Origin: Ensifer adhaerens
Lineage (GTDB): Bacteria > Pseudomonadota > Alphaproteobacteria > Rhizobiales > Rhizobiaceae
Length of the DNA: 64,000 nt
Reading direction: 5' to 3'
NCBI RefSeq assembly: GCF_028993555.1
Contig: NZ_CP118611.1
Location: forward strand, 62,001-126,000
Made by a program: the position numbers and the translations under genes. Positions 1-64,000 of the stretch are shown piece by piece. The notes beneath the pieces were generated by a model. It saw only the letters and a program-made list of their open reading frames with translations. It did not search any database and had not been told where the DNA came from. Position 1 is the stretch's first letter. Each line of letters opens with the position of its first letter.

Positions 1-24
1 ACGTTTTCATTTTGTGACGGATAA

Positions 25-1065
25 ATGAACGATCGCGCCGACAAGAAGACTGCCCGAGCCACCGCAGACCAGGTGGCGCGCGAGGCCAATGTTTCCCGCG
101 TGGCGGTGTCGCGGGCCTTCAACCCGAACGCCTCGCTGAAGCCGGAGAAGCGCGACCGCATTCTGCAGGTGGCGCGGGAGCTGAACTACACGCCCGACAT
201 GGCGGCCCGCTCGCTCGTCACCGGTCGCTCGCATCTCGTCGGCATGATCGTGCCCGACGTCTGCAGCCCCTGGGAGAGCCAGGAAATCGACGCACTGACC
301 ACAGCACTCCAGGCTGAGGGTTTTGCGACTTTGCTGTTCAAGGCGAAGGCCGATTTCAGCATGGATCCGCGCCTGCTCACCTATATGCGCGGCTTCAATC
401 CGGATTCGGTGATCGCTTTTACCGAGAACATCCTGCCGGATGTGCTCTGCGGGTTCCTGGATCGCGCGGTGCCGATCTACGTCATTTATGACGCCGTCGA
501 GCAGTTTGCAGGAGCGGCTTCCGGTACGCTCTATGACCGGCTGCTCGTCCGACAGAAAAACGGTATCGAGCAGGCGGTGGCGCTGCTTCAGGGGTATGGC
601 GCCCGCCGCATCGCTTATCTCGGCGGCAAGGCGCAATCACTTGCCAACGCCGAGCGCGAGCGCACTCTCAAGGAGACGCTTGCCGAACGCGGCATGGATG
701 CGCCGATCGCGCTTACGGGCGACTACACCTATGACACCGCCTATCAGGCGACGCTCGACCTGTTCCGGATCGGCGATGGAGCCGACGCGATCTTCGCCGC
801 CAATGACGTCGGCGCCTTCGGAGCGATCGATGCGCTACGCCACGAGCTTGGCCTGTCGGTGCCCGAAGACGTCAAGGTCGTCGGCTTCGACGACATCCCG
901 CAGGCGCACTGGAAAAGCTACAACCTCACCACCGTGCGCATCGACCTCGAGGAGCGCGTGCGCGCGCTCGTCCGCCTGATCCTTATGCGGCTTCGTGCAC
1001 CTGATGCCGAGCCGCTCACCGAGACACTCAATACCCGCCTGATCGTGCGGGGCACCGTTGGCTGA
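25..1065 (+). CDS. LacI-family transcriptional regulator
   Basis: A 346-residue LacI/GalR-type regulator. The N-terminal helix-turn-helix spans about residues 12-33 (ATADQVAREANVSRVAVSRA) and is followed by the hinge (NYTPDMAARSL) and a periplasmic-binding-protein-like effector domain that ends in the usual VVGFDDIP stretch near residue 290. The ATG at 25 gives the normal family length; only a weak GACGG-like ribosome site precedes it. It lies 11 bases upstream of the DUF5054 enzyme gene on the same strand, so the two are probably co-transcribed and the regulator probably responds to a sugar or glycan metabolite linked to that enzyme. The effector cannot be read from sequence. Genes to its left are outside the window. 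Confidence 0.93.
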   Translation: MNDRADKKTARATADQVAREANVSRVAVSRAFNPNASLKPEKRDRILQVARELNYTPDMAARSLVTGRSHLVGMIVPDVCSPWESQEIDALTTALQAEGFATLLFKAKADFSMDPRLLTYMRGFNPDSVIAFTENILPDVLCGFLDRAVPIYVIYDAVEQFAGAASGTLYDRLLVRQKNGIEQAVALLQGYGARRIAYLGGKAQSLANAERERTLKETLAERGMDAPIALTGDYTYDTAYQATLDLFRIGDGADAIFAANDVGAFGAIDALRHELGLSVPEDVKVVGFDDIPQAHWKSYNLTTVRIDLEERVRALVRLILMRLRAPDAEPLTETLNTRLIVRGTVG

Positions 1066-1076
1066 AGGTAGCGAAC

Positions 1077-3011
1077 ATGACCGAAAAGCGCATTCACGTT
1101 GTCTTCAAGACGCACCTCGATATCGGCTTCACCGATCACGCCGAGAAGATCCGGCAGCAGTATCACGAGCGTTTTATTCCGCAGGCGATCGACACCGGCG
1201 CACACTTCTACACCGAGAACCCGAACGAACCGCTGTTCGTCTGGACGACTGGCGCCTGGCTGATCTGGGACCACCTGAATTCACGCTCGAAGGATGAGGT
1301 CGCGCGGCTGGAGCAGGCGATCGAGCGGGGCCTGATCCGCTGGCATGCGCTGCCGTTCACGACGCATACGGAACTGATGTCGCCCGACCTCTTCAAGGCG
1401 GGGCTGTCCTATGCGCAGGAACTCGATCGCCGTTTTGGCCTGAAGACGATTGCCGCCAAGATGACCGACGTGCCCGGTCACACGCTCGGCATGGTGCCGT
1501 TGCTTGCCGAAGCCGGCATTCGATTCCTGCACATCGGCGTCAACTCGGCCTCGCCGCCGCCGGAAATCCCAGACGTTTTCCGTTGGCGGGCACCTGGCGG
1601 CGAGGAAATCGTCGTCATGTACCAGCGTTCCTATGGCGAAACTTACTTTCCGGAAGGTCTTTCCGATGGCCTGAGCTTCGCTCATACGAGCGACAACATC
1701 GGCCCGCAGAGCGTCTCCCAGACCGCCGAGGCGTACCGCGAAATCCTGAAGCACGAGCCGGGCGCAAGCGTCCGCGCCGCGACGCTCGAGGATTACGGCG
1801 CGCTGATGTGGGAGGCGCGCGAGCGCTTCCCGGTCGTGGAAAAGGAACTCGGCGACAGCTGGATCCATGGCAGCGGCACCGATCCGGAGAAGATCGCCCG
1901 TTACCTCGCGCTCCAGCGGCTTTACGGCAGCTTTGCCGAAGGGCGGATGACCGCGAGCCGCCAAGCCTTCGGGCGCAAGCTGGCGCTGGTTGCCGAGCAT
2001 ACCTGCGGCGTCGACATCAAATCCTTCCTGCGGGACGAAAGAGCCTGGGCGCGGCCGTCCTTTGAGACGGCGCGAAAGACCGATCCGCGCTTCCAGTACA
2101 CCGAGGCCTCGTGGGCCGAACAGCGCGCTTATTTGGATCAGGCGGTTGCCGAACTGGATGCGGACGACGCCGTCCGCGCCCAAGCGGCGCTCGCCGAACT
2201 GACCGTTCCGCCGCGACCTGAATCGGCCGAAGCTGCAACGAGGCTCGACGTTGGTGGCTGGGTCATCGATCTCGATCCGGCCAGCGGCGACGTGGCTGCA
2301 TTGACCGCGCCCGATGGCCGGACGATCCGTGGCGCCAACGGCTCATTGATCGCGTATCGCTACGAAAGCTACGACGCCGGCGACGTGCGCCGCCACATGG
2401 ATACCTACCTTACTCATTGGATGGACTGGGCCGTGCTCGACCACGACAAGCCGGGGCTGGCCCTGGTGACGGAGGCGCGCTCGCAATCCTATCGTCCTCG
2501 GCTTCTGGGGACGACGGCCACGTCGATCATCTCTGCCCTGCCCGGCGAGGCAGTCGAGCAGCTTGGTGCACCGGCCGAGATCGCACTTGAATTCTCCGCG
2601 GGAGCGAACGGACTGGATATCCGGCTGACGCTCTATGGCAAGAATGCCAACCGCATGCCGGAGGCGAGTTTCCTGTCGTTCACGCCGGAGGGGCACTCCG
2701 CGTGGAGCGTCCGCAAGATGGCTTTGTGGCACCGGACCGATAACTTCGCTCTGGGCGGAGGGGCCCAATTGCAGGCGGTCACGGGCGTGCGCGGGCGAAC
2801 CGAAGCCGGAGCAGAGCTGATGGTCGAGAACCTCGACACGCCGCTGGTGGCGCCCCAGGCATGGCCGTTCATGGCCTTCTGCAAGGCTCTGCCCGATTAC
2901 TCCGCCGGGGTTCGTTTCAACATCCACAACAACAAATGGGGCACCAACTTCCCCATGTGGTGGGGCGGCGATTTCACCACGCGCTTCAAGCTCAGTTTCA
3001 CCGACAGGTAA
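1077..3011 (+). CDS. DUF5054 family protein, GH38 alpha-mannosidase-like
   Basis: A 644-residue protein I recognise as DUF5054, a family related to the catalytic fold of GH38 alpha-mannosidases. Close to the N-terminus it carries FKTHLDIGFTDHAEKIRQQY; the His-x-Asp of HLD matches the GH38 metal-binding HxD motif. A second acidic, His-rich block (AAKMTDVPGHTLGMVPLLAEAG) lies near residues 130-155. The C-terminal half is beta-rich, as in GH38-like enzymes. There is no signal peptide, so it should be cytoplasmic. The ATG at 1077 has AAGGTAG just upstream. With the LacI gene immediately before it, a role in cleaving an imported glycoside is likely, but this family has no well-established substrate that I know of. 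Confidence 0.82.
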   Translation: MTEKRIHVVFKTHLDIGFTDHAEKIRQQYHERFIPQAIDTGAHFYTENPNEPLFVWTTGAWLIWDHLNSRSKDEVARLEQAIERGLIRWHALPFTTHTELMSPDLFKAGLSYAQELDRRFGLKTIAAKMTDVPGHTLGMVPLLAEAGIRFLHIGVNSASPPPEIPDVFRWRAPGGEEIVVMYQRSYGETYFPEGLSDGLSFAHTSDNIGPQSVSQTAEAYREILKHEPGASVRAATLEDYGALMWEARERFPVVEKELGDSWIHGSGTDPEKIARYLALQRLYGSFAEGRMTASRQAFGRKLALVAEHTCGVDIKSFLRDERAWARPSFETARKTDPRFQYTEASWAEQRAYLDQAVAELDADDAVRAQAALAELTVPPRPESAEAATRLDVGGWVIDLDPASGDVAALTAPDGRTIRGANGSLIAYRYESYDAGDVRRHMDTYLTHWMDWAVLDHDKPGLALVTEARSQSYRPRLLGTTATSIISALPGEAVEQLGAPAEIALEFSAGANGLDIRLTLYGKNANRMPEASFLSFTPEGHSAWSVRKMALWHRTDNFALGGGAQLQAVTGVRGRTEAGAELMVENLDTPLVAPQAWPFMAFCKALPDYSAGVRFNIHNNKWGTNFPMWWGGDFTTRFKLSFTDR

Positions 3012-3103
3012 CGCACGCTGGGGCGGCGATTGCGCGCATTCCGAGTGCGGAGCCATGCCATCGATGATAGGATGGCCCGGCGGCCGAGCCATGGGAGGTG
3101 GGA

Positions 3104-3466
3104 ATGCGTCGCCCTGTCATCGCCATCGTTGTCGGCGGGCTCTGCGTCACAAGCGCCGTCGCGGGAGAGCCGGCGGTCTTCCATGCGGAACATTTCAGTG
3201 ACGACACCGTCGTCAGCCTGGCGCTCGCCGGTACCCGAGCGGCGCTGCTGCCCGGTTACGACTACGACGTACTGATCTCGATCTCGTCCCGACGGGATGC
3301 CGACGGGGGCGTGTACAATGACCCCGGAAAGCACCGTGCGCTGGTGAAGTGTAGCGATCCTGCGAAAGTCTCCGTCCGAGGCGTCGATTATCCGGTGGGA
3401 GCGTCCGCGTCCGTTGACTGGAGGGCCGATCTCTGGAGGGCGGTTTGTTTGATGCCGGTCTCGTAA
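3104..3466 (+). CDS. small secreted hypothetical protein
   Basis: A 120-residue protein of unknown function. The start at 3104 (MRRPVIAIVVGG) is preferred over the in-frame GTG at 3098 because GGGAGG at 3093-3098 sits at the right distance from it. Residues 1-20 form a Sec signal peptide with a probable AVA/GEP cleavage, so the mature protein is periplasmic. The rest is short beta-rich sequence (NDPGKHRALVKCSDPAKVSVRG) with two cysteines and no motif I can assign. Its last 79 bases overlap the 3' end of the convergent cyclase gene. Confidence 0.6.
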   Translation: MRRPVIAIVVGGLCVTSAVAGEPAVFHAEHFSDDTVVSLALAGTRAALLPGYDYDVLISISSRRDADGGVYNDPGKHRALVKCSDPAKVSVRGVDYPVGASASVDWRADLWRAVCLMPVS

Positions 3467-4785
3467 GTCGACGTCACGGCGCCGGATATGTCGCCAGCGT
3501 GGCGGGGCAGATACCAGACATCGACAGGCAGCCTGCGTCCGGGAAGGGCCACGTCATTCTGCGCCATCCAATTGGCGGGCGGAACCGGAGTCCTGAGGCA
3601 CCCCATTAGTGCGGCCGATACCACCAGCGGTGCACCAAGAGCTTTGGACAGGCTTTCCAGGCGCTGGGCGACATTGACCGCGTCGCCGATGACGGTGAAT
3701 TCGCTGTGGCAACCGCTGTCCAGCACGCCGCCGACCACCTTGCCGTAATGCAGGCCGATGCCGGCATCGAGGGCAGGATGCCCGTTTAGCGCATTGTGGT
3801 TCTTCCAGTCGTTGAGCGCGTCGACGAGATCAAGCGCGCAGGCCATCGCTCGGTCTGCGTCGTCGTCCATGGGCCTCGGTTGGCCGAAGACGGCCATCAC
3901 GCCGTCGCCGATGAACTTGTCGACCGTGCCGCCGTGCTCGAAGATCGTCTGCGAAACGAGTTGGCGATACTCGGCCAGAACGAAGGCGAGTTCCGGAGCC
4001 GGAGCTGTCTCGGAAAACAGGGTGAAATCGCGCAGGTCGACAAACATGATGGCCGCGTCTCGGCGCTCCAGGCCAAGGGCATCGCCCTTTTCCTGCAGCG
4101 CCGAGACCACCAGCGGCGAGAAGAACCGCGAGAGGTTCTGGCGTCGCTGGTCTGCTTTCAGCGCCTCCTTGCGGGTGCGGTCATGGTCGCGCGCGAGCAG
4201 GTAGATGGCAAAGGCGGTGAAGCCGAAGCTGACGGTCAGGCCGAGATCCTGGTTGAAGAACGATCCGAGCAGGGACAGCGTGCCGGCTGCCTGATGCCGG
4301 GCCGCGGTCGTCGCGAGCATCGCCACCCAGGCAACGAGCACGATGCTTGAAAAGATGAGAACGAGCCGCCGTTCAAGCTTCAAACCGACATGGACAAGCA
4401 GGATGAAGGCGACGACGAGGCTTGTGGTCGTCAGGTTGTGGTTTTCCGTCACCGGCCCGGCGAGGATGTGCGCCGAGAGCAGCAGTGCGACCAGCAGCGC
4501 GTCGAGAACGACGAAAAATGTCTTCAGCCACGAGCGGCCGGGCAGATAGCGGGCCATCGCTACGGAGGCGATGCTGATCGCGAGATAGCTGACGACAACG
4601 ATCCAGTGCATATGCTCGGCGCCCTCGTTGGCGCCGAGCAGCAGGTTGGCGAGCAGGATTGCGAAGGCGACGAAACGAAGCAGGATCGACCGCATTTCGC
4701 GGGCGAAGTCCCAATGGGGATGCAATGAAGACGTCATGCCTGTCGGCCCCGAGATTTGAAACATCCTGCCCTGCGCGCGAACCAT
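3388..4785 (-). CDS. membrane-anchored class III adenylate cyclase
   Basis: The N-terminal half has about six hydrophobic helices. A class III nucleotidyl cyclase catalytic domain follows over the last 200 residues or so. The two metal-binding aspartates are visible in FVDLRDF and FIGDGVMAVFG. The Lys in TVDKFIGDG and the Asp in FTVIGDAVNVAQRLE are the pair that favours ATP over GTP, so cAMP is the predicted product. The transition-state Asn/Arg appear in NVAQRLE. The start is uncertain: ATGs at 4785, 4764 and 4737 are all in frame and none has a strong ribosome site; all lie upstream of the first helix. The gene is divergent from urtA and its 3' end overlaps the convergent secreted protein. 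Confidence 0.85.
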   Translation of the reverse strand: MVRAQGRMFQISGPTGMTSSLHPHWDFAREMRSILLRFVAFAILLANLLLGANEGAEHMHWIVVVSYLAISIASVAMARYLPGRSWLKTFFVVLDALLVALLLSAHILAGPVTENHNLTTTSLVVAFILLVHVGLKLERRLVLIFSSIVLVAWVAMLATTAARHQAAGTLSLLGSFFNQDLGLTVSFGFTAFAIYLLARDHDRTRKEALKADQRRQNLSRFFSPLVVSALQEKGDALGLERRDAAIMFVDLRDFTLFSETAPAPELAFVLAEYRQLVSQTIFEHGGTVDKFIGDGVMAVFGQPRPMDDDADRAMACALDLVDALNDWKNHNALNGHPALDAGIGLHYGKVVGGVLDSGCHSEFTVIGDAVNVAQRLESLSKALGAPLVVSAALMGCLRTPVPPANWMAQNDVALPGRRLPVDVWYLPRHAGDISGAVTSTYETGIKQTALQRSALQSTDADAPTG

Positions 4786-5083
4786 AACCGTCGTTCTTCG
4801 GCTTTGCTGACGGCCGATTCGCGTCGAATCTGTGGCGCGATCGTTTGGTCCGGTGCCTTTGGGTTGTATCGCTTCTAGGGCTTCCAACGATGGCAAGGTC
4901 AAGCGTGGGATGGGAAGAGGAGATTGTGCGTGCGGTATCCGGGACCCCAGCGCTTCCTCTTTGCCCCCGGCATCTACGTAGAATGACGTATGTGCAGTGC
5001 AGCGAGACTGCCCGATGATCCCTCAAGCAACGGCTAAAAAGCACGAAAGCCGCGCTGCTCCAGAACGAGAGGGGTTCAATCAG
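4786..5083. promoter_or_regulatory. divergent intergenic region, cyclase / urtA
   Basis: About 300 bases between the divergent cyclase and urtA genes, so promoters for both should lie here. I looked for a sigma-54 -24/-12 element, which would fit nitrogen control of urea uptake, and did not find a convincing TGGCAC-N5-TTGC match. No convincing small gene is visible. Confidence 0.4.
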
Positions 5084-6376
5084 ATGACTATCAGGGCAAG
5101 CGTCACCGGCGCATTCCTCGCAGCCGTCCTGTCGACGACGGCATTCAACGGCGCTTTTGCTGCCGATGACACGATCAAGGTCGGCATCCTGCATTCGCTC
5201 TCCGGCACCATGGCGATCTCCGAGACGACGCTCAAGGACGCCATGCTGATGCTGATCGACGAGCAGAACAAGAAAGGCGGCCTGCTCGGCAAGAAGCTCG
5301 AAGCCGTCGTCGTCGACCCGGCGTCCGACTGGCCGCTCTTTGCCGAGAAGGCACGCGAGCTGATCTCGGTCGACAAGGTTTCGGCCGTCTTCGGCTGCTG
5401 GACCTCGGTTTCGCGCAAGTCGGTGCTGCCGGTCTTCGAAGAGCTGAATTCGATCCTCTTCTATCCCGTCCAGTACGAAGGCGAAGAGAGCCAGCGCAAC
5501 GTCTTTTACACCGGTGCCGCACCGAACCAGCAGGCAATTCCCGCCGTCGACTACCTGATGGAAAACGAAAGCGTCGAGCGCTGGGTGCTTGCCGGCACCG
5601 ACTATGTCTATCCGCGCACGACCAACAAGATCCTCGAGGCCTATCTGATTTCCAAGGGCGTGAAGCCCGAGGACATCATGATCAACTACACGCCATTCGG
5701 TCACTCCGACTGGCAGACGATCGTCTCCGACATCAAGAAGTTCGGCTCGGCCGGCAAGAAGACCGCCGTCGTGTCGACCATCAACGGCGACGCCAACGTT
5801 CCCTTCTACAAGGAGTTGGCGAACCAGGGCGTCAAGGCCGAGGACATTCCGGTCGTCGCCTTCTCGGTTGGCGAAGAGGAACTCGCTGGCCTCGATACCA
5901 CGCCGCTCGTCGGCCATCTCGCCGCCTGGAACTATTTCCAGTCTGTCGACACGCCGGCCAATGCCGAGTTCATCAAGACCTGGAAGGCCTATACCAAGAA
6001 CGACAAGCGCGTGACCAACGACCCGATGGAGGCGCACTACATCGGCTTCAACATGTGGCTGAAGGCGGTTGAAAAGGCGGGCACGACCGATACGGATGCG
6101 GTTCTCGACGCGATGATCGGCGTTTCCGTGCCGAACCTTTCGGGCGGCTACTCGACGATGATGCCGAACCATCACATCACCAAGCCCGTACTGATCGGTG
6201 AGATCCAGGGCGATGGCCAGTTCGAGACTGTCTGGGAAACGCCCGGCCTCGTCGTCGGCGACGAATGGTCCGATTATCTGCCCGACTCCAAGGACCTGAT
6301 TTCCGATTGGCGCGCGCCGATGTCCTGCGGCAATTTCAACGTCGCCACCGGCAAATGCGGCGGCAAAGGCTCCTGA
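5084..6376 (+). CDS. urtA: urea ABC transporter substrate-binding protein UrtA
   Basis: A 430-residue periplasmic binding protein of the branched-chain amino acid/amide type, matching UrtA, which delivers urea to the UrtBC permease. The ATG at 5084 is chosen over the upstream frame because GAGAGGGG precedes it and a clean Sec signal peptide follows (MTIRASVTGAFLAAVLS, cleavage near AFAADDTIKVG). Family landmarks include KVGILHSLSGTMAISE at the mature N-terminus, FGCWTSVSRKSVLPV and LFYPVQYEGEE, all typical of UrtA. It heads the five-gene urt cluster and is separated from urtB by a GC-rich stem-loop, which often keeps the binding-protein message more abundant than the permease message. Confidence 0.96.
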   Translation: MTIRASVTGAFLAAVLSTTAFNGAFAADDTIKVGILHSLSGTMAISETTLKDAMLMLIDEQNKKGGLLGKKLEAVVVDPASDWPLFAEKARELISVDKVSAVFGCWTSVSRKSVLPVFEELNSILFYPVQYEGEESQRNVFYTGAAPNQQAIPAVDYLMENESVERWVLAGTDYVYPRTTNKILEAYLISKGVKPEDIMINYTPFGHSDWQTIVSDIKKFGSAGKKTAVVSTINGDANVPFYKELANQGVKAEDIPVVAFSVGEEELAGLDTTPLVGHLAAWNYFQSVDTPANAEFIKTWKAYTKNDKRVTNDPMEAHYIGFNMWLKAVEKAGTTDTDAVLDAMIGVSVPNLSGGYSTMMPNHHITKPVLIGEIQGDGQFETVWETPGLVVGDEWSDYLPDSKDLISDWRAPMSCGNFNVATGKCGGKGS

Positions 6377-6396
6377 TTTCATCACCTAGTCATAGA

Positions 6397-6417
6397 CCGG
6401 GCGGGGCGTCCGCCCGG
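6397..6417 (+). terminator. stem-loop between urtA and urtB
   Basis: Perfect inverted repeat CCGGGCGG / CCGCCCGG with a five-base loop, 20 bases after the urtA stop. There is no T-run, so it is more likely an mRNA-stabilising or partial-termination hairpin than a full terminator. Confidence 0.55.
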
Positions 6418-6554
6418 CCAATCCTTGCATGACGAAATCCGGGGGCGAGCATCCCTCCGTCCGAAGATGCGGCCGGGCGGAGGGATCTCAACGTGAAACC
6501 TCGACCGAAGCGCCCGTCGCACACGCGGCATCGCAAGACCCGAGCGAGAGGGTA

Positions 6555-8171
6555 ATGTTCCGAATTCTGCAGATCCTGTTTGTGGCGCTCTGCCTGCTGA
6601 TTTCGACCCATGTGGTTGGCCTTCGTGCGGCGGATGATCTTGGTGCGCTGGTCGACCAGCTCGGCACCGCGAAACTTTCCGATATGGACGAGCAGATCTC
6701 GGTGCTCGCCAAGACCGGCGACGCCAAGATAATTCCCGTGCTGGAGGCCCTCAGTGAGGGCGAGCTCTACCAGCGCAAGTCCGACAGCAAGGTCTTCCTG
6801 GTCAAGACACAGGGCGCAAACCTTCTGCTCGTAGACCCGGTAACCGGGGCCGATGCCGGGCAGGCATCGAAGGCGGAGATGCAGAAGGTCAAGGTCAACA
6901 ATGCGGTTCGCCGCGCGGTACGCAGTGCGCTTGGCGGGTTGACGCTGTTCAGCGATGACGCAGCCGCGCGGATGAAGGCAGCGCAATCCATGTTGCAGAC
7001 GCCGAACGCGGATGCCCTGGGGGCCATCGAAACGGCGATCGCTGCCGAGAAGGACGGGGCCGTGCGTATGGTTCTCGACGAAGCGCGGGCGGTGACGCTA
7101 CTCGTCTCGGATCGCGCCGATGATCAGAAGCGCCAGGCGATCGCGCTGCTTGCCGCAGGCAATGGACGCACTGGCCTTGCGGTGCTGACCTCCGCATTGG
7201 CCACCGCCGATGCTTCCCTCAAACCCGACATCGAAGCGGCGATCGCCCGTATCGAACAGACCCAGGCGTTCTGGAACGCCGGCCAGAACGTCTGGTACGG
7301 TCTTTCGCTCGGCTCCGTCCTGCTGCTGGCGGCGATTGGGCTTGCCATCACCTTCGGCGTCATGGGCATCATCAACATGGCCCATGGCGAGATGGTCATG
7401 CTCGGCGCCTATACGACCTTCATGGTGCAGGAGGTCGTGCGCAATTCCTACCCTGAGCTTTTCGACTGGTCGCTGGCGATCGCCTTGCCGCTTGCCTTTC
7501 TCGTCACCGGGGCCGTCGGGCTTGCAATCGAACGCGGCGTCATTCGCTTTCTCTATGGCCGCCCGCTGGAAACCTTGCTTGCCACCTGGGGCATTTCGCT
7601 GATCCTGCAACAGGCGGTGCGCTCGATCTTCGGGCCGACCAACCGCGAGGTCGGCAACCCGTCCTGGATGGCCGGTGCCTTCGATCTCGGCGGGCTGACG
7701 ATCACCTGGAACCGCCTTTGGATCATCGTCTTCGCGCTGACAGTGTTTGCGGGGCTCCTGTTTCTGCTCAAGAAAACGCCGATGGGGCTTCGTATGCGGG
7801 CCGTCACGCAGAATCGGCGCATGGCCTCCTCCATGGGCATCCGCACGCCCTGGGTCGATGCGCTCACCTTCGCGCTCGGGTCCGGCATCGCCGGCATGGC
7901 CGGCGTCGCGCTCTCGCAGATCGACAACGTCTCGCCGAACCTCGGTCAGGGCTACATCATCGACAGCTTCATGGTCGTCGTCTTCGGTGGGGTCGGCAAT
8001 CTCTGGGGCACGCTCGTCGGCGCCTTCTCGCTCGGCATCCTGAACAAGTTTCTCGAGCCCTATGCCGGCGCCGTGCTCGGCAAGATCCTCGTGCTGGTGC
8101 TGATCATCCTCTTTATCCAGAAGAAACCGCGTGGGCTCTTCGCGCTCAAGGGAAGGGCAGTCGAAGCATGA
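6555..8171 (+). CDS. urtB: urea ABC transporter permease UrtB
   Basis: A 538-residue LivH-type permease with the long extracytoplasmic N-terminal extension typical of UrtB. The ATG at 6555 is preceded by GCGAGAGGG and opens a signal-like hydrophobic segment (MFRILQILFVALCLLIS). Residues 30-230 are soluble and helical. From about residue 240 (VWYGLSLGSVLLLAAIGLAITFGVMGIINMAHGEMVMLGAY) come the membrane helices, including the NMAHGE permease signature. The stop overlaps the urtC start as ATGA. It forms the transmembrane channel with UrtC, energised by UrtD and UrtE. Confidence 0.95.
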   Translation: MFRILQILFVALCLLISTHVVGLRAADDLGALVDQLGTAKLSDMDEQISVLAKTGDAKIIPVLEALSEGELYQRKSDSKVFLVKTQGANLLLVDPVTGADAGQASKAEMQKVKVNNAVRRAVRSALGGLTLFSDDAAARMKAAQSMLQTPNADALGAIETAIAAEKDGAVRMVLDEARAVTLLVSDRADDQKRQAIALLAAGNGRTGLAVLTSALATADASLKPDIEAAIARIEQTQAFWNAGQNVWYGLSLGSVLLLAAIGLAITFGVMGIINMAHGEMVMLGAYTTFMVQEVVRNSYPELFDWSLAIALPLAFLVTGAVGLAIERGVIRFLYGRPLETLLATWGISLILQQAVRSIFGPTNREVGNPSWMAGAFDLGGLTITWNRLWIIVFALTVFAGLLFLLKKTPMGLRMRAVTQNRRMASSMGIRTPWVDALTFALGSGIAGMAGVALSQIDNVSPNLGQGYIIDSFMVVVFGGVGNLWGTLVGAFSLGILNKFLEPYAGAVLGKILVLVLIILFIQKKPRGLFALKGRAVEA

Positions 8172-9328
8172 TCACCTCGTTTCTGATGAAATCGCTGGAT
8201 CGCAGCATCATCGCCGTCGTGGCGATCCTCTTCGGCCTCGCCATCTTCGTCCCGGCGCTCAACCTTTTGACTGCGCCCGATCACCCGCTGCATGTGCCGA
8301 CCTACCTGGTCTCGCTGTTCGGCAAGTATCTCACCTATGCGCTGCTGGCGCTGGCGCTCGATCTCGTCTGGGGCTTCTGCGGCATCCTTTCGCTTGGGCA
8401 TGCCGCCTTCTTCGCACTCGGCGGTTATGCCATGGGCATGTATCTCATGCGCCAGATCGGCGCGCGCGGTTCCTACGGCAATCCGCTGCTGCCGGATTTC
8501 ATGGTGTTCCTAAACTGGAAGGAACTGCCTTGGTTCTGGCACGGCTTCGACATGTTCTGGTTTGCGGCACTCATGGTGGTGCTGGTTCCGGGCTTGCTTG
8601 CCTTCGTCTTCGGCTGGTTCGCCTTCCGCTCGCGCGTCAACGGCGTCTATCTCTCGATCATCACCCAGGCGATGACATATGCGCTGCTGCTTGCCTTCTT
8701 CCGCAACGACATGGGTTTTGGCGGCAACAACGGGCTGACTGATTTCAAGGACATCCTCGGCTTCAACATCCAGGCGGATGGCACGCGCGCGGCACTCTTT
8801 GCCACATCTGCACTCGTGCTGGCGCTTTGCCTGATCCTCACTTCAGCAATCGTGCGTTCCAAGTACGGCAAGGTGCTTGTGGCGGTGCGCGACGCCGAAA
8901 GCAGGACCCGCTTCCTCGGCTATCGGGTGGAACACATCAAGCTCTTCGCCTTCACCGTCTCGGCGATGATGGCGGGCATCGCTGGCGCGCTCTATGTGCC
9001 GCAAGTCGGCATCATCAATCCCGGCGAATTCGAACCCGGCAATTCGATCGAAGTGGTGATCTGGACGGCGGTTGGCGGGCGCGGCACGCTGATCGGCCCG
9101 ATCGTCGGCGCCATCCTCGTCAATGGGGGAAAGAGCATTTTCACGGCAGCCTTCCCGGAATTCTGGCTGTTCGCGCTTGGCGGTCTGTTCGTGCTCGTCA
9201 CCCTGTTCCTGCCGAAGGGCGTCGTCGGAACGGTCGGCGCTTATTTTGCCCGCCGGCGGGCCGAGCGTAGGGTGCGGGCGGACGAAGCGGCGGACAATCT
9301 GGCTGTTGAACCCATGGCGGCGGAGTAG
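8168..9328 (+). CDS. urtC: urea ABC transporter permease UrtC
   Basis: A 386-residue LivM-type inner-membrane permease. The start at 8168 overlaps the urtB stop by four bases (ATGA), implying translational coupling. About ten hydrophobic helices are visible. The LivM-like segment DLVWGFCGILSLGHAAFFALGGYAMGMYLM appears early, and a cytoplasmic EAA-like loop (VAVRDAESRTRFLGY) lies near residue 245. The tail (RRRAERRVRADEAADNL) is charged and probably cytoplasmic. It is the partner of UrtB. Confidence 0.95.
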   Translation: MITSFLMKSLDRSIIAVVAILFGLAIFVPALNLLTAPDHPLHVPTYLVSLFGKYLTYALLALALDLVWGFCGILSLGHAAFFALGGYAMGMYLMRQIGARGSYGNPLLPDFMVFLNWKELPWFWHGFDMFWFAALMVVLVPGLLAFVFGWFAFRSRVNGVYLSIITQAMTYALLLAFFRNDMGFGGNNGLTDFKDILGFNIQADGTRAALFATSALVLALCLILTSAIVRSKYGKVLVAVRDAESRTRFLGYRVEHIKLFAFTVSAMMAGIAGALYVPQVGIINPGEFEPGNSIEVVIWTAVGGRGTLIGPIVGAILVNGGKSIFTAAFPEFWLFALGGLFVLVTLFLPKGVVGTVGAYFARRRAERRVRADEAADNLAVEPMAAE

Positions 9329-9333
9329 GCGAC

Positions 9334-10098
9334 ATGAACCAGACGATCGGTCAAACCAAACCGACCAGCCTTCTTTACCTTGATGGCGTCTCCGTCTCCT
9401 TCGACGGTTTCAAGGCGCTGAACGCGCTCTCCTTCGTCATCGAACCCGGGGAACTCAGAGCAATCATCGGCCCGAACGGCGCCGGCAAGACGACGATGAT
9501 GGACATCATTACCGGCAAGACCCGGCCCGACGAAGGGCAGGTGTTCCTCAAGGGCGAGATCGATCTGACCAAGAAGGACGAGGCCGAGATCGCCTCGCTC
9601 GGCATCGGCCGCAAGTTCCAGAAGCCGACGGTCTTCGAAAGCCACACGGTGTGGGACAATCTCGAGCTCGCCTTGAACCGCAAGCGCGGCGTGTTCCCGA
9701 CACTGTTCTATCGGCTGGCGGCCGAGGACAAGGCTCGGATCGAGGAGATCCTTTCGACCGTCCGGCTTTCGGCGCGTCGCGACGATCTCGCTGCCAGCCT
9801 CTCGCACGGCCAGAAGCAATGGCTGGAGATCGGCATGCTCCTGGCCCAGGAGCCGGAATTGCTGCTCGTCGACGAGCCGGTCGCCGGCATGACGGATGCG
9901 GAGACGGCCGAGACCGCCATCCTGCTCAAGGAGATCGCAAAGACCCGTTCGGTCGTTGTCGTCGAGCACGACATGGGCTTCATCCGCGAATTGGGGGTCA
10001 AGGTCACCTGCCTTGCCGAAGGTGCTGTGCTGGCAGAAGGCTCGATCGACTTCGTCAGCAGCGACCCGAAGGTCATCGAGAACTATCTCGGCCGGTAA
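9334..10098 (+). CDS. urtD: urea ABC transporter ATPase UrtD
   Basis: A 254-residue LivG-type ABC ATPase. Walker A is GPNGAGKTT near residue 47, the signature is LSHGQKQWLEIGM, and Walker B is LLLVDEPVAGM followed by the switch His in VVVEHDMGF. The KQWLEI variant after the signature is characteristic of UrtD. It lies five bases after urtC and 35 bases before urtE. With UrtE it drives ATP-dependent urea import. Confidence 0.96.
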   Translation: MNQTIGQTKPTSLLYLDGVSVSFDGFKALNALSFVIEPGELRAIIGPNGAGKTTMMDIITGKTRPDEGQVFLKGEIDLTKKDEAEIASLGIGRKFQKPTVFESHTVWDNLELALNRKRGVFPTLFYRLAAEDKARIEEILSTVRLSARRDDLAASLSHGQKQWLEIGMLLAQEPELLLVDEPVAGMTDAETAETAILLKEIAKTRSVVVVEHDMGFIRELGVKVTCLAEGAVLAEGSIDFVSSDPKVIENYLGR

Positions 10099-10133
10099 TG
10101 CCCCATCCAGCAACCGTCACAGGAGGGCGCGCC

Positions 10134-10829
10134 ATGCTGAGCGTCGAAAACGTCAATCTTCACTACGGTGCCGCGCAGGCGCTGCGAAACGTGTCGATCA
10201 CCGCCGAGATGGGCAGGATCACATGCGTGCTTGGGCGCAACGGTGTCGGCAAGTCGAGCCTGCTTCGCGCCGTTACCGGCCAGCATCCGGTCAGCGCCGG
10301 CGCGATCGGCTTCAACGGCGTAGCGCTCGCGGGCATGGCGCCCTACCGCCGTGCCAAGGAAGGCATCGGCTACGTGCCGCAGGGCCGTGAAATCTTTCCG
10401 TTGCTGACGGTGAGGGAAAACCTTGAGACAGGCTATGCGCCGTTGAAGCGGGGCGATCGCTCCATACCGGAGGATGTCTTCAATCTCTTTCCCGTTCTTC
10501 GCTCGATGCTCGGGCGCCGTGGGGGCGACCTCTCCGGCGGCCAGCAGCAGCAACTGGCGATCGGCCGGGCGCTGGTGACACGGCCCAAAATCCTGGTGCT
10601 CGACGAGCCGACCGAAGGCATCCAGCCTTCGATCATCAAGGATATCGGACGGGCGATCCGCTATCTCAGGGACTCGACGGGCATGGCGATCCTGCTCGTC
10701 GAGCAATATCTGGATTTCTGCCGGGAACTCGCCGATCACGTCTACATCCTGGACCGCGGTGCCGTGGTGCACGAGGGGCCGCCGGAGACGTTGGATACGG
10801 CCGAGGCTCGGCGGCATCTCACGGTTTGA
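10134..10829 (+). CDS. urtE: urea ABC transporter ATPase UrtE
   Basis: A 231-residue LivF-type ABC ATPase. The ATG at 10134 has a strong AGGAGGG at 10121-10127. Walker A is GRNGVGKSS, the signature is LSGGQQQQLAIGRAL, Walker B is ILVLDEPTEGIQPS and the switch His is absent from the usual place: the sequence reads ILLVEQYLDF, where LivF/UrtE proteins commonly carry Gln. It closes the urt cluster. No urease genes follow, so intracellular urea hydrolysis must be encoded elsewhere. Confidence 0.95.
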   Translation: MLSVENVNLHYGAAQALRNVSITAEMGRITCVLGRNGVGKSSLLRAVTGQHPVSAGAIGFNGVALAGMAPYRRAKEGIGYVPQGREIFPLLTVRENLETGYAPLKRGDRSIPEDVFNLFPVLRSMLGRRGGDLSGGQQQQLAIGRALVTRPKILVLDEPTEGIQPSIIKDIGRAIRYLRDSTGMAILLVEQYLDFCRELADHVYILDRGAVVHEGPPETLDTAEARRHLTV

Positions 10830-11136
10830 TCGCCCGCTAGCGCATATCCGCTGTCAGGTGCTCTGCGGGGGCGCCGTCCGCGTGCGCAGGTGCTGGCACC
10901 GCGCACTGAGCCTCATCCGCCGACCGCCTATTTCTGAGAAATCATCGTCTCTGCCATGAAAGCGCCAAGAAAACGCACTAAATCTATGCAGTAACTTGCG
11001 TAATTTCTTGAGAATGGTGCGGTTTGGGTGTAGGACATCCTAAGCGAAAGAGTGCGGCCGTCACAACCCGTTGCCTCCGGCAAATGCCTGAGGAGCGGCC
11101 TTGTGGCGGCTTTCTTGTTCACGAAAGCGAAGTGAC
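10830..11136. promoter_or_regulatory. Rrf2 upstream region with two TTTCT/AGAAA dyads
   Basis: About 300 bases between urtE and the Rrf2 gene with no credible coding sequence. Two related dyads stand out: ATTTCTGAGAAAT, a perfect 13-base palindrome at 10930-10942, and TTCTTGAGAA at 11005-11014 (half-sites TTCT and AGAA). They lie about 75 bases apart and could be autoregulatory operators for the Rrf2 protein encoded just downstream. This is inference from spacing and symmetry only. Confidence 0.4.
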
Positions 11137-11595
11137 ATGTTGACCAAAAAAGGAAAATACGGGCTCAAGGCCCTTGTCGACCTGGCTCAACTTGAGCCCG
11201 GAGAGACCGCCTTCATCACCGAGATCGCCACGCGAAACAATATTCCGAAGAAGTTCCTGGACGCGATCCTTCTCGAATTGCGCAATGCCGGCATCCTTCG
11301 CTCGAAGAAGGGCCCGGGCGGCGGCTATTCTCTGTCTCGTCCCGCCTCCGACATCCGCATCGGCCAGGTCATCCGCACGTTGGATGGGCCGCTGGCGCCG
11401 ATCCGCTGCGCCAGCCGCACCGCGTTTGAGGCCTGCGATGATTGCGCCGACCCGGTCAACTGTCATGTGCGCAAGTCGATGAGCAATGTCCGCGACGCGA
11501 TCGCCTCCATCCTCGACAACATGACGCTGGAGCAGTTTGCAGCCAACGACAATGCATCCGAGATCGTCGCTTTGAGGGACGCCGAGGCCGGTTGA
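11137..11595 (+). CDS. Rrf2-family transcriptional regulator
   Basis: A 152-residue winged-helix regulator of the Rrf2 family (IscR, NsrR, CymR). The start MLTKKGKYGLKALVDLAQL is the family N-terminus, followed by the recognition helix IPKKFLDAILLELRNAG and the wing LRSKKGPGGGYSLSR. The cysteine region reads RCASRTAFEACDDCADPVNC, four cysteines in 17 residues, so an Fe-S cluster or thiol switch is possible, though the spacing is not the IscR C-x5-C-x5-C one. The adjacent organosulfur-type genes make sulfur-status control (as in CymR) attractive but unproven. Confidence 0.9.
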   Translation: MLTKKGKYGLKALVDLAQLEPGETAFITEIATRNNIPKKFLDAILLELRNAGILRSKKGPGGGYSLSRPASDIRIGQVIRTLDGPLAPIRCASRTAFEACDDCADPVNCHVRKSMSNVRDAIASILDNMTLEQFAANDNASEIVALRDAEAG

Positions 11596-11622
11596 CCGAT
11601 TGGCCGTCGGAGGCAATGGCCT

Positions 11623-11865
11623 TCACAGCCTCCTGACGATCGCGGCGGCGACGGGTGGTGCTACGATCTCGAGCAGGCGCAGCAATCGCGCCTTGCCGAC
11701 ATGTATGCGGCTTGGACCCTGTTCGAGCGCGTCAAGGATTGCCTTTACCGCATCGGTGGCGCTGATCTTGCCGCGTCCCCGTCCAGCCGTCATCGAGGTG
11801 TCGACAACCGGCAGCACGGCGGACAAGGCGCGGCGATTTTTGCTGTTCGAAAGCACCGATGCCAA
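11623..11865 (-). pseudogene. C-terminal remnant of a short-chain dehydrogenase
   Basis: The minus-strand frame ends in a stretch that looks like the C-terminal 65 residues or so of a DltE-like short-chain dehydrogenase: VLPVVDTSMTAGRGRGKIS, then a helix DAVKAILDALEQG and HVGKARLLRLLEIVAPPVA. The Rossmann nucleotide-binding half and the catalytic YxxxK are absent upstream, and the only start is a TTG. I call it a decayed fragment rather than a working gene. Confidence 0.45.
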
Positions 11866-12158
11866 CGCAATCCGTTCGAGCCATCTTTTCGGCTGTCTTT
11901 CATCACCTCGAAGAGGATGCGAGCCTGTTCCAGTTTACCTACGGACCGCGGTGCCCGATTTCGCCCCAGGTGCTTGCTGACCTTGGCCTCAAGGCGTCCT
12001 TTCGGCGCTGGGTTCCGTTCAACCTGCCACCTGCCAGCGTCTATCGCATCGGGCGGAGGCAGGTATGACGCCGACTGCGCCGGGAACGACGTGCGAACAG
12101 CATGGGCGAGGGCGCGGTAGTAGGACTTTCCCTGCAGCCGAACCGAGTCGAAAATCAT
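11790..12158 (-). CDS. unrecognised ORF, doubtful
   Basis: A 122-codon minus-strand frame between the Rrf2 gene and the first SfnB-like gene. It overlaps the dehydrogenase remnant in a different frame. The sequence is basic and low in hydrophobic periodicity and matches no family I know. Its ATG at 12158 has no clear ribosome site. It may simply be chance coding potential in GC-rich intergenic DNA; the whole 11596-12218 interval then holds only the remnant and the promoter of the next gene. Confidence 0.15.
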   Translation of the reverse strand: MIFDSVRLQGKSYYRALAHAVRTSFPAQSASYLPPPDAIDAGRWQVERNPAPKGRLEAKVSKHLGRNRAPRSVGKLEQARILFEVMKDSRKDGSNGLRWHRCFRTAKIAAPCPPCCRLSTPR

Positions 12159-12164
12159 TTGCTG

Positions 12165-12182
12165 TTATTATCGATAGAATAA
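12165..12182. promoter_or_regulatory. AT-rich dyad upstream of first SfnB-like gene
   Basis: TTATTATCGATAGAATAA is an imperfect palindrome centred on ATCGAT, 36 bases before the ATG at 12219. Its complement contains TATTCTAT, which also appears at 16301-16308 upstream of the second SfnB-like gene. It may be a shared operator or promoter element. Confidence 0.35.
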
Positions 12183-12218
12183 ATGCACTATTTCGCCTCC
12201 ACCAATGGAGAGAGGCGG

Positions 12219-13451
12219 ATGAGCAACGTACATTTCCTCAGGGAACAGACACCGGCCGGCACCAGCGCCGAACAGGATGAAAAGCGGCGGGAGCTGTTTG
12301 CCCGCGCGGAGGCGCTGTCCCAGGACCTCGCCCGCCGCGGCGCCGAGCTCGACCGTGCCGGCGCGCCGCCGCGGGAAGAGATCGAGGCTCTCCGCCAGGC
12401 CGGCCTGCTGACGGCGCTGCATTCACCCGAGGTTGGCGGTGCGGGCCTGAGCTGGGTCGACGGGCTGCGGCTGGTGCGTATCATTGCGCGCGGCGAGAGC
12501 TCGATTGGCCAATTGCTTGGCTACCACTACGTCAACAGCCAGTATGTTTACTGGGCCGCTGCCGATCCCAAACAGGCCTGGGTGCTCGGGGCGGAGACCG
12601 TCGAGCGTCAGCTTTATTGGGGTGCTGCGGTCAACCCGCGCGATCCCGGCCTCACATTGGAGCGGCGTGGCGGTCACTATGTGCTGAACGGCCGCAAGAC
12701 GTTTTCGACCGGCGCCCATGTCTCTGACCGCATCAACGTCAACGCTGCGCTCGAGGGCAAGATCGCCAACTTCGTCGTGCCCACCGATCGGCCGGGTTAC
12801 ATCACCAACGACGACTGGGACAATATCGGCCAGCGCCTGTCCGACAGCGGCAGCGTCGAATTCCGCGATTTCCCGGTCTACGAGCGTGATTTCATTCTGC
12901 CACTTGCCGACCCCGCCGATCCGCCTTCGGTGCAGGCGACGTTCAACACGCCACTGATCCAGCTCGTCTTCGTCAACTTCTACCTCGGCACGGCCGAAGG
13001 TGCACTTGCATCGGCTCTCGACTACGTGCGCACGACGACACGTCCCTGGGTCACTTCAGGCGTCGCGAGCGCCAATGAGGACCCCCACATTCTCGAACGC
13101 ATCGGAGACCTTCAGGCTGCGTTGAAGGCGTCGGTGGCACTCGCCGATGTGGCGGCGGCATCCGTGGAAGCAGCTTTGACGCGGGGCCGATCAGTGACGC
13201 CGGAGGCGCGTGGCGCAGCCGCGATCGAGGCCTATGCCGCCAAGGTTCATTCGACCCATGTCTCGCTAGACGTGACGGCGAAGGTCTTCGAACTGATGGG
13301 CGCACGCGCCACGGCGGGGCACTATCGCTTCGACCGCTACTGGCGCAATGTCCGTACCCACACGCTGCACGATCCCGTCGCTTACAAGGCGCGCGAGGTC
13401 GGCGACTTCGTGCTGAACGGGCGGATACCGCCAGTAAGCCTTTATAGCTGA
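12219..13451 (+). CDS. SfnB-family sulfur acquisition flavoprotein (acyl-CoA dehydrogenase fold)
   Basis: A 410-residue acyl-CoA-dehydrogenase-fold flavoprotein closest in style to SfnB/DszC-type FMNH2-dependent monooxygenases, which oxidise organosulfur compounds such as sulfones for sulfur scavenging. The ATG at 12219 follows GGAGAGAGG. Visible landmarks are EIEALRQAGLLTALHSPEVGGAGLSW, the substrate-loop region ARGESSIGQLLGYHY, and the C-terminal MGARATAGHYRFDRYWRNVRTHTLHDPVAYK, characteristic of this subfamily. It converges on a flavin monooxygenase gene with a shared terminator between them. The exact sulfur substrate cannot be read from sequence. Confidence 0.87.
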   Translation: MSNVHFLREQTPAGTSAEQDEKRRELFARAEALSQDLARRGAELDRAGAPPREEIEALRQAGLLTALHSPEVGGAGLSWVDGLRLVRIIARGESSIGQLLGYHYVNSQYVYWAAADPKQAWVLGAETVERQLYWGAAVNPRDPGLTLERRGGHYVLNGRKTFSTGAHVSDRINVNAALEGKIANFVVPTDRPGYITNDDWDNIGQRLSDSGSVEFRDFPVYERDFILPLADPADPPSVQATFNTPLIQLVFVNFYLGTAEGALASALDYVRTTTRPWVTSGVASANEDPHILERIGDLQAALKASVALADVAAASVEAALTRGRSVTPEARGAAAIEAYAAKVHSTHVSLDVTAKVFELMGARATAGHYRFDRYWRNVRTHTLHDPVAYKAREVGDFVLNGRIPPVSLYS

Positions 13452-13490
13452 ACCCAATCCCGGAGCCGCGATCGCCTTTGCCTGAAAGAT

Positions 13491-13523
13491 AAATGCCGCC
13501 TGGACCAGGTCCCGGCGGCATTT
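13491..13523. terminator. bidirectional terminator between convergent genes
   Basis: Perfect 10-base inverted repeat AAATGCCGCC / GGCGGCATTT separated by 13 bases. It lies between the convergent ends at 13451 and 13540. A-rich and T-rich flanks on the two sides make it usable in both directions. Confidence 0.8.
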
Positions 13524-13539
13524 CTTGGATGCTTAAGCC

Positions 13540-14937
13540 TTAGGCGGAAGCTGCGATCGCTTGCCGTTGTCCCAAGAGGTCGCGATAGCCAGCCCCCGGA
13601 TGCGGCGCCGCAAGCCTCGGCCCGGCGGCAAACAGCTTTTCCCTAAGCGTGCCCTGGCGATAATCGGTCTTGTAGACGCCGCGCTTCTGCAGTTCCGGTA
13701 TCAGCAGGTCGACGGCATCCTCGAAGGTCTCGGGCGTCACCGCATAGGCGAGGTTGAAGCCGTCGACATCCGTATCCTCGACCCACTCCTGCATCAGGTC
13801 GGCAACCGTCGATGGCGAGCCGACGAAGACCGGCCCGAAACCCCCGATGCCCACCCAGTCGGCCATCTCGCGTACAGTCCACACACGATCCTGATCGATT
13901 GTCGTGAAGGTTTCGACGGCGGATTGTACCGCATTGGTGTGGCGGTGGCGCAGCGGTTCGTCCGGTGCGAACTGGCCAAAGTCGATGCCAGTCCAGCCGG
14001 AGATCAGCGCCAGAGCGCCTTCGTAGGAGACGTGCTTGCGGTACTCGTCGAACTTCCTTTTCGCCTCGGCATCGGTTTCGCCGAGGATCACCGTCTGCAG
14101 ATTGAAGGCGAGGATTTCGCGCGGGTTGCGGCCGGCGCGCTCTGCCGCCTCCCGGACGTTGGCGACATAGCGTTTCAATACGGTCTTGGACGGCGCGGCG
14201 ACGAAGATGCATTCGGCGTGCTGGCCGGCAAAGTCCTTGCCTCTGCTCGAAGAGCCCGCCTGGTAGAGCACAGGCGTGCGCTGCGCCGAAGGCTCGCTCA
14301 GATGGATGCCCGGGACCGTGAAATGATGGCCGCGATGGTTGATCGGGTGCACCTTGTCGGGATGGGTGAAGATGCCGGTTGCCCGGTCACGGACGACCGC
14401 GCCGTCTTCCCAGCTGCCTTCCCACAGCTTGTAGCAGACCTCGAGATACTCCTCTGCGAGATCATACCGGTCGTCGTGACGCGCCTGCTGCGCCTGGCCA
14501 ACATTAAGCGCGCCGCTGTTGAGGTAGGAGGTGACGATGTTCCAGCCGATGCGCCCCTTGGTCAGATGATCGAGTGTCGAGATGCGTCGCGCGAAGGTAT
14601 AGGGATGCTCGAAGGAAAGCGAGGCGGTCAGGCCGAAACCCAGGTGCTCGGTTTCGTAGGCCATCGTCGGCACCAGTTGTAGGGGGTCGTTGACCGGAAC
14701 CTGGGCCGAATGGCGAAGGGCCGCGTCTGCGTTGCCGTTCAGCACGTCGTAGACGCCGAGCACATCGGCGATGAACAGGCCGTCGAACTTGCCGCGCTCG
14801 AGCGTTTTTGCCAGATGTACCCAGTAGTCGAGCTCCTTGTAGCGCCAGGACTGGTCTCGCGGATGGGTCCAGAGGCCCGGCGACTGATGGCCGACGCAGT
14901 TCATGTCAAAGGCATTCAGCCGGATTTCGCGGCTCAT
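13540..14937 (-). CDS. FMN-dependent monooxygenase, NtaA/SnaA/DszA family
   Basis: A 465-residue bacterial-luciferase-fold monooxygenase. The GAAGGAGAAGCC just before the ATG at 14937 supports the start. Family landmarks are TLERGKFDGLFIADVLGVYDVL, the long insertion typical of the NtaA/SnaA/SoxA(DszA) branch, GRIGWNIVTSYLNSGALN, and GSSSRGKDFAGQHAECIFV, where phosphate of FMN is usually bound. Enzymes of this branch use FMNH2 from a separate reductase to open dibenzothiophene sulfone, nitrilotriacetate or dimethyl sulfide type substrates. Its position between two SfnB-like genes supports an organosulfur role. No flavin reductase gene is seen nearby. Confidence 0.88.
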   Translation of the reverse strand: MSREIRLNAFDMNCVGHQSPGLWTHPRDQSWRYKELDYWVHLAKTLERGKFDGLFIADVLGVYDVLNGNADAALRHSAQVPVNDPLQLVPTMAYETEHLGFGLTASLSFEHPYTFARRISTLDHLTKGRIGWNIVTSYLNSGALNVGQAQQARHDDRYDLAEEYLEVCYKLWEGSWEDGAVVRDRATGIFTHPDKVHPINHRGHHFTVPGIHLSEPSAQRTPVLYQAGSSSRGKDFAGQHAECIFVAAPSKTVLKRYVANVREAAERAGRNPREILAFNLQTVILGETDAEAKRKFDEYRKHVSYEGALALISGWTGIDFGQFAPDEPLRHRHTNAVQSAVETFTTIDQDRVWTVREMADWVGIGGFGPVFVGSPSTVADLMQEWVEDTDVDGFNLAYAVTPETFEDAVDLLIPELQKRGVYKTDYRQGTLREKLFAAGPRLAAPHPGAGYRDLLGQRQAIAASA

Positions 14938-15016
14938 GGGCTTCTCCTTCGGGCAAGGTTGGGGAATGCCCGAAGCTGCGGTTACGCTCCGGGGCGTTCG
15001 TGCGCGGTCGGTGGGA

Positions 15017-16234
15017 TCAAAGCGCGCCGTTCTTCGGCGGCTTGACGCCGTTCAGGTGATAGTTGCCGACGACGTGATGCTTCCATCGCACCGGGTCGTG
15101 CAGGGTGTGAGTGCGGGCGTTGCGCCAGTGCCGGTCGAGGTTGAGTCCAATCTTCGTCGAAGCGGTTCCGGCGAGCTCGAAGAGCGTGTTGCTGGCTTCC
15201 AAGGCGATCTCGGTTGTCAGAGCCTTCGCTGCGGCAACGGCAAGCGTTGCCTCGACGACGCTTTCCTCGGTGCCGTTGATCTGGGCGACATCGACCTTCT
15301 TGCCCGCCCGTTCGACGGTTGCGGTCGCCGCCTCCAGGCGGATGGCGAGTTGACCGATGCGGGCGATGGTCAGCGGATCATCGGCAGCGCGCTCGACGCC
15401 GCTGTCCATCCACGGCCGCGCATGATCGCGTACGAAATTGAGGGTTTCGGCAAAGGCAGCGCGGGCAATGCCGAGATCGATGCCGGCATGGATGATCTGG
15501 CCGACGGAGCCGATCGTCGTCGGGCGCTCGAAGCCGCGATGATGGCGTACCACCGCATCGGCCGTGACATAGACATTCTGCAGCACGGTCGTACCGCTGC
15601 CGGTCGTGCGCTGGCCGAAGCCGTCCCAGTCGTCGATGATCTGCAAGCCTTCGGCGCCACGCGGCAAGAACGACATGGTCAGCTTGTCGTTCGGATCAAG
15701 CGCGAAGACTACGATCCATTCTGCAAACAGCACGCCGGTCGAATAATACTTGCGCCCGTTCAGCCGGAAACCGGGTCCATCGGGCGTCAACCGCGTCGCA
15801 TAATCGCCGACGGTCTTCGTGCCGCGTTCGGAAAGCGCGTTGCCGAAACGGTCGCCGGCAAGCGCACGGCCGAAGAAGAAGGCCTTCTGCTCTTCGGTGC
15901 CGTCGGTGCGCAGCGCTTCCAGAATGTAGAAGTGGTTTTGCGGGATCTGGCCGATCGAGGAGTCCGCTTCCGAGAGGATGGCTGTGATCTCGGCGAGGAC
16001 CGCATTGGAGACGTCGATGCCGTCATATTCCGGCGGCACGGTGATCGCGAGCAGGCCGGACTGAGCCAGCGCATCGAGTTCGTCGAAGGGCAGGATGCGA
16101 TCCGTATCCCGCTCATTGGCACTCCTCGCGAATTCCGCGGCCAGTTCGCGGGCGATCGACAGCGCTTCCTCCTCGCTCTCGATCCGGTGCGCCGGGGCTC
16201 GTGTTTTCTCGGAAAGCCGCGAGATCGTTCCCAT
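15017..16234 (-). CDS. SfnB-family sulfur acquisition flavoprotein, second copy
   Basis: A 405-residue paralogue of the gene at 12219, again with an acyl-CoA dehydrogenase fold. AGGGAGC precedes the ATG at 16234. Visible signatures are LDALAQSGLLAITVPPEYDGIDVSN, EADSSIGQIPQNHFYILE, LNGRKYYSTGVLFAEWIVVFAL and the C-terminal NLDRHWRNARTHTLHDPVRWK. It lies 79 bases upstream of the monooxygenase gene on the same strand, so the two are probably one transcript. The two SfnB-like proteins differ clearly in sequence and may handle different sulfur compounds or successive oxidations. Confidence 0.87.
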   Translation of the reverse strand: MGTISRLSEKTRAPAHRIESEEEALSIARELAAEFARSANERDTDRILPFDELDALAQSGLLAITVPPEYDGIDVSNAVLAEITAILSEADSSIGQIPQNHFYILEALRTDGTEEQKAFFFGRALAGDRFGNALSERGTKTVGDYATRLTPDGPGFRLNGRKYYSTGVLFAEWIVVFALDPNDKLTMSFLPRGAEGLQIIDDWDGFGQRTTGSGTTVLQNVYVTADAVVRHHRGFERPTTIGSVGQIIHAGIDLGIARAAFAETLNFVRDHARPWMDSGVERAADDPLTIARIGQLAIRLEAATATVERAGKKVDVAQINGTEESVVEATLAVAAAKALTTEIALEASNTLFELAGTASTKIGLNLDRHWRNARTHTLHDPVRWKHHVVGNYHLNGVKPPKNGAL

Positions 16235-16629
16235 GTGACTGCTCCCTGTCGATTGAGGTGCATATCAGTGAATTATCTGGCAGAGCCGGGTAAGATAGTA
16301 TATTCTATAGAAATTATCGATTTGAGATTTTCGTTTCTACCGCGATGGCGGCCCGGTGTTTACCTTCGGGGCTGGATCGTTAATATCGAGTCGGGGGGAG
16401 ACCGTGGAACAACACCTTGGTCGAGGCACGCGACGCGTATGCGTGCCGATTTCCCGCCAAAATTGACTGCGGCTCAGGGAACTATCACCCGATTTGCGCA
16501 TTGCGTCATCGCCTGCAGTTTAACCAGTCGCGTGGCCACAGAGTATCGGCCACCCGGCACGAACACAAATACATGCTGACAGAATTGGCCATTCGCGTTT
16601 CCCGGCCTTGAACACTGAAGGAGACACAA
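16235..16629. promoter_or_regulatory. intergenic region with dyads
   Basis: About 400 non-coding bases between the divergent SfnB-like gene and the 128-residue unknown gene. It holds TTCTATAGAA, a perfect palindrome at 16303-16312, and GTGGCC-N10-GGCCAC at 16532-16553. The first lies in the promoter region of the SfnB-like gene and resembles the AT-rich dyad at 12165-12182. No gene is visible. Confidence 0.35.
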
Positions 16630-17016
16630 ATGACGAATTTCCTGCCTGCTCTACATGAAGGGCACGCCTCCATCACGCTGCAGAACCTGTTTCGCGATGC
16701 TCTGGAAGCCTATGACGACTGGGGCGCAAATTTGCCCGAGCCGCTCGTTGCGTTCGAAGGCAAGCTGATTGCAATCAGCGATGTTTTCGAATGGATGAAA
16801 CCTTGTACCGACATCATGCCGACGAACCTTATCGGCATCGTCACGGACCGGCTGAACAAGCCTTGGAAGGGTGAAGGTCCACTCGATGCGATGACCGTCT
16901 CCACCGCGGCACGCGTGATGGCCGTTCTGACGCGGCGACAGCTGCGCAGCTTCGGTCGTGGCTCGATCGAGGTCTTTGCCGAGCGCTTCAACCATCCGGT
17001 ACGCGCCAACGCCTGA
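16630..17016 (+). CDS. conserved-looking hypothetical protein
   Basis: A 128-residue soluble protein with a good AAGGAGA site just before its ATG. It has mixed helical composition with an internal LPEPLVAFEGKLIAISDVFEWMK segment and ends in RRQLRSFGRGSIEVFAERFNH. I find no signal peptide, membrane helix or catalytic motif and do not recognise the family. Normal codon use and a strong ribosome site suggest a real gene. It stands alone between the sulfur genes and a LysR regulator. Confidence 0.65.
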   Translation: MTNFLPALHEGHASITLQNLFRDALEAYDDWGANLPEPLVAFEGKLIAISDVFEWMKPCTDIMPTNLIGIVTDRLNKPWKGEGPLDAMTVSTAARVMAVLTRRQLRSFGRGSIEVFAERFNHPVRANA

Positions 17017-17147
17017 TCGGTGATCCCTGAGGGGCGCGTTCGCGCGCTCCTCGACAATGAAGACTCGCTCGGCGATCGATTTTGCCACGCGCCGTGTCGC
17101 ACCCCTTTCTTGCCGCATCGCCTTCCCGTAAACACGGGAGCTAGCGG

Positions 17148-18074
17148 ATGTTCGAACGGACCGGGGGCAGCGTGAATTTTCGACAATTGGAAGTGCTGCG
17201 CACGCTTCTTGCGACCGGATCGACAATCGCTGCCGCCAAGACCATGGGCCTCAGCCAGTCCGGCGTCAGCCGGTTGTTGCAGCAGCTCGAGGAAGACCTG
17301 TCGCTGACGCTCTTTGCGCGCGACAAGGGCCGGTTGATACCGACGCCTGAGGCGATGAAGCTTGCCGAGGATGCGGAGCATATCTTGCTTGGCATCGACC
17401 GTTTCACCAATCTGGCGCAGGACCTGCGCAGCGGCGCCGTCGGCCCTGAGGTCGTGCGCATCGGTCTACCGAACAGCATGTCCGAAACCTTCGCGCCGGC
17501 GATGCTTGCCGACTATGCCAAGGATTTTCCGGGTGTGCGGATCGAGACCTTCTTCGATACGACCGTGGCGATCGCCCGCCTGGTCGAACAGCGCATCATC
17601 GACTTCGGCTTCTTGCGGTACGAGGGGCAGCTCAGCGCCAGCATCGAAATGCAGCCGGTCGCGACTGGCGTCAGCGTCTGTGTGATGGAAAAGGGACATG
17701 CCCTCTCAAGCCTCGAAACTGTCACGCCCAAGGAATTGCGCGGCGTCCCGCTGATCCTGATCGGCCGCCGCCGGCCGACGCGGGTCATGCTCGACGAGAT
17801 CTTCCGCAAGGCCGGCGTGCCGCAAAAGGTCAAGATCGAGACCCACAGCAACAGTTCGGCCTGTGCCTATGCGGCCTATGGCCTCGGCGTTGCCGTCATC
17901 AGCAGTTTCTTCGCCAACCTGCATCGCCATCTGCCGATCGAGATCCGGCCATTTTCTCCGCACCTGACCCAGGATTTCGGCGTTGCAACTGCGTCCGGTG
18001 TTCCCTTGTCGCTTGCGGCCCAGGCGATGATCGATTGCCTGAAGCGTCAGGTCGCCGCCGTCCATGACCTCTAG
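17148..18074 (+). CDS. LysR-family transcriptional regulator
   Basis: A 308-residue LysR-type regulator. The helix-turn-helix is at about residues 18-40 of the frame (LLATGSTIAAAKTMGLSQSGVSRLL), followed by the co-inducer domain. An in-frame GTG at 17172 could also start the protein (NFRQLEVLR is the conserved N-terminus), but GGGAGCTAGCGG suits the ATG at 17148. It precedes the peptide-type ABC operon in the same direction with 233 bases between, in which a clear dyad occurs. It is the likely regulator of that operon. Confidence 0.92.
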   Translation: MFERTGGSVNFRQLEVLRTLLATGSTIAAAKTMGLSQSGVSRLLQQLEEDLSLTLFARDKGRLIPTPEAMKLAEDAEHILLGIDRFTNLAQDLRSGAVGPEVVRIGLPNSMSETFAPAMLADYAKDFPGVRIETFFDTTVAIARLVEQRIIDFGFLRYEGQLSASIEMQPVATGVSVCVMEKGHALSSLETVTPKELRGVPLILIGRRRPTRVMLDEIFRKAGVPQKVKIETHSNSSACAYAAYGLGVAVISSFFANLHRHLPIEIRPFSPHLTQDFGVATASGVPLSLAAQAMIDCLKRQVAAVHDL

Positions 18075-18178
18075 AAATTCGGTCATCTCGGCTTGCGGCA
18101 AGTGCTAATGCCTTGTTTTATATTCGTATTATTCTCTGGGAGCGATCGAGCGATGCCCGTCTGGCGTGTCATCCCATT

Positions 18179-18194
18179 GTCATAGACGTATGAC
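18179..18194. promoter_or_regulatory. dyad GTCATA-N4-TATGAC, possible LysR operator
   Basis: Perfect 6-base inverted repeat with a four-base spacer in the gap between the LysR gene and the peptide ABC operon, 114 bases before the permease start. Size and placement fit a LysR-type or other dimeric regulator site. No direct evidence links it to the adjacent regulator. Confidence 0.4.
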
Positions 18195-18307
18195 GTTTAC
18201 TCATAATATTGCGCGATTTTTTTCATTCGATCATAGTTCCCCCAACAAGAGCCGACAGGCAGGAGAATCGCGGTAACGCGTGCGGCCAGCCTCAGTACGG
18301 GGAACCC

Positions 18308-19252
18308 ATGATCAAGTTCATTCTCAATCGCCTCGTGATGGCGATACCGACGATCTTTATCGTCTCGGTGGCCGTCTTCACGCTTATCCGCCTCATACCC
18401 GGCGATCCGGCAGCGCTGATGCTCGGCGATATGGCCGAGCCGCATCAGATCGCCGAGATGCGCACCACGCTCGGTCTCGACCGCAGCATCCCGGAGCAGT
18501 TCGTCGTATGGGCCGGCAACATCCTTTCCGGCGATTTCGGTACGTCGATCGTCACCGGCGAGCCGGTGCTGCACTTGGTTCTCAGCCGCTTCATGGTCAG
18601 CGCCGAAATCGTCGTCATCGCCGTGTTCCTCGCAAGCCTGATTGCGGTGCCGGCCGGCGTCGTCGCCGCTTGGCGGCAGAACAGCCTGACTGATCTTGCG
18701 CTTGTCGGCACGGCGACCGTGCTCCTGTCGATCCCGACCTTCTGGCTCGGTCTGCTCTTGCTGCTCGCCTTCGGCCTCAAGCTCGGCTGGCTGCCGGTGC
18801 TCGGCTATGTGCCGATCACCGAGAACTGGAAAGCTGGGCTTCTCTATCTTGTGCTGCCGGTCATGACCCTCGTCATCCACGAGATGGGCGTGATCATCCG
18901 CATGGCGCGCGCCTCGACGCTCGAAGTGCTGAGGCTCGACTACATCACCCATGCCCGCGCCAAAGGCCTCTCCGAAAGCGCGGTCCTCTGGCGCCATGCC
19001 TTCAAGAACGCCTTTGGCCCGACCTGGACGATGATCGGCCTGATCCTCGGCAACCTGCTTGGCGGCATCGCCGTCATCGAGACGGTCTTCACCATCCCCG
19101 GTCTCGGTCGCCTGATGGTCGATGCGATCTTCCAGCGCGACTATCCGGTCATCCAGGGCTGCCTGCTGCTCGTCGCCTTCTCCTATGTCGTCGTCAACCT
19201 CGTGGTCGACCTTCTCTATCCTCTCTTCGATCCGCGGGTGGTGGCAGAATGA
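18308..19252 (+). CDS. peptide-type ABC transporter permease (DppB-like)
   Basis: A 314-residue inner-membrane permease of the DppB/OppB family. The ATG at 18308 gives the canonical start MIKFILNRLVMAIPTIFIVSVAVF and has GGGGAA upstream; an earlier start in frame would add an unrelated leader. Six helices, the family motif RLIPGDPAALMLG and the EAA loop DYITHARAKGLSESAVLWRHAFKNA are present. Its stop overlaps the next start as ATGA. It is the first gene of a six-gene operon for uptake of peptides or related amides. Confidence 0.94.
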   Translation: MIKFILNRLVMAIPTIFIVSVAVFTLIRLIPGDPAALMLGDMAEPHQIAEMRTTLGLDRSIPEQFVVWAGNILSGDFGTSIVTGEPVLHLVLSRFMVSAEIVVIAVFLASLIAVPAGVVAAWRQNSLTDLALVGTATVLLSIPTFWLGLLLLLAFGLKLGWLPVLGYVPITENWKAGLLYLVLPVMTLVIHEMGVIIRMARASTLEVLRLDYITHARAKGLSESAVLWRHAFKNAFGPTWTMIGLILGNLLGGIAVIETVFTIPGLGRLMVDAIFQRDYPVIQGCLLLVAFSYVVVNLVVDLLYPLFDPRVVAE

Positions 19253-20067
19253 GAAAGTTCACTTTCAACGGTGTCATCGGCGGCAGCCTGATCGGGTTGC
19301 TTGTTCTCATCGCCCTCATCGGCCTCATCTGGACGCCCTATGATCCGATGGCGCTCGGCTTCACAGCGCGCCTCGCTGCTCCCGGTGCCGCGCACTGGCT
19401 CGGCACCGACGAGTTCGGTCGTGACGTTGCAAGCCGGTTGATGGTCGGCGCCCGCGCCAGCGTCTGGATCGGCTTCCTGACCGTCACCTTTGCCGTCGTT
19501 TGCGGCACCTTCATAGGCATCATCAGTGGCTATGCCCGCGGCTGGGTCGATGGCGTGATCATGGCGGTCAACAACGCGCTGCTTGCCTTCCCCGGCATCC
19601 TGCTCGCGCTTGGCCTTCTCGCCGTCTTCGGCGCCAACCAGTACGGTATCATCTTCGCGCTCGGCATCGCCTATACGCCGTCGATGGCTCGCGTGGTGCG
19701 CGGCGCCGTGCTGTCGCTGCGCGAACGCGAGTTCATCGAAGCCTCGCGGGTCATGGGCAATGGCGAGATCTATACGATGCTGCGCCATATCCTGCCGAAC
19801 TGCGTGGCGCCGATCACCGTGCTTGCGACCTCGATGTTCGGCTGGGCGATCCTGTCGGAAAGCGCGCTTTCCTTCCTCGGCCTCGGCGTGCCGCCACCGG
19901 CACCCACCTGGGGCAATATGCTCGCCGCCGGCCGCCCCTTCATCGAACAGGCCGTCTGGCTCGGTTTCTTCCCCGGTCTTTGCATCGCGCTCACTTTGCT
20001 CGGCATCAATCTGCTTGGCGATGCGCTGCGCGACCGGCTCGACCCCCGCATGCGAGGCCTGAAATGA
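19249..20067 (+). CDS. peptide-type ABC transporter permease (DppC-like)
   Basis: A 272-residue DppC/OppC-type permease. The extracytoplasmic loop LAAPGAAHWLGTDEFGRDVASRL carries the family LGTDxxGRD motif, and the EAA loop reads REFIEASRVMGNGEIYTMLRHILPN. It overlaps both neighbours by four bases, so translation is probably coupled. It pairs with the DppB-like protein at 18308. Confidence 0.95.
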   Translation: MRKFTFNGVIGGSLIGLLVLIALIGLIWTPYDPMALGFTARLAAPGAAHWLGTDEFGRDVASRLMVGARASVWIGFLTVTFAVVCGTFIGIISGYARGWVDGVIMAVNNALLAFPGILLALGLLAVFGANQYGIIFALGIAYTPSMARVVRGAVLSLREREFIEASRVMGNGEIYTMLRHILPNCVAPITVLATSMFGWAILSESALSFLGLGVPPPAPTWGNMLAAGRPFIEQAVWLGFFPGLCIALTLLGINLLGDALRDRLDPRMRGLK

Positions 20068-21692
20068 CCGGCAACACTCTTCTCAGCGTTCAGGGCCTTT
20101 CGCTTGCCGTGACCCATTCCGGCAACCAGGTGGTCAGGAACGTCAGCTTCGACGTCGCACCCGGCGAGATCGTCGGCATCGTCGGCGAGAGCGGCTCCGG
20201 CAAGACGCTCGCGACACGGGCAATCATCGGCCTCATCCCGCCGGCCGTCCGTCATGCCGGCGGCACGATCCTCTACCGGGGCCGAGACGTGCTCGCCATG
20301 AAGGATCGCGATCTGCGGCAGCTACGTGGCGGTGAGATCGGCGTCGTCTTCCAGGAGCCGATGACCTCGCTCAACCCGTCGATGACGATCGGCCGTCAGC
20401 TCGAGGAAGGTCTGGTCCTTCACACCAAGATGACGGTGGAGGAGCGTCGCACGGCAATCCTGTCGATGCTGAAGCGTGTCGGTATCCGCGAGCCCGAGCG
20501 GGCGCTGACGGCCTATCCGCACGAGTTCTCGGGCGGCATGCGCCAGCGCATCATGCTCGCCTCGGTCATGCTGCTTAAACCCGCCTTGCTGATCGCCGAC
20601 GAGCCGACGACGGCACTCGATGCCGTCGTCCAACGCGACGTCATGGAGCTGATGGTCGAGCTGACAAAGGCCGAAGGCACAGCGGTGCTCCTGATCAGCC
20701 ACGACCTGCCGATGGTCGCCCGCTACACCAACCGTTTCGTCGTGATGGAAAAGGGCGTGGTCGTCGAGCAGGGGTTGACCGAAGAGATCCTGCAGGCCCC
20801 GCAGCATGCCTATACCCGAAAGTTGCTGTCGTCGCTGCCTTATCGTGGCGCGGCCCGCGAACTCGACATGACGCGCACGCCGATGGTTTCGGCCCGCAAC
20901 ATCGTCGTCGATTATCCCGGTCGCAAGGGGCTGTTTCGCAAGCACGAGCCAAAGCGGGCGCTGCACGGCGTCAGCGTTGACATTCACGTCGGCGAGGTGG
21001 TGGCGCTGGTCGGCGGCTCCGGCTCCGGCAAGACGACGCTTGGCCGCACGATTGCCGGCCTCGTCGAGCAGACCCAGGGCGAGATCCTGTTCCAGGGCCG
21101 CGAGCGCAGCGCCGACTGGCGCGACTATCGGCTGAACTGCCAGATGGTGTTTCAGGATCCCTATTCGTCGCTCGATCCGCGCATGACCATCCAGGCGCTG
21201 GTCGAGGAAGCCCTGCGGCTGGTTCCGGATCTCGATACGCCGGCCAAGCGCCTCCGTGCGATCGAGACCCTGGAGGAGGTCGGGCTCAGTGCCGATTTCG
21301 CCAATCGCTACCCACACGAACTGTCCGGCGGCCAGCGCCAGCGCGTGGCGATTGCGCGTGCCATCGCGCGCCGTCCGAAGTTCCTGATCGCCGACGAGCC
21401 GGTCTCGGCCCTCGACGTCACGGTTCGCGCGCAGGTTCTGGAGCTCTTCTCCAGCCTGCAGAAGCGCTATGGCTTCTCCTGCCTGTTCATCAGCCACGAC
21501 CTCGGGGTTGTCGAGCAGGTCGCCGATCGCGTGATCGTCATGCAGGACGGCCGCATCGTCGAGCAGGGCGACCGCGACCGCATCTTCGACGCGCCGAAGG
21601 AAGCCTATACCCGCAAGCTTCTGTCGGCGATCCCGGCGCTCGACCTCAACCAGACCGGCGGCGTGACCCTCAAATGGCGGCTGGAGGCCTGA
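20064..21692 (+). CDS. fused peptide ABC ATPase (DppD-DppF tandem)
   Basis: A 542-residue protein with two complete ABC ATPase domains in one chain. Domain 1 has Walker A GESGSGKT near residue 43, signature FSGGMRQRIMLA and Walker B LLIADEPTTALD. Domain 2 has Walker A GGSGSGKTT near residue 320, signature LSGGQRQRVAIARA and Walker B FLIADEPVSALD. This replaces separate DppD and DppF proteins, an arrangement known in GsiA-type importers. The start at 20064 overlaps the DppC-like stop as ATGA. It energises the permease pair upstream. Confidence 0.94.
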   Translation: MTGNTLLSVQGLSLAVTHSGNQVVRNVSFDVAPGEIVGIVGESGSGKTLATRAIIGLIPPAVRHAGGTILYRGRDVLAMKDRDLRQLRGGEIGVVFQEPMTSLNPSMTIGRQLEEGLVLHTKMTVEERRTAILSMLKRVGIREPERALTAYPHEFSGGMRQRIMLASVMLLKPALLIADEPTTALDAVVQRDVMELMVELTKAEGTAVLLISHDLPMVARYTNRFVVMEKGVVVEQGLTEEILQAPQHAYTRKLLSSLPYRGAARELDMTRTPMVSARNIVVDYPGRKGLFRKHEPKRALHGVSVDIHVGEVVALVGGSGSGKTTLGRTIAGLVEQTQGEILFQGRERSADWRDYRLNCQMVFQDPYSSLDPRMTIQALVEEALRLVPDLDTPAKRLRAIETLEEVGLSADFANRYPHELSGGQRQRVAIARAIARRPKFLIADEPVSALDVTVRAQVLELFSSLQKRYGFSCLFISHDLGVVEQVADRVIVMQDGRIVEQGDRDRIFDAPKEAYTRKLLSAIPALDLNQTGGVTLKWRLEA

Positions 21693-21693
21693 G

Positions 21694-22551
21694 ATGATGA
21701 ACGAACTCAAGCCCGGAGTGGTCGCGGCAGAACTCAACGCGATTGCGGACAGCCAGCCTTTCATCACGCGCTTCCTCGTGCGCAACCTTGCGACCGGCGA
21801 AACGATCGGCCGCGGCGAGCGCGAAGAAACCCCGTCCGCCAGCACCCGCAAGACCTCGATCATGATGGCGGCACTGAAGGCGGTGGCCGAGGGACGCCTC
21901 GATCTCGATGAGCGCATCACCTATGAGGCGCGTTTCGCGGAGGAAGTGGCGAGCGGCATGTTCCGCTACCTGACGCCGGGCATCGTCATTTCGCTGCGCG
22001 ACGCGATCGTCGGCATGATGGTGTTGAGCGACAATGTCTGCACCAAGATGGTGTTCGAACGGCTGACGCTCGAAGAGGTTGATCAGTACTGCAAGGCGCT
22101 CGGCATGGCGGGAACGCACCACCGCTTCCTCATTCCGCCGCTGGCGCTGAAGCCCGATCATTCGCTCGCTGACGTGACCACGACGACGGCTGCCGACCAG
22201 GTGATGCTGCTGGAACTGATCCTTGCCGCTCAGGACGACACAGCGGCAGCTGCCAAGCTCGGCATCTCCTTGGAGCTCGCCGACTTCGCCCTGAAGACGC
22301 TGAAGAGCCAGGTGCTGCGCTACGGCCTGCGCTCGCGGCTGCCCTTCGATACGGTGGCGGCCTGCAAGGGCGGCCGCGGAAAACGCGGCCGCATGGATGC
22401 CGGCGTCGTCTATCGTGACGGCAAACCGCTCTACGCGATTGCCGCCTTTACCGATGGCGTGCCGGCGCTGATGTCCGACGGCACGCCCGGCTACACGATT
22501 GCGCTCGAAACCATCGGCAAGCTGTCACAGGCCTGCTGGCGCGCCTTTTGA
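21694..22551 (+). CDS. beta-lactamase-fold serine hydrolase, cytoplasmic
   Basis: A 285-residue class A beta-lactamase-like serine hydrolase. It shows the SxxK motif as Ser50-Thr-Arg-Lys53 and an SDN triad at about 112-114 (VLSDNVCTKM); the third box is CKGGRGKRG rather than a clean KTG. There is no signal peptide, so unlike secreted beta-lactamases it should stay in the cytoplasm. It sits inside the peptide ABC operon between the ATPase and the binding protein. This suggests it hydrolyses an imported amide or D-amino-acid peptide rather than giving drug resistance. I do not see the class A Glu166-x-x-Asn motif clearly. Confidence 0.85.
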   Translation: MMNELKPGVVAAELNAIADSQPFITRFLVRNLATGETIGRGEREETPSASTRKTSIMMAALKAVAEGRLDLDERITYEARFAEEVASGMFRYLTPGIVISLRDAIVGMMVLSDNVCTKMVFERLTLEEVDQYCKALGMAGTHHRFLIPPLALKPDHSLADVTTTTAADQVMLLELILAAQDDTAAAAKLGISLELADFALKTLKSQVLRYGLRSRLPFDTVAACKGGRGKRGRMDAGVVYRDGKPLYAIAAFTDGVPALMSDGTPGYTIALETIGKLSQACWRAF

Positions 22552-22586
22552 ACCGACACCCAACAATGAGAAAAGAGAGAGGAACC

Positions 22587-24131
22587 ATGAAAACCATACT
22601 GCTCGCCGGAACCATGCTGATGAGCGCGATCGCGCTCGGCCACGCACGCGATCTCACGGTGGCGCAAAGCTCGGACATCCGCAGCAATGAGCCCGGCGTC
22701 AACCGCGACGGCAACACCGACTCGGTGATCTTTCATATCGTCGAAGGCCTCGTCGGCTACGCCGAAAACGGCGAAGTGAAGCCGCTGCTCGCAAAGAGCT
22801 TCGAGGTTTCGCCTGATGGCCTGACCTATACCTTCAAGCTGCGCGACGACGTGAAGTTCCACAACGGCAAGGCGCTGACTGCCGAGGACGTGGTCTGGAA
22901 CTGGAACCGCTACATCAAGCCGGAGACGAAGTGGACCTGCGCCGGCGACTTCGACGGCAGCAAGTCGATCAAGGTGACGAATGTTGCCGCAACCGATGCC
23001 TCCACTGTCACCATGAGCATCGAAAAGCCGTCGGCCGTCTTCCTCGGCCTGATGGCGCGTCCGGAATGCGGTTACACCGGTATCGTCTCGCAGGACTCCC
23101 TCGGCGCTGACGGCGCCTTCGTCGCCCCGATCGGCACGGGTCCGTTCAAGTGGGCGGAGTGGAAGAAGGGCGAATATGTGCGGCTGGAAAAGAACGCCGA
23201 CTACGTTTCGCCCGCCAATGACGGCAAGCCGGATGGCATGGTCGGCTCGAAGCGGCCGCTGGTCGACGGCATCAAGTTCATGGTGATCCCGGACGCCTCG
23301 ACGGTGAAGACGGGCCTGCTTTCAGGCGCGCTTGATACCGCTGAAGTCTCCGCCGATCTCATTGCCGAGTTCAAGGACAGCGACACGATGCAACTCATCG
23401 TCAAGCGTAACAACGGCAAGAACCTGCTCTACTTCCAGACCCGCGACAAGACCTTAAGCAACGTCGCGGTCCGCCGTGCCATGGCCGAGGCGCTCGACCT
23501 CGATCAGCTGGTCGCCGCGGTCTCCAACGGCACGGGCGAAGCCAACGCGTCGATGGTTTCGGCCGACTCGATCTTCTACTCGGATGTCCAGAAGAAGAAG
23601 ATCCCGATGGATCTCGAAAAGGCGAAGAAGGACCTCGCGGAAGCCGGCTACAACGGCGAGCCGATCACCATCATTGCCAACAAGCGCGGCAACGTACCGA
23701 GCTTCCCGGCCGCCGTCGTCGCCCAGGCGATGATGCAGCAGGTCGGTCTCAACGTGCAGATCGAGGTGCTCGACTATGCCACCCAGGTCGATCGCCGCCG
23801 CTCCGGAAACTACCAGGTGATCTCGCAGTCGGTCTCGCCGCGCCTCGACCCGGCGCTGATGTACAGCTTCTATGTCGGCAACAAGGACAAGAACGCCTCC
23901 CTGATGTGGGATAATCCGAAGGCAATCGAGCTGATGAAGGCGGCCTATGTCGAGGCCGACCAGGCCAAGCGCCAGGCGATTTTCGACGAGTTCCACCAGC
24001 TGATGCTCGACGAGGTCCCCGGCATCTTCATGTACGACATGGTCGACATCTGGGGCGCCACCAAGAAGCTGCATGGCGAGCCGGTGTGGCAGTCCAACAC
24101 CCGCCTCTGGGAAGTGACGCTCGACGACTGA
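22587..24131 (+). CDS. peptide-type ABC transporter substrate-binding protein
   Basis: A 514-residue family 5 solute-binding protein. The ATG at 22587 follows AGAGAGAGGAACC and begins a Sec signal peptide (MKTILLAGTMLMSAIALGHA/RD). Landmarks are LAKSFEVSPDGLTYTFKLRDDVKFHNGKALTAEDVVWNWNRY and the C-terminal QLMLDEVPGIFMYDMVDIWG. It captures the substrate for the DppBC-like permease. A perfect 11-base stem-loop follows the gene. Confidence 0.95.
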   Translation: MKTILLAGTMLMSAIALGHARDLTVAQSSDIRSNEPGVNRDGNTDSVIFHIVEGLVGYAENGEVKPLLAKSFEVSPDGLTYTFKLRDDVKFHNGKALTAEDVVWNWNRYIKPETKWTCAGDFDGSKSIKVTNVAATDASTVTMSIEKPSAVFLGLMARPECGYTGIVSQDSLGADGAFVAPIGTGPFKWAEWKKGEYVRLEKNADYVSPANDGKPDGMVGSKRPLVDGIKFMVIPDASTVKTGLLSGALDTAEVSADLIAEFKDSDTMQLIVKRNNGKNLLYFQTRDKTLSNVAVRRAMAEALDLDQLVAAVSNGTGEANASMVSADSIFYSDVQKKKIPMDLEKAKKDLAEAGYNGEPITIIANKRGNVPSFPAAVVAQAMMQQVGLNVQIEVLDYATQVDRRRSGNYQVISQSVSPRLDPALMYSFYVGNKDKNASLMWDNPKAIELMKAAYVEADQAKRQAIFDEFHQLMLDEVPGIFMYDMVDIWGATKKLHGEPVWQSNTRLWEVTLDD

Positions 24132-24154
24132 TGCGGCCGTAGCCGCTCGAAATC

Positions 24155-24178
24155 GATGGCGGCGGAACCGCCGCCATC
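24155..24178 (+). terminator. stem-loop after the binding-protein gene
   Basis: Perfect inverted repeat GATGGCGGCGG / CCGCCGCCATC with a two-base loop, 23 bases after the stop. No T-run follows and the M20 gene continues in the same direction, so it probably stabilises the upstream message or gives partial termination. Confidence 0.55.
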
Positions 24179-24238
24179 TCCATCCCAATGACAGAAATGC
24201 CGATGCGATCGCGCCCGCGCGTCGCAAAAGGAAGATTC

Positions 24239-25678
24239 ATGCCCAAGCCACCCGCACTGTCCGCCCTTGTCGAAACCATCGAGGCGCTGAAGCCCGAGTT
24301 TGCCGCGATGAGCGATGCGATCTGGGGGCACGCGGAATTGAGCTTTCACGAGGAGAAATCGGCGGCCGCCCAGATTTCCATGCTGGAGAAGCACGGGTTC
24401 CAGGTGACTCGCGGGCTCGCCGAGATCGACACCGCCTTTGTCGGCGAGGCGGGTGAGGGCGGCCCGGTCATCGCCTTCCTTGGCGAGTTCGATGCGCTGG
24501 CGGGTTTGAGCCAGGTCGCAGGCGTCGCCGAGGCGCAGGCAGAGGTCGAGGGTGCTACCGGCCACGGCTGCGGCCACAATCTGCTTGGAACAGGTTCGTT
24601 GCTGGCCGCCGTCGCGCTCGCCGGCTACCTCAGGGAGCAAAAGCTGCCGGGAACCGTGCGCTACTACGGCTGCCCCGGCGAGGAGGGCGGTTCCGGCAAG
24701 ACCTTTATGGCGCGCGCCGGCATCTTCGCCGACGTCGATACTGCGCTGACCTGGCACCCCGCACCATTCAACGGCGTCCGCTCGACCAACAATCTCGCTG
24801 TTCTGGAGATTTATTATCGTTTCAAGGGTGTCGCGGCGCATGCGTCGAACGGCGCCCATCTCGGCCGCAGCGCGCTCGACGCACTGGAGCTGATGAATGT
24901 CGGCGTCAATTTCCTGCGTGAGCACATGCCGCAGGATTGCCGCGTGCACTACGCGATCACCGATGCCGGCGGCAAGGCGGCAAACGTCGTCCAGGCCCGC
25001 GCGGAGGCGCTCTATCTCGTGCGCGCGCCGCAGATGCCCGAAGCGCTGGCGCTTGCCGCCCGCATCGACAAGATCGCCAAGGGTGCTGCCATGATGACGG
25101 AGACCGAGGTCGAGATCGTCTTTGATCGCGCCGCGACCAATCTTCTGCCGAATATCGCCCTGGAAACGGCGATCCATCAGAACATGGTGGCGCTTGGCCC
25201 GGTGCCTTTCGACGAGGCGGACATCGCCTTCGCCAGGGAAATCCAGAAAACGCTGACGCCGGAGGCGATTTCCAGCAGCATCCGCCTCTACCAGATCAAG
25301 GGCGACGTCTTCGCCAACGGCCGTATGGACGGTTCGACCGGCCTGCATCGCGGCCTTCGCGATTTCGAGGGGCAATCGCATTTCCGTGCCGGCTCGACCG
25401 ATGTCGGCGATGTCAGCTGGATCACGCCGACCGCGCAATGCTGGGCGCCTGCCTGGGCGATCGGCACCGCGCCGCACACCTGGCAGGTCGTCGCGCAGGG
25501 CAAGAGCCCGGCCGCCCACAAGGCTTTCGCCCACGCGGCGAAATCACTGGCCGCAACGGGTCTCGATCTGATCCTCGATGCCGATCTGCTGGAGCGCGCA
25601 AAGGCGGAGTGGCGTGAAAAAACCGAGGATAAACCCTACCAGTGCCCGATCCCGGATCATATCGGCCCCAAGCTCTGA
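24239..25678 (+). CDS. M20-family amidohydrolase, AbgB-like
   Basis: A 479-residue M20D metallopeptidase resembling AbgB, a subunit of p-aminobenzoyl-glutamate hydrolase, and related amidohydrolases. The ATG at 24239 follows AAAAGGAAG, favouring it over the earlier in-frame ATGs. Metal-site and family motifs include GHAELSFHEEKSA, EFDALAGLSQ, GHGCGHNLLGTGSL, GCPGEEGGSGKTFMARAG and TWHPAPFNGV. It ends the peptide ABC operon and probably hydrolyses the imported amide in the cytoplasm, together with the beta-lactamase-fold hydrolase. A clear terminator follows. Confidence 0.92.
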   Translation: MPKPPALSALVETIEALKPEFAAMSDAIWGHAELSFHEEKSAAAQISMLEKHGFQVTRGLAEIDTAFVGEAGEGGPVIAFLGEFDALAGLSQVAGVAEAQAEVEGATGHGCGHNLLGTGSLLAAVALAGYLREQKLPGTVRYYGCPGEEGGSGKTFMARAGIFADVDTALTWHPAPFNGVRSTNNLAVLEIYYRFKGVAAHASNGAHLGRSALDALELMNVGVNFLREHMPQDCRVHYAITDAGGKAANVVQARAEALYLVRAPQMPEALALAARIDKIAKGAAMMTETEVEIVFDRAATNLLPNIALETAIHQNMVALGPVPFDEADIAFAREIQKTLTPEAISSSIRLYQIKGDVFANGRMDGSTGLHRGLRDFEGQSHFRAGSTDVGDVSWITPTAQCWAPAWAIGTAPHTWQVVAQGKSPAAHKAFAHAAKSLAATGLDLILDADLLERAKAEWREKTEDKPYQCPIPDHIGPKL

Positions 25679-25701
25679 TTGCCGATCAGATGGCTTTATC
25701 G

Positions 25702-25735
25702 AACGCCCGCGCCGCTGCCGCGGGCGTTTTCCTTT
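25702..25735 (+). terminator. rho-independent terminator of the peptide operon
   Basis: Inverted repeat AACGCCCGCG / CGCGGGCGTT with a seven-base loop followed by TTCCTTT, 24 bases after the M20 stop. It separates the peptide operon from repA. Confidence 0.85.
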
Positions 25736-25929
25736 GCCGGATTGCCCCATCAGCAGGCCGCTGGCCTTTGTATTGGGTCGTGGTCAGCGTCTTGACGCGA
25801 ATCATAAGCTCGGGCATCTCTGTTACGGATTTTTCCGAATAAGTGCCGATTGGCCGTATTTGAATTGAATCTCTGTTAATGCCCTCCGGCCGCGTCGGGC
25901 TGTCAGGTGCATGCAAGGAGTATGGCGGA

Positions 25930-27189
25930 ATGAATATGACGGCAACCCAGGCAAGGCAGGACGCGGACCACTCCCAGGCTCGCCGTCCGGCCGATGAGGC
26001 GATCGCCGCGGATGCGCGCGCTCTTTCCGAACAGCTGAAGGCGATGCGCGAGCGGCTCTTCCCGCCGACGGCGATGAAGACGCTGCGAAGCTTCACCTCC
26101 GGCGAGGCGGCCAAGCTGATCGGCGTATCCGATGGCTATCTGCGCCAGCTCTCGCTTGCCGGCGAAGGTCCGCAGCCCGACACGGGGCTTGGCGGGCGCC
26201 GGTCCTATTCGCTCTCCGACATCAATGCGCTTCGCCGGCATCTGGCCGAACAGGCGCTCGCCAAGGGCAACGCGGCCAAGGCCCGCAGCTACCTCAAATG
26301 GCGCGATGCCGAGGCGGGTGAGCATCTGCAGGTGATCTCGGTCACCAACTTCAAGGGCGGCTCCGGCAAGACCACCTCGTCGGTGCATATCGCGCAATAT
26401 CTTGCCATGACCGGCCACCGCGTGCTGGCCGTTGATCTCGATCCGCAGGCATCGCTTTCCGCCCTCTTCGGTTACCAGCCCGAGCTCGATCTCACCGGCA
26501 ACGACACGCTCTATGGTGCGATCCGCTACGACGCCGAAGCGCGGCCGCTGCGCGACATCATCCGCAAGACCTATTTCGACGGTCTCGATCTCGTGCCCGG
26601 CAATCTCGAGCTTCAGGAGTTCGAGCACACGACGCCGCAGGCGCTGAGCGCGCGCCACAACGGCAGCGATGCCGGCCCGTTGTTCTTCGCCCGCGTGCAG
26701 ACAGCGCTCGCCAGTGTCGCCGACGACTACGATGTCGTCATCATCGATTGCCCGCCGCAGCTCGGCTACCTGACGCTCTCGGCCCTTTGCGCGTCGACCT
26801 CCGTCATCGTCACCGTGCATCCGCAGATGCTCGACGTCGCCTCGATGAACCAGTTCCTCTACATGACGTCAGACCTCCTGAGCGTCGTGCGCGAGGCGGG
26901 CGGTGAACTGAACTTCGACTTCCTGCGCTACCTCGTCACTCGTTTCGAGCCGAACGACGGACCGCAGGCGCAGATCGTCGGCTTCATGCGTTCGCTCTTC
27001 GGCGAGCGGGTTCTGACCTCGGCCATGGTGAAATCGACTGCGGTCTCGGACGCCGGCCTAACGAAACAGACACTCTACGAGGTCGGGCGCGAAAACTTCA
27101 CGCGCGCCACCTACGACCGCGCGGTCGAGTCGCTGAACGCCGTCAACGGCGAGATCGAGGCACTCATTCATGCGGCATGGGGGCGCTGA
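25930..27189 (+). CDS. repA: plasmid partitioning ATPase RepA (ParA family)
   Basis: A 419-residue RepA of the rhizobial repABC type. The N-terminal region contains a MerR-like helix-turn-helix (FTSGEAAKLIGVSDGYLRQLS). The deviant Walker A box is FKGGSGKTT near residue 155, then the A' box DLDPQASLSALFGY and the Walker B-like VVIIDCPPQLG. AAGGAG at 25915-25920 fits the start at 25930; a second ATG lies two codons on. RepA segregates the replicon and represses its own operon with RepB. repB overlaps or abuts it, but repC is missing. Confidence 0.95.
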   Translation: MNMTATQARQDADHSQARRPADEAIAADARALSEQLKAMRERLFPPTAMKTLRSFTSGEAAKLIGVSDGYLRQLSLAGEGPQPDTGLGGRRSYSLSDINALRRHLAEQALAKGNAAKARSYLKWRDAEAGEHLQVISVTNFKGGSGKTTSSVHIAQYLAMTGHRVLAVDLDPQASLSALFGYQPELDLTGNDTLYGAIRYDAEARPLRDIIRKTYFDGLDLVPGNLELQEFEHTTPQALSARHNGSDAGPLFFARVQTALASVADDYDVVIIDCPPQLGYLTLSALCASTSVIVTVHPQMLDVASMNQFLYMTSDLLSVVREAGGELNFDFLRYLVTRFEPNDGPQAQIVGFMRSLFGERVLTSAMVKSTAVSDAGLTKQTLYEVGRENFTRATYDRAVESLNAVNGEIEALIHAAWGR

Positions 27190-27194
27190 TCGAC

Positions 27195-28271
27195 ATGGCT
27201 GGTAACCGCAAGAACGAACTGCGCGCCCTTTTCTCCGGCAACGTCCCGGCGTCGGGGTCGGCCACGCCGGCTGACGAAAAGCAGCCCGCCACAGTAACGA
27301 GTGCCCAACCCGCCGCGCTGGCGGCGACCAAGGCGCCGCTCGCTGAAGTGCCGCGCGCCGCCTCCGGCGCGATCAAGGCCATGGGCCTTTCGCTCGGCAG
27401 CATCACCCGTGAGGCGGAAGAGGCGCGCGCGCTGCGCGAAGCCCTGATGCAGGGCGAGCGTGTTGTCGAACTCGATCCGGATCTGATCGATGCATCCTTC
27501 GTCGAGGACCGCCTGACCGACGGTGAAACCGACGACCCGGATTTCCTGGCCCTTGCCGACAGCATTCGCGACAGCGGCCAGCAGTCGCCGATCCTGGTGC
27601 GCCCGCATCCGGAGAAGCAGGGCCGCTACCAGACGGCCTACGGCCATCGTCGTCTCAACGCCGTCCGCAGCCTCGGGATCAAGGTCAAGGCGATCGTCCG
27701 GCCACTGACCGACGACGAACTGGTGTTGGCCCAGGGCAAGGAAAATGCCGAACGGCGCAATCTCTCCTTTATCGAGCGCGCGATGTTCGCCTCAGCACTT
27801 GCCGACCGTGGCTTCGACCGCAAGGTGATCGGCGAGGCGCTTGCCGTGCAGAAAAGCGAGCTGTCGCGTCTGCTACAGGTAGCCGAAGGCGTGCCGCCGG
27901 TCATCGCCCGCGCCATCGGCCCGGCGCCCAAGGTTGGCCGCGAGCGCTGGATGGCATTTGGCGCGCTGCTTGAAGACGAGGCCGCGGTCCAGGTGGCCCT
28001 GGAGGAATGCCGCTCCCGCCGCTTCCTCGAAGCCGAAAGCGATCACCGCTTCCAGATCCTCTTCAGCCGGCTGTCGCGCAAGCCGAAGCCGGAAACGGTG
28101 AAGCCGGAGACGCTGGTCGACGCCGGCGGACGGGCCTTCGCCAAGCTCAAGCGCGACGGCAAGAACGCCCGCATCGAGTTTGCTGTCGACGTCGATCCCG
28201 CCTTCATCGACGAGGTCGCCGAGTTGCTCGCCAGGCATCACGCGGCATTTGCAGCGGGCCGCGAAGGCTGA
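27195..28271 (+). CDS. repB: plasmid partitioning protein RepB (ParB family)
   Basis: A 358-residue ParB-type centromere-binding protein. I choose the ATG at 27195 (MAGNRKNELRALFSG), which gives the family N-terminus; an ATG at 27177, overlapping repA, is the alternative. The ParB nuclease-like domain carries IRDSGQQSPILVRPHPEKQGRYQTAYGHRR and LAQGKENAERRNLSFIERA, followed by the helix-turn-helix FDRKVIGEALAVQKSELSRLL. It should bind parS-like palindromes; I found no GTT-N4-GC-N4-AAC-like site in the adjoining non-coding DNA. Confidence 0.95.
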   Translation: MAGNRKNELRALFSGNVPASGSATPADEKQPATVTSAQPAALAATKAPLAEVPRAASGAIKAMGLSLGSITREAEEARALREALMQGERVVELDPDLIDASFVEDRLTDGETDDPDFLALADSIRDSGQQSPILVRPHPEKQGRYQTAYGHRRLNAVRSLGIKVKAIVRPLTDDELVLAQGKENAERRNLSFIERAMFASALADRGFDRKVIGEALAVQKSELSRLLQVAEGVPPVIARAIGPAPKVGRERWMAFGALLEDEAAVQVALEECRSRRFLEAESDHRFQILFSRLSRKPKPETVKPETLVDAGGRAFAKLKRDGKNARIEFAVDVDPAFIDEVAELLARHHAAFAAGREG

Positions 28272-28610
28272 CGGCAGAGCCCCGCTGAGGGTCGCCGTCG
28301 TGCCCCGCACTCAATTTCAGCTTAAATCCATCGCCATCCCCGTCTGATCACCGGGGATGTTGGCGTTTAAAGGGGGCAGTTCTTTTTGAAAATAGAGCGT
28401 TCTTTTCGTATCGAATGGAATAGACCCCGCGACATTGAAAGGCTCGGCGGCCGAAAAGGGTGCGCTCCTTGAAGGTAAATCGTCTGAACCGTTCGTAACT
28501 AAGGCGGGTCGGACGGCAACTTTGATCCCTCAGCCACTGATTGCCCTCCAGCCAAGTGCCCCCAAGGCCCGCTACGTTCTTGGGGGCTTGCAGCCAGGCG
28601 AGGCGTGGTA
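28272..28610. other. post-repB region without repC; incA-like hairpin
   Basis: Where repC and the counter-transcribed RNA gene would lie in a repABC operon, there is only about 340 bases of non-coding DNA. It contains a two-part hairpin at 28332-28365: CGCC-ATCCCCG, loop, CGGGGAT-GTT-GGCG. Position and sequence resemble the conserved hairpin of incA/ctRNA genes, so this may be a ctRNA gene or its remnant. Short frames here do not look like RepC. Confidence 0.4.
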
Positions 28611-28940
28611 TCACTTCGATATGAAATTGCGCGCAATCTGTACAACTGCGGCGTCTGTTGCGTCTCCTCGTGTTGCCGTCTTTGGGCTTGAGGCTTGAAG
28701 CCATGACTCGGTCATGACGCGCAGGATATCCTCGTCGGACTGGACGACGCCCGCAGCCTTGAAGTCGTCGCGGATTTTGCGCAGCACATCGCTCCGTTCA
28801 AAATCGAGCGTGCCCATCGCCAGATCGTCTGAGTATGCTTTCGCACGTTCCCCGTCGAGGTTCAGTTTTTTCGCGGCCCACATGCCGAGAAGCATATTGC
28901 GGCGCGCCATTCTCAACACGTCTTCACCGCGATGGCTCAT
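28611..28940 (-). CDS. DUF1476 / F1-ATPase inhibitor zeta paralogue, N-terminally short
   Basis: A 109-residue relative of the alphaproteobacterial F1FO-ATPase zeta subunit. The core ARRNMLLGMWAAKKLNLDGERAKAY and the following DVLRKIRDDFKAAGVVQSDEDILRVM match the zeta four-helix core. GGAGGG at 28951-28956 (complement) favours the ATG at 28940 over the GTG at 28949. Canonical zeta proteins have about 25 residues before ARRN, with the inhibitory FEKKFA-like helix; here there are 11, and an in-frame TGA a few codons upstream excludes a longer protein. The C-terminus has an extra tail of about 25 residues. Confidence 0.75.
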   Translation of the reverse strand: MSHRGEDVLRMARRNMLLGMWAAKKLNLDGERAKAYSDDLAMGTLDFERSDVLRKIRDDFKAAGVVQSDEDILRVMTESWLQASSPKTATRGDATDAAVVQIARNFISK

Positions 28941-29601
28941 GGAATTCACCCTCCGTGGAGATCAGGAACTTTACCCCAAACGCGGCGGGGACGCCAACCG
29001 GTGTCGTCGCCCGATTAGGTGTCGAGTTTTGTTAGTGCGATGCCGCGTCCGGTCCGTTGTCCCCTGGCGTGCATGGTACGGGCTCGCTGGCGGCGGCATC
29101 TCGAAAACGGTGCTCTCGAAACTGGGCTTCAGTCCGACAGACAGGAGCAAGGTGCAAGCGCCTGGCGCCAAGCCATGACCACGGCCAAGGCTTCGACGAT
29201 TTCGCCAGCGGCTTCGTGAGGCCCCAGTGCGACTTCGGATCAACGCAGCAATACTGTGGCGAGCCTCTTGGATTGAATATTCGAACTTCAATCAGGAAGG
29301 CGGGGACAGGCGAAAAATAGTTAGGTAGCGTCGCTGAATGTTCTAGTTTTTTGCTTCTGAAGTCGCAGATCAACTGAAATTGTCAGATTGACTCTAACGT
29401 AGTTTTCCAACCGCTCGTATGATGTGAGGACGGCGAAACTGAGCTTCCAAAAAGCGACGGATTGCGTTTGCCTCATTTGTTCCCACGCCGAGAATGAATG
29501 TGCTCGAGTAGCGCGCCTGGAGGACTGTCAATGCGTCGGGGAAAACCATAACGTTCAGGCCCCCCGAAATGGCGGTAGCTGACAACTCGCCTTGCGTAGC
29601 G
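28941..29601. other. 660-base intergenic region
   Basis: No convincing gene. The plus strand begins with the complement of the zeta paralogue's leader. A 63-codon minus-strand frame at 29394-29585 starts with TTG and has no recognisable features. The rest gives short basic frames on both strands. It may hold decayed coding DNA between the rep region and the opine-type operon. Confidence 0.35.
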
Positions 29602-30513
<912 letters not shown>

Positions 30514-30518
30514 TCACC

Positions 30519-30533
30519 ATAATATTTGGTTAT
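30519..30533. promoter_or_regulatory. LysR-type dyad ATAA-N7-TTAT
   Basis: A 15-base site, ATAATATTTGGTTAT, with T-N11-A spacing inside it, 8 bases upstream of the LysR start codon and 110 bases before the permease gene. Symmetry and spacing are those of LysR-family recognition sites, so it is the likely operator for divergent control. Confidence 0.6.
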
Positions 30534-30642
30534 GCTCGTGGCCTGATTACGAATTTGACGGTATTGAAGCAAGCTGTCAAACCCACTGACAACAAACGGT
30601 GGCGTCTGGCTCGAACCGGCGCTGCACCAAGGGAACAAACTG

Positions 30643-31368
30643 GTGGGTGCTTTGAACGCGTATCTCGATCTGATGGGGTTCGCCGAAGGAGCCTGGGGCA
30701 TCGACATGCTCAGGGCGACGGGCGTTACGCTTTGCGTTGCAGTCAGCGGCTTTGCCGCCGGGGCAGTCTTCGGCAGCCTTGCCGCGGCGGCTTCCTTCTC
30801 TTCGCTGCGCGCTGTGAGGATCTTGGTCGACTGTTACACCACGATCCTGCGCGGCCTTCCCGACCTGCTCGTGATCTATCTTTTCTATTTCGGCAGCAGC
30901 GCGGTTTTGAGCCAGCTCGGCGCTCTATTCGGCTCCGAAGGCTTCATCAGCGCACCGGTCTTCCTGACCGGAGCCTTGGCGATCGGGGTTGTGTCAGGTG
31001 CCTATCAGGCCGAGGTCTATCGCGGCGCGGTGCTTGCTCTGTCCAAGGGCGAGATCGAAGCGGCAAAGGCTTACGGCATGCCGAGCGGCCTTCTGTTTCG
31101 ACGGATAATCCTGCCCCAGGCGACACGGTTTGCAATCCCGGGCGTCGGCAACGTCTGGCAACTGGTGCTGAAGGAATCCGCACTCATCTCGGTGGTGGGG
31201 CTGATCGAGTTGATGCGGCAGGCCCAGATCGGCGCAGGCTCGACCCGCAAACCGTTCACCTTCTTCCTGACGGCTGCGGTCCTTTACCTGCTGATCAGTT
31301 TCGTCTCGAGCTACCTGTTTCGCATCGCAGAGAAGCGCGCCATGCGCGGAATCAGGCGGGCAATATGA
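30643..31368 (+). CDS. amino-acid/opine ABC permease (OccQ/NocQ/HisQ-like)
   Basis: A 241-residue polar amino acid permease. The GTG at 30643 is chosen because AAGGGA at 30629-30634 is well spaced from it; the first in-frame ATG at 30673 has no ribosome site. The family motif TTILRGLPDLLVIYLFYFG and the EAA loop LSKGEIEAAKAYGMPSGLLFRRIILPQA are present, with five or so helices. It overlaps the second permease by four bases. It is the first gene of an operon resembling occQMPT with oxidase genes attached. Confidence 0.92.
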   Translation: MGALNAYLDLMGFAEGAWGIDMLRATGVTLCVAVSGFAAGAVFGSLAAAASFSSLRAVRILVDCYTTILRGLPDLLVIYLFYFGSSAVLSQLGALFGSEGFISAPVFLTGALAIGVVSGAYQAEVYRGAVLALSKGEIEAAKAYGMPSGLLFRRIILPQATRFAIPGVGNVWQLVLKESALISVVGLIELMRQAQIGAGSTRKPFTFFLTAAVLYLLISFVSSYLFRIAEKRAMRGIRRAI

Positions 31369-32080
31369 TCGAACTTCCCTTCATGTATGACGCCTTCGTG
31401 AGGCTTTGCGGCGGCATTCCATTGACGCTGCAGCTGATGGCGTTGCCGGTGATTGCCGGGGCGGTCCTTGCGACCGGTCTTGCGGCGATGAGACTATCGA
31501 ACTGGCCGCCGCTCGATCTCTTGGCGCGTTTCTACATCTTCATCTTTCGCGGCACGCCGCTGCTCGTGCAACTCTATCTGATCTACTACGGCCTCAGCCA
31601 GTTTCCTGACATGCGCCAAACCTTTTTGTGGCCCTTCCTGCGGGAAGCGTATTGGTGTGCGGCGCTGGCGCTCGCGCTCAACACAGCCGCTTACAGCGCT
31701 GAAATCATCCGCGGCGGCGTACTTTCCGTTCCGGCGGGGCAGATCGAAGCGGCGCGCGCCTATGGGATGAGCGGTTTCACCCTCATGCGCCGCATCATTG
31801 CCCCACAGGCGCTCAGGCAAATGCTGCCTGCCTACTCCAACGAAGTGATCCTGATGGTGAAGTCGACCGCGCTGGCCTCGACCATCACCATGATGGAAGT
31901 CACGGGGCTTGCGGCGAAACTCATCTCGGCGACCTACCGGCCCGTGGAGATCTTCATCGCCGCCGGAGCGATCTATCTGCTGCTCAACTTCATCGTCAGC
32001 CGGATGTTCAAGCTGATCGAATACCGGCTCTCGGCCGCGCAGCGCCAACCCCTTTACCGACGTGTCGCAGGAGAACATGC

Positions 32081-32084
<4 letters not shown>
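31365..32084 (+). CDS. amino-acid/opine ABC permease (OccM/NocM/HisM-like)
   Basis: A 239-residue second permease of the polar amino acid family. Landmarks are FYIFIFRGTPLLVQLYLIYYGL and the EAA loop VPAGQIEAARAYGMSGFTLMRRIIAPQA. The start at 31365 overlaps the OccQ-like stop and its stop overlaps the ATPase start, so all three are coupled. It forms the heterodimeric channel with the previous gene product. Confidence 0.93.
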
Positions 32085-33726
<1,642 letters not shown>

Positions 33727-33737
33727 GCCTCGACAAC

Positions 33738-33764
33738 AGGCCCGCCCGAGCTTCGGACGGGCCT
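33738..33764 (+). terminator. stem-loop between transport and oxidase genes
   Basis: Inverted repeat AGGCCCGCCCGA / TCGGACGGGCCT with a three-base loop and one mismatch, 11 bases after the binding-protein stop. No T-run follows. Probably a message-stabilising hairpin that lets the binding protein be made in excess. Confidence 0.6.
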
Positions 33765-33791
33765 ACGCCACCGACATACGGACCAAACAGA

Positions 33792-34913
33792 ATGCGCAGA
33801 CTGCCAGATCAGGACATCGTCATTATCGGAGCCGGCCTCGTCGGCGCCGCCCTTGCCTGGGGCCTGGCGCGGGCGGGTGAGCGCCCACTGCTGCTCGACG
33901 GGGAGGATCTGTCGCTGCGGGCTTCACGCGCCAATTTTGCGCTGATCTGGATTCAGGGCAAGGGTCTCGGTGCGCCTCATTATGCGCGCTGGTCGATGCG
34001 TTCGGCCCGTCTCTGGCCGGAATTCGCATCCGCCTTGCATGAAACTTCCGGTGTGGACGTCGCCCTGAGGCAGAGAGGTGGCTTCACCTTCGCGCTCAGC
34101 GAAACGGAGCTGGAGCGGATCCATGAAGAAGTCCTGACAGTCGCGCGCGAACTCGGCGATGACGCCCCGGAACATACGCTTCTCGATCATGCGCAGACCG
34201 CCAAGATGGTGCCGGCGATCGGCCGGGACGTCGTCGGCTCGATCTATTCCCCGATGGATGGTGACGTGAATTCGTTGCGGCTCCTGCGCGCGCTCCACAC
34301 CGGCATGACAAATCTCGGCGCGCGATACGAACCGCATTGCGAGATCGATGAGATCGATCCCCGCCCTGGCGGTTTCCTCATGAAAGGTGCCTGGGGCGAG
34401 GTTTTCGCCAAACGCGTCGTTCTGGCAGCCGGTGTCGGCAACAGCCGGCTCGCGGCCATGGTCGGCATTCACGCTCCCTCGGTGCGCAGCAAGGGGCAGA
34501 TCCTCGTCACCGAAAAGTGCCGGCCGTTTTTCCCGTATACCTCGGCCACGCTCAGACAAGCCGACGAGGGCGGTGTGATGATCGGAGATAGCCAGGAAAC
34601 CGGCACGGACTCGATCGCCACCAACCAGGATATCAGTGCGGTTCTGGCGGATCGGGCCATCCGGACGTTTCCGTGTCTCGGTGGTGTCAATGTTCTGCGC
34701 TCCTGGGCGGGCTTTCGCGTCAAGACGCCGGACGGACTGCCCATTTACGAACACTCGGCCGCCCATCCCGGCGCCTACGTGGCGATGTGCCATTCCGGGG
34801 TGACGCTTGCCGCCGTCCACGCGCTCGTCGTTGCTGGCGAGATCGCCATCCAACAGTCTGCACTTGCCGGCAACACATTCCCCGGCCGGAGGTTTCATGT
34901 TTCGCAGAATTGA
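33792..34913 (+). CDS. FAD-dependent opine/D-amino-acid dehydrogenase, beta-type subunit (OoxB/NoxB-like)
   Basis: A 373-residue FAD oxidoreductase of the DAO family. The dinucleotide-binding motif is IVIIGAGLVGAALAWGLARAG from residue 9, and FAD is closed off near the C-terminus by SWAGFRVKTPDGLPIYE and HSGVTLAAVHALV. This is the catalytic subunit type of opine oxidases (OoxB/NoxB) and of hydroxyproline and proline dehydrogenase complexes. It oxidises a C-N bond of the substrate, giving an imine. Two partner subunits are encoded immediately downstream with overlapping or near-abutting frames. Confidence 0.9.
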   Translation: MRRLPDQDIVIIGAGLVGAALAWGLARAGERPLLLDGEDLSLRASRANFALIWIQGKGLGAPHYARWSMRSARLWPEFASALHETSGVDVALRQRGGFTFALSETELERIHEEVLTVARELGDDAPEHTLLDHAQTAKMVPAIGRDVVGSIYSPMDGDVNSLRLLRALHTGMTNLGARYEPHCEIDEIDPRPGGFLMKGAWGEVFAKRVVLAAGVGNSRLAAMVGIHAPSVRSKGQILVTEKCRPFFPYTSATLRQADEGGVMIGDSQETGTDSIATNQDISAVLADRAIRTFPCLGGVNVLRSWAGFRVKTPDGLPIYEHSAAHPGAYVAMCHSGVTLAAVHALVVAGEIAIQQSALAGNTFPGRRFHVSQN

Positions 34914-35196
34914 TAGAGCTGGGGAGACCGTCACCATCACGTTCGACGGTATCCCCATGTGCGTCGCCGCCGAGCAGACGGTGGCCGCGGCGCTCCTTGG
35001 GCAGGGCATCGCGACGCTGCGCAGCAGCGTCGTCGGCAACCGCCCACGCGCGCCCTATTGCTTGATGGGCGTCTGCTTCGAATGCTTGGTAACCATAGAC
35101 GGCATTCAAAACCGGCAGGCCTGCATGACGGTTCTGCGTGACGGCATGGCCATCTCATCGCAGAGCGGCGCGCGCGCTCTGGACGAAGGGTGCTGA
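34897..35196 (+). CDS. small [2Fe-2S] subunit of the opine-type dehydrogenase
   Basis: A 99-residue ferredoxin-like subunit. The cysteine pattern is YCLMGVCFECLVTIDG followed by QACM, that is C-x4-C-x2-C with a fourth Cys about 12 residues on, as in the small [2Fe-2S] subunits of heterotrimeric amino acid dehydrogenases. The ATG at 34897 lies inside the end of the previous gene and follows CCGGAGG. In classic octopine oxidase this part is not usually a free-standing subunit; here it is a separate gene between the two flavin subunits. Confidence 0.88.
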   Translation: MFRRIDRAGETVTITFDGIPMCVAAEQTVAAALLGQGIATLRSSVVGNRPRAPYCLMGVCFECLVTIDGIQNRQACMTVLRDGMAISSQSGARALDEGC

Positions 35197-35198
35197 CG

Positions 35199-36677
35199 AT
35201 GGCGCTTCGCAAAATCAGCAATCTTCATCATCTCGACCACGAATACGATCTCGCGATCATCGGCGCGGGACCGGCAGGAATGGCGGCCGCAGTGAAAGCT
35301 GCGGCGACCGGCGCGCGAACGATCCTTTTCGATGAAAACCCCGCCCCCGGTGGCCAGATCTACCGGGCGATTGAACAGAACGCGCCGGCAAGGCGTGGCT
35401 TCCTCGGCAAGGACTACTGGAAGGGAAAGGAAGTCCTGCAGGCGTTCCTGCGATCGGAAGCCACCTATGTACCCCAGGCGCTTGCGTGGAACGTCGAGCA
35501 AAAGGAAACCGATGCGAAGACATCGGTCGAACTTCGCATTTCTGCCGGCGGCAAGAGCGGCGTCGTTCATGCGCAACGGGTTGTGTTCGCGACCGGCGCG
35601 ATGGAACGCCCGATGCCTGTTCGGGGTTGGACGCTTCCCGGCGTAATGACCATCGGCGCGGCCCAGATTGCGCTCAAATCCTCCGGACTGGTGCCCGATG
35701 GCCGCATTGTCCTGGCAGGCAGTGGCCCGCTGCTCTATCTTTTCGCGGACCAATTGCGGCAGGCAGGTGGAAAGCTCGTTGCGGTGCTCGATACCACGCC
35801 GCACTCAAACTGGACGAAGGCCCTCCCTTGCCTGCCGTCGTTTCTGGCTTCTCCCTATCTGTTGAAAGGCCTGTCTCTGCTGACCAAGGTTCGTCGGTCG
35901 GTCCCGGTTTTCACCGCCGTCGCCGCGATCGAAATCATCGGCGATGACCGTGCCAGGGCCATCCGCTTCAAGACCAGGGGCCGGATCGAAGAGCTCGGCG
36001 TCGAGGGTATCTTCCTGCATCAGGGCGTGGTCCCGAGTAACAGTCTGGCAAACGCGACGGGATGCCTCCTCGAATGGAACGACCGGCAGAAGTGTTTTCA
36101 GCCGCAACTGGACGCACGCGGGAGATCGTCGCTGCCGGCGATCTTCATCGCCGGTGACGGCGGCGGCATTGGCGGCGCGCTCGTCGCGGAGGCCGGCGGC
36201 CGGATAGCGGCGCTGGCCGCTTGTCTCGATCTCTTTCCCGAGAAGGCGCGGCAAATCGAACCGCTTCTGAAGAAACACGAAAGGCAGCGCGGGACGTTGA
36301 CCCGCGGGCGCGCCTTCATCGACATGCTCTATCAGCCTGCCCCGTCGTTTCGCGCGCCGACCGATCGGGAGACGATCGTATGCCGCTGTGAAGAGGTGAC
36401 GGTAGGTGCCATCCGCGACGCCGCCGCACGCAACGTCGTCGGCCCCAACCAGCTCAAGACGATGCTGCGCTGTGGCATGGGGCCGTGCCAGGGGCGCATG
36501 TGCACGGCAACCATCACCGACATCCTGGCTGACGTGCAACAGCGGTCCCCCGCCGATGTCGGCACCTACAGGCTTCGCACACCGATAAAGCCTGTTCCCT
36601 TGCGCGAGTTCGCCTCGCTCCCCCTCACGCTGGATGCCGTCCGGGCCGTTACCGGCGACCACTCCGACAGAAGCTGA
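35199..36677 (+). CDS. FAD/NAD-type opine dehydrogenase alpha subunit (OoxA/NoxA-like)
   Basis: A 492-residue pyridine-nucleotide-disulfide-type oxidoreductase. FAD-binding DLAIIGAGPAGMAAAVKAAATGA opens the protein, a second nucleotide site reads GRIVLAGSGPLLYLFADQLRQAGG, and FIAGDGGGIGGALVAEAGGRIAA lies later. The C-terminal BFD-like domain has cysteines in IVCRCEEVTVG and LRCGMGPCQGRMCT, so a second [2Fe-2S] cluster is likely. The ATG at 35199 is favoured by GAAGGG. With the neighbouring subunits it forms a membrane-associated or soluble trimeric dehydrogenase that passes electrons to an unknown acceptor. Confidence 0.9.
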   Translation: MALRKISNLHHLDHEYDLAIIGAGPAGMAAAVKAAATGARTILFDENPAPGGQIYRAIEQNAPARRGFLGKDYWKGKEVLQAFLRSEATYVPQALAWNVEQKETDAKTSVELRISAGGKSGVVHAQRVVFATGAMERPMPVRGWTLPGVMTIGAAQIALKSSGLVPDGRIVLAGSGPLLYLFADQLRQAGGKLVAVLDTTPHSNWTKALPCLPSFLASPYLLKGLSLLTKVRRSVPVFTAVAAIEIIGDDRARAIRFKTRGRIEELGVEGIFLHQGVVPSNSLANATGCLLEWNDRQKCFQPQLDARGRSSLPAIFIAGDGGGIGGALVAEAGGRIAALAACLDLFPEKARQIEPLLKKHERQRGTLTRGRAFIDMLYQPAPSFRAPTDRETIVCRCEEVTVGAIRDAAARNVVGPNQLKTMLRCGMGPCQGRMCTATITDILADVQQRSPADVGTYRLRTPIKPVPLREFASLPLTLDAVRAVTGDHSDRS

Positions 36678-36700
36678 CCCCTCAACAGGAAGGAAATAAA

Positions 36701-37045
36701 ATGGCAGAACGTCATCTCCGCACGCCCATCATGCATCGCGTCGTCGAACACAACGGCGTCGTCTATGTCGGCGGCACGACCTGCGACGACGAAAGCCTCG
36801 ACATGGCCGGTCAAACGCGCGAGATTTTGGCCAGGATCGATCGCTATCTCGCGGAAGCTGGGACCGACAAGACGAAGCTCCTGACGGCCACGATCTTTGT
36901 TACCGACCTCGGCAAGAAGCCGGACATGGATGCAGTGTGGAAGGCTTGGGCTGGCCCGGAAGATCTGCCGACCCGCGCAACCGTGGGCGTTGCCGATCTC
37001 GGTGGAGATACGCTGATCGAAGTGGTCGTTTCAGCGTTCAAGTAG
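36701..37045 (+). CDS. RidA-family enamine/imine deaminase
   Basis: A 114-residue YjgF/RidA-type protein with AGGAAGGAAATAAA before the ATG. The typical core is seen in NGVVYVGGTTCDDESLDMAGQTREILARIDRYLAEAG and the C-terminal LPTRATVGVADLGGDTLIEVVVSAF, including the conserved Arg that contacts the imine substrate carboxylate. RidA proteins hydrolyse reactive enamines and imines. Placed directly after a C-N oxidising dehydrogenase, it probably clears the imine made by that enzyme. Confidence 0.93.
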   Translation: MAERHLRTPIMHRVVEHNGVVYVGGTTCDDESLDMAGQTREILARIDRYLAEAGTDKTKLLTATIFVTDLGKKPDMDAVWKAWAGPEDLPTRATVGVADLGGDTLIEVVVSAFK

Positions 37046-38072
37046 AATACACGCGCATGGCATCACGTACGCCATGCGAAACCCCTTCAGAGGCAGTCGA
37101 CTTCGGCTTTTACTTCGAAGCGCAACCCATTAAGGACGAGATAGCGCAAGGAGGCGCGGCGGCCACGAAATTAAGACCTTTGCGCGCGGCATATGGAACT
37201 GACGTCCCACAGCGGAACCGTTGGCACACGCTTGGTTTTTTAGAGAACTCCTTGGTTCCCGATTGCGTGGCTGTTCTCGCACTCTCAGAGCGGTCACGCG
37301 TCAGTGTGTCCGTCCGTGGTGATGGCGCTTCACCGTCCCGTTAGAACCGGAACCCCGGCGTGTAGTGCATTTACCTGTGCGGGCCGCAGGCGCTTCCAGG
37401 CTATTCGAGCGACGCCTGCCGAGACCCTTCGCTGTTTCCGTTGAGATAGACAGGCTCGCCGATCGGGGTCGCAGCGATAGTCTTGATCTGTTGGGCCAGA
37501 GCCGCAAGCTTTTGCGCAAGGTGTTGGAGTTCGGCCGGGGAGTTCGTGCCCCCGGGGGTATCTTCGACGCTATATTCGTGCACGTGCTCGTCCTTTTTTC
37601 CACCGGACTTGGGTGATCAGTATATTCCCAACGCTGAATATAAGGCTACAACTCTGCGCGCGCTTTTTGTCGCTTTCGCGCAACCCCGACAAACGACACC
37701 CGCATGATCGATAGCGAGCCGCAACCCGCTCTTCGATCACGACGCAGGCCCCATCATCTTTCGCAGCTTGGGCGAGAATTTATCGAGTGTCGCCATAGCG
37801 GAGCATTCCAGCCGGTGTAGGACTTCAGCGAGTGTAGTCAGTCCTCGACCGCATGCAGGAAGGTAAACGCCGCAGAGATCTCGTTCAAAATCTTGTAAAG
37901 CAAAAGCATTATGTTTTCCTTGGTCTGCCGTCGTCCGTTAAAGTCCCGGATATAATATTATTTTATTCTAATGACGCCTTGAAACGAGTGGATAAGGGTG
38001 TATTCTCGTTAAAATAGCGATCAGCATTTAGTCAGATCTGGTTCCCGATTTCCGAGTAATGGGGGAAGCACT
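37046..38072. other. 1-kb low-coding region
   Basis: About one kilobase with no solid gene except a possible 60-residue protein on the minus strand. The last 150 bases are AT-rich and probably hold the promoter of the transporter at 38073, whose ribosome site is GGGGAAG. No regulator gene for the decarboxylase block is visible here. Confidence 0.45.
37401..37583 (-). CDS. possible small protein
   Basis: A 60-residue frame with GTG start and AAAAAAGGACG upstream. The sequence has a plausible amphipathic helix (PAELQHLAQKLAALAQQIKTIAA) after a polar N-terminus, and normal composition rather than the Arg/Ser/Pro-rich look of shadow frames. I do not recognise it. Moderate chance of being real. 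Confidence 0.35.
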   Translation of the reverse strand: MHEYSVEDTPGGTNSPAELQHLAQKLAALAQQIKTIAATPIGEPVYLNGNSEGSRQASLE

Positions 38073-39764
38073 ATGGTTGACTGGTTCGTAAACACGCTTC
38101 GCACTTATCCTGAAATTGCAATATTTCTCTCATTGGCGCTTGGATATTACTTCGGATCGTTCACCTACAAAGGCCTCGGCCTCGGTGCGGTGACAGCGAC
38201 GCTGATTGCTGCCGTCATCATCGGCCAGCTCGGGATCACCATTTCACCACCGCTCAAGGCCACGTTCTTTCTGATGTTCCTGTTTGCGATCGGCTACGGC
38301 GTCGGGCCGCAGTTCGTTCGGGGCATCGCGAAGGATGGCCTTCCGCAGGCGTTGTTCGCTGCGGTTGTGTGCGTCTTTTGCCTCGGAGCGCCCTACATCG
38401 CTGCCAAGATAGCCGGTTACGACGTGGGATCCGCACTGGGGCTTTATGCAGGTTCGCAGACCATCTCAGCGTCAATGGGCCTGGGAACGGATGCCATCAA
38501 TCGACTTGGACTGGCGCCGGAAGAAACCAAACGTCTTCTGGACGCCATGCCCGTCGCCTATGCCGTCACCTATATTTTCGGCACGATCGGATCGGCGATT
38601 GTGCTGGCGTTGATCGGTCCTGCGCTCATGCGTATCGACCTGGAGGCGGAATGCAAACGCTACGAGGCGGAGCAAGGTGGCAAGAAGGAAGCGGGGGGCG
38701 CTGGAACCGCCTGGCACCACTACGAGCTGCGCGCCTATCGCGTCCGCGAGGGCGGGCCAGTCGTCGGCAAGACCGCACGCGAAGCCGAATCGATGATCCC
38801 TGAGCAGCGGATTTTCATCGAGCGTATTCGTCGCGGGGGAAAGATCGAGGATGCCACGGCAGACACGGTGATCCAGGCAGGCGACGTCGTTGCTGTGGCC
38901 GGTCGGCGCGAAGTGCTGGTAAGCGTGATCGGTCAAGCGGCAGAGGAAGTCGACGACCGCGAGTTGCTGGCCGTGCCGGTCGAAGGCGTCGATGTGCTTG
39001 TCACGACCAAGGAGGCGAACGGCAAGACGCTGGCGGAGCTGGCACAATGGCCGACGTCCCGTGGTGTATTCCTGCGCCGGATCGCCCGTGGCGCCACGGC
39101 GACGGAAATTCCGATCCTTCCGAACACGCAGATCCATCGCGGCGATATCCTGACAATCGTCGGGCGAACGCAGGACACGGCGGCTGCCGCCAAAGCACTG
39201 GGTGTGGCCGACCGCCCGAGCGACGTTGCCGACGTTGCCTTCATCGGTGCTGCAATTGCCATCGGCGGCTTGATCGGTGCGCTCGTCTACAAGGTCGGCG
39301 ATGTGCCGTTTACGTTGTCCACCTCAGGGGGAGCGTTGATCTCCGGGCTCTTCTTCGGCTGGCTGCGCTCCGTGCGGCCGAAATTCGGGCGCATACCGAC
39401 CTCGACGGTCTGGTTCATGAATTCGGTCGGCCTCAACGTGTTCATTGCCGTGGTTGGCATATCATCGGGCCCGGGTTTTGTTGCCGGCCTGCAGCAGCTT
39501 GGTTTCAGCCTGTTCCTTTGGGGGATTTTCGCAACGACGGTGCCATTGGTGCTGGCAATGTATGTCGGGAAATACGTGTTCCGGTTTCATCCCGCCATTC
39601 TCCTGGGATGCTGCTCCGGCGCACGTACGACGACTGCCTCGTTGGGCATGATCAACGATCGGGCCAAGAGCCAGATCCCTGGGCTCGGCTACACCGTGAC
39701 TTATGCCGTCGGCAATACCCTGCTGACGATCTGGGGCATGGTGCTTGTGATGATGATGACCTAG
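38073..39764 (+). CDS. AspT-family precursor/product exchanger, copy 1
   Basis: A 563-residue inner-membrane transporter of the aspartate:alanine exchanger (AspT/YidE/YbjL) family. Two blocks of about five helices flank a central cytoplasmic region with two RCK_C (TrkA_C) domains ([40 protein letters not shown]). The duplicated family motif appears as [14 protein letters not shown] in the first half. Such exchangers swap an amino acid for its decarboxylation product, and the decarboxylase gene follows 242 bases downstream. It is the same length as the second copy at 42951 but clearly different in sequence. Confidence 0.9.
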
Positions 39765-39773
39765 AGCATCTCC

Positions 39774-39798
39774 AGGAAGAACGCTTGGCGTCCTTCCT
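39774..39798 (+). terminator. stem-loop after the first AspT-like gene
   Basis: Near-perfect inverted repeat AGGAAGAACGC / GCGTCCTTCCT ten bases past the stop, followed by AAATAATG without a T-run. It may attenuate transcription into the decarboxylase gene or protect the upstream message. Confidence 0.45.
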
Positions 39799-40006
39799 AA
39801 ATAATGCATGTAAAAACAGATAGTTAGTCTCTACGGCACCATTTCAATCGGAAACGCCGCGGCGGCCGGTTTCGCGGCGTTGCGGATCTTTCCACGGATG
39901 CAATGCCGAGCGCGGTTTTCGCAATTTGAATTGTCGCTGCCTCAGAGCCGGAACCGCGGACTGGTGGCAGCGGACAGGCCTTTCGGAACAGCATTGGGAG
40001 CGTGTT

Positions 40007-42733
40007 ATGCCGAACAAGACCGCACATGTTGATCAGTTTCTGCTTATCCATTCGGGCCGTGCAGACAATTGGCGCGAGATCACGACACTCGCGGATGCCT
40101 GGGCCGCCAAGCGTGGCGAGCGGGCAGCGCTGGAGGCGGCCATCGCCGCGGCAAGGGCGGCCGAGGAGTACCACGCCTATCCGGGGGGGCGATTGCTTTC
40201 GGCACTGGCAGAGCGGATCGCCACCGATGATGCCGTTGGAGCAGCAAAGCTTGCGCGACGAATCTCCAACGGGTTGCTCACCCATTCCTATCGAGGCCGC
40301 CCGGGCGAGTGGGACGTCCACGACGAGATGTCGGCGACCGAGGTGACCGACATCATGCCGCCCGGAACCGGTGAGGCGGGCGGGCGCCGGCCCTATTTCG
40401 AAGTTCTGTTCGTCAACAGCCAGCCGGCCGCCCGATGGGACGCCTTCGCAACCGAGATCCGCAGGTTGCGCCGGCCGGAGGATGGGTTCATCTACGAGCC
40501 CGTTTTGGTCGGTTCGTTCGAGGATGCCTTCTGCGCAGCTGCAATGAACCCCGACATCATAGCCGTCGTCCTCGCGGAAGGATTCCCGTACCGCTCGCGC
40601 CACGACGCGCCGGTGCTTCGCTCGGTGCTTGATCCGCTCGGAGAAACCGAGGGGCCGGACATGTCGGCGCTTCGCCTGGCGCGCGGATTGAAGCGTATCC
40701 GGCCGGAGCTCGACGTCTATTTGCTCTCCGACCGTCAGGTCGAGAAGATTGCCGGCGATCCGACAGCCGATGCCATCAGGCGCGTGTTCTACGCGGTTGA
40801 GGAACCACTGGAACTGCATCTCGCCATCCTTGAGGGAGTGCAGGAACGCTACGAAACCCCCTTCTTCGACAACCTGAAGAAATATGCGCGCAGGCCGATC
40901 GGTACATTTCATGCCTTGCCCATCGCCCGCGGCAAATCCGTCTTCAAGTCGGACTGGATCCGCGACATGGGGGAATTCTACGGGCTCAACCTGTTCCTCG
41001 CGGAAAGCAGCGCGACGACCGGTGGCCTCGATAGCCTGTTGGAGCCAACCGGAACCATCAAGCGGTCCCAGGAATTGGCCGCCCGTGCCTTTGGCGCAGA
41101 CCACGTCTTCTTCGTGACCAACGGTACGTCCACCTCCAACAAGATGGCCGTGCAAGCGCTTCTGGCGCCAGGCGACATCGCGGTGGTCGACCGCAACTGC
41201 CATAAGTCCCACCACTACGGCATGGTGTTGACGGGTGCTCAACCCTACTACGTCGAAGCGTTCCCGATGACGGAATATTCGATGTATGGCGCCGTGCCGC
41301 TTGCAACGATCAAGCGCGCGCTGCTGGCGCTGAAGGCTGAAGGTCGCCTCGAACGTTTGAAGCTGCTTGACCTTACCAACTGCACTTTCGACGGCCATAT
41401 GTACAATGTCAGGCGGGTGATGGAGGAATGCCTCGCCATCAAACCCGACCTCATCTTTCTCTGGGACGAAGCGTGGTCGGGATTTGCCCGGTTTTCGCCC
41501 TTCCTGCGTCCGCGCACGGCCATGGGGGCGGCGGCCGATATCGAAGACTGGCTGCACGATCCGGCCTCGATCGACGCCTATGAAAAGCAGCGCGCCGACC
41601 TTGGCAAGAACCCCTCCGACGAAGCGCTGCTTGCCGCTCGCCTGATCCCAGATCCGCGTCTTGTCCGCCTTCGGGTCTACCAGACCAACTCCACGCATAA
41701 ATCCATGTCAGCAATCCGTCAGGGATCCATGCTGCTGGTCAAGGATGTGGATTTTCACAATGTCGAGGCTCAGTTCCACGAGGCGGTTTTCACCCATGCC
41801 TCGACCAGCCCGAACCAGCAGCTGATCGCCAGTCTCGATGTTGCACGCAGGCAGATGGAACTCGACGGCTATGGGCTGGTGATGAACGCGATCGAGATCG
41901 CGCTGAAGATCCGCCGGGCGGTCAACGAGCACCCGCTGATCTCGAAATACTTCCGCGTCCTTGGCGCCGATCAGATGATCCCGGCGCAGTATCGCCAGTC
42001 AGGGTTTAAGGACTACCTGGCGCCCGGCTCTACTTGGGCCACGGCGGTCAAGGCGATGAAGGAGGATGAGTTCTATCTTGATCCTACGCGCATGACCCTG
42101 GTGTGCGGAACGGCTGGTTTCGACGGGACGCAGTTCAAGGGGCTGCTGGCGAACGAGTATGATATCCAGCTGAACAAGACGTCGCGCAACAGTGTGTTGC
42201 TGCAATCCAACATCAACAATACCCGCAGCGATATTGCACACCTCGTTCGCGTGCTGGTGGAGATCTGCAATGGTATCGAAGAGCGGCTCGCCGACGGCGG
42301 AGAGGGCGAGCGTGCTGCTTTTGCCGCGCGCGTGAAGTCGCTGATGACGGATGTGCCCGACCTTCCCAACTTCAGTCACTTCCATGAGGTGTACCGCGGC
42401 GATGCGGGCCGGACGACGCCGGAGGGCGATATGCGTGCCGCCTTCTTCCACGCCTATGACGCGTCTGTTTGCGAATACGTGCCGCTGATCGGAGCCGAGT
42501 GCGACAAGAGGCTGAAGGAAGGTCCGGAAATGGTCTCGGCCAACTTCGTCATTCCCTATCCTCCCGGGTTCCCGATCATGGTGCCGGGTCAGGTGCTGAC
42601 GCAGGAGACGATCGACTTCATGCGCAAACTGGATGTGAAAGAGATCCATGGCTACGAGAAGGCGCGCGGACTGAAGCTGGTCAAGCCCGATGCAGTTGCG
42701 GCCAAGGCGAAGCGTCAGTCAAAAGCACGGTAG
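40007..42733 (+). CDS. PLP-dependent Orn/Lys/Arg-type decarboxylase, long form
   Basis: A 908-residue fold-type I decarboxylase of the Orn/Lys/Arg group. GGGAG before the ATG at 40007 fixes the start. A wing domain (about residues 120-270) precedes the PLP domain with AESSATTGGLDSLLEPTG, FFVTNGTSTSNKMAVQALL, the aspartate in FLWDEAWSGFA and the cofactor lysine at about residue 565 in TNSTHKSMSAIRQGS. The C-terminal domain has the family segment FVIPYPPGFPIMVPGQ. In E. coli AdiA the lysine is 386, so roughly 180 extra residues lie N-terminal. Decarboxylation consumes a cytoplasmic proton. The substrate (Arg, Lys, Orn or other) is not fixed by sequence. Confidence 0.92.
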   Translation: MPNKTAHVDQFLLIHSGRADNWREITTLADAWAAKRGERAALEAAIAAARAAEEYHAYPGGRLLSALAERIATDDAVGAAKLARRISNGLLTHSYRGRPGEWDVHDEMSATEVTDIMPPGTGEAGGRRPYFEVLFVNSQPAARWDAFATEIRRLRRPEDGFIYEPVLVGSFEDAFCAAAMNPDIIAVVLAEGFPYRSRHDAPVLRSVLDPLGETEGPDMSALRLARGLKRIRPELDVYLLSDRQVEKIAGDPTADAIRRVFYAVEEPLELHLAILEGVQERYETPFFDNLKKYARRPIGTFHALPIARGKSVFKSDWIRDMGEFYGLNLFLAESSATTGGLDSLLEPTGTIKRSQELAARAFGADHVFFVTNGTSTSNKMAVQALLAPGDIAVVDRNCHKSHHYGMVLTGAQPYYVEAFPMTEYSMYGAVPLATIKRALLALKAEGRLERLKLLDLTNCTFDGHMYNVRRVMEECLAIKPDLIFLWDEAWSGFARFSPFLRPRTAMGAAADIEDWLHDPASIDAYEKQRADLGKNPSDEALLAARLIPDPRLVRLRVYQTNSTHKSMSAIRQGSMLLVKDVDFHNVEAQFHEAVFTHASTSPNQQLIASLDVARRQMELDGYGLVMNAIEIALKIRRAVNEHPLISKYFRVLGADQMIPAQYRQSGFKDYLAPGSTWATAVKAMKEDEFYLDPTRMTLVCGTAGFDGTQFKGLLANEYDIQLNKTSRNSVLLQSNINNTRSDIAHLVRVLVEICNGIEERLADGGEGERAAFAARVKSLMTDVPDLPNFSHFHEVYRGDAGRTTPEGDMRAAFFHAYDASVCEYVPLIGAECDKRLKEGPEMVSANFVIPYPPGFPIMVPGQVLTQETIDFMRKLDVKEIHGYEKARGLKLVKPDAVAAKAKRQSKAR

Positions 42734-42950
42734 CGTCGGAATGCGGCGACGCTCGATTGTTTTTGCGTGGCTATCCGCATGGCGATCTGGCGCTTTCTGG
42801 GGAGTGGTGCTGCCGGAGCGAATTGGCGTGGTGACTGACACCCCGTTGGTCGCCGCGGTTCGCGACGACGTACCGATTTTGCATGACGGTTTGGGGATGG
42901 CAGCGAACGAGTGATGGCTTCGGATCGGGGGCGAGGGGGCTAGTCTGGAC

Positions 42951-44642
42951 ATGATTTGGGTCGAGCAATTCCTGAACAGGTATCCCGAGCTTGCCGTATT
43001 CCTGGCTATCAGCATCGGATATCTGATCGGCGGCCTCAAATTCGGTGGCTTCAGCCTCGGGCCGGTCACCGGCTCGCTATTTGCTGGCATCTTGATCGGC
43101 CAGTTCGCCGATGTCCCGATTGCCGGCATGGCAAAATCGTTCCTGTTCCTGTTGTTCCTCTTCGGTATCGGCTACTCGGTCGGGCCACAATTCTTGCAGG
43201 CATTGAAGCGGGACGGAATGAAACCCGTACTGCTCGCGGTCGTCGTCTGTGTCACCGGGCTGCTCATGTCCGTCGTCGTTGCCAAACTCCTCGGACTGGA
43301 TCCCGGTTTTGCGGCCGGGCTTCTTTCCGGCTCTCTCACCGAAAGCCCAGCGATGGGCACGGCAACGGAAGCGATCAATGCGCTACCGCTCCCCGAGGCA
43401 GATCGCGCACGGTTCGTAGCGCACATCGCTGTGGCTGACGCTGTCTGCTACGTCTTCGGCGCGGTTGGCGTCATTCTCTTCTGTAGCGTCGTCGGGCCCC
43501 GGCTGCTTGGCATCGATCTTGTTGCCGAAGCGCTGAAGCTGGAGAAGGAGTATGGCATTACCCGCAAGGCGGCTGGTGTCTCCTCCGCATGGCACAGGTT
43601 CGAGATTCGCGCCTACCAGATCGCCGATGGCGCACCAGTCGCCGGCCTGTCGATAGCCAATGCCGAGGCGACGTTTCCGGAACACCGACTCTTCATTCAG
43701 CGTCTGCGCCGCGGCGGCACGATCATCGAGGCGGCTCCGGATATCGTGATCGAGCCCGGTGATATAGTGGCTGTCTCCGGGACGAGGGAAGCGTTGGTAA
43801 GTGTCCTTGGGCCGCGCGCCGAAGAGATCGAGGACCGCGAACTGCTCGATGTCCCGGTATCGATCTGCGATGTGCTGCTGACGAGCCCTGATCTCAAGGG
43901 TCGAAGCATCGCCGATGTCGCCAAGGAAAGCTGGACCCGTAGCCTTTATCTGCGCGCCATTACGCGTGGGAGCCAGGATATTCCGATAGCGCCAGGGATC
44001 ACGGTCGAACGCGGCGATATCCTGCGCCTCGTGGGGCCGGAGGCCGTTGTTTCGAGCGCCGCCAAGCGCATTGGCGTCGTGGTCGCGCCGCCGGCGGCGA
44101 CCGACTTCTTGGTGCTCGGCCTTGCAATTTTCCTTGGCGGGCTTGTCGGTGTTCTCGTCACGTTTCCCATCGGCGACATGCGGATTTCCCTCAGCACCAG
44201 CGTGGGCACGCTGCTCGCCGGGTTGGTCGTTGGGCATCTGCGTACGCGCTTCCCACTCTTCGGCCGAATACCGGATGCCGCGGTATCACTCATGACGTCG
44301 CTTGGTCTTGCCGCCTTTGTCGCGATGACCGGTCTTCATGCCGGACCGGTGTTTGCCTCGGCAATCGCCGAGGCAGGGATCGGGCTGCTCTTCGGCGGCA
44401 TGATCGTCACCACGGTTCCCATGATTGTTGGCCTGTACTTCGGGCGCTACGTGCTTGGAATGAACCCCATCTTGCTACTGGGCGGGCTCGCCGGGGCGCA
44501 GACGATGACAGCCGGCATGGCAGCCGTTCAGGACAGGTCCGGGAGCACCGTTGCGGTCCTCGGCTACACGCCCGCGGTCCCCATCGGCCACATCCTGCTG
44601 ACGACCTGGGGAACTGTGATCGTCGGTATAATCGCAGGATGA
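42951..44642 (+). CDS. AspT-family precursor/product exchanger, copy 2
   Basis: A second 563-residue AspT-family exchanger, 217 bases after the decarboxylase. Motif FLFGIGYSVGPQF corresponds to the one in copy 1, the two central RCK_C domains start at WHRFEIRAYQIADGAPVAG and ICDVLLTSPDLKG, and GLAGAQTMTAGMAAVQD lies near the C-terminus. By eye the two copies are about 40 percent alike in the first helices. It may pair with copy 1 as a heteromer or move a different precursor/product pair. Confidence 0.9.
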   Translation: MIWVEQFLNRYPELAVFLAISIGYLIGGLKFGGFSLGPVTGSLFAGILIGQFADVPIAGMAKSFLFLLFLFGIGYSVGPQFLQALKRDGMKPVLLAVVVCVTGLLMSVVVAKLLGLDPGFAAGLLSGSLTESPAMGTATEAINALPLPEADRARFVAHIAVADAVCYVFGAVGVILFCSVVGPRLLGIDLVAEALKLEKEYGITRKAAGVSSAWHRFEIRAYQIADGAPVAGLSIANAEATFPEHRLFIQRLRRGGTIIEAAPDIVIEPGDIVAVSGTREALVSVLGPRAEEIEDRELLDVPVSICDVLLTSPDLKGRSIADVAKESWTRSLYLRAITRGSQDIPIAPGITVERGDILRLVGPEAVVSSAAKRIGVVVAPPAATDFLVLGLAIFLGGLVGVLVTFPIGDMRISLSTSVGTLLAGLVVGHLRTRFPLFGRIPDAAVSLMTSLGLAAFVAMTGLHAGPVFASAIAEAGIGLLFGGMIVTTVPMIVGLYFGRYVLGMNPILLLGGLAGAQTMTAGMAAVQDRSGSTVAVLGYTPAVPIGHILLTTWGTVIVGIIAG

Positions 44643-44776
44643 AAAGGTGCAGGTCCCATCAAGCGGCGGCAAAAGTTCTGCGCGGTTAGATTTAGCAACA
44701 GACTTATACAGTAAAAAGGAAAATACTGACTGCGATTCGACGATGCCAGCCGACAGTGACCTGAAAGGTGCTTTAG

Positions 44777-45958
44777 ATGCGACAGACACCATACATCGCT
44801 CCGCCCGTGCTCTTCATCGCCGCACTGGCCGCCGCCGGGTCAGTGGCGGCGCAGGAACCGTCAAAACCTGCGACGCAGAATACTGAGACGAGCAAGGCGC
44901 AAGAGCATTGGATCCCCAAGCTGCGGGTCGGCGACGACAATGCCTATTTCGAATTCTACGGTCAGATCAACAAGGGCCTGCTGGTCTACGATGATGGCGG
45001 GACAACGGAGAATTACTTTCCGGTCGACAACGGTAACTCGTCCTCGCGTGCGGGCTTTCGCATCTACACGCTCATGGAAAAAGGCTGGTCGTCCGGCGCC
45101 AATCTCGAATGGGAATGGAACCCCTACTCGACAACCAACGTGAACCAGTTGAACGAGGATCACTTCGATTGGGGAACCGACCTGCTGCGCAAGGCGGAAA
45201 TCTATCTCGAATCGAAGGACTATGGCAAATTCTGGTTCGGCCAGGGCAGCATGGCCTCGGATACGACGGCCGAGGTCGACCTGTCTGGAACAAGCGTGGT
45301 CGGCTATTCGCTTGTTTCCGATATGGCCGGTGGACCGTTTTTCCGCAACGATGACGGGACATTGTCAACGGTCAAAGTCAAGGACGCGTTCACCAACTAT
45401 GACGGCCTCAGCCGAAAGCTCCGCGTCCGCTACGACACCCCTTCATTCGGCGGGTTCAGTTTTGCGACGTCGGTCGGCACGCAGGTCGTCCCGGAAGAAA
45501 CCGACGTCACCGTTTGGGACATGGCGGTTCGTTATGACGAGACCTACGATGCCTTCAAGGTCGGTGCCGCAATTGCCTTTTCGAGGCCAGGTGACGGCAA
45601 CTCGATTTACGACGCGTCCGTTTCCGTTCTGCATCTCGATACCGGTCTCAGCCTCACCCTCGCAGCGGCCTATTCCGACAAGGAGACGGTCGATGGGCAC
45701 TATGGCTACGTGAAGGTCGGCTATCAGGCCGATATTTTCGACGTCGGCAAGACAGCATTTTCCGTTGATGCCTATTTCGGCAAGGACATTGCGGGAAGGG
45801 GCAGCAAAAGCGATTCCTTTGGGGCGCAGGTTGTCCAGAACCTCGACTATCTGCAGACGGAACTCTACCTTGGGGCCCGGACCTACTCCTTAGATCAGGA
45901 AACCGCCGATCTCCAGGACAGCTTTGCTGTTCTTGGCGGCGCCAGAATAAAGTTCTGA
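44777..45958 (+). CDS. outer-membrane porin
   Basis: A 393-residue beta-barrel porin. A Sec signal peptide (cleavage near SVAAQ/EP) is followed by alternating amphipathic strands such as DNAYFEFYGQINKGLLVYD, SSRAGFRIYTLMEKG, AEIYLESKDYGKFWFGQGSM and the terminal strand FAVLGGARIKF ending in the aromatic residue recognised by the Bam machinery. An AAAGGTG site precedes the ATG. It lies 134 bases after the second AspT-like gene in the same direction, so it may supply outer-membrane passage for the decarboxylase system's substrate or product. Confidence 0.88.
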   Translation: MRQTPYIAPPVLFIAALAAAGSVAAQEPSKPATQNTETSKAQEHWIPKLRVGDDNAYFEFYGQINKGLLVYDDGGTTENYFPVDNGNSSSRAGFRIYTLMEKGWSSGANLEWEWNPYSTTNVNQLNEDHFDWGTDLLRKAEIYLESKDYGKFWFGQGSMASDTTAEVDLSGTSVVGYSLVSDMAGGPFFRNDDGTLSTVKVKDAFTNYDGLSRKLRVRYDTPSFGGFSFATSVGTQVVPEETDVTVWDMAVRYDETYDAFKVGAAIAFSRPGDGNSIYDASVSVLHLDTGLSLTLAAAYSDKETVDGHYGYVKVGYQADIFDVGKTAFSVDAYFGKDIAGRGSKSDSFGAQVVQNLDYLQTELYLGARTYSLDQETADLQDSFAVLGGARIKF

Positions 45959-46335
45959 AGTAACTGGCTGGTGCTTGCCGGCGCCCCCGCCATGCGATCG
46001 TCGTGTGCGGGCGCGTCGTGCAGTCAGGATCGCATAAAGTATCGTTGGGAACCCTGAGCCCGGTGCTGTCGTCGCTCAGGCTCGCACGGCTTGGCTGGCT
46101 GATCGACGAAGTTTTTTCGTTCGATCGCGAGCGCCTGGCGAACTGGCGCCGTCGTCACCGCAATACCGGCTAGGGCCCTTGGGTGCCGTTCAGATCGTCA
46201 ACGGTTGCGATCTCGCCAGATTGAAGTTGCGTTTCGACAAAGAACGATTGGAAAAACTGCCCCAGCTTCTCCCTTGATCAACGGGCCAGAAACGGTCCCG
46301 CTTCAACATCGATTATAGGCGTCAAGGAGAGCACA
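45959..46335. other. intergenic region between porin and ric
   Basis: About 380 bases. A 51-codon plus-strand frame runs from GTG 46018 to TAG 46173 and ends in FDRERLANWRRRHRNTG; it has no family I know and may be a fragment. A TTGATCAA palindrome occurs at 46274-46281, without the spacer needed for an FNR site. AAGGAG at 46324-46329 serves the ric gene. Confidence 0.35.
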
Positions 46336-47034
46336 TTGGCCGAGTACGAATTGGACACCACCGTCGGAGTGATTGCGTGCGAGCTTCCCGGTGCTGCCGA
46401 ACTGTTCAGGCAGCACGGTATCGGATTTTGCTGTGGCGGCGACGTACCGCTTGCAGAAGCGGCTGCGGATGCCGGCATAGAGGCCGCTGATCTGCTTGCA
46501 CGGCTTCAGGCGCTGGAGCTTGCCGCAAGGCGCGACGCCCCGGATGGTACGGGCGAACTCATCGCTCACATTCTGGAACGTTATCACCAGACGCACCGTA
46601 CCGATCTGGAATGGTTGATCCCGCTTGCGCAAAAGGTGGAGCACGTCCACGGTGCGCATCACTCCGCGCCACTGGGTCTTGCAGACGCGCTGGTCGACCT
46701 CAAGGATCACCTTCTTCCCCACATGGCACGAGAAGAGCTCGCTCTCTTTCCGATGATGCGCCATGAGCCCGATCCGGATATCGAACATTTGATTGCCGGC
46801 ATGCGGGACGATCATGCATGCGAAAGCCGGAGCCTCGCCGTGATAGAGCATTTGACGCATGGATTTGCGCTTCCGGACGGTGCGTGCAGGTCCTGGACGG
46901 CGCTCTATGTCGGTGTCCAAAAATTCTGCGATGATCTCGTCACGCATATGCATCTGGAAAACAGCGTTCTGTTCCCGCGTTTCTCCGGCATTGATGCATC
47001 CGATGGCGCCGCTGTTGCGCGTTCGGTGGGGTGA
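46336..47034 (+). CDS. ric: iron-sulfur cluster repair di-iron protein (Ric/ScdA/YtfE)
   Basis: A 232-residue Ric/YtfE-type protein that repairs Fe-S clusters damaged by nitric oxide or oxidants. The N-terminal ScdA domain shows LFRQHGIGFCCGGDVPLAEAA with the CCGG motif. The hemerythrin-like domain carries the His/Glu di-iron ligands in RYHQTHRTD, HVHGAHHSAPLG, HLLPHMAREELALFP, DDHACE and HMHLENSVLFPRF. The start is a TTG at 46336 with AAGGAG seven bases before; no ATG or GTG fits the conserved N-terminus. Placement before nos genes fits protection during denitrification. Confidence 0.92.
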   Translation: MAEYELDTTVGVIACELPGAAELFRQHGIGFCCGGDVPLAEAAADAGIEAADLLARLQALELAARRDAPDGTGELIAHILERYHQTHRTDLEWLIPLAQKVEHVHGAHHSAPLGLADALVDLKDHLLPHMAREELALFPMMRHEPDPDIEHLIAGMRDDHACESRSLAVIEHLTHGFALPDGACRSWTALYVGVQKFCDDLVTHMHLENSVLFPRFSGIDASDGAAVARSVG

Positions 47035-47419
47035 GGCCCCGACAGATCTGTCCGGCATCGCTTTGCCCTACGGGAGGAAGCGGAGTTTCAGATAGATTTG
47101 CGCACGCAATCCGACCCGTCGCTCGGTGCTGGACACTCGTTCACGGTTCGAAGGTGGCGCCGCCGTGTCCTCACGAGGCGTGGCGGCGATCAATCTGCCC
47201 GCCACGAGCCGAGCCGATGGCAGAACTTTATCACACTCGCGCAAATGTTGTGGTCGACGGGCCCCAGCTATCCTCTGGCAGATATCGCGGAGAGGGCAGG
47301 CCATAGCCGACCCATCCGACTTTGAAGGTTTTGTTCTCGCGCCAGCCGGTTGACGGGATGACGCCAACCCTCCCCAGGTCCACCCGAAAATCACTGCGTG
47401 CATGAGTTGTTGTGTTTGT
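47035..47419. other. intergenic region before nosR
   Basis: About 385 bases with no supported gene. One minus-strand frame ends in QIYLKLRFLP, which looks like a beta-barrel C-terminus, but nothing upstream in that frame supports an outer-membrane protein. The interval ends at the FNR/NnrR-type box of nosR. Confidence 0.35.
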
Positions 47420-47433
47420 TTGAGCTAGATCAA
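47420..47433 (+). promoter_or_regulatory. FNR/NnrR-type box upstream of nosR
   Basis: TTGAGCTAGATCAA matches the TTGAT-N4-ATCAA consensus of the Crp/Fnr superfamily with one deviation. It is centred about 67 bases before the nosR ATG, a workable distance for activation at -41.5 if the leader is some 25 bases. It suggests control by oxygen or NO through FnrN, FixK or NnrR. No regulator of that class is encoded in this window. Confidence 0.7.
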
Positions 47434-47493
47434 CGAATGTCCCGCGCCAACGTTCCAATCCTCCGGCAACGATTTGCGGGAAAACGCCTTGGA

Positions 47494-49650
47494 ATGAAAC
47501 TCTTCCGTCTTGTCCTTCTGCTCTGTGTCAGCCTGTACCTTGCGGCCCCGGCCAGCGCGGCGTCGGTGTTACAGAAGTATCTGCCTGCCGCGACAGCCTC
47601 GGATCTTGTGCCGGGTGCGGACGGTTTCGGCGCTGTACGTGATGATGTGGCGGTGGCCCCAGTGCTTAAGGGCGGCCAGACCGTGGCGTGGGTCTTTGTC
47701 ACCTCGGATTTCGTCGGAACGACCGGTTATTCCGGCAAGCCCATCCATACCCTCGTGGCGGTGGACAAGGATGCGAAGATCGTCGGCGTCCGGCTGGTGA
47801 AACATTCGGAGCCCATCGTCCTCATCGGCATTCCGGATGCCAAGGTAAAGGCGCTTGTAGCCGGTTACGCCGGCCTCGATCTCGTCGCCGAGGCGAAATC
47901 CGGCGGCACGACCCATGACGTGGATATCATCTCCGGCGCGACGGTGACCGTAATGGTCATCGACGACTCGATCGTCCGATCCGGGCTTAAGGTCGCGCGT
48001 GCGCTCGGCCTCGGTGGATTGAAGCCGGAAGCGGACAATGCCGGCCCGCGCTTTGAGATCGATCCCGCGGCTGCCGCGCCTGCCGACTGGACCGCGGCAG
48101 AGGGTGACGGCACGTTGCGCCGCCTGTCGCTCGACGTTGCGCAGGTCAATGCTGCTTTCGCCGGCCATCCCGATGAGCGCGCCCGCGAGCGCGCGATTGG
48201 ACAAGCGCCGGAAACCACGTTCATCGAGATGCAGGCGGCACTGGTTTCGGTTCCCGCAATCGGCAAGGCCCTTCTCGGGTCAGCGGAGGAGAAAAACCTT
48301 GAGGCCTGGCTCGGCGAAGGCGAACACGCCATCGCCGTGGTGGCGCGGGGGCTCTATTCCTTCAAGGGCTCAGGCTATGTGCGCGGCGGCATCTTTGATC
48401 GCATCGTGCTGATCCAGGACGATGTTTCCGTTCGTTTCCGTGATCGCGACCATCGTCGCCTGGGGGCAATCGCGCTTGCCGGCGCGCCGGAATTCAACGA
48501 GATGGACCTGTTCCGCATTCCAGCAGGCCTCGGCTTCGACCCGACAAAACCTTTCCGCATACAACTCCTGGCGCAGCGCGAGGTTGGACCGGTCGAAAAG
48601 GTCTTTCATACCTTCGATCTGGGTTACCAGCTTCCGCAGCAGTATCTGCGTGCTGTCGCGCCACCGGTGAAGGACGTTGCCGCTGCTACCGATCGTGACG
48701 AGGGGACTGCACAGGCCGACCTGTGGAAACGCATCTGGGACGACTCGAAGCTGAAGATTGTCGTTCTGGGCGCCATGCTGGTCGTGCTGACGGGGGTATT
48801 CTTCTTCCAGACCTTTGCGGTGAGGAACGCGAGGGCGTTCTACATTTTCCGCATAATCTTCCTGACGGTGACGCTGGTCTTCCTTGGCTGGTATGCCAAC
48901 GCGCAGCTTTCGGTCGTCAATCTGATGGCGCTCTTCGGGAGTCTCGTCAACGGCTTCAGCTGGCAGGCTTTCCTGCTCGATCCGCTTACCTTCATCCTGT
49001 GGTTTGCCGTTGCCGCGGCCCTCCTGTTCTGGGGACGCGGCGCCTATTGCGGCTGGCTCTGCCCGTTCGGCGCGCTGCAGGAATTGACCAACCAGATCGC
49101 GCGCAAGCTTCGTATCCCGCAATGGACATTGCCCTGGGGTCTGCACGAGCGGCTCTGGCCGATCAAATACATGATCTTCCTCGGTCTTTTCGGGATCTCG
49201 CTGATCAGTGTCGAGCAGGCAGAACACCTGGCCGAGATCGAGCCATTCAAGACAGCGATCATCCTGAAGTTCATCCGCGCCTGGCCGTTCGTGGCCTATG
49301 CCGTCGCACTTCTCGTCGCCGGGCTCTTCGTCGAGCGGTTCTATTGCCGCTACCTCTGCCCGCTGGGCGCAGCGCTGGCGATTCCGGCGCGGATGCGCAT
49401 GTTCGACTGGCTGAAGCGCTACCATGAATGCGGGAACCCCTGCCAGACCTGCGCCCACCAGTGCCCGGTGCAGGCGATCCACCGGACCGGCGAGATCAAT
49501 CCGAACGAGTGCATCAACTGTCTGCACTGCCAGGTGCTCTATCAGTCCGAAACCGTCTGCCCCGTCGTGATCAAGAAGATGAAGTCGCGGGCGAAGCTTG
49601 CGGCAAGCCCGGGCGGCGTGCCGACCCATCAACCCGCAGCCAAAGTTTAA
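47494..49650 (+). CDS. nosR: NosR, membrane flavo-Fe-S protein for N2O reduction
   Basis: A 718-residue NosR. The ATG at 47494 starts a signal peptide ([22 protein letters not shown]). The periplasmic FMN-binding domain carries [14 protein letters not shown] near residue 150, where FMN is covalently bound to Thr. Then come membrane helices and polyferredoxin motifs: [40 protein letters not shown] and CINCLHCQ. NosR passes electrons to and helps mature N2O reductase in the periplasm. It heads the nosRZDFYLX operon. Confidence 0.97.
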
Positions 49651-49685
49651 CCGAAGCCAAGGTTCAAGCAAAAAGGAACCAGATC

Positions 49686-51614
49686 ATGGAATCAAAGGAA
49701 CACAAGGGACTAAGCCGCCGAGCGCTTTTTAGCGCGACTGCAGGCAGCGCCATCCTGGCGGGCACTGTAGGGCCGGCTGCACTCAGCCTCGGTGCTGCAG
49801 GGTTGGCGACACCGGCCCGTGCGGCGACAGGTGCCGACGGCGCGGTCGCACCGGGCAAGCTGGACGACTATTACGGCTTCTGGTCCTCCGGTCAGAGCGG
49901 TGAGATGCGCATACTCGGCATTCCCTCGATGCGCGAACTGATGCGCGTACCGGTGTTCAACCGTTGCTCGGCCACCGGTTGGGGGCAGACCAATGAATCG
50001 ATCCGGATCCATCAGCGCACGATGACGGAGAAGACGAAGAAGCAGCTTGCCGCGAACGGCAAGAAAATTCACGACAACGGCGACCTGCACCACGTCCACA
50101 TGTCCTTCACCGACGGCAAATATGACGGCCGTTACCTGTTCATGAACGACAAGGCCAATACGCGCGTTGCGCGCGTGCGCTGCGACGTGATGAAAACCGA
50201 TGCCATCCTGGAGATTCCCAACGCCAAGGGTATCCACGGCATGCGTCCGCAGAAATGGCCGCGTTCGAACTATGTGTTCTGCAACGGTGAGGACGAGGCG
50301 CCGCTCGTCAATGACGGCTCGACGATGACGGACGTGGCGACCTACGTGAACATCTTCACCGCTGTCGATGCCGACAAGTGGGAGGTCGCCTGGCAGGTGA
50401 AGGTATCGGGCAACCTCGACAATTGCGATGCCGACTACGAGGGCAAGTGGGCGTTCTCCACCAGCTACAATTCCGAAATGGGCATGTCGCTGGAAGAGAT
50501 GACCAAGTCCGAGATGGACCATGTCGTCGTCTTCAATCTCGCCGAAATCGAGAAGGCGATTGCGGCCGGGCAATATGAGGAAATCAACGGCGTCAAGGTG
50601 GTGGACGGGCGCAAGGAGGCCAAGTCGCTTTTCACGCGCTACATCCCGATCGCCAACAATCCGCACGGCTGCAACATGGCGCCGGACAGGAAGCATCTGT
50701 GCGTCGCCGGCAAACTCTCGCCCACCGTCACCGTGCTGGACGTGACGAAGTTCGATGCCCTGTTCTACGACAATGCCGAGCCGCGCAGCGCCGTGGTGGC
50801 GGAACCTGAACTGGGCCTCGGCCCGTTGCACACGGCTTTCGACGGACGCGGCAACGCCTATACCTCGCTCTTCCTCGACAGCCAGGTGGTGAAGTGGAAC
50901 ATCGATGAGGCCATCCGCGCCTACGCCGGTGAGAAGATCAATCCGATCAAGGACAAGCTCGACGTTCAGTATCAGCCCGGCCATTTGAAGACGGTGATGG
51001 GCGAGACGTTGGATGCTGCTAGCGACTGGCTCGTTTGCCTGTGCAAATTCTCGAAGGACCGGTTCCTGAATGTCGGCCCGCTAAAGCCGGAAAACGATCA
51101 GTTGATCGACATTTCCGGTGACAAGATGGTGCTGGTGCATGACGGCCCGACCTTCGCCGAGCCGCATGACGCAATCGCCGTCGCCCCCTCGATCCTGCCG
51201 AACATCCGCTCGGTCTGGGATCGCAAGGATCCGCTGTGGGCCGAAACGCGCAAGCAGGCCGAGGCCGATGAGGTCAACATCGACGAATGGACCGAGGCCG
51301 TGATCCGTGACGGCAACAAGGTTCGCGTCTACATGACCTCGGTCGCGCCCAGCTTCAGCCAGCCGAGCTTCACGGTGAAGGAGGGCGACGAGGTCACGGT
51401 TATCGTCACCAATCTCGATGAGATCGATGACCTTACCCATGGCTTCACCATGGGCAATCACGGTGTGGCGATGGAGATCGGGCCGCAGCAGACGAGTTCC
51501 GTCACCTTCGTCGCGGCCAACCCTGGCGTCTACTGGTACTATTGCCAATGGTTCTGCCATGCCCTGCATATGGAAATGCGCGGCCGCATGTTCGTGGAAC
51601 CGAAGGGCGCCTGA
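49686..51614 (+). CDS. nosZ: nitrous oxide reductase NosZ
   Basis: A 642-residue clade I (Tat-type) NosZ, which reduces N2O to N2. A twin-arginine signal is seen in [18 protein letters not shown]. The seven-bladed propeller carries CuZ histidines in [13 protein letters not shown] and later stretches ([36 protein letters not shown]). The C-terminal cupredoxin has the CuA ligands in [32 protein letters not shown] precedes the ATG. It acts in the periplasm and receives copper via NosDFYL. Confidence 0.98.
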
Positions 51615-51617
51615 TCG

Positions 51618-52946
51618 ATGCGGCTGTCCGTTCTCCTGGTCGGCTTTCTTCTTGCCTCTCCGCTCTGCGCGGCGGAGCGCGCAGTCGTGCCGGGTGCGGG
51701 CAGTCTTGCCGAAGCCATCGCCGGGGCTCAACCCGGCGATGTGCTGATACTGACCGACGGGGTCTACGCCGGCCCCGTCACCATCGACCGGCCACTGACG
51801 GTGACCGGTCCGCGCGGAGCGGTGGTGAATGGGCGCGGACAGGGCAGCGTGGTGACGATTACCGCGCCGGATGTAACCTTGACCGGTTTCACCGTTACCG
51901 GTTCGGGCCGCATCAACCAGGATCTCGACGCCGGGGTCAAAATCGTTCAAGGCGCCGATCGCGCCCGCGTCGAAAAACTGCTTGTCACCGACAATATGCA
52001 CGGAATTGACGTCCATGGCGGCCGCGGCGCTGTTGTCGCGGCGAACGAGATCGTCGGTACGCGCAGCCCCCGCATGAACGAGCGTGGCAACGGCATCTAT
52101 GTCTGGAACAGCCCCGGTGCGCTGCTCGAAGACAACGTCATCCGCTACGGTCGCGACGGCATCTTTTCCAACGCCAGCGCAGATAGCATCTATCGCCGCA
52201 ACATCATGCGCGACCTGCGCTTTGCCGTGCACTTCATGTACACCCGCAACACCGAGGTTTCCGACAACATCTCGATCGGGAACCATCTCGGCTTCGCGAT
52301 CATGTTCTCCAATCGCGCGAAGATCCTGAATAATCTCAGCCTCGGCGACCGTGAGCACGGGCTGATGCTGAACTATGCCAACAATGCCGACGTGTCAGGC
52401 AATCTGGTGCGCGGAGGCACGAAGAAATGCCTCTTCATCTACAATGCCCACAAGAACCTGATCTGGGGAAACCGCTTCGAGAGCTGCGGCATCGGCATTC
52501 ATTTCACCGCCGGTTCGGAGAAGAATGTGCTGACAGGCAACGCCTTCGTCGCCAACCGCGAGCAGGTAAAATATGTCGGCACCCGCAATATGGAATGGAG
52601 CCATGAAGGCCGGGGGAATTTCTGGTCCGATCATCCGGCCTTCGACCTCAACGGCGACGGCATTGCCGACAGTTTCTATCGCCCCAACGATCTGATGGAC
52701 CAGATCCTCTGGTCGCAGCCGGCGGCAAGCCTGCTCACCGGCTCGCCCGCCGTTCAGCTCGTTCGCTGGAGCCAGCGGGATTTTCCCGCCACGCTTCCCG
52801 GAGGCGTGCGCGATAGCGCGCCGCTGATGCGCCCCCTGACCATCCCTGTCCCCCTCGACATTCTTGCCTACGAAGCGGAGGCCGAAGGGCGCTGGACTGA
52901 AGGAAATTACGATGACACCGACGCTGACAATCTCCAGGCTCACTAA
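51618..52946 (+). CDS. nosD: NosD, periplasmic copper-maturation protein
   Basis: A 442-residue NosD. A signal peptide (MRLSVLLVGFLLASPLCAAERA) precedes a right-handed parallel beta-helix of CASH type, visible as repeating N-x-I/V turns such as ARVEKLLVTDNMHGIDVHGG, GNGIYVWNSPGALLEDNVIRY and RRNIMRDLRFAVHFMYTRNTEVSDN. It works with the NosFY ABC transporter to assemble the CuZ centre of NosZ. Its end overlaps the nosF start by 35 bases. Confidence 0.96.
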   Translation: MRLSVLLVGFLLASPLCAAERAVVPGAGSLAEAIAGAQPGDVLILTDGVYAGPVTIDRPLTVTGPRGAVVNGRGQGSVVTITAPDVTLTGFTVTGSGRINQDLDAGVKIVQGADRARVEKLLVTDNMHGIDVHGGRGAVVAANEIVGTRSPRMNERGNGIYVWNSPGALLEDNVIRYGRDGIFSNASADSIYRRNIMRDLRFAVHFMYTRNTEVSDNISIGNHLGFAIMFSNRAKILNNLSLGDREHGLMLNYANNADVSGNLVRGGTKKCLFIYNAHKNLIWGNRFESCGIGIHFTAGSEKNVLTGNAFVANREQVKYVGTRNMEWSHEGRGNFWSDHPAFDLNGDGIADSFYRPNDLMDQILWSQPAASLLTGSPAVQLVRWSQRDFPATLPGGVRDSAPLMRPLTIPVPLDILAYEAEAEGRWTEGNYDDTDADNLQAH

Positions 52947-53811
52947 GCGCTTCCAATCCGTGGAAGCGCTGAAGTCCGTTTCCCTGGCGCTGGAGCCGGG
53001 ACGGCGCGCGGCACTGCTCGGCCATAACGGCGCCGGCAAATCGACGATGATGAAGATTGTGCTTGGTCTCATCCCCTTCGACAGCGGCGAGGTCTCGGTC
53101 TGCGGCACGGCCCCCGGTTCGCCCGCCGCGCGGACGCAGGTGGCGTATCTGCCGGAAAATGTCGCCTTTCACCCGGCTCTGACGGGAGAGGAGCAGCTTC
53201 GCCAATATCTTGCATTGCGTGGCGAAAGCCCGAGGCTGGCCACAGAGCTTCTTGCCCGGGTCGGGCTTGGTCACGCGGCGCGGCGGCGGATCGGCACCTA
53301 TTCCAAGGGCATGCGCCAGCGCGTGGGCCTGGCCCAGACCCTGATCGGTCGCCCTCGTCTCCTGGTGCTGGATGAACCAACCTCGGGCCTCGACCCTGTG
53401 TCGCGACGGGACTTCTATGACCTGCTCGACGGGTTGGCCGCCGAGGGAACCGCCATCCTGCTCTCCTCCCACGTTTTGACCGAGGTGGAGGCCCGCACGG
53501 ACCGCATCCTCATCCTTTCCGGTGGGGAACTGGTGGCCGAGGGCACGCTTGCCGAGCTTCGCACCCGTGCGGCACTTCCGGTCGCCTTTTCCGTCCGCCC
53601 TGCGCAGGGCCATGCGCCGGCGCTGGCAGCAACCTTCCCCGAGGGCGTGCAGGGGGCGGATGGTCTCTTGCGCCTTAGCGGCTCGCAGTCGGAAAAACTG
53701 CCGCTCCTTGCCCGGATCGCGGCACTCGGGAGCACCGTTGCCGATCTCGATGTCATTCCACCCAGCCTCGAGGATATCTACAGTCATTTCAGCCGGAGGG
53801 ACGGGCAATGA
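52912..53811 (+). CDS. nosF: NosF, ABC ATPase for NosZ copper-site assembly
   Basis: A 299-residue ABC ATPase. The ATG at 52912 with AAGGAAATTACG just before lies inside nosD and gives the family N-terminus TLTISRLTKRFQSVEALKSVS. Walker A is GHNGAGKST, the signature YSKGMRQRVGLAQTL and Walker B LLVLDEPTSGLDP. A C-terminal accessory domain follows. It pairs with NosY and NosD. It overlaps nosY by four bases. Confidence 0.96.
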   Translation: MTPTLTISRLTKRFQSVEALKSVSLALEPGRRAALLGHNGAGKSTMMKIVLGLIPFDSGEVSVCGTAPGSPAARTQVAYLPENVAFHPALTGEEQLRQYLALRGESPRLATELLARVGLGHAARRRIGTYSKGMRQRVGLAQTLIGRPRLLVLDEPTSGLDPVSRRDFYDLLDGLAAEGTAILLSSHVLTEVEARTDRILILSGGELVAEGTLAELRTRAALPVAFSVRPAQGHAPALAATFPEGVQGADGLLRLSGSQSEKLPLLARIAALGSTVADLDVIPPSLEDIYSHFSRRDGQ

Positions 53812-54629
53812 ACCGCATCCTCGCCACCGCCGTCAGCGAATTCCGCATCGCTTTCCGCAATCGGTGGGTCTCTATCGCCACGGGCATGATGGTGCTGTTC
53901 GCTCTGGTGCTGGCCGCAGCCGGCTCTGCCCCGACGGGCGATGTCGGCATCGACCGGCTCTCCGTGACGGTCGCCTCGCTTACGTCGCTTGCGGTGTATC
54001 TGGTTCCGTTGCTGGCATTGCTGATGAGTTTTGACGCGGTGGCGGGCGAGGTGGAGCGCGGCACGCTGCCACTGCTTCTCACCTATCCCGTCTCGCGCCT
54101 GCAGATCCTGCTTGGCAAACTTCTGGCGCATCTCGCAATCCTCGGTCTTGCAGTGACACTCGGCTATGGCGTGGCTGCGCTCGCAGCCGTCTGGTTCGAT
54201 CCTGGTGCGACCAAGGGGCTCGGCGCGTTGTGGCGGCTGATCTGGTCCTCGGTGCTGCTGGGCGCGACATTTCTTGGCACAGGCTACGCACTCTCGGCCT
54301 TGGCGCGACGGCCGTCGGGGGCGGCGGGGTTGGCCATCGCCCTCTGGCTGGTGGCGGTGGTGCTCTACGACCTCGCTTTGTTGGCGCTTATCGTGACGGA
54401 TGGAGGCGGTGCTTTCACCACACAGGCATTGCCCGTTGCGCTGCTCGCCAACCCGGCCGATGCCTTTCGCGTTTTCAATCTCTCGGCCGCACAAGCTGTT
54501 TCCGCCGCCGGCGGACTGGGTGGTGCCGCGGGCACGATCCCGCTCTGGCAGTCAGCGGCCTCCCTTTTCCTCTGGCCACCCGTTGCCATCGCACTTGCTG
54601 TTGCTGCTTTCCGAAAGGTGACCCCGTGA
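53808..54629 (+). CDS. nosY: NosY, ABC permease for NosZ maturation
   Basis: A 273-residue inner-membrane protein with six helices, for example WVSIATGMMVLFALVLAAAGSA and LAVYLVPLLALLMSFDAVAGEVERGTLPLLLTYPVSR, the latter a recognisable NosY motif. It forms the membrane part of the NosDFY complex that supplies sulfur or copper-related input to CuZ assembly. It overlaps nosF (ATGA) and nosL (GTGA). Confidence 0.96.
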   Translation: MNRILATAVSEFRIAFRNRWVSIATGMMVLFALVLAAAGSAPTGDVGIDRLSVTVASLTSLAVYLVPLLALLMSFDAVAGEVERGTLPLLLTYPVSRLQILLGKLLAHLAILGLAVTLGYGVAALAAVWFDPGATKGLGALWRLIWSSVLLGATFLGTGYALSALARRPSGAAGLAIALWLVAVVLYDLALLALIVTDGGGAFTTQALPVALLANPADAFRVFNLSAAQAVSAAGGLGGAAGTIPLWQSAASLFLWPPVAIALAVAAFRKVTP

Positions 54630-55207
54630 GGAACCGACTTCGCTTCGTGCTGCTCGCTGCCGCCTTGGCGCTACTTTCCTCCTGCAAGGAGGACGTAGCC
54701 CAAAGCATAGTGCCGCAGGACATGACGCCCGAGACCCTCGGTCACTATTGTCAGATGAACCTTCTGGAGCACCCCGGCCCGAAGGCCCAGATCTTTCTTG
54801 AAGGAAGCCCGGCGCCGCTCTTCTTCAGTCAGGTGCGCGATGCCATCGCCTATGCCCGCGGGCCGGAGCAGATTGCGCCGATCCTCGTCATCTATGTCAA
54901 TGACATGGGTGCCGCAGGGGCAACCTGGGACCAGCCCGGTGACGGCAACTGGATTGCCGCAGACAAGGCGTTCTACGTCGTTGGATCCACCCGGCGGGGT
55001 GGCATGGGTGCGCCGGAAGCCGTTCCCTTTTCAAGCCGCGAAGGGGCTGCGGCCTTCGTCCTTGCCGAGGGCGGCCAGGTGCTCGCACTCGCTGATGTTA
55101 CCGATGCCATGGTTCTGACCCCGGTGGAGACCGGCTCGGAACAGGGAGCGGACGACGACGATTATCTCGGCCGTCTGCGCACGCTGCCCCATCCAGCCGG
55201 AGGTTGA
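54626..55207 (+). CDS. nosL: NosL, copper-chaperone lipoprotein
   Basis: A 193-residue outer-membrane-type lipoprotein. The GTG at 54626 overlaps the nosY stop and has AAAGGTGA before it. The lipobox LLSSC lies about residue 21. The Cu(I)-binding region GHYCQMNLLEHPGPKAQIFLEG has the conserved Cys-x-Met pair. The tail is acidic (EQGADDDDYLGR). It delivers copper to apo-NosZ in the periplasm. Confidence 0.95.
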   Translation: MRNRLRFVLLAAALALLSSCKEDVAQSIVPQDMTPETLGHYCQMNLLEHPGPKAQIFLEGSPAPLFFSQVRDAIAYARGPEQIAPILVIYVNDMGAAGATWDQPGDGNWIAADKAFYVVGSTRRGGMGAPEAVPFSSREGAAAFVLAEGGQVLALADVTDAMVLTPVETGSEQGADDDDYLGRLRTLPHPAGG

Positions 55208-55211
55208 TCCC

Positions 55212-56123
55212 ATGATGCTGACCCGACGCCGCCTGATCGCAATTTCTGCAGTTCTGGCAACAGCGCCCGCGATCGCCCACGCCAACGCGGCAACCCGCTT
55301 CTGGACAGGTCAGGCTCTTGGCGCGCGCGCCTCGATCCGGATTGAACATCCTGAGGCCGACACCATCGTCGCCCGGGTCATGGCGGAGATCAACCGCCTG
55401 GAAGACATCCTCAGCCTTTACCGTCCGCACAGCGCACTTTCGCGGTTGAACCGCGATGGTCATCTTCAAGACCCGCCGTTCGAGCTTTTGGAATGTTTGT
55501 CACTGGCCGACGCAGTCCAACGAGCGAGCGGCGGGCGCTTCGATCCGACGGTGCAGCCGCTCTGGACGCTCTGGGCAGAATCGGCCGCAAACGGCACGCG
55601 ACCCGGCTCGGCAGAAGTTGATCGAGTGCTTACCAACGTCGGCTGGGGCAAGGTAAGGCTTGAAGCAGCAGCGATCACACTGCATCCGGGCATGGCGCTG
55701 ACGTTGAACGGCATCGGCCAAGGATATGTTGCCGACAGGGTAGCGGTATTGCTCGATGCTGAGGGCCTGACGGACATTCTGATCGACACCGGCGAGTTCC
55801 GCGCGCTCGGTGGACAGCCGGGCGGTGGAGGATGGCCGGTCCGATTGGAATCGGGCGAGCGCCTGCCGCTGCGCCAGCGCGCGCTGGCTACCTCCGCCCC
55901 TCTGGGCACAACCTTCGATCAGGCAGCCAGAGACGGACATATTCTCGACCCCGTGACCGGAATGCCCGCGCCGGCAAACTGGCGCTCTGTGTCGGTCTCG
56001 GCGCCATCCGCCGCCATAGCCGACGCACTGGCGACAGCCGCATGCCTGATGCCGGATCTAGGATCGATCCTTGCGATGAACGAGCGTTTTGAGGGCGCTC
56101 ACCTGGAAGCGGCGTCACTGTAA
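55212..56123 (+). CDS. nosX: NosX, ApbE-type FMN transferase
   Basis: A 303-residue ApbE-family flavin transferase that attaches FMN to NosR. The N-terminus has a Tat-like signal (TRRRLIAISAVLATAPAIAHA). Family motifs are INRLEDILSLYRPHSALSRLN, GMALTLNGIGQGYVADRV, ILIDTGEFRALGGQPGG and HILDPVTGMPAP. It closes the nos operon. The paired ATG codons at 55212 and 55215 make the exact first residue uncertain. Confidence 0.95.
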   Translation: MMLTRRRLIAISAVLATAPAIAHANAATRFWTGQALGARASIRIEHPEADTIVARVMAEINRLEDILSLYRPHSALSRLNRDGHLQDPPFELLECLSLADAVQRASGGRFDPTVQPLWTLWAESAANGTRPGSAEVDRVLTNVGWGKVRLEAAAITLHPGMALTLNGIGQGYVADRVAVLLDAEGLTDILIDTGEFRALGGQPGGGGWPVRLESGERLPLRQRALATSAPLGTTFDQAARDGHILDPVTGMPAPANWRSVSVSAPSAAIADALATAACLMPDLGSILAMNERFEGAHLEAASL

Positions 56124-56238
56124 GTGGGTTGGCTAACGACATCATCCGCGGCTTGAGAACGCCAGATCAATCTCGGCTTCATCCGCCCGGTCGACGCCTG
56201 GCCCGATTGGCGCGGTGTTCCCCGTCCGGCATCTCAAG

Positions 56239-56538
56239 TTAGTGGCAGCAGGGGGAGAACGTGCGTTGCGCGCATGGCTTTGAGCCCAAGGCCTGCTGCC
56301 ATTGCATGGGCAGAACGCTGATGTGGCTGTTCGTAAGTTCCGAATAGATGAACTCATGATTGCCGAACCTCACGGCATTCCCTGCTTGGATGTTGCCTCC
56401 AAGAAGACCGTGAGCTGCAGGTTCAAACCCCGAGCGGGTACCGTGCTCCTTGATGAGGTCAAGTGTCTTCTTGTGATCCCTGTAAAGTTGGCGTGCCAGA
56501 GTTTCCATCTCGGAGCGCTTCTTATTCAGATCGAGCAC
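56239..56538 (-). CDS. hypothetical protein, possible
   Basis: A 99-codon minus-strand frame with a helical charged N-terminus (KKRSEMETLARQLYRDHKKTLDLIKEHG) and a plausible second half (AGNAVRFGNHEFIYSELTNSHISVLPM). Composition is unlike the surrounding shadow frames, so it may be real. The GTG start at 56538 has no good ribosome site; an ATG at 56508 is possible. I do not recognise the family. Confidence 0.4.
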   Translation of the reverse strand: MLDLNKKRSEMETLARQLYRDHKKTLDLIKEHGTRSGFEPAAHGLLGGNIQAGNAVRFGNHEFIYSELTNSHISVLPMQWQQALGSKPCAQRTFSPCCH

Positions 56539-56631
56539 TTCTTCAAAAAATCGTAGGTGATGGCAACTGAAGCCGCTTTTTGCGCTGGTGGCGCGAGCTC
56601 GACGGGATGAACTCTGGACTGAAAAAAGCAG

Positions 56632-56823
56632 CTACTTCTCGCCGGCTCGTATCGCTTGGGCAACTTTGCTTTTCTCTCCGCAGCGTTCCATGGCGATGTC
56701 AAGGCAGCGCTGTCTTTCGGTCGCAATTGCCTCTGCAACCATCTTTACTGGGTCACGCTGTCCGCGAGCCAAGTGGCGGGCCGCAACACGCCAGGCTGTT
56801 CCTGCAATTTCGTCTGGAATCAT
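56632..56823 (-). CDS. small hypothetical protein
   Basis: A 63-residue helical protein (MIPDEIAGTAWRVAARHLARGQ, then MVAEAIATERQRCLDIAMERC). The start at 56823 is preferred because GAGG lies six bases before it; an ATG at 56844 would add seven residues. It resembles small rhizobial proteins of unknown function often found near mobile or phage-derived DNA, but I cannot name a family. Confidence 0.4.
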   Translation of the reverse strand: MIPDEIAGTAWRVAARHLARGQRDPVKMVAEAIATERQRCLDIAMERCGEKSKVAQAIRAGEK

Positions 56824-56844
56824 AATTCGCCTCGGTCTGCGCAT

Positions 56845-57151
56845 CTCCAATCATAGGCGCTCGCGCTTGCGTGAAACGTGTGTCGCGGCGGTGATCTGCC
56901 TGCACTTTGGGCAGAGACCAGTGACCCGATCAATGCGTCGTGGTCACTTTCGGCTCCTGTCCGTCGGCGCTGTATTGGGGGATCGTGATTGCGCCCGCCG
57001 CGGAGTCGGCGATGTGGGTATTACATATCATCAAGGATAGTTATTGACATGTTATACCAGTTGATGAATACATCTCTGACGCCTGGTGAACGGCGTGGGC
57101 AAAATGCACCCGTCCCATGCGGTCGGGCCTGAGGAAATTGAGGAGGTCTCG
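56845..57151. promoter_or_regulatory. promoter region of the D-apiose-type operon
   Basis: About 300 non-coding bases. TTGACA at 57043-57048 followed after about 18 bases by ATACAT is a plausible sigma-70 promoter. Between them TGTTATACCA resembles half of a GntR-type operator. The ribosome site GAGGAGG lies just before the ATG at 57152. Confidence 0.45.
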
Positions 57152-57979
57152 ATGACATCGATCGCGCTGTTCGGTGCCGGTGGTAAAATGGGCTATCGGC
57201 TCGCCAAGAACCTTAAAGATTCGCGCTTTGATGTCCGGCATGTTGAAGTCAGTGAGGCAGGAAAAGAGCGGCTTGCGAACGAGCTCGGTATTGTGTGCGT
57301 ATCGGTCGAAGAGGGTCTCGACGGCGCCGATGTCGTCATCCTTGCGGTGCCTGACACCGCGATAGGCAAGGTTGCGACTGGTATCGTTGGCAAGCTGGCT
57401 CCCGGAACGATGGTCGTAGCGCTAGACGCGGCAGCGCCCTTTGCCGGTCATCTGCCAGCGCGCGCCGATCTGACCTATTTCGTTACCCATCCCTGCCATC
57501 CGCCCATCTTCAACGACGAAACAGACCCGGATGCGAAGCGCGACTTCTTTGGAGGCATCGCCGCAAAGCAGCATATCGTGTCGGCGCTAATGCAGGGGCC
57601 GGAAGCCGCCTATGCTCTCGGGGAAGAGATCGCCAAGGTCATCTGGGCGCCGGTAATGCGCTCGCACCGCGTGACGGTCGAACAGATGGCGCTCCTGGAG
57701 CCTGGCCTCTCCGAGACGGTCTGTGCTTCGCTGCTCGTCGTCATGCGTGAAGCCATGGACGAATGCGTCCGCCGCGGGGTTCCGAAGGACGCAGCCCGCG
57801 ACTTTCTGCTTGGCCACATGAACGTGCTTGGCGCTGTCATTTTCGAGGAGACGCCGGGTGTCTTCTCTGACGCCTGCAACAAGGCAATCGAGTTTGGCAA
57901 ACCCGTACTCATGAGGGACGACTGGCGGCGAGTGTTCGAGCCTGCGGAAATCGCGGCCAGCATCCATCGCATCACATGA
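57152..57979 (+). CDS. apnO: D-apionate oxidoisomerase-like dehydrogenase (ApnO)
   Basis: A 275-residue NAD-dependent dehydrogenase with an N-terminal Rossmann domain (SIALFGAGGKMGYRLAKNL) and a phosphogluconate-dehydrogenase-like C-terminal domain. The segments FVTHPCHPPIFNDETDPDAKRDFFGG and HRVTVEQMALLEPGLSETVCASLLVVMREAMDECVRRG are those I associate with ApnO, which oxidises and rearranges D-apionate. GAGGAGG fixes the ATG at 57152. It begins an operon whose later genes include an apiose-dehydrogenase-type and an apionolactonase-type protein, which supports the call. Confidence 0.8.
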   Translation: MTSIALFGAGGKMGYRLAKNLKDSRFDVRHVEVSEAGKERLANELGIVCVSVEEGLDGADVVILAVPDTAIGKVATGIVGKLAPGTMVVALDAAAPFAGHLPARADLTYFVTHPCHPPIFNDETDPDAKRDFFGGIAAKQHIVSALMQGPEAAYALGEEIAKVIWAPVMRSHRVTVEQMALLEPGLSETVCASLLVVMREAMDECVRRGVPKDAARDFLLGHMNVLGAVIFEETPGVFSDACNKAIEFGKPVLMRDDWRRVFEPAEIAASIHRIT

Positions 57980-59041
<1,062 letters not shown>

Positions 59042-59055
59042 TCTTCCCGAGACTG

Positions 59056-59082
59056 CGCAAGGCGGACCGATCCCGCCTTGCG
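59056..59082 (+). terminator. stem-loop after the sugar-binding protein gene
   Basis: Perfect inverted repeat CGCAAGGCGG / CCGCCTTGCG with a seven-base loop, 14 bases after the stop and without a T-run. Likely message stabilisation or partial termination. Confidence 0.6.
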
Positions 59083-59108
59083 TCCACTGTTCATGACGGA
59101 GAATGGGA

Positions 59109-59747
59109 ATGCTGAGGTTTCAGGCTGCATGCGCACTCATGCTTGCCGGCGCTCTCGCGCTTGGCGGCTGCAAGCTCGTCAAAACGGAAGACGAACAAAG
59201 GCAGGCAGCGGCAGGTGCGTTCAATCCCGACAAGCTGGTTGCCGATACCTGGGATTCGAAGATCGTGCCCTATCTCGAGCAGCGGGCCGGTGTCTTCCAG
59301 GTGGTCTCGACGCTTGCCGTCCGCGACCTCGACGCCGCAGCGCAGAAATATGGAAACAAGGAAAAACAGGGCAATGCGCCTTGGACCTTTGCCGCCAAGA
59401 TCGACGGTGTGATCGTCGCCCAGGAAACGAAATCGCGGGCGGCCTACGTCGACGTGGATGTCGACGGTGACGGCAAGGCGGATGTTCGTGTTTCGATAGG
59501 TCCGGCCATTCGCGGCACGGCGCTGCGCGACAGCCTCGAGTTCGTGAACTTCAACGAGTTCAAGAACCAGATCGAGTGGGCGCAATATGGCAAATCGTTC
59601 AACACCCATGTGAACGGCACGCTGCTCGAAAAGCTCCCGCGCGACGGCCTGACGGGTAAGACGATCAAGGCAACCGGGGCCTATCCCCTGCCGACCAAGG
59701 GTCAGCTGCCACAGTTCGTGCCTGCCACCATAACCATCGGAGGCTGA
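59109..59747 (+). CDS. DUF2291 lipoprotein
   Basis: A 212-residue lipoprotein of the DUF2291 family. The ATG at 59109 is preferred to that at 59103 because GGAG is correctly spaced from it. The signal ends in the lipobox LALGGC at about residue 22. Conserved-looking segments include FNPDKLVADTWDSKIVPYLEQRAG and FVNFNEFKNQIEWAQYGKSFN. The family is repeatedly found inside sugar ABC operons of rhizobia, between binding protein and ATPase as here, but its job is unknown to me. It overlaps nothing and ends one base before the ATPase start. Confidence 0.88.
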   Translation: MLRFQAACALMLAGALALGGCKLVKTEDEQRQAAAGAFNPDKLVADTWDSKIVPYLEQRAGVFQVVSTLAVRDLDAAAQKYGNKEKQGNAPWTFAAKIDGVIVAQETKSRAAYVDVDVDGDGKADVRVSIGPAIRGTALRDSLEFVNFNEFKNQIEWAQYGKSFNTHVNGTLLEKLPRDGLTGKTIKATGAYPLPTKGQLPQFVPATITIGG

Positions 59748-59748
59748 C

Positions 59749-61293
59749 ATGAGCAGCATCGAGGACGGAGACGTCATCCTTGAACTGAAGGACATCACCA
59801 AGGCCTATTCCGGAATCGTGGCGCTGAAGAAGGCGGACCTGAAACTCCGGCGCGGAGCCGTGAACGTGCTCGTCGGTGAAAACGGTGCTGGCAAGTCGAC
59901 GATGATGCGCATCATCGCCGGTGTCGAGCGGCCGACGCTCGGCGAAATCTGGTTGGACGGTCAGCGCATACACCTCGACAGCCCAGCCGACGCAGTGCGT
60001 CATGGTATAGGCATCGTGTTCCAGGAACTGAACCTTTTCGGCAATCTTTCCGTCGCCGAAAACATCTTTGCCACCCGTGAGATCACCCGCGGCCTTCGTG
60101 GCATCGATCACAAGGCGCAGGTCGAGAAGGCCAACGCGTTCCTGAACCGCCTGGAGGCGGGAATCTCCGCCGAGACGCTTGCCGAAGATTTGCCGATTGG
60201 CCAGCAACAGCTCGTCGAAATCGCCCGGGCTGTCTCGCTCGACACACGTATCCTCATCATGGATGAGCCGACATCGGCACTCAGCGCCGCTGAAGTCGAT
60301 GTGCTCTTCCGTGTCATCGCCGATCTCAAGGCACGTGGCGTCGCCATCGTCTACATTTCGCATCGGCTGGAAGAACTCATGCGAATTGGCGACTACATCA
60401 CCGTATTGAAGGACGGCCAGATCACCGGTCACGCCATGGTCAAGGATATCGACACGCGCTGGATCGTCCGCTCGATGATCGGTTCGGACGCCAAGGATTT
60501 TGCAAAGAAGGTCGATCACAATCCAGGCGAGGAGATCTTCCGCACCGAAAACATCTGCCTGCCGAGAGCACAGGGCGGCTTTGCCGTCGACCACGTCTCG
60601 ATCGGTGTGCGCAAAGGCGAGATCCTCGGCATTTACGGGCTGATGGGCGCCGGTCGCTCGGAACTCTTCGAATGCATCATGGCGCGCCACGAGCACTCCA
60701 CCGGCAAGATCTGTATTGAAGGCAGGGAGCTCAAGGGCGGCGATACCACACGACGCATTCGTGAAGGATTGGCCCTTATCCCCGAGGATCGGCAGCGTGA
60801 GGGACTTGTGCAGTCCTTGTCGATTGCCGACAACCTGACGATGGCTAGCCTGAGCCAGTTCCTGAAGGCAGGTTTTCACATCGATCTCACGCGCGAAGCA
60901 AAGGCGATCGCCGAGGCTATCCGCAATCTCTCGATCAAGGCGAAGAACCCGGATTTCGAGGTGACGTCGATGTCGGGTGGAAATCAGCAGAAGGTCGTGA
61001 TCGGCAAGGCACTCATGACCGGGCCGAAAGTACTTCTCATGGACGAGCCGAGCCGGGGCATCGATGTCGGCGCCAAGGCCGATGTCTTCCTCACCATGCG
61101 CCGGCTGGCGGGCGAGGGACTGGCGATCCTCTTTTCCACGTCCGATCTCGAAGAAGTCATGGCGCTTTCCGATCGTATCGCCGTGATGAGCAACGGCCGG
61201 CTGGTGACGGTTGTCGACCGTAAGGACGCGACCGAAGAATTGATCGTTTCGGCCTCGGCAGAGGGACATAAAACCAAAAGGATGCATGCGTGA
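59749..61293 (+). CDS. sugar ABC ATPase (RbsA-like, tandem)
   Basis: A 514-residue tandem ABC ATPase of the ribose/xylose type. The first domain has Walker A GENGAGKST and Walker B ILIMDEPTSALS with the signature-like LPIGQQQLVEIARA. The second lacks a canonical Walker A (YGLMGAGRSE), as usual in RbsA-type proteins, and has MSGGNQQKVVIGKAL and LLMDEPSRGIDVG. It energises import by the permease encoded next. Confidence 0.95.
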   Translation: MSSIEDGDVILELKDITKAYSGIVALKKADLKLRRGAVNVLVGENGAGKSTMMRIIAGVERPTLGEIWLDGQRIHLDSPADAVRHGIGIVFQELNLFGNLSVAENIFATREITRGLRGIDHKAQVEKANAFLNRLEAGISAETLAEDLPIGQQQLVEIARAVSLDTRILIMDEPTSALSAAEVDVLFRVIADLKARGVAIVYISHRLEELMRIGDYITVLKDGQITGHAMVKDIDTRWIVRSMIGSDAKDFAKKVDHNPGEEIFRTENICLPRAQGGFAVDHVSIGVRKGEILGIYGLMGAGRSELFECIMARHEHSTGKICIEGRELKGGDTTRRIREGLALIPEDRQREGLVQSLSIADNLTMASLSQFLKAGFHIDLTREAKAIAEAIRNLSIKAKNPDFEVTSMSGGNQQKVVIGKALMTGPKVLLMDEPSRGIDVGAKADVFLTMRRLAGEGLAILFSTSDLEEVMALSDRIAVMSNGRLVTVVDRKDATEELIVSASAEGHKTKRMHA

Positions 61294-62357
61294 TGACGAC
61301 AGCAACGCAAACTGCCGCCGCCGACAGCTTCTCCAGCGGATCGGCTCTCCTCACCCTCATGAAGCTGAGGACATTTATCGCGCTCTTCGCGGTGATCATC
61401 TTCTTCTCGATAGCCGCGCCGAACTTTCTTTCAACCGCCAACATGATCCTGATGACGAAGCACGCGACGCAAAACGCGTTCCTGGCGATCGGTATGACCT
61501 TCGTCATCATCACCGGCGGCATCGACCTGTCGGTTGGCTCAATCGTCGGCCTGTGCGGCATGATCGCCGGCGGGCTGATCATGTATGGTGTAGCCCTACC
61601 GCTCGGCTACACCATGTATTTCAATGTGGTCGAGGTGGCGTTCATCGTGGCTGTCGTTGGTATTCTGATCGGCGCGATTAACGGCCTCTTGATCACCCGA
61701 TTGAACGTAGCCCCCTTCATCGCGACACTTGGCACCTTGTATGTCGCGCGTGGCATGGCGCTGCTCTACTCCGACGGACAGACCTTGCCCAATCTCACCG
61801 GACGCGAAGACCTCGGCAATCAAGGTTTCAGCTATCTTGGTTCCGGCACGATCCTCGGGCTACCCGTGTCCGTGTGGATCCTGATCGCAGTGGCTGCTGG
61901 TGCCACATATTTCGCCCGCTTCGTACCGCTCGGCCGGCATATCTTCGCCGTCGGCGGAAACGAGCGCGCCGCGCGCATGTCGGGCATCCGGGTCAACCGG
62001 GTAAAGATGTTCGTCTACATGTTCTCCGGTTTCTGTGCCGCGATCGTAGGTCTTGTCATCTCCTCGGAACTCATGGCTTCACATCCCGCGACTGGCACCA
62101 ATCTCGAACTCAATGCCATTGCGGCGGCCGTCCTTGGTGGTACATCGATGTCTGGCGGGCGTGGCACGATCGGGGGCACGATCATCGGTGCTTTCGTGAT
62201 CGGCATTCTCTCGGACGGGTTGGTGATGATGGGTGTGAGTTCATTCTGGCAGATGGTGATCAAGGGGCTCGTAATCATCGTGGCCGTCGTGGTGGACCAG
62301 GCGCAACGCCGCCTGCAGCAGCGCGTGACCCTCATGCAAATGGCGAAGGCAGGCTGA
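61293..62357 (+). CDS. sugar ABC permease (RbsC-like)
   Basis: A 354-residue permease with eight to ten helices. Family motifs include MTFVIITGGIDLSVGSIVGLCGM, INGLLITRLNVAPFIATLGTLYVARG and GRHIFAVGGNERAARMSGIRVNRVK. The ATG at 61293 overlaps the ATPase stop; a GTG at 61290 is the alternative, and AAAAGGA serves either. It forms the channel for the sugar bound by the protein at 58100. Confidence 0.95.
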   Translation: MTTATQTAAADSFSSGSALLTLMKLRTFIALFAVIIFFSIAAPNFLSTANMILMTKHATQNAFLAIGMTFVIITGGIDLSVGSIVGLCGMIAGGLIMYGVALPLGYTMYFNVVEVAFIVAVVGILIGAINGLLITRLNVAPFIATLGTLYVARGMALLYSDGQTLPNLTGREDLGNQGFSYLGSGTILGLPVSVWILIAVAAGATYFARFVPLGRHIFAVGGNERAARMSGIRVNRVKMFVYMFSGFCAAIVGLVISSELMASHPATGTNLELNAIAAAVLGGTSMSGGRGTIGGTIIGAFVIGILSDGLVMMGVSSFWQMVIKGLVIIVAVVVDQAQRRLQQRVTLMQMAKAG

Positions 62358-62359
62358 TC

Positions 62360-63394
62360 GTGGCGACCATCAAAGGCGCGTTGATCGGTTGCGGCTTCTT
62401 CGCCATCAACCAGATGCATGGCTGGCGCGATTTGCCCGATGTCGAGATCGTGGCGATCTGCGATCGCGACCCCGAGCGGTTAAGAGTAGTCGGCGATCAA
62501 TTCGCGGTGGCGAGGCGATACGCGTCGTCGGAAGCGATGTTCGCCGATGGCGGATTCGATTTCGTCGACATTGCCACCACTGTGGGCAGTCATCGGCCCC
62601 TCGTCGAACTCGCCGCACTCCACAAAGTGCCGGCGATTTGCCAGAAGCCATTTGCGCTGACGCTGGAAGATGCCAAAGCAATGGTGGCTGCAGCCGATAG
62701 GGCGGGGATCGCGCTGATGATCCACGAAAACTTCCGCTGGCAAACGCCCATTCTTGCGGTCAAGGCGGTCATCGACAGAAGTGAAATCGGTACCCCTTTC
62801 TGGGGGCGCGTGTCGTTCCGCTCCGGCTTCGACGTGTTTTCCGGCCAACCCTATCTTGCCAAGGGCAAGCGCTTCATCATCGAGGATCTCGGCATCCATT
62901 CGCTCGACATCGCACGGTTCCTCTTCGGCGATGCCGGCCGCATGACTGCCCGCACGCGCCGGATCAATCCCGAGATCGCCGGCGAAGATGTCGCGACCAT
63001 GATGCTCGACCACAATAACGGCATCACCTCGATCGTCGACGTGAGCTATGCGACGAGACTTTCAGAGGAGCCGTTCCCGCAAACCTTGATCGAGGTCGAC
63101 GGAACCAGAGGGACCCTGCGCCTGGGCCTCGACTACAAGCTTGCCGTTCACGGGCCGGCCGGAACGGTCGAACGCGACGTCTCGCCGACCCTCCTGCCGT
63201 GGGCCTCACGGCCTTGGCACAACATTCAGGAAAGCGTGGCTCTTATCCAGAGACACTGGATCGAACGGTTGGGCTCCGGCCGCGAGCCCGATACTTCCGG
63301 GCGCGATAACCTTCAGACTTTTGCCTTGGTCGAGGCCGCCTATCTCAGCGCCGAACGTGGAGAGACGATTGTCGTTGGAGACCTGTTGCGATGA
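62360..63394 (+). CDS. apsD: Gfo/Idh/MocA dehydrogenase, D-apiose dehydrogenase candidate
   Basis: A 344-residue Gfo/Idh/MocA oxidoreductase. The GTG at 62360 is the only start that keeps the Rossmann motif ALIGCGFFAINQMHGW. The catalytic EKP-like motif is CQKPFALTLEDAKAMV, and ENFRWQTPI and EDLGIHSLDIARFLFGDAG follow. D-apiose dehydrogenase belongs to this family and makes D-apionolactone. Adjacent apnO- and apnL-type genes make this the best reading, though the family has many substrates. Its stop overlaps the next start as ATGA. Confidence 0.78.
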   Translation: MATIKGALIGCGFFAINQMHGWRDLPDVEIVAICDRDPERLRVVGDQFAVARRYASSEAMFADGGFDFVDIATTVGSHRPLVELAALHKVPAICQKPFALTLEDAKAMVAAADRAGIALMIHENFRWQTPILAVKAVIDRSEIGTPFWGRVSFRSGFDVFSGQPYLAKGKRFIIEDLGIHSLDIARFLFGDAGRMTARTRRINPEIAGEDVATMMLDHNNGITSIVDVSYATRLSEEPFPQTLIEVDGTRGTLRLGLDYKLAVHGPAGTVERDVSPTLLPWASRPWHNIQESVALIQRHWIERLGSGREPDTSGRDNLQTFALVEAAYLSAERGETIVVGDLLR

Positions 63395-64000
63395 GGGACG
63401 ACGGTCTCCGGCTCTATGGCACGGCGGAGCACGAGCCGGAAAGCCGATCGCTGGTCGTCGGCAATCTGAGCATGGACTTTCAGGACGGTAACCTGCGCAG
63501 TTTGCGGTTCGGCGGTCACGAGGTGTTGCGTGCGATTTCCTTCCTCGTGCGCGACAAGGATTGGGGTACCTGCCGCGCTCGGTTGAGCGATCTGAGAATA
63601 GAGGAAAACGAGCGGGGTTTCTCACTCGCCTATGCCGCGCACTTTACAGCCCCGACCGGAGCCAATCTTGATTGCCAGATCGCAATCTCCGGCACGGCCA
63701 CGAGTGTGAGCTTCTCTGCTGACTATGTGAGCGATGCGGATTTTGAAACCGCCCGCGCCGGCTTCGTGGTCTTGCACCCGGTCATCGGTGTAGCGGGAGA
63801 ACCGGTGGCAATCACCCATGGCGATGGCTCGGTGGAAGAGGCGCGCTGGCCTGACACGATCGCCCCCTGGCAACCTTTCAAGAACATCGCGCAGATCACC
63901 CATCGCGTGGCGCCCGGTATCATGGCGACAACGAGGTTCGTTGGCGATGTCTTCGAGATGGAGGATCAACGCAACTGGACCGATGCCTCCTACAAGACCT
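63391..64000 (+). CDS. apnL: D-apionolactonase-like protein (ApnL), 5' part
   Basis: The first 203 codons of an open frame that runs off the right edge. The ATG at 63391 overlaps the dehydrogenase stop. The sequence shows RFGGHEVLRAISFLVRDKDWGTC near residues 43-65 and VFEMEDQRNWTDASYKT at the cut end, segments I associate with D-apionate lactonase, which hydrolyses D-apionolactone to D-apionate. The full family is over 600 residues, so about two thirds is missing here. Confidence 0.75.
   Translation, partial: MRDDGLRLYGTAEHEPESRSLVVGNLSMDFQDGNLRSLRFGGHEVLRAISFLVRDKDWGTCRARLSDLRIEENERGFSLAYAAHFTAPTGANLDCQIAISGTATSVSFSADYVSDADFETARAGFVVLHPVIGVAGEPVAITHGDGSVEEARWPDTIAPWQPFKNIAQITHRVAPGIMATTRFVGDVFEMEDQRNWTDASYKT

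Follow-up and report, generated by a model that had tools for sequence, protein, structure and literature searches.

An Rv2531c-type decarboxylase conserved beside AspT-type exchangers in Ensifer adhaerens: a candidate decarboxylation/antiport module

Known AspT exchangers work with aspartate 4-decarboxylase, whereas the known partners of OKR decarboxylases are APC antiporters. A locus of Ensifer adhaerens crosses both rules: a long OKR-type decarboxylase gene lies between two genes for AspT-type exchangers, with a porin gene downstream. Is this arrangement a working unit, and on what substrate would it act? We analyzed the locus within a 64,000-nucleotide stretch of DNA (the window), which is part of contig C2 (2.78 Mb), one of the four contigs that make up the 7.77-Mb genome. 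Its features are as follows.

37949..45960, + strand: block conserved versus E. adhaerens Lc04 (L004), blastn 87.2% over 8060 aligned columns
38073..39764, + strand: aspT1, AspT-like exchanger, 563 aa (TIGR03802, 710.3 bits)
40007..42733, + strand: dec, long Rv2531c-type OKR decarboxylase, 908 aa
40928..40936, + strand: codons for R308-G309-K310, replacing the PGHxGG loop of AdiA/CadA/SpeF (by alignment)
41690..41701, + strand: codons for S562-T-H-K565, presumed PLP-binding lysine motif, aligned with CadA STHK and invariant in 25/25 rows
42167..42190, + strand: codons for Q721-L-N723-K-T-S-R727-N728, with N723 at the CadA Glu526 site (by alignment)
42951..44642, + strand: aspT2, AspT-like exchanger, 563 aa (TIGR03802, 559.6 bits)
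44777..45958, + strand: porin (Porin_4), 393 aa (PF13609, 68.6 bits)

The first-pass annotation had placed four genes on one strand, and both the open reading frames and the family profile matches agree with it on sizes and positions. By Pfam the four encode AspT, Dec, AspT and porin proteins, and no gene for an APC-type antiporter is present in the block 37949–45960. Gaps of 242, 217 and 134 bp separate the genes; a RidA-like gene lies 1027 bp upstream, and the next downstream gene is 377 bp away. The start of dec is ATG 40007, preceded by GGGAG; an alternative, mechanically called frame from TTG 39926 would encode 935 aa. Block limits were defined by blastn with window positions 37000–47100 as query. 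The match to Lc04 is a single run confined to 37949–45960 within this query, and thus the block in common comprises all four genes, porin included. The porin also falls within the matching block of another E. adhaerens locus (L161), while for Rhizobium and Mycoplana (L006 and L012) the DNA match stops past aspT2, and for L005 it stops where the contig ends. No tRNA was found anywhere in the 64-kb window, nor any Rfam match at gathering score. Between 37040 and 46400, promoter-like sites numbered 3 versus 3.0 in shuffled sequences, and terminator-like sites 12 versus 8.5 (sd 3.5).

Conservation of the neighborhood was assessed by tblastn with chosen queries at 35% coverage, in the best 80 of 279 dec loci, a set that leans to close kin and includes several loci per genus (e.g. 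Bradyrhizobium, Roseomonas). An AspT gene lay within 500 bp of dec on the same strand in 70 of these 80 loci, and none was present within 3 kb in 10 (L010, L013, L059, L061, L064, L067, L074, L080, L081 and L082). Six of the AspT-less loci, all from Bradyrhizobium, have a SulP gene directly upstream; AspT-bearing Bradyrhizobium loci also have SulP upstream. Three loci (L147, L148 and L241) are short contigs, and L166 is represented by its first annotated piece only. We distinguish A-type decarboxylases (at least 66% identity to window Dec) from B-type (39–51%). Among 397 genomes of the order, A-type dec (70–100% identity to the window) was found in 17. AspT (E <= 1e-80) was present in 17/17 of these versus 21/380 of the others, and in all 17 it lay within 3 kb of dec. 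By genus, AspT occurred in 8/8 genera with A-type dec versus 11/134 others. Fisher tests of the co-occurrence gave p of about 1e-19 by genome and 2e-8 by genus, the latter being the fairer figure because eight of the 17 genomes represent one genus. AspT was found in none of the order's 11 genomes with B-type dec (49–51%).

The pairing extends beyond the window's class. In an order of the same phylum but another class, dec matches occurred in 8/151 genomes: three A-type (G705, G1007 and G975, the last two 79% and 73% identical to G705) and five B-type at 48–49%. All three A-type genomes carry AspT and an OprD-type porin. Two loci outside the class (L219 and L237) have the order dec - AspT gamma - OprD - AspT beta, and a third (L238) has dec - AspT alpha - OprD (for the clades, see below); the genes of L219 were taken directly from open reading frames, and OprD was called by Pfam for L219 and by similarity to its protein for L237 and L238. 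AspT - dec is also seen in an Eremiobacteria MAG, where aspD precedes the pair by four genes; this contig may be wrongly binned. In a decarboxylase tree, AspT-linked Dec proteins form one supported clade of 34 rows, inside which the three AspT-less members sampled nest. This tree and the exchanger tree below were built by a quick method with SH-aLRT support only, which flagged long branches for the gamma clade with YbjL, and for L224/L225 with the classical enzymes.

With the block matched in Lc04 and the neighborhood kept across many genera, the clustering of dec with AspT exceeds chance; a chance cluster was rejected since too many genera share it. The neighborhood is conserved, and the link between a PF01276 decarboxylase and AspT exchangers drawn by the first-pass annotation therefore stands: the pairing is real. 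A literature search of titles and abstract openings, with most subscription journals outside its scope, found nothing on a pairing of OKR decarboxylases with AspT among the papers listed.

What kind of enzyme is Dec? It passes PF01276 (236.5 bits versus a cut-off of 27), and H399, D487 and K565 are invariant in 25/25 aligned rows. We take K565 to be the PLP lysine, H399 the stacking His and D487 the cofactor-site Asp. Among the NCBIfam models for decarboxylases of arginine, lysine or ornithine, Dec scores 167.5 bits at best, below the cut-offs of all six (794–1310). The nearest solved structure is Rv2531c (PDB 9n0n, 9n0o, 9n0p), which Dec resembles over its full length in both sequence and fold. 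Dec is of the Rv2531c kind, not of the AdiA, CadA or SpeF kinds. The original label, an Orn/Lys/Arg-type decarboxylase, thus holds for the PF01276 family and is not supported for the substrates it names, as the residues described next also indicate.

For AdiA, one study lists 22 channel residues from tunnel prediction and suggests that five acidic ones might attract arginine (PMC11186044). At these predicted positions, our alignment gives summed charges of –3 for AdiA, –3 for CadA, –4 for SpeF and –3 for a separate ODC-like enzyme encoded in the same genome, versus 0 for Dec, in which three of the positions are gaps. The mean charge is 0.0 in 86 A-type sequences and –0.33 in 21 B-type sequences. 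Glu526 of LdcI/CadA, for which another study proposes lysine binding from docking and an earlier proposal (PMC5607190), is replaced by Asn in 86/86 A-type, 2/2 intermediate and 21/21 B-type sequences, the full set of 109 long decarboxylases collected. The ODC-like enzyme of the same genome retains this Glu. The position of CadA Glu104 is Tyr in 86/86 A-type sequences. The lost channel charge and the change of Glu526 to Asn make it less likely that Dec is an ordinary decarboxylase of Arg, Lys or Orn.

Other pocket positions are equally constant. Residues Q, N, K, T, R and N are found in 86/86 A-type, 2/2 intermediate and 21/21 B-type sequences, and the motif Q-x-N-K-T-S-R-N is fixed among the A-type. 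Where the classical enzymes have the PGHxGG loop, window Dec has LPIARGK; R308 is invariant in 25/25 rows and K310 is kept in at least 90%, although the predicted Dec model has low confidence around residues 296–313. At the Arg308, Lys310 and Arg727 sites Dec differs from the classical enzymes shown, and Rv2531c, for all its likeness to Dec, aligns an Ile with Arg727. Judged from sequence, the pocket appears compatible with an acidic side chain, without proving one.

Both window exchangers pass TIGR03802 (cut-off 546.95), AspT1 clearly and AspT2 narrowly; their PF06826 scores are 271.8 and 234.8 bits, and they are 44% identical to each other. A tree was built from 150 matches longer than 1450 bp without stops, plus YbjL, reduced to 89 rows. 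All 15 rows of the gamma clade lie beside dec. The beta clade, which includes AspT2, has 26 rows: 22 labeled with dec, three farther off, and one labeled with aspD, which sits in a dec - AspT - aspD - AspT cluster. The alpha clade, which includes AspT1, is a mix of dec-linked, aspD-linked, doubly linked and unlinked members, and an alpha-like AspT stands alone beside dec in Methylobacterium, L063 and L158. Position 76 (Arg76 of AspT is reportedly named in the title of one study) did not separate the partners: 18 AspD-labeled proteins have G, R, S, E or Q there, and 105 dec-labeled ones have mostly G, S or R. From these distributions we infer that beta and gamma proteins are specialized for dec and that those of the alpha clade are more general, AspD-like exchangers. 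AspT2 is probably the dedicated partner of Dec, and AspT1 would belong to the type that AspD uses as well.

The rest of the genome bears on the role of AspT1. Contig C1 has an AspT - AspD - AspT cluster, and contig C3 encodes an AspD 99% identical to that of C1. On C3, 2.8 kb from aspD and on the opposite strand, is an AspT gene whose product is identical to AspT1 over 563 residues. The DNA match between the two copies spans 38055–39981 at 97.9% and covers most of the spacer before dec; the 22 differences within the gene all fall at third codon positions and change no residue. That an identical protein is encoded near aspD supports a capacity of AspT1 to work in an aspartate system; linkage by itself does not demonstrate function, however. 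TIGR03801 has 13 matches in the genome, two of them above cut-off (on C1 and C3), and none in the window, and a misread simple AspD system was rejected on this ground.

Several neighbors give clues to the substrate of Dec. Among the best 80 of 279 loci, aspD was found within 3 kb of dec in 15 and within 10 kb in 26, and a gene for a GltS-like Na+/glutamate symporter in seven and eight, respectively. The GltS-like query (from L033) matches PF03616 and falls just short of TIGR00210 (297.6 versus a cut-off of 310.75). Such genes occur in Roseomonas kin, a Hyphomicrobiales MAG, Aestuariivirga and Mesorhizobium; that of L042 is only 34% like the query. In Phyllobacterium, genes annotated as succinate-semialdehyde dehydrogenase (SSADH) and class III aminotransferase are divergent beside dec-aspT-porin, but the former misses the SSADH cut-off (598.1 versus 646.35), and the latter matches a subfamily without a named substrate and reaches no GABA-specific cut-off. 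Queries for GABA transaminase and SSADH had no match within 10 kb of dec in the 80 loci. The shared alpha exchanger, the frequent aspD, the GltS-like genes and the Phyllobacterium neighbors are clues to an acidic substrate. Characterized AspT exchanges aspartate and alanine, not glutamate, which counts against glutamate, and the genome also encodes two PF00282 decarboxylases, a further point against the main reading. Even so, we rank glutamate ahead of aspartate, and give an acidic substrate about an even chance.

A role in acid is hinted at in places. The cluster of Rhizobium sp. T1473 has the order carbonic anhydrase ... dec-aspT-aspD ... HdeA, and neighbor queries for HdeA and carbonic anhydrase matched only in this, their source locus (L162). 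A GadC query gave a 30% match in one AspD locus only, and a GadB query matched none of the loci surveyed. In Zymomonas, acetate is reported to raise the expression of an aspartate decarboxylase gene that shares an operon with an AspT-like gene (PMC4189746).

Of the best 80 of 279 loci, 19 had a porin gene within 3 kb of dec and 27 had one within 10 kb, so that most had none of the queried porins in that range. Three families recur: Porin_4 (the window), Porin_2 and OprD. The recurrence of different families is a point for a pore role, and the porin link is weaker than the AspT link. The proposal of an outer-membrane route for the porin keeps some support, from a minority of loci, and its polyamine cargo is disfavored: the Arg, Lys and Orn cut-offs are missed and the basic-substrate residues are absent.

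The reading that we favor is modeled on the AspD/AspT cycle with aspartate and alanine. An AspT-type exchanger would import an amino acid that bears an additional negative charge, most likely glutamate and next aspartate. Dec, a cytoplasmic PLP enzyme, would remove the alpha-carboxylate and consume a proton, and GABA or beta-alanine, as the more neutral product, would leave in exchange. Such an exchange would be electrogenic, raising internal pH and adding to the proton-motive force, and the porin could pass substrate and product across the outer membrane. The suggestion of a decarboxylation/antiport role in acid or proton-motive energy fits this scheme. To our knowledge, no activity or transport is known for any member. 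We are rather confident that the module couples decarboxylation with exchange. That the block is such a module with an acidic substrate, glutamate to GABA being favored and aspartate to beta-alanine next, we hold to be a balanced bet.

Dec could instead act on a neutral or modified amino acid, with the exchangers carrying that substrate and its amine. The zero sum at the tunnel-predicted channel positions would suit this, and the beta and gamma AspT proteins are distinct from most AspD-linked ones, so that their substrates may differ; one gamma protein scored against TIGR03802 reached 376.7 bits, below the cut-off. The GltS-like and aspD neighbors and the shared alpha exchanger nevertheless indicate acidic amino acids, and we consider a neutral substrate unlikely.

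A little less likely still is an arginine, ornithine or lysine decarboxylase whose AspT subfamilies have shifted to exchange of basic amino acids and polyamines. The case for it comes from the B-type relatives, which share Dec's pocket motif. Their loci contain genes for CN-hydrolase (11/17), ATP-grasp ligase (13/17), C45 acyltransferase (12/17) and GABA transaminase (7/17), with AspT nearby in 0/17, and one has genes for arginase and an amine ABC transporter in its vicinity; these clusters could represent a diamine-to-GABA route. We had considered them as proof of a GABA product and dropped the argument, as a diamine route would account equally well for the ligase, amidase and acyltransferase genes. 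Against a basic substrate stand the missed NCBIfam cut-offs, the loss of negative charge at the predicted channel positions, the Asn and Tyr at the sites of CadA Glu526 (with its docking-based role) and Glu104, the separate ODC-like enzyme that retains Glu, and the identity of AspT1 to an AspT near aspD.

That the genes are stress-island neighbors without joint function, AspT1 and AspT2 serving AspD elsewhere and Dec a separate task, is improbable: the AspD copies on C1 and C3, the frequency of PPK2, SulP, AI-2E, DUF3300 and DUF2950 genes within 10 kb (25–35 each of the best 80 of 279 loci) and the 10 AspT-less loci would allow it, but the close co-directional dec-AspT pairs in 70/80, the gamma clade found only beside dec and the dec-AspT-porin-AspT order outside the window's class speak against it.

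How does the favored module, a decarboxylase coupled to AspT-type exchange, compare with known systems? The AspD/AspT proton-motive cycle is described for Tetragenococcus (PMC9508256). The window shares with that system an AspT-family exchanger adjoining a PLP amino-acid decarboxylase, and its AspT-decarboxylase-AspT order is that of the genome's own C1 cluster; it differs in having a long OKR-type enzyme rather than AspD, two divergent exchangers and a porin. With AdiA/AdiC, CadA/CadB and SpeF/PotE it shares an OKR-fold decarboxylase with an adjoining exchanger gene. AdiC, CadB and PotE are APC-type exchangers, whereas those of the window are AspT-type, and Dec lacks the predicted channel charge and the proposed amine-binding Glu of AdiA, CadA and SpeF. 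If Dec takes glutamate, the working principle would be that of GadB/GadC, carried out by proteins of different families, as GadB belongs to PF00282 and GadC to the APC-type carriers.

A broader reading, which we offer tentatively and rate somewhat below even, is that the Rv2531c-type branch of OKR enzymes comprises acidic-amino-acid decarboxylases. Its AspT-partnered branch would then serve Alphaproteobacteria, and one or more other classes, in Glu/Asp-dependent acid resistance or energy gain, with an OKR-fold enzyme in the place of AspD or GadB and AspT-type exchangers in that of GadC. A conserved union of OKR decarboxylase and AspT would give soil and plant-associated bacteria another kind of decarboxylation/antiport cycle, with AspT clades of its own. 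It also offers a handle on a large enzyme family (at least 8000 homologues of Dec at E <= 1e-30) that includes Rv2531c, whose activity is reported not to have been clarified (PMC12910592).

The long Orn/Lys/Arg-type (OKR) decarboxylases more distantly related to the window enzyme (B-type, ∼44–51% identical) have conserved gene clusters of their own, unlike those around the A-type enzymes, which are at least 66% identical to it and mostly AspT-linked. At the B-type loci (L143–L146, L150–L154, L157, L167, L220, L222, L223, L239 and L240), the decarboxylase gene is accompanied by most of a set encoding a CN-hydrolase, an ATP-grasp ligase (PRK06524), a C45 acyltransferase and a GABA transaminase. 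To our knowledge, this gene set matches no described pathway.

Among the best 80 of 279 related loci, DUF3300, DUF2950, AI-2E and PPK2 genes each lie within 10 kb of the decarboxylase gene in 25–27. In Bradyrhizobium, a SulP-family transporter gene sits immediately upstream of AspT-less A-type decarboxylase genes (L059, L061, L064, L074, L080, L082), and likewise in several AspT-bearing loci. SulP and PPK2 genes, common around the decarboxylase in related loci, are also only a few genes away from a host decarboxylase of another family:

L227 (G000:C2:1162001-1182000) 9148–17708, PF00282 decarboxylase with SulP and PPK2 genes

Immediately downstream of the window's conserved block, and beyond it, is one further gene:

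window 46336–47034, RIC/YtfE-like iron-sulfur repair protein (TIGR03652, 205.0 bits versus 204.7)

On host contig C3, an aspartate 4-decarboxylase gene (aspD) lies near an AspT-type exchanger gene:

L140 (G000:C3) 7682–13838, aspD–aspT region; counterpart of its aspT in the window 38055–39981

This aspD is 99% identical to the copy on contig C1, aspT encodes the same protein as the window's aspT1, and DUF2950 and DUF3300 genes separate the two. The C3 region is a mosaic, whose genes occur on two further contigs too.
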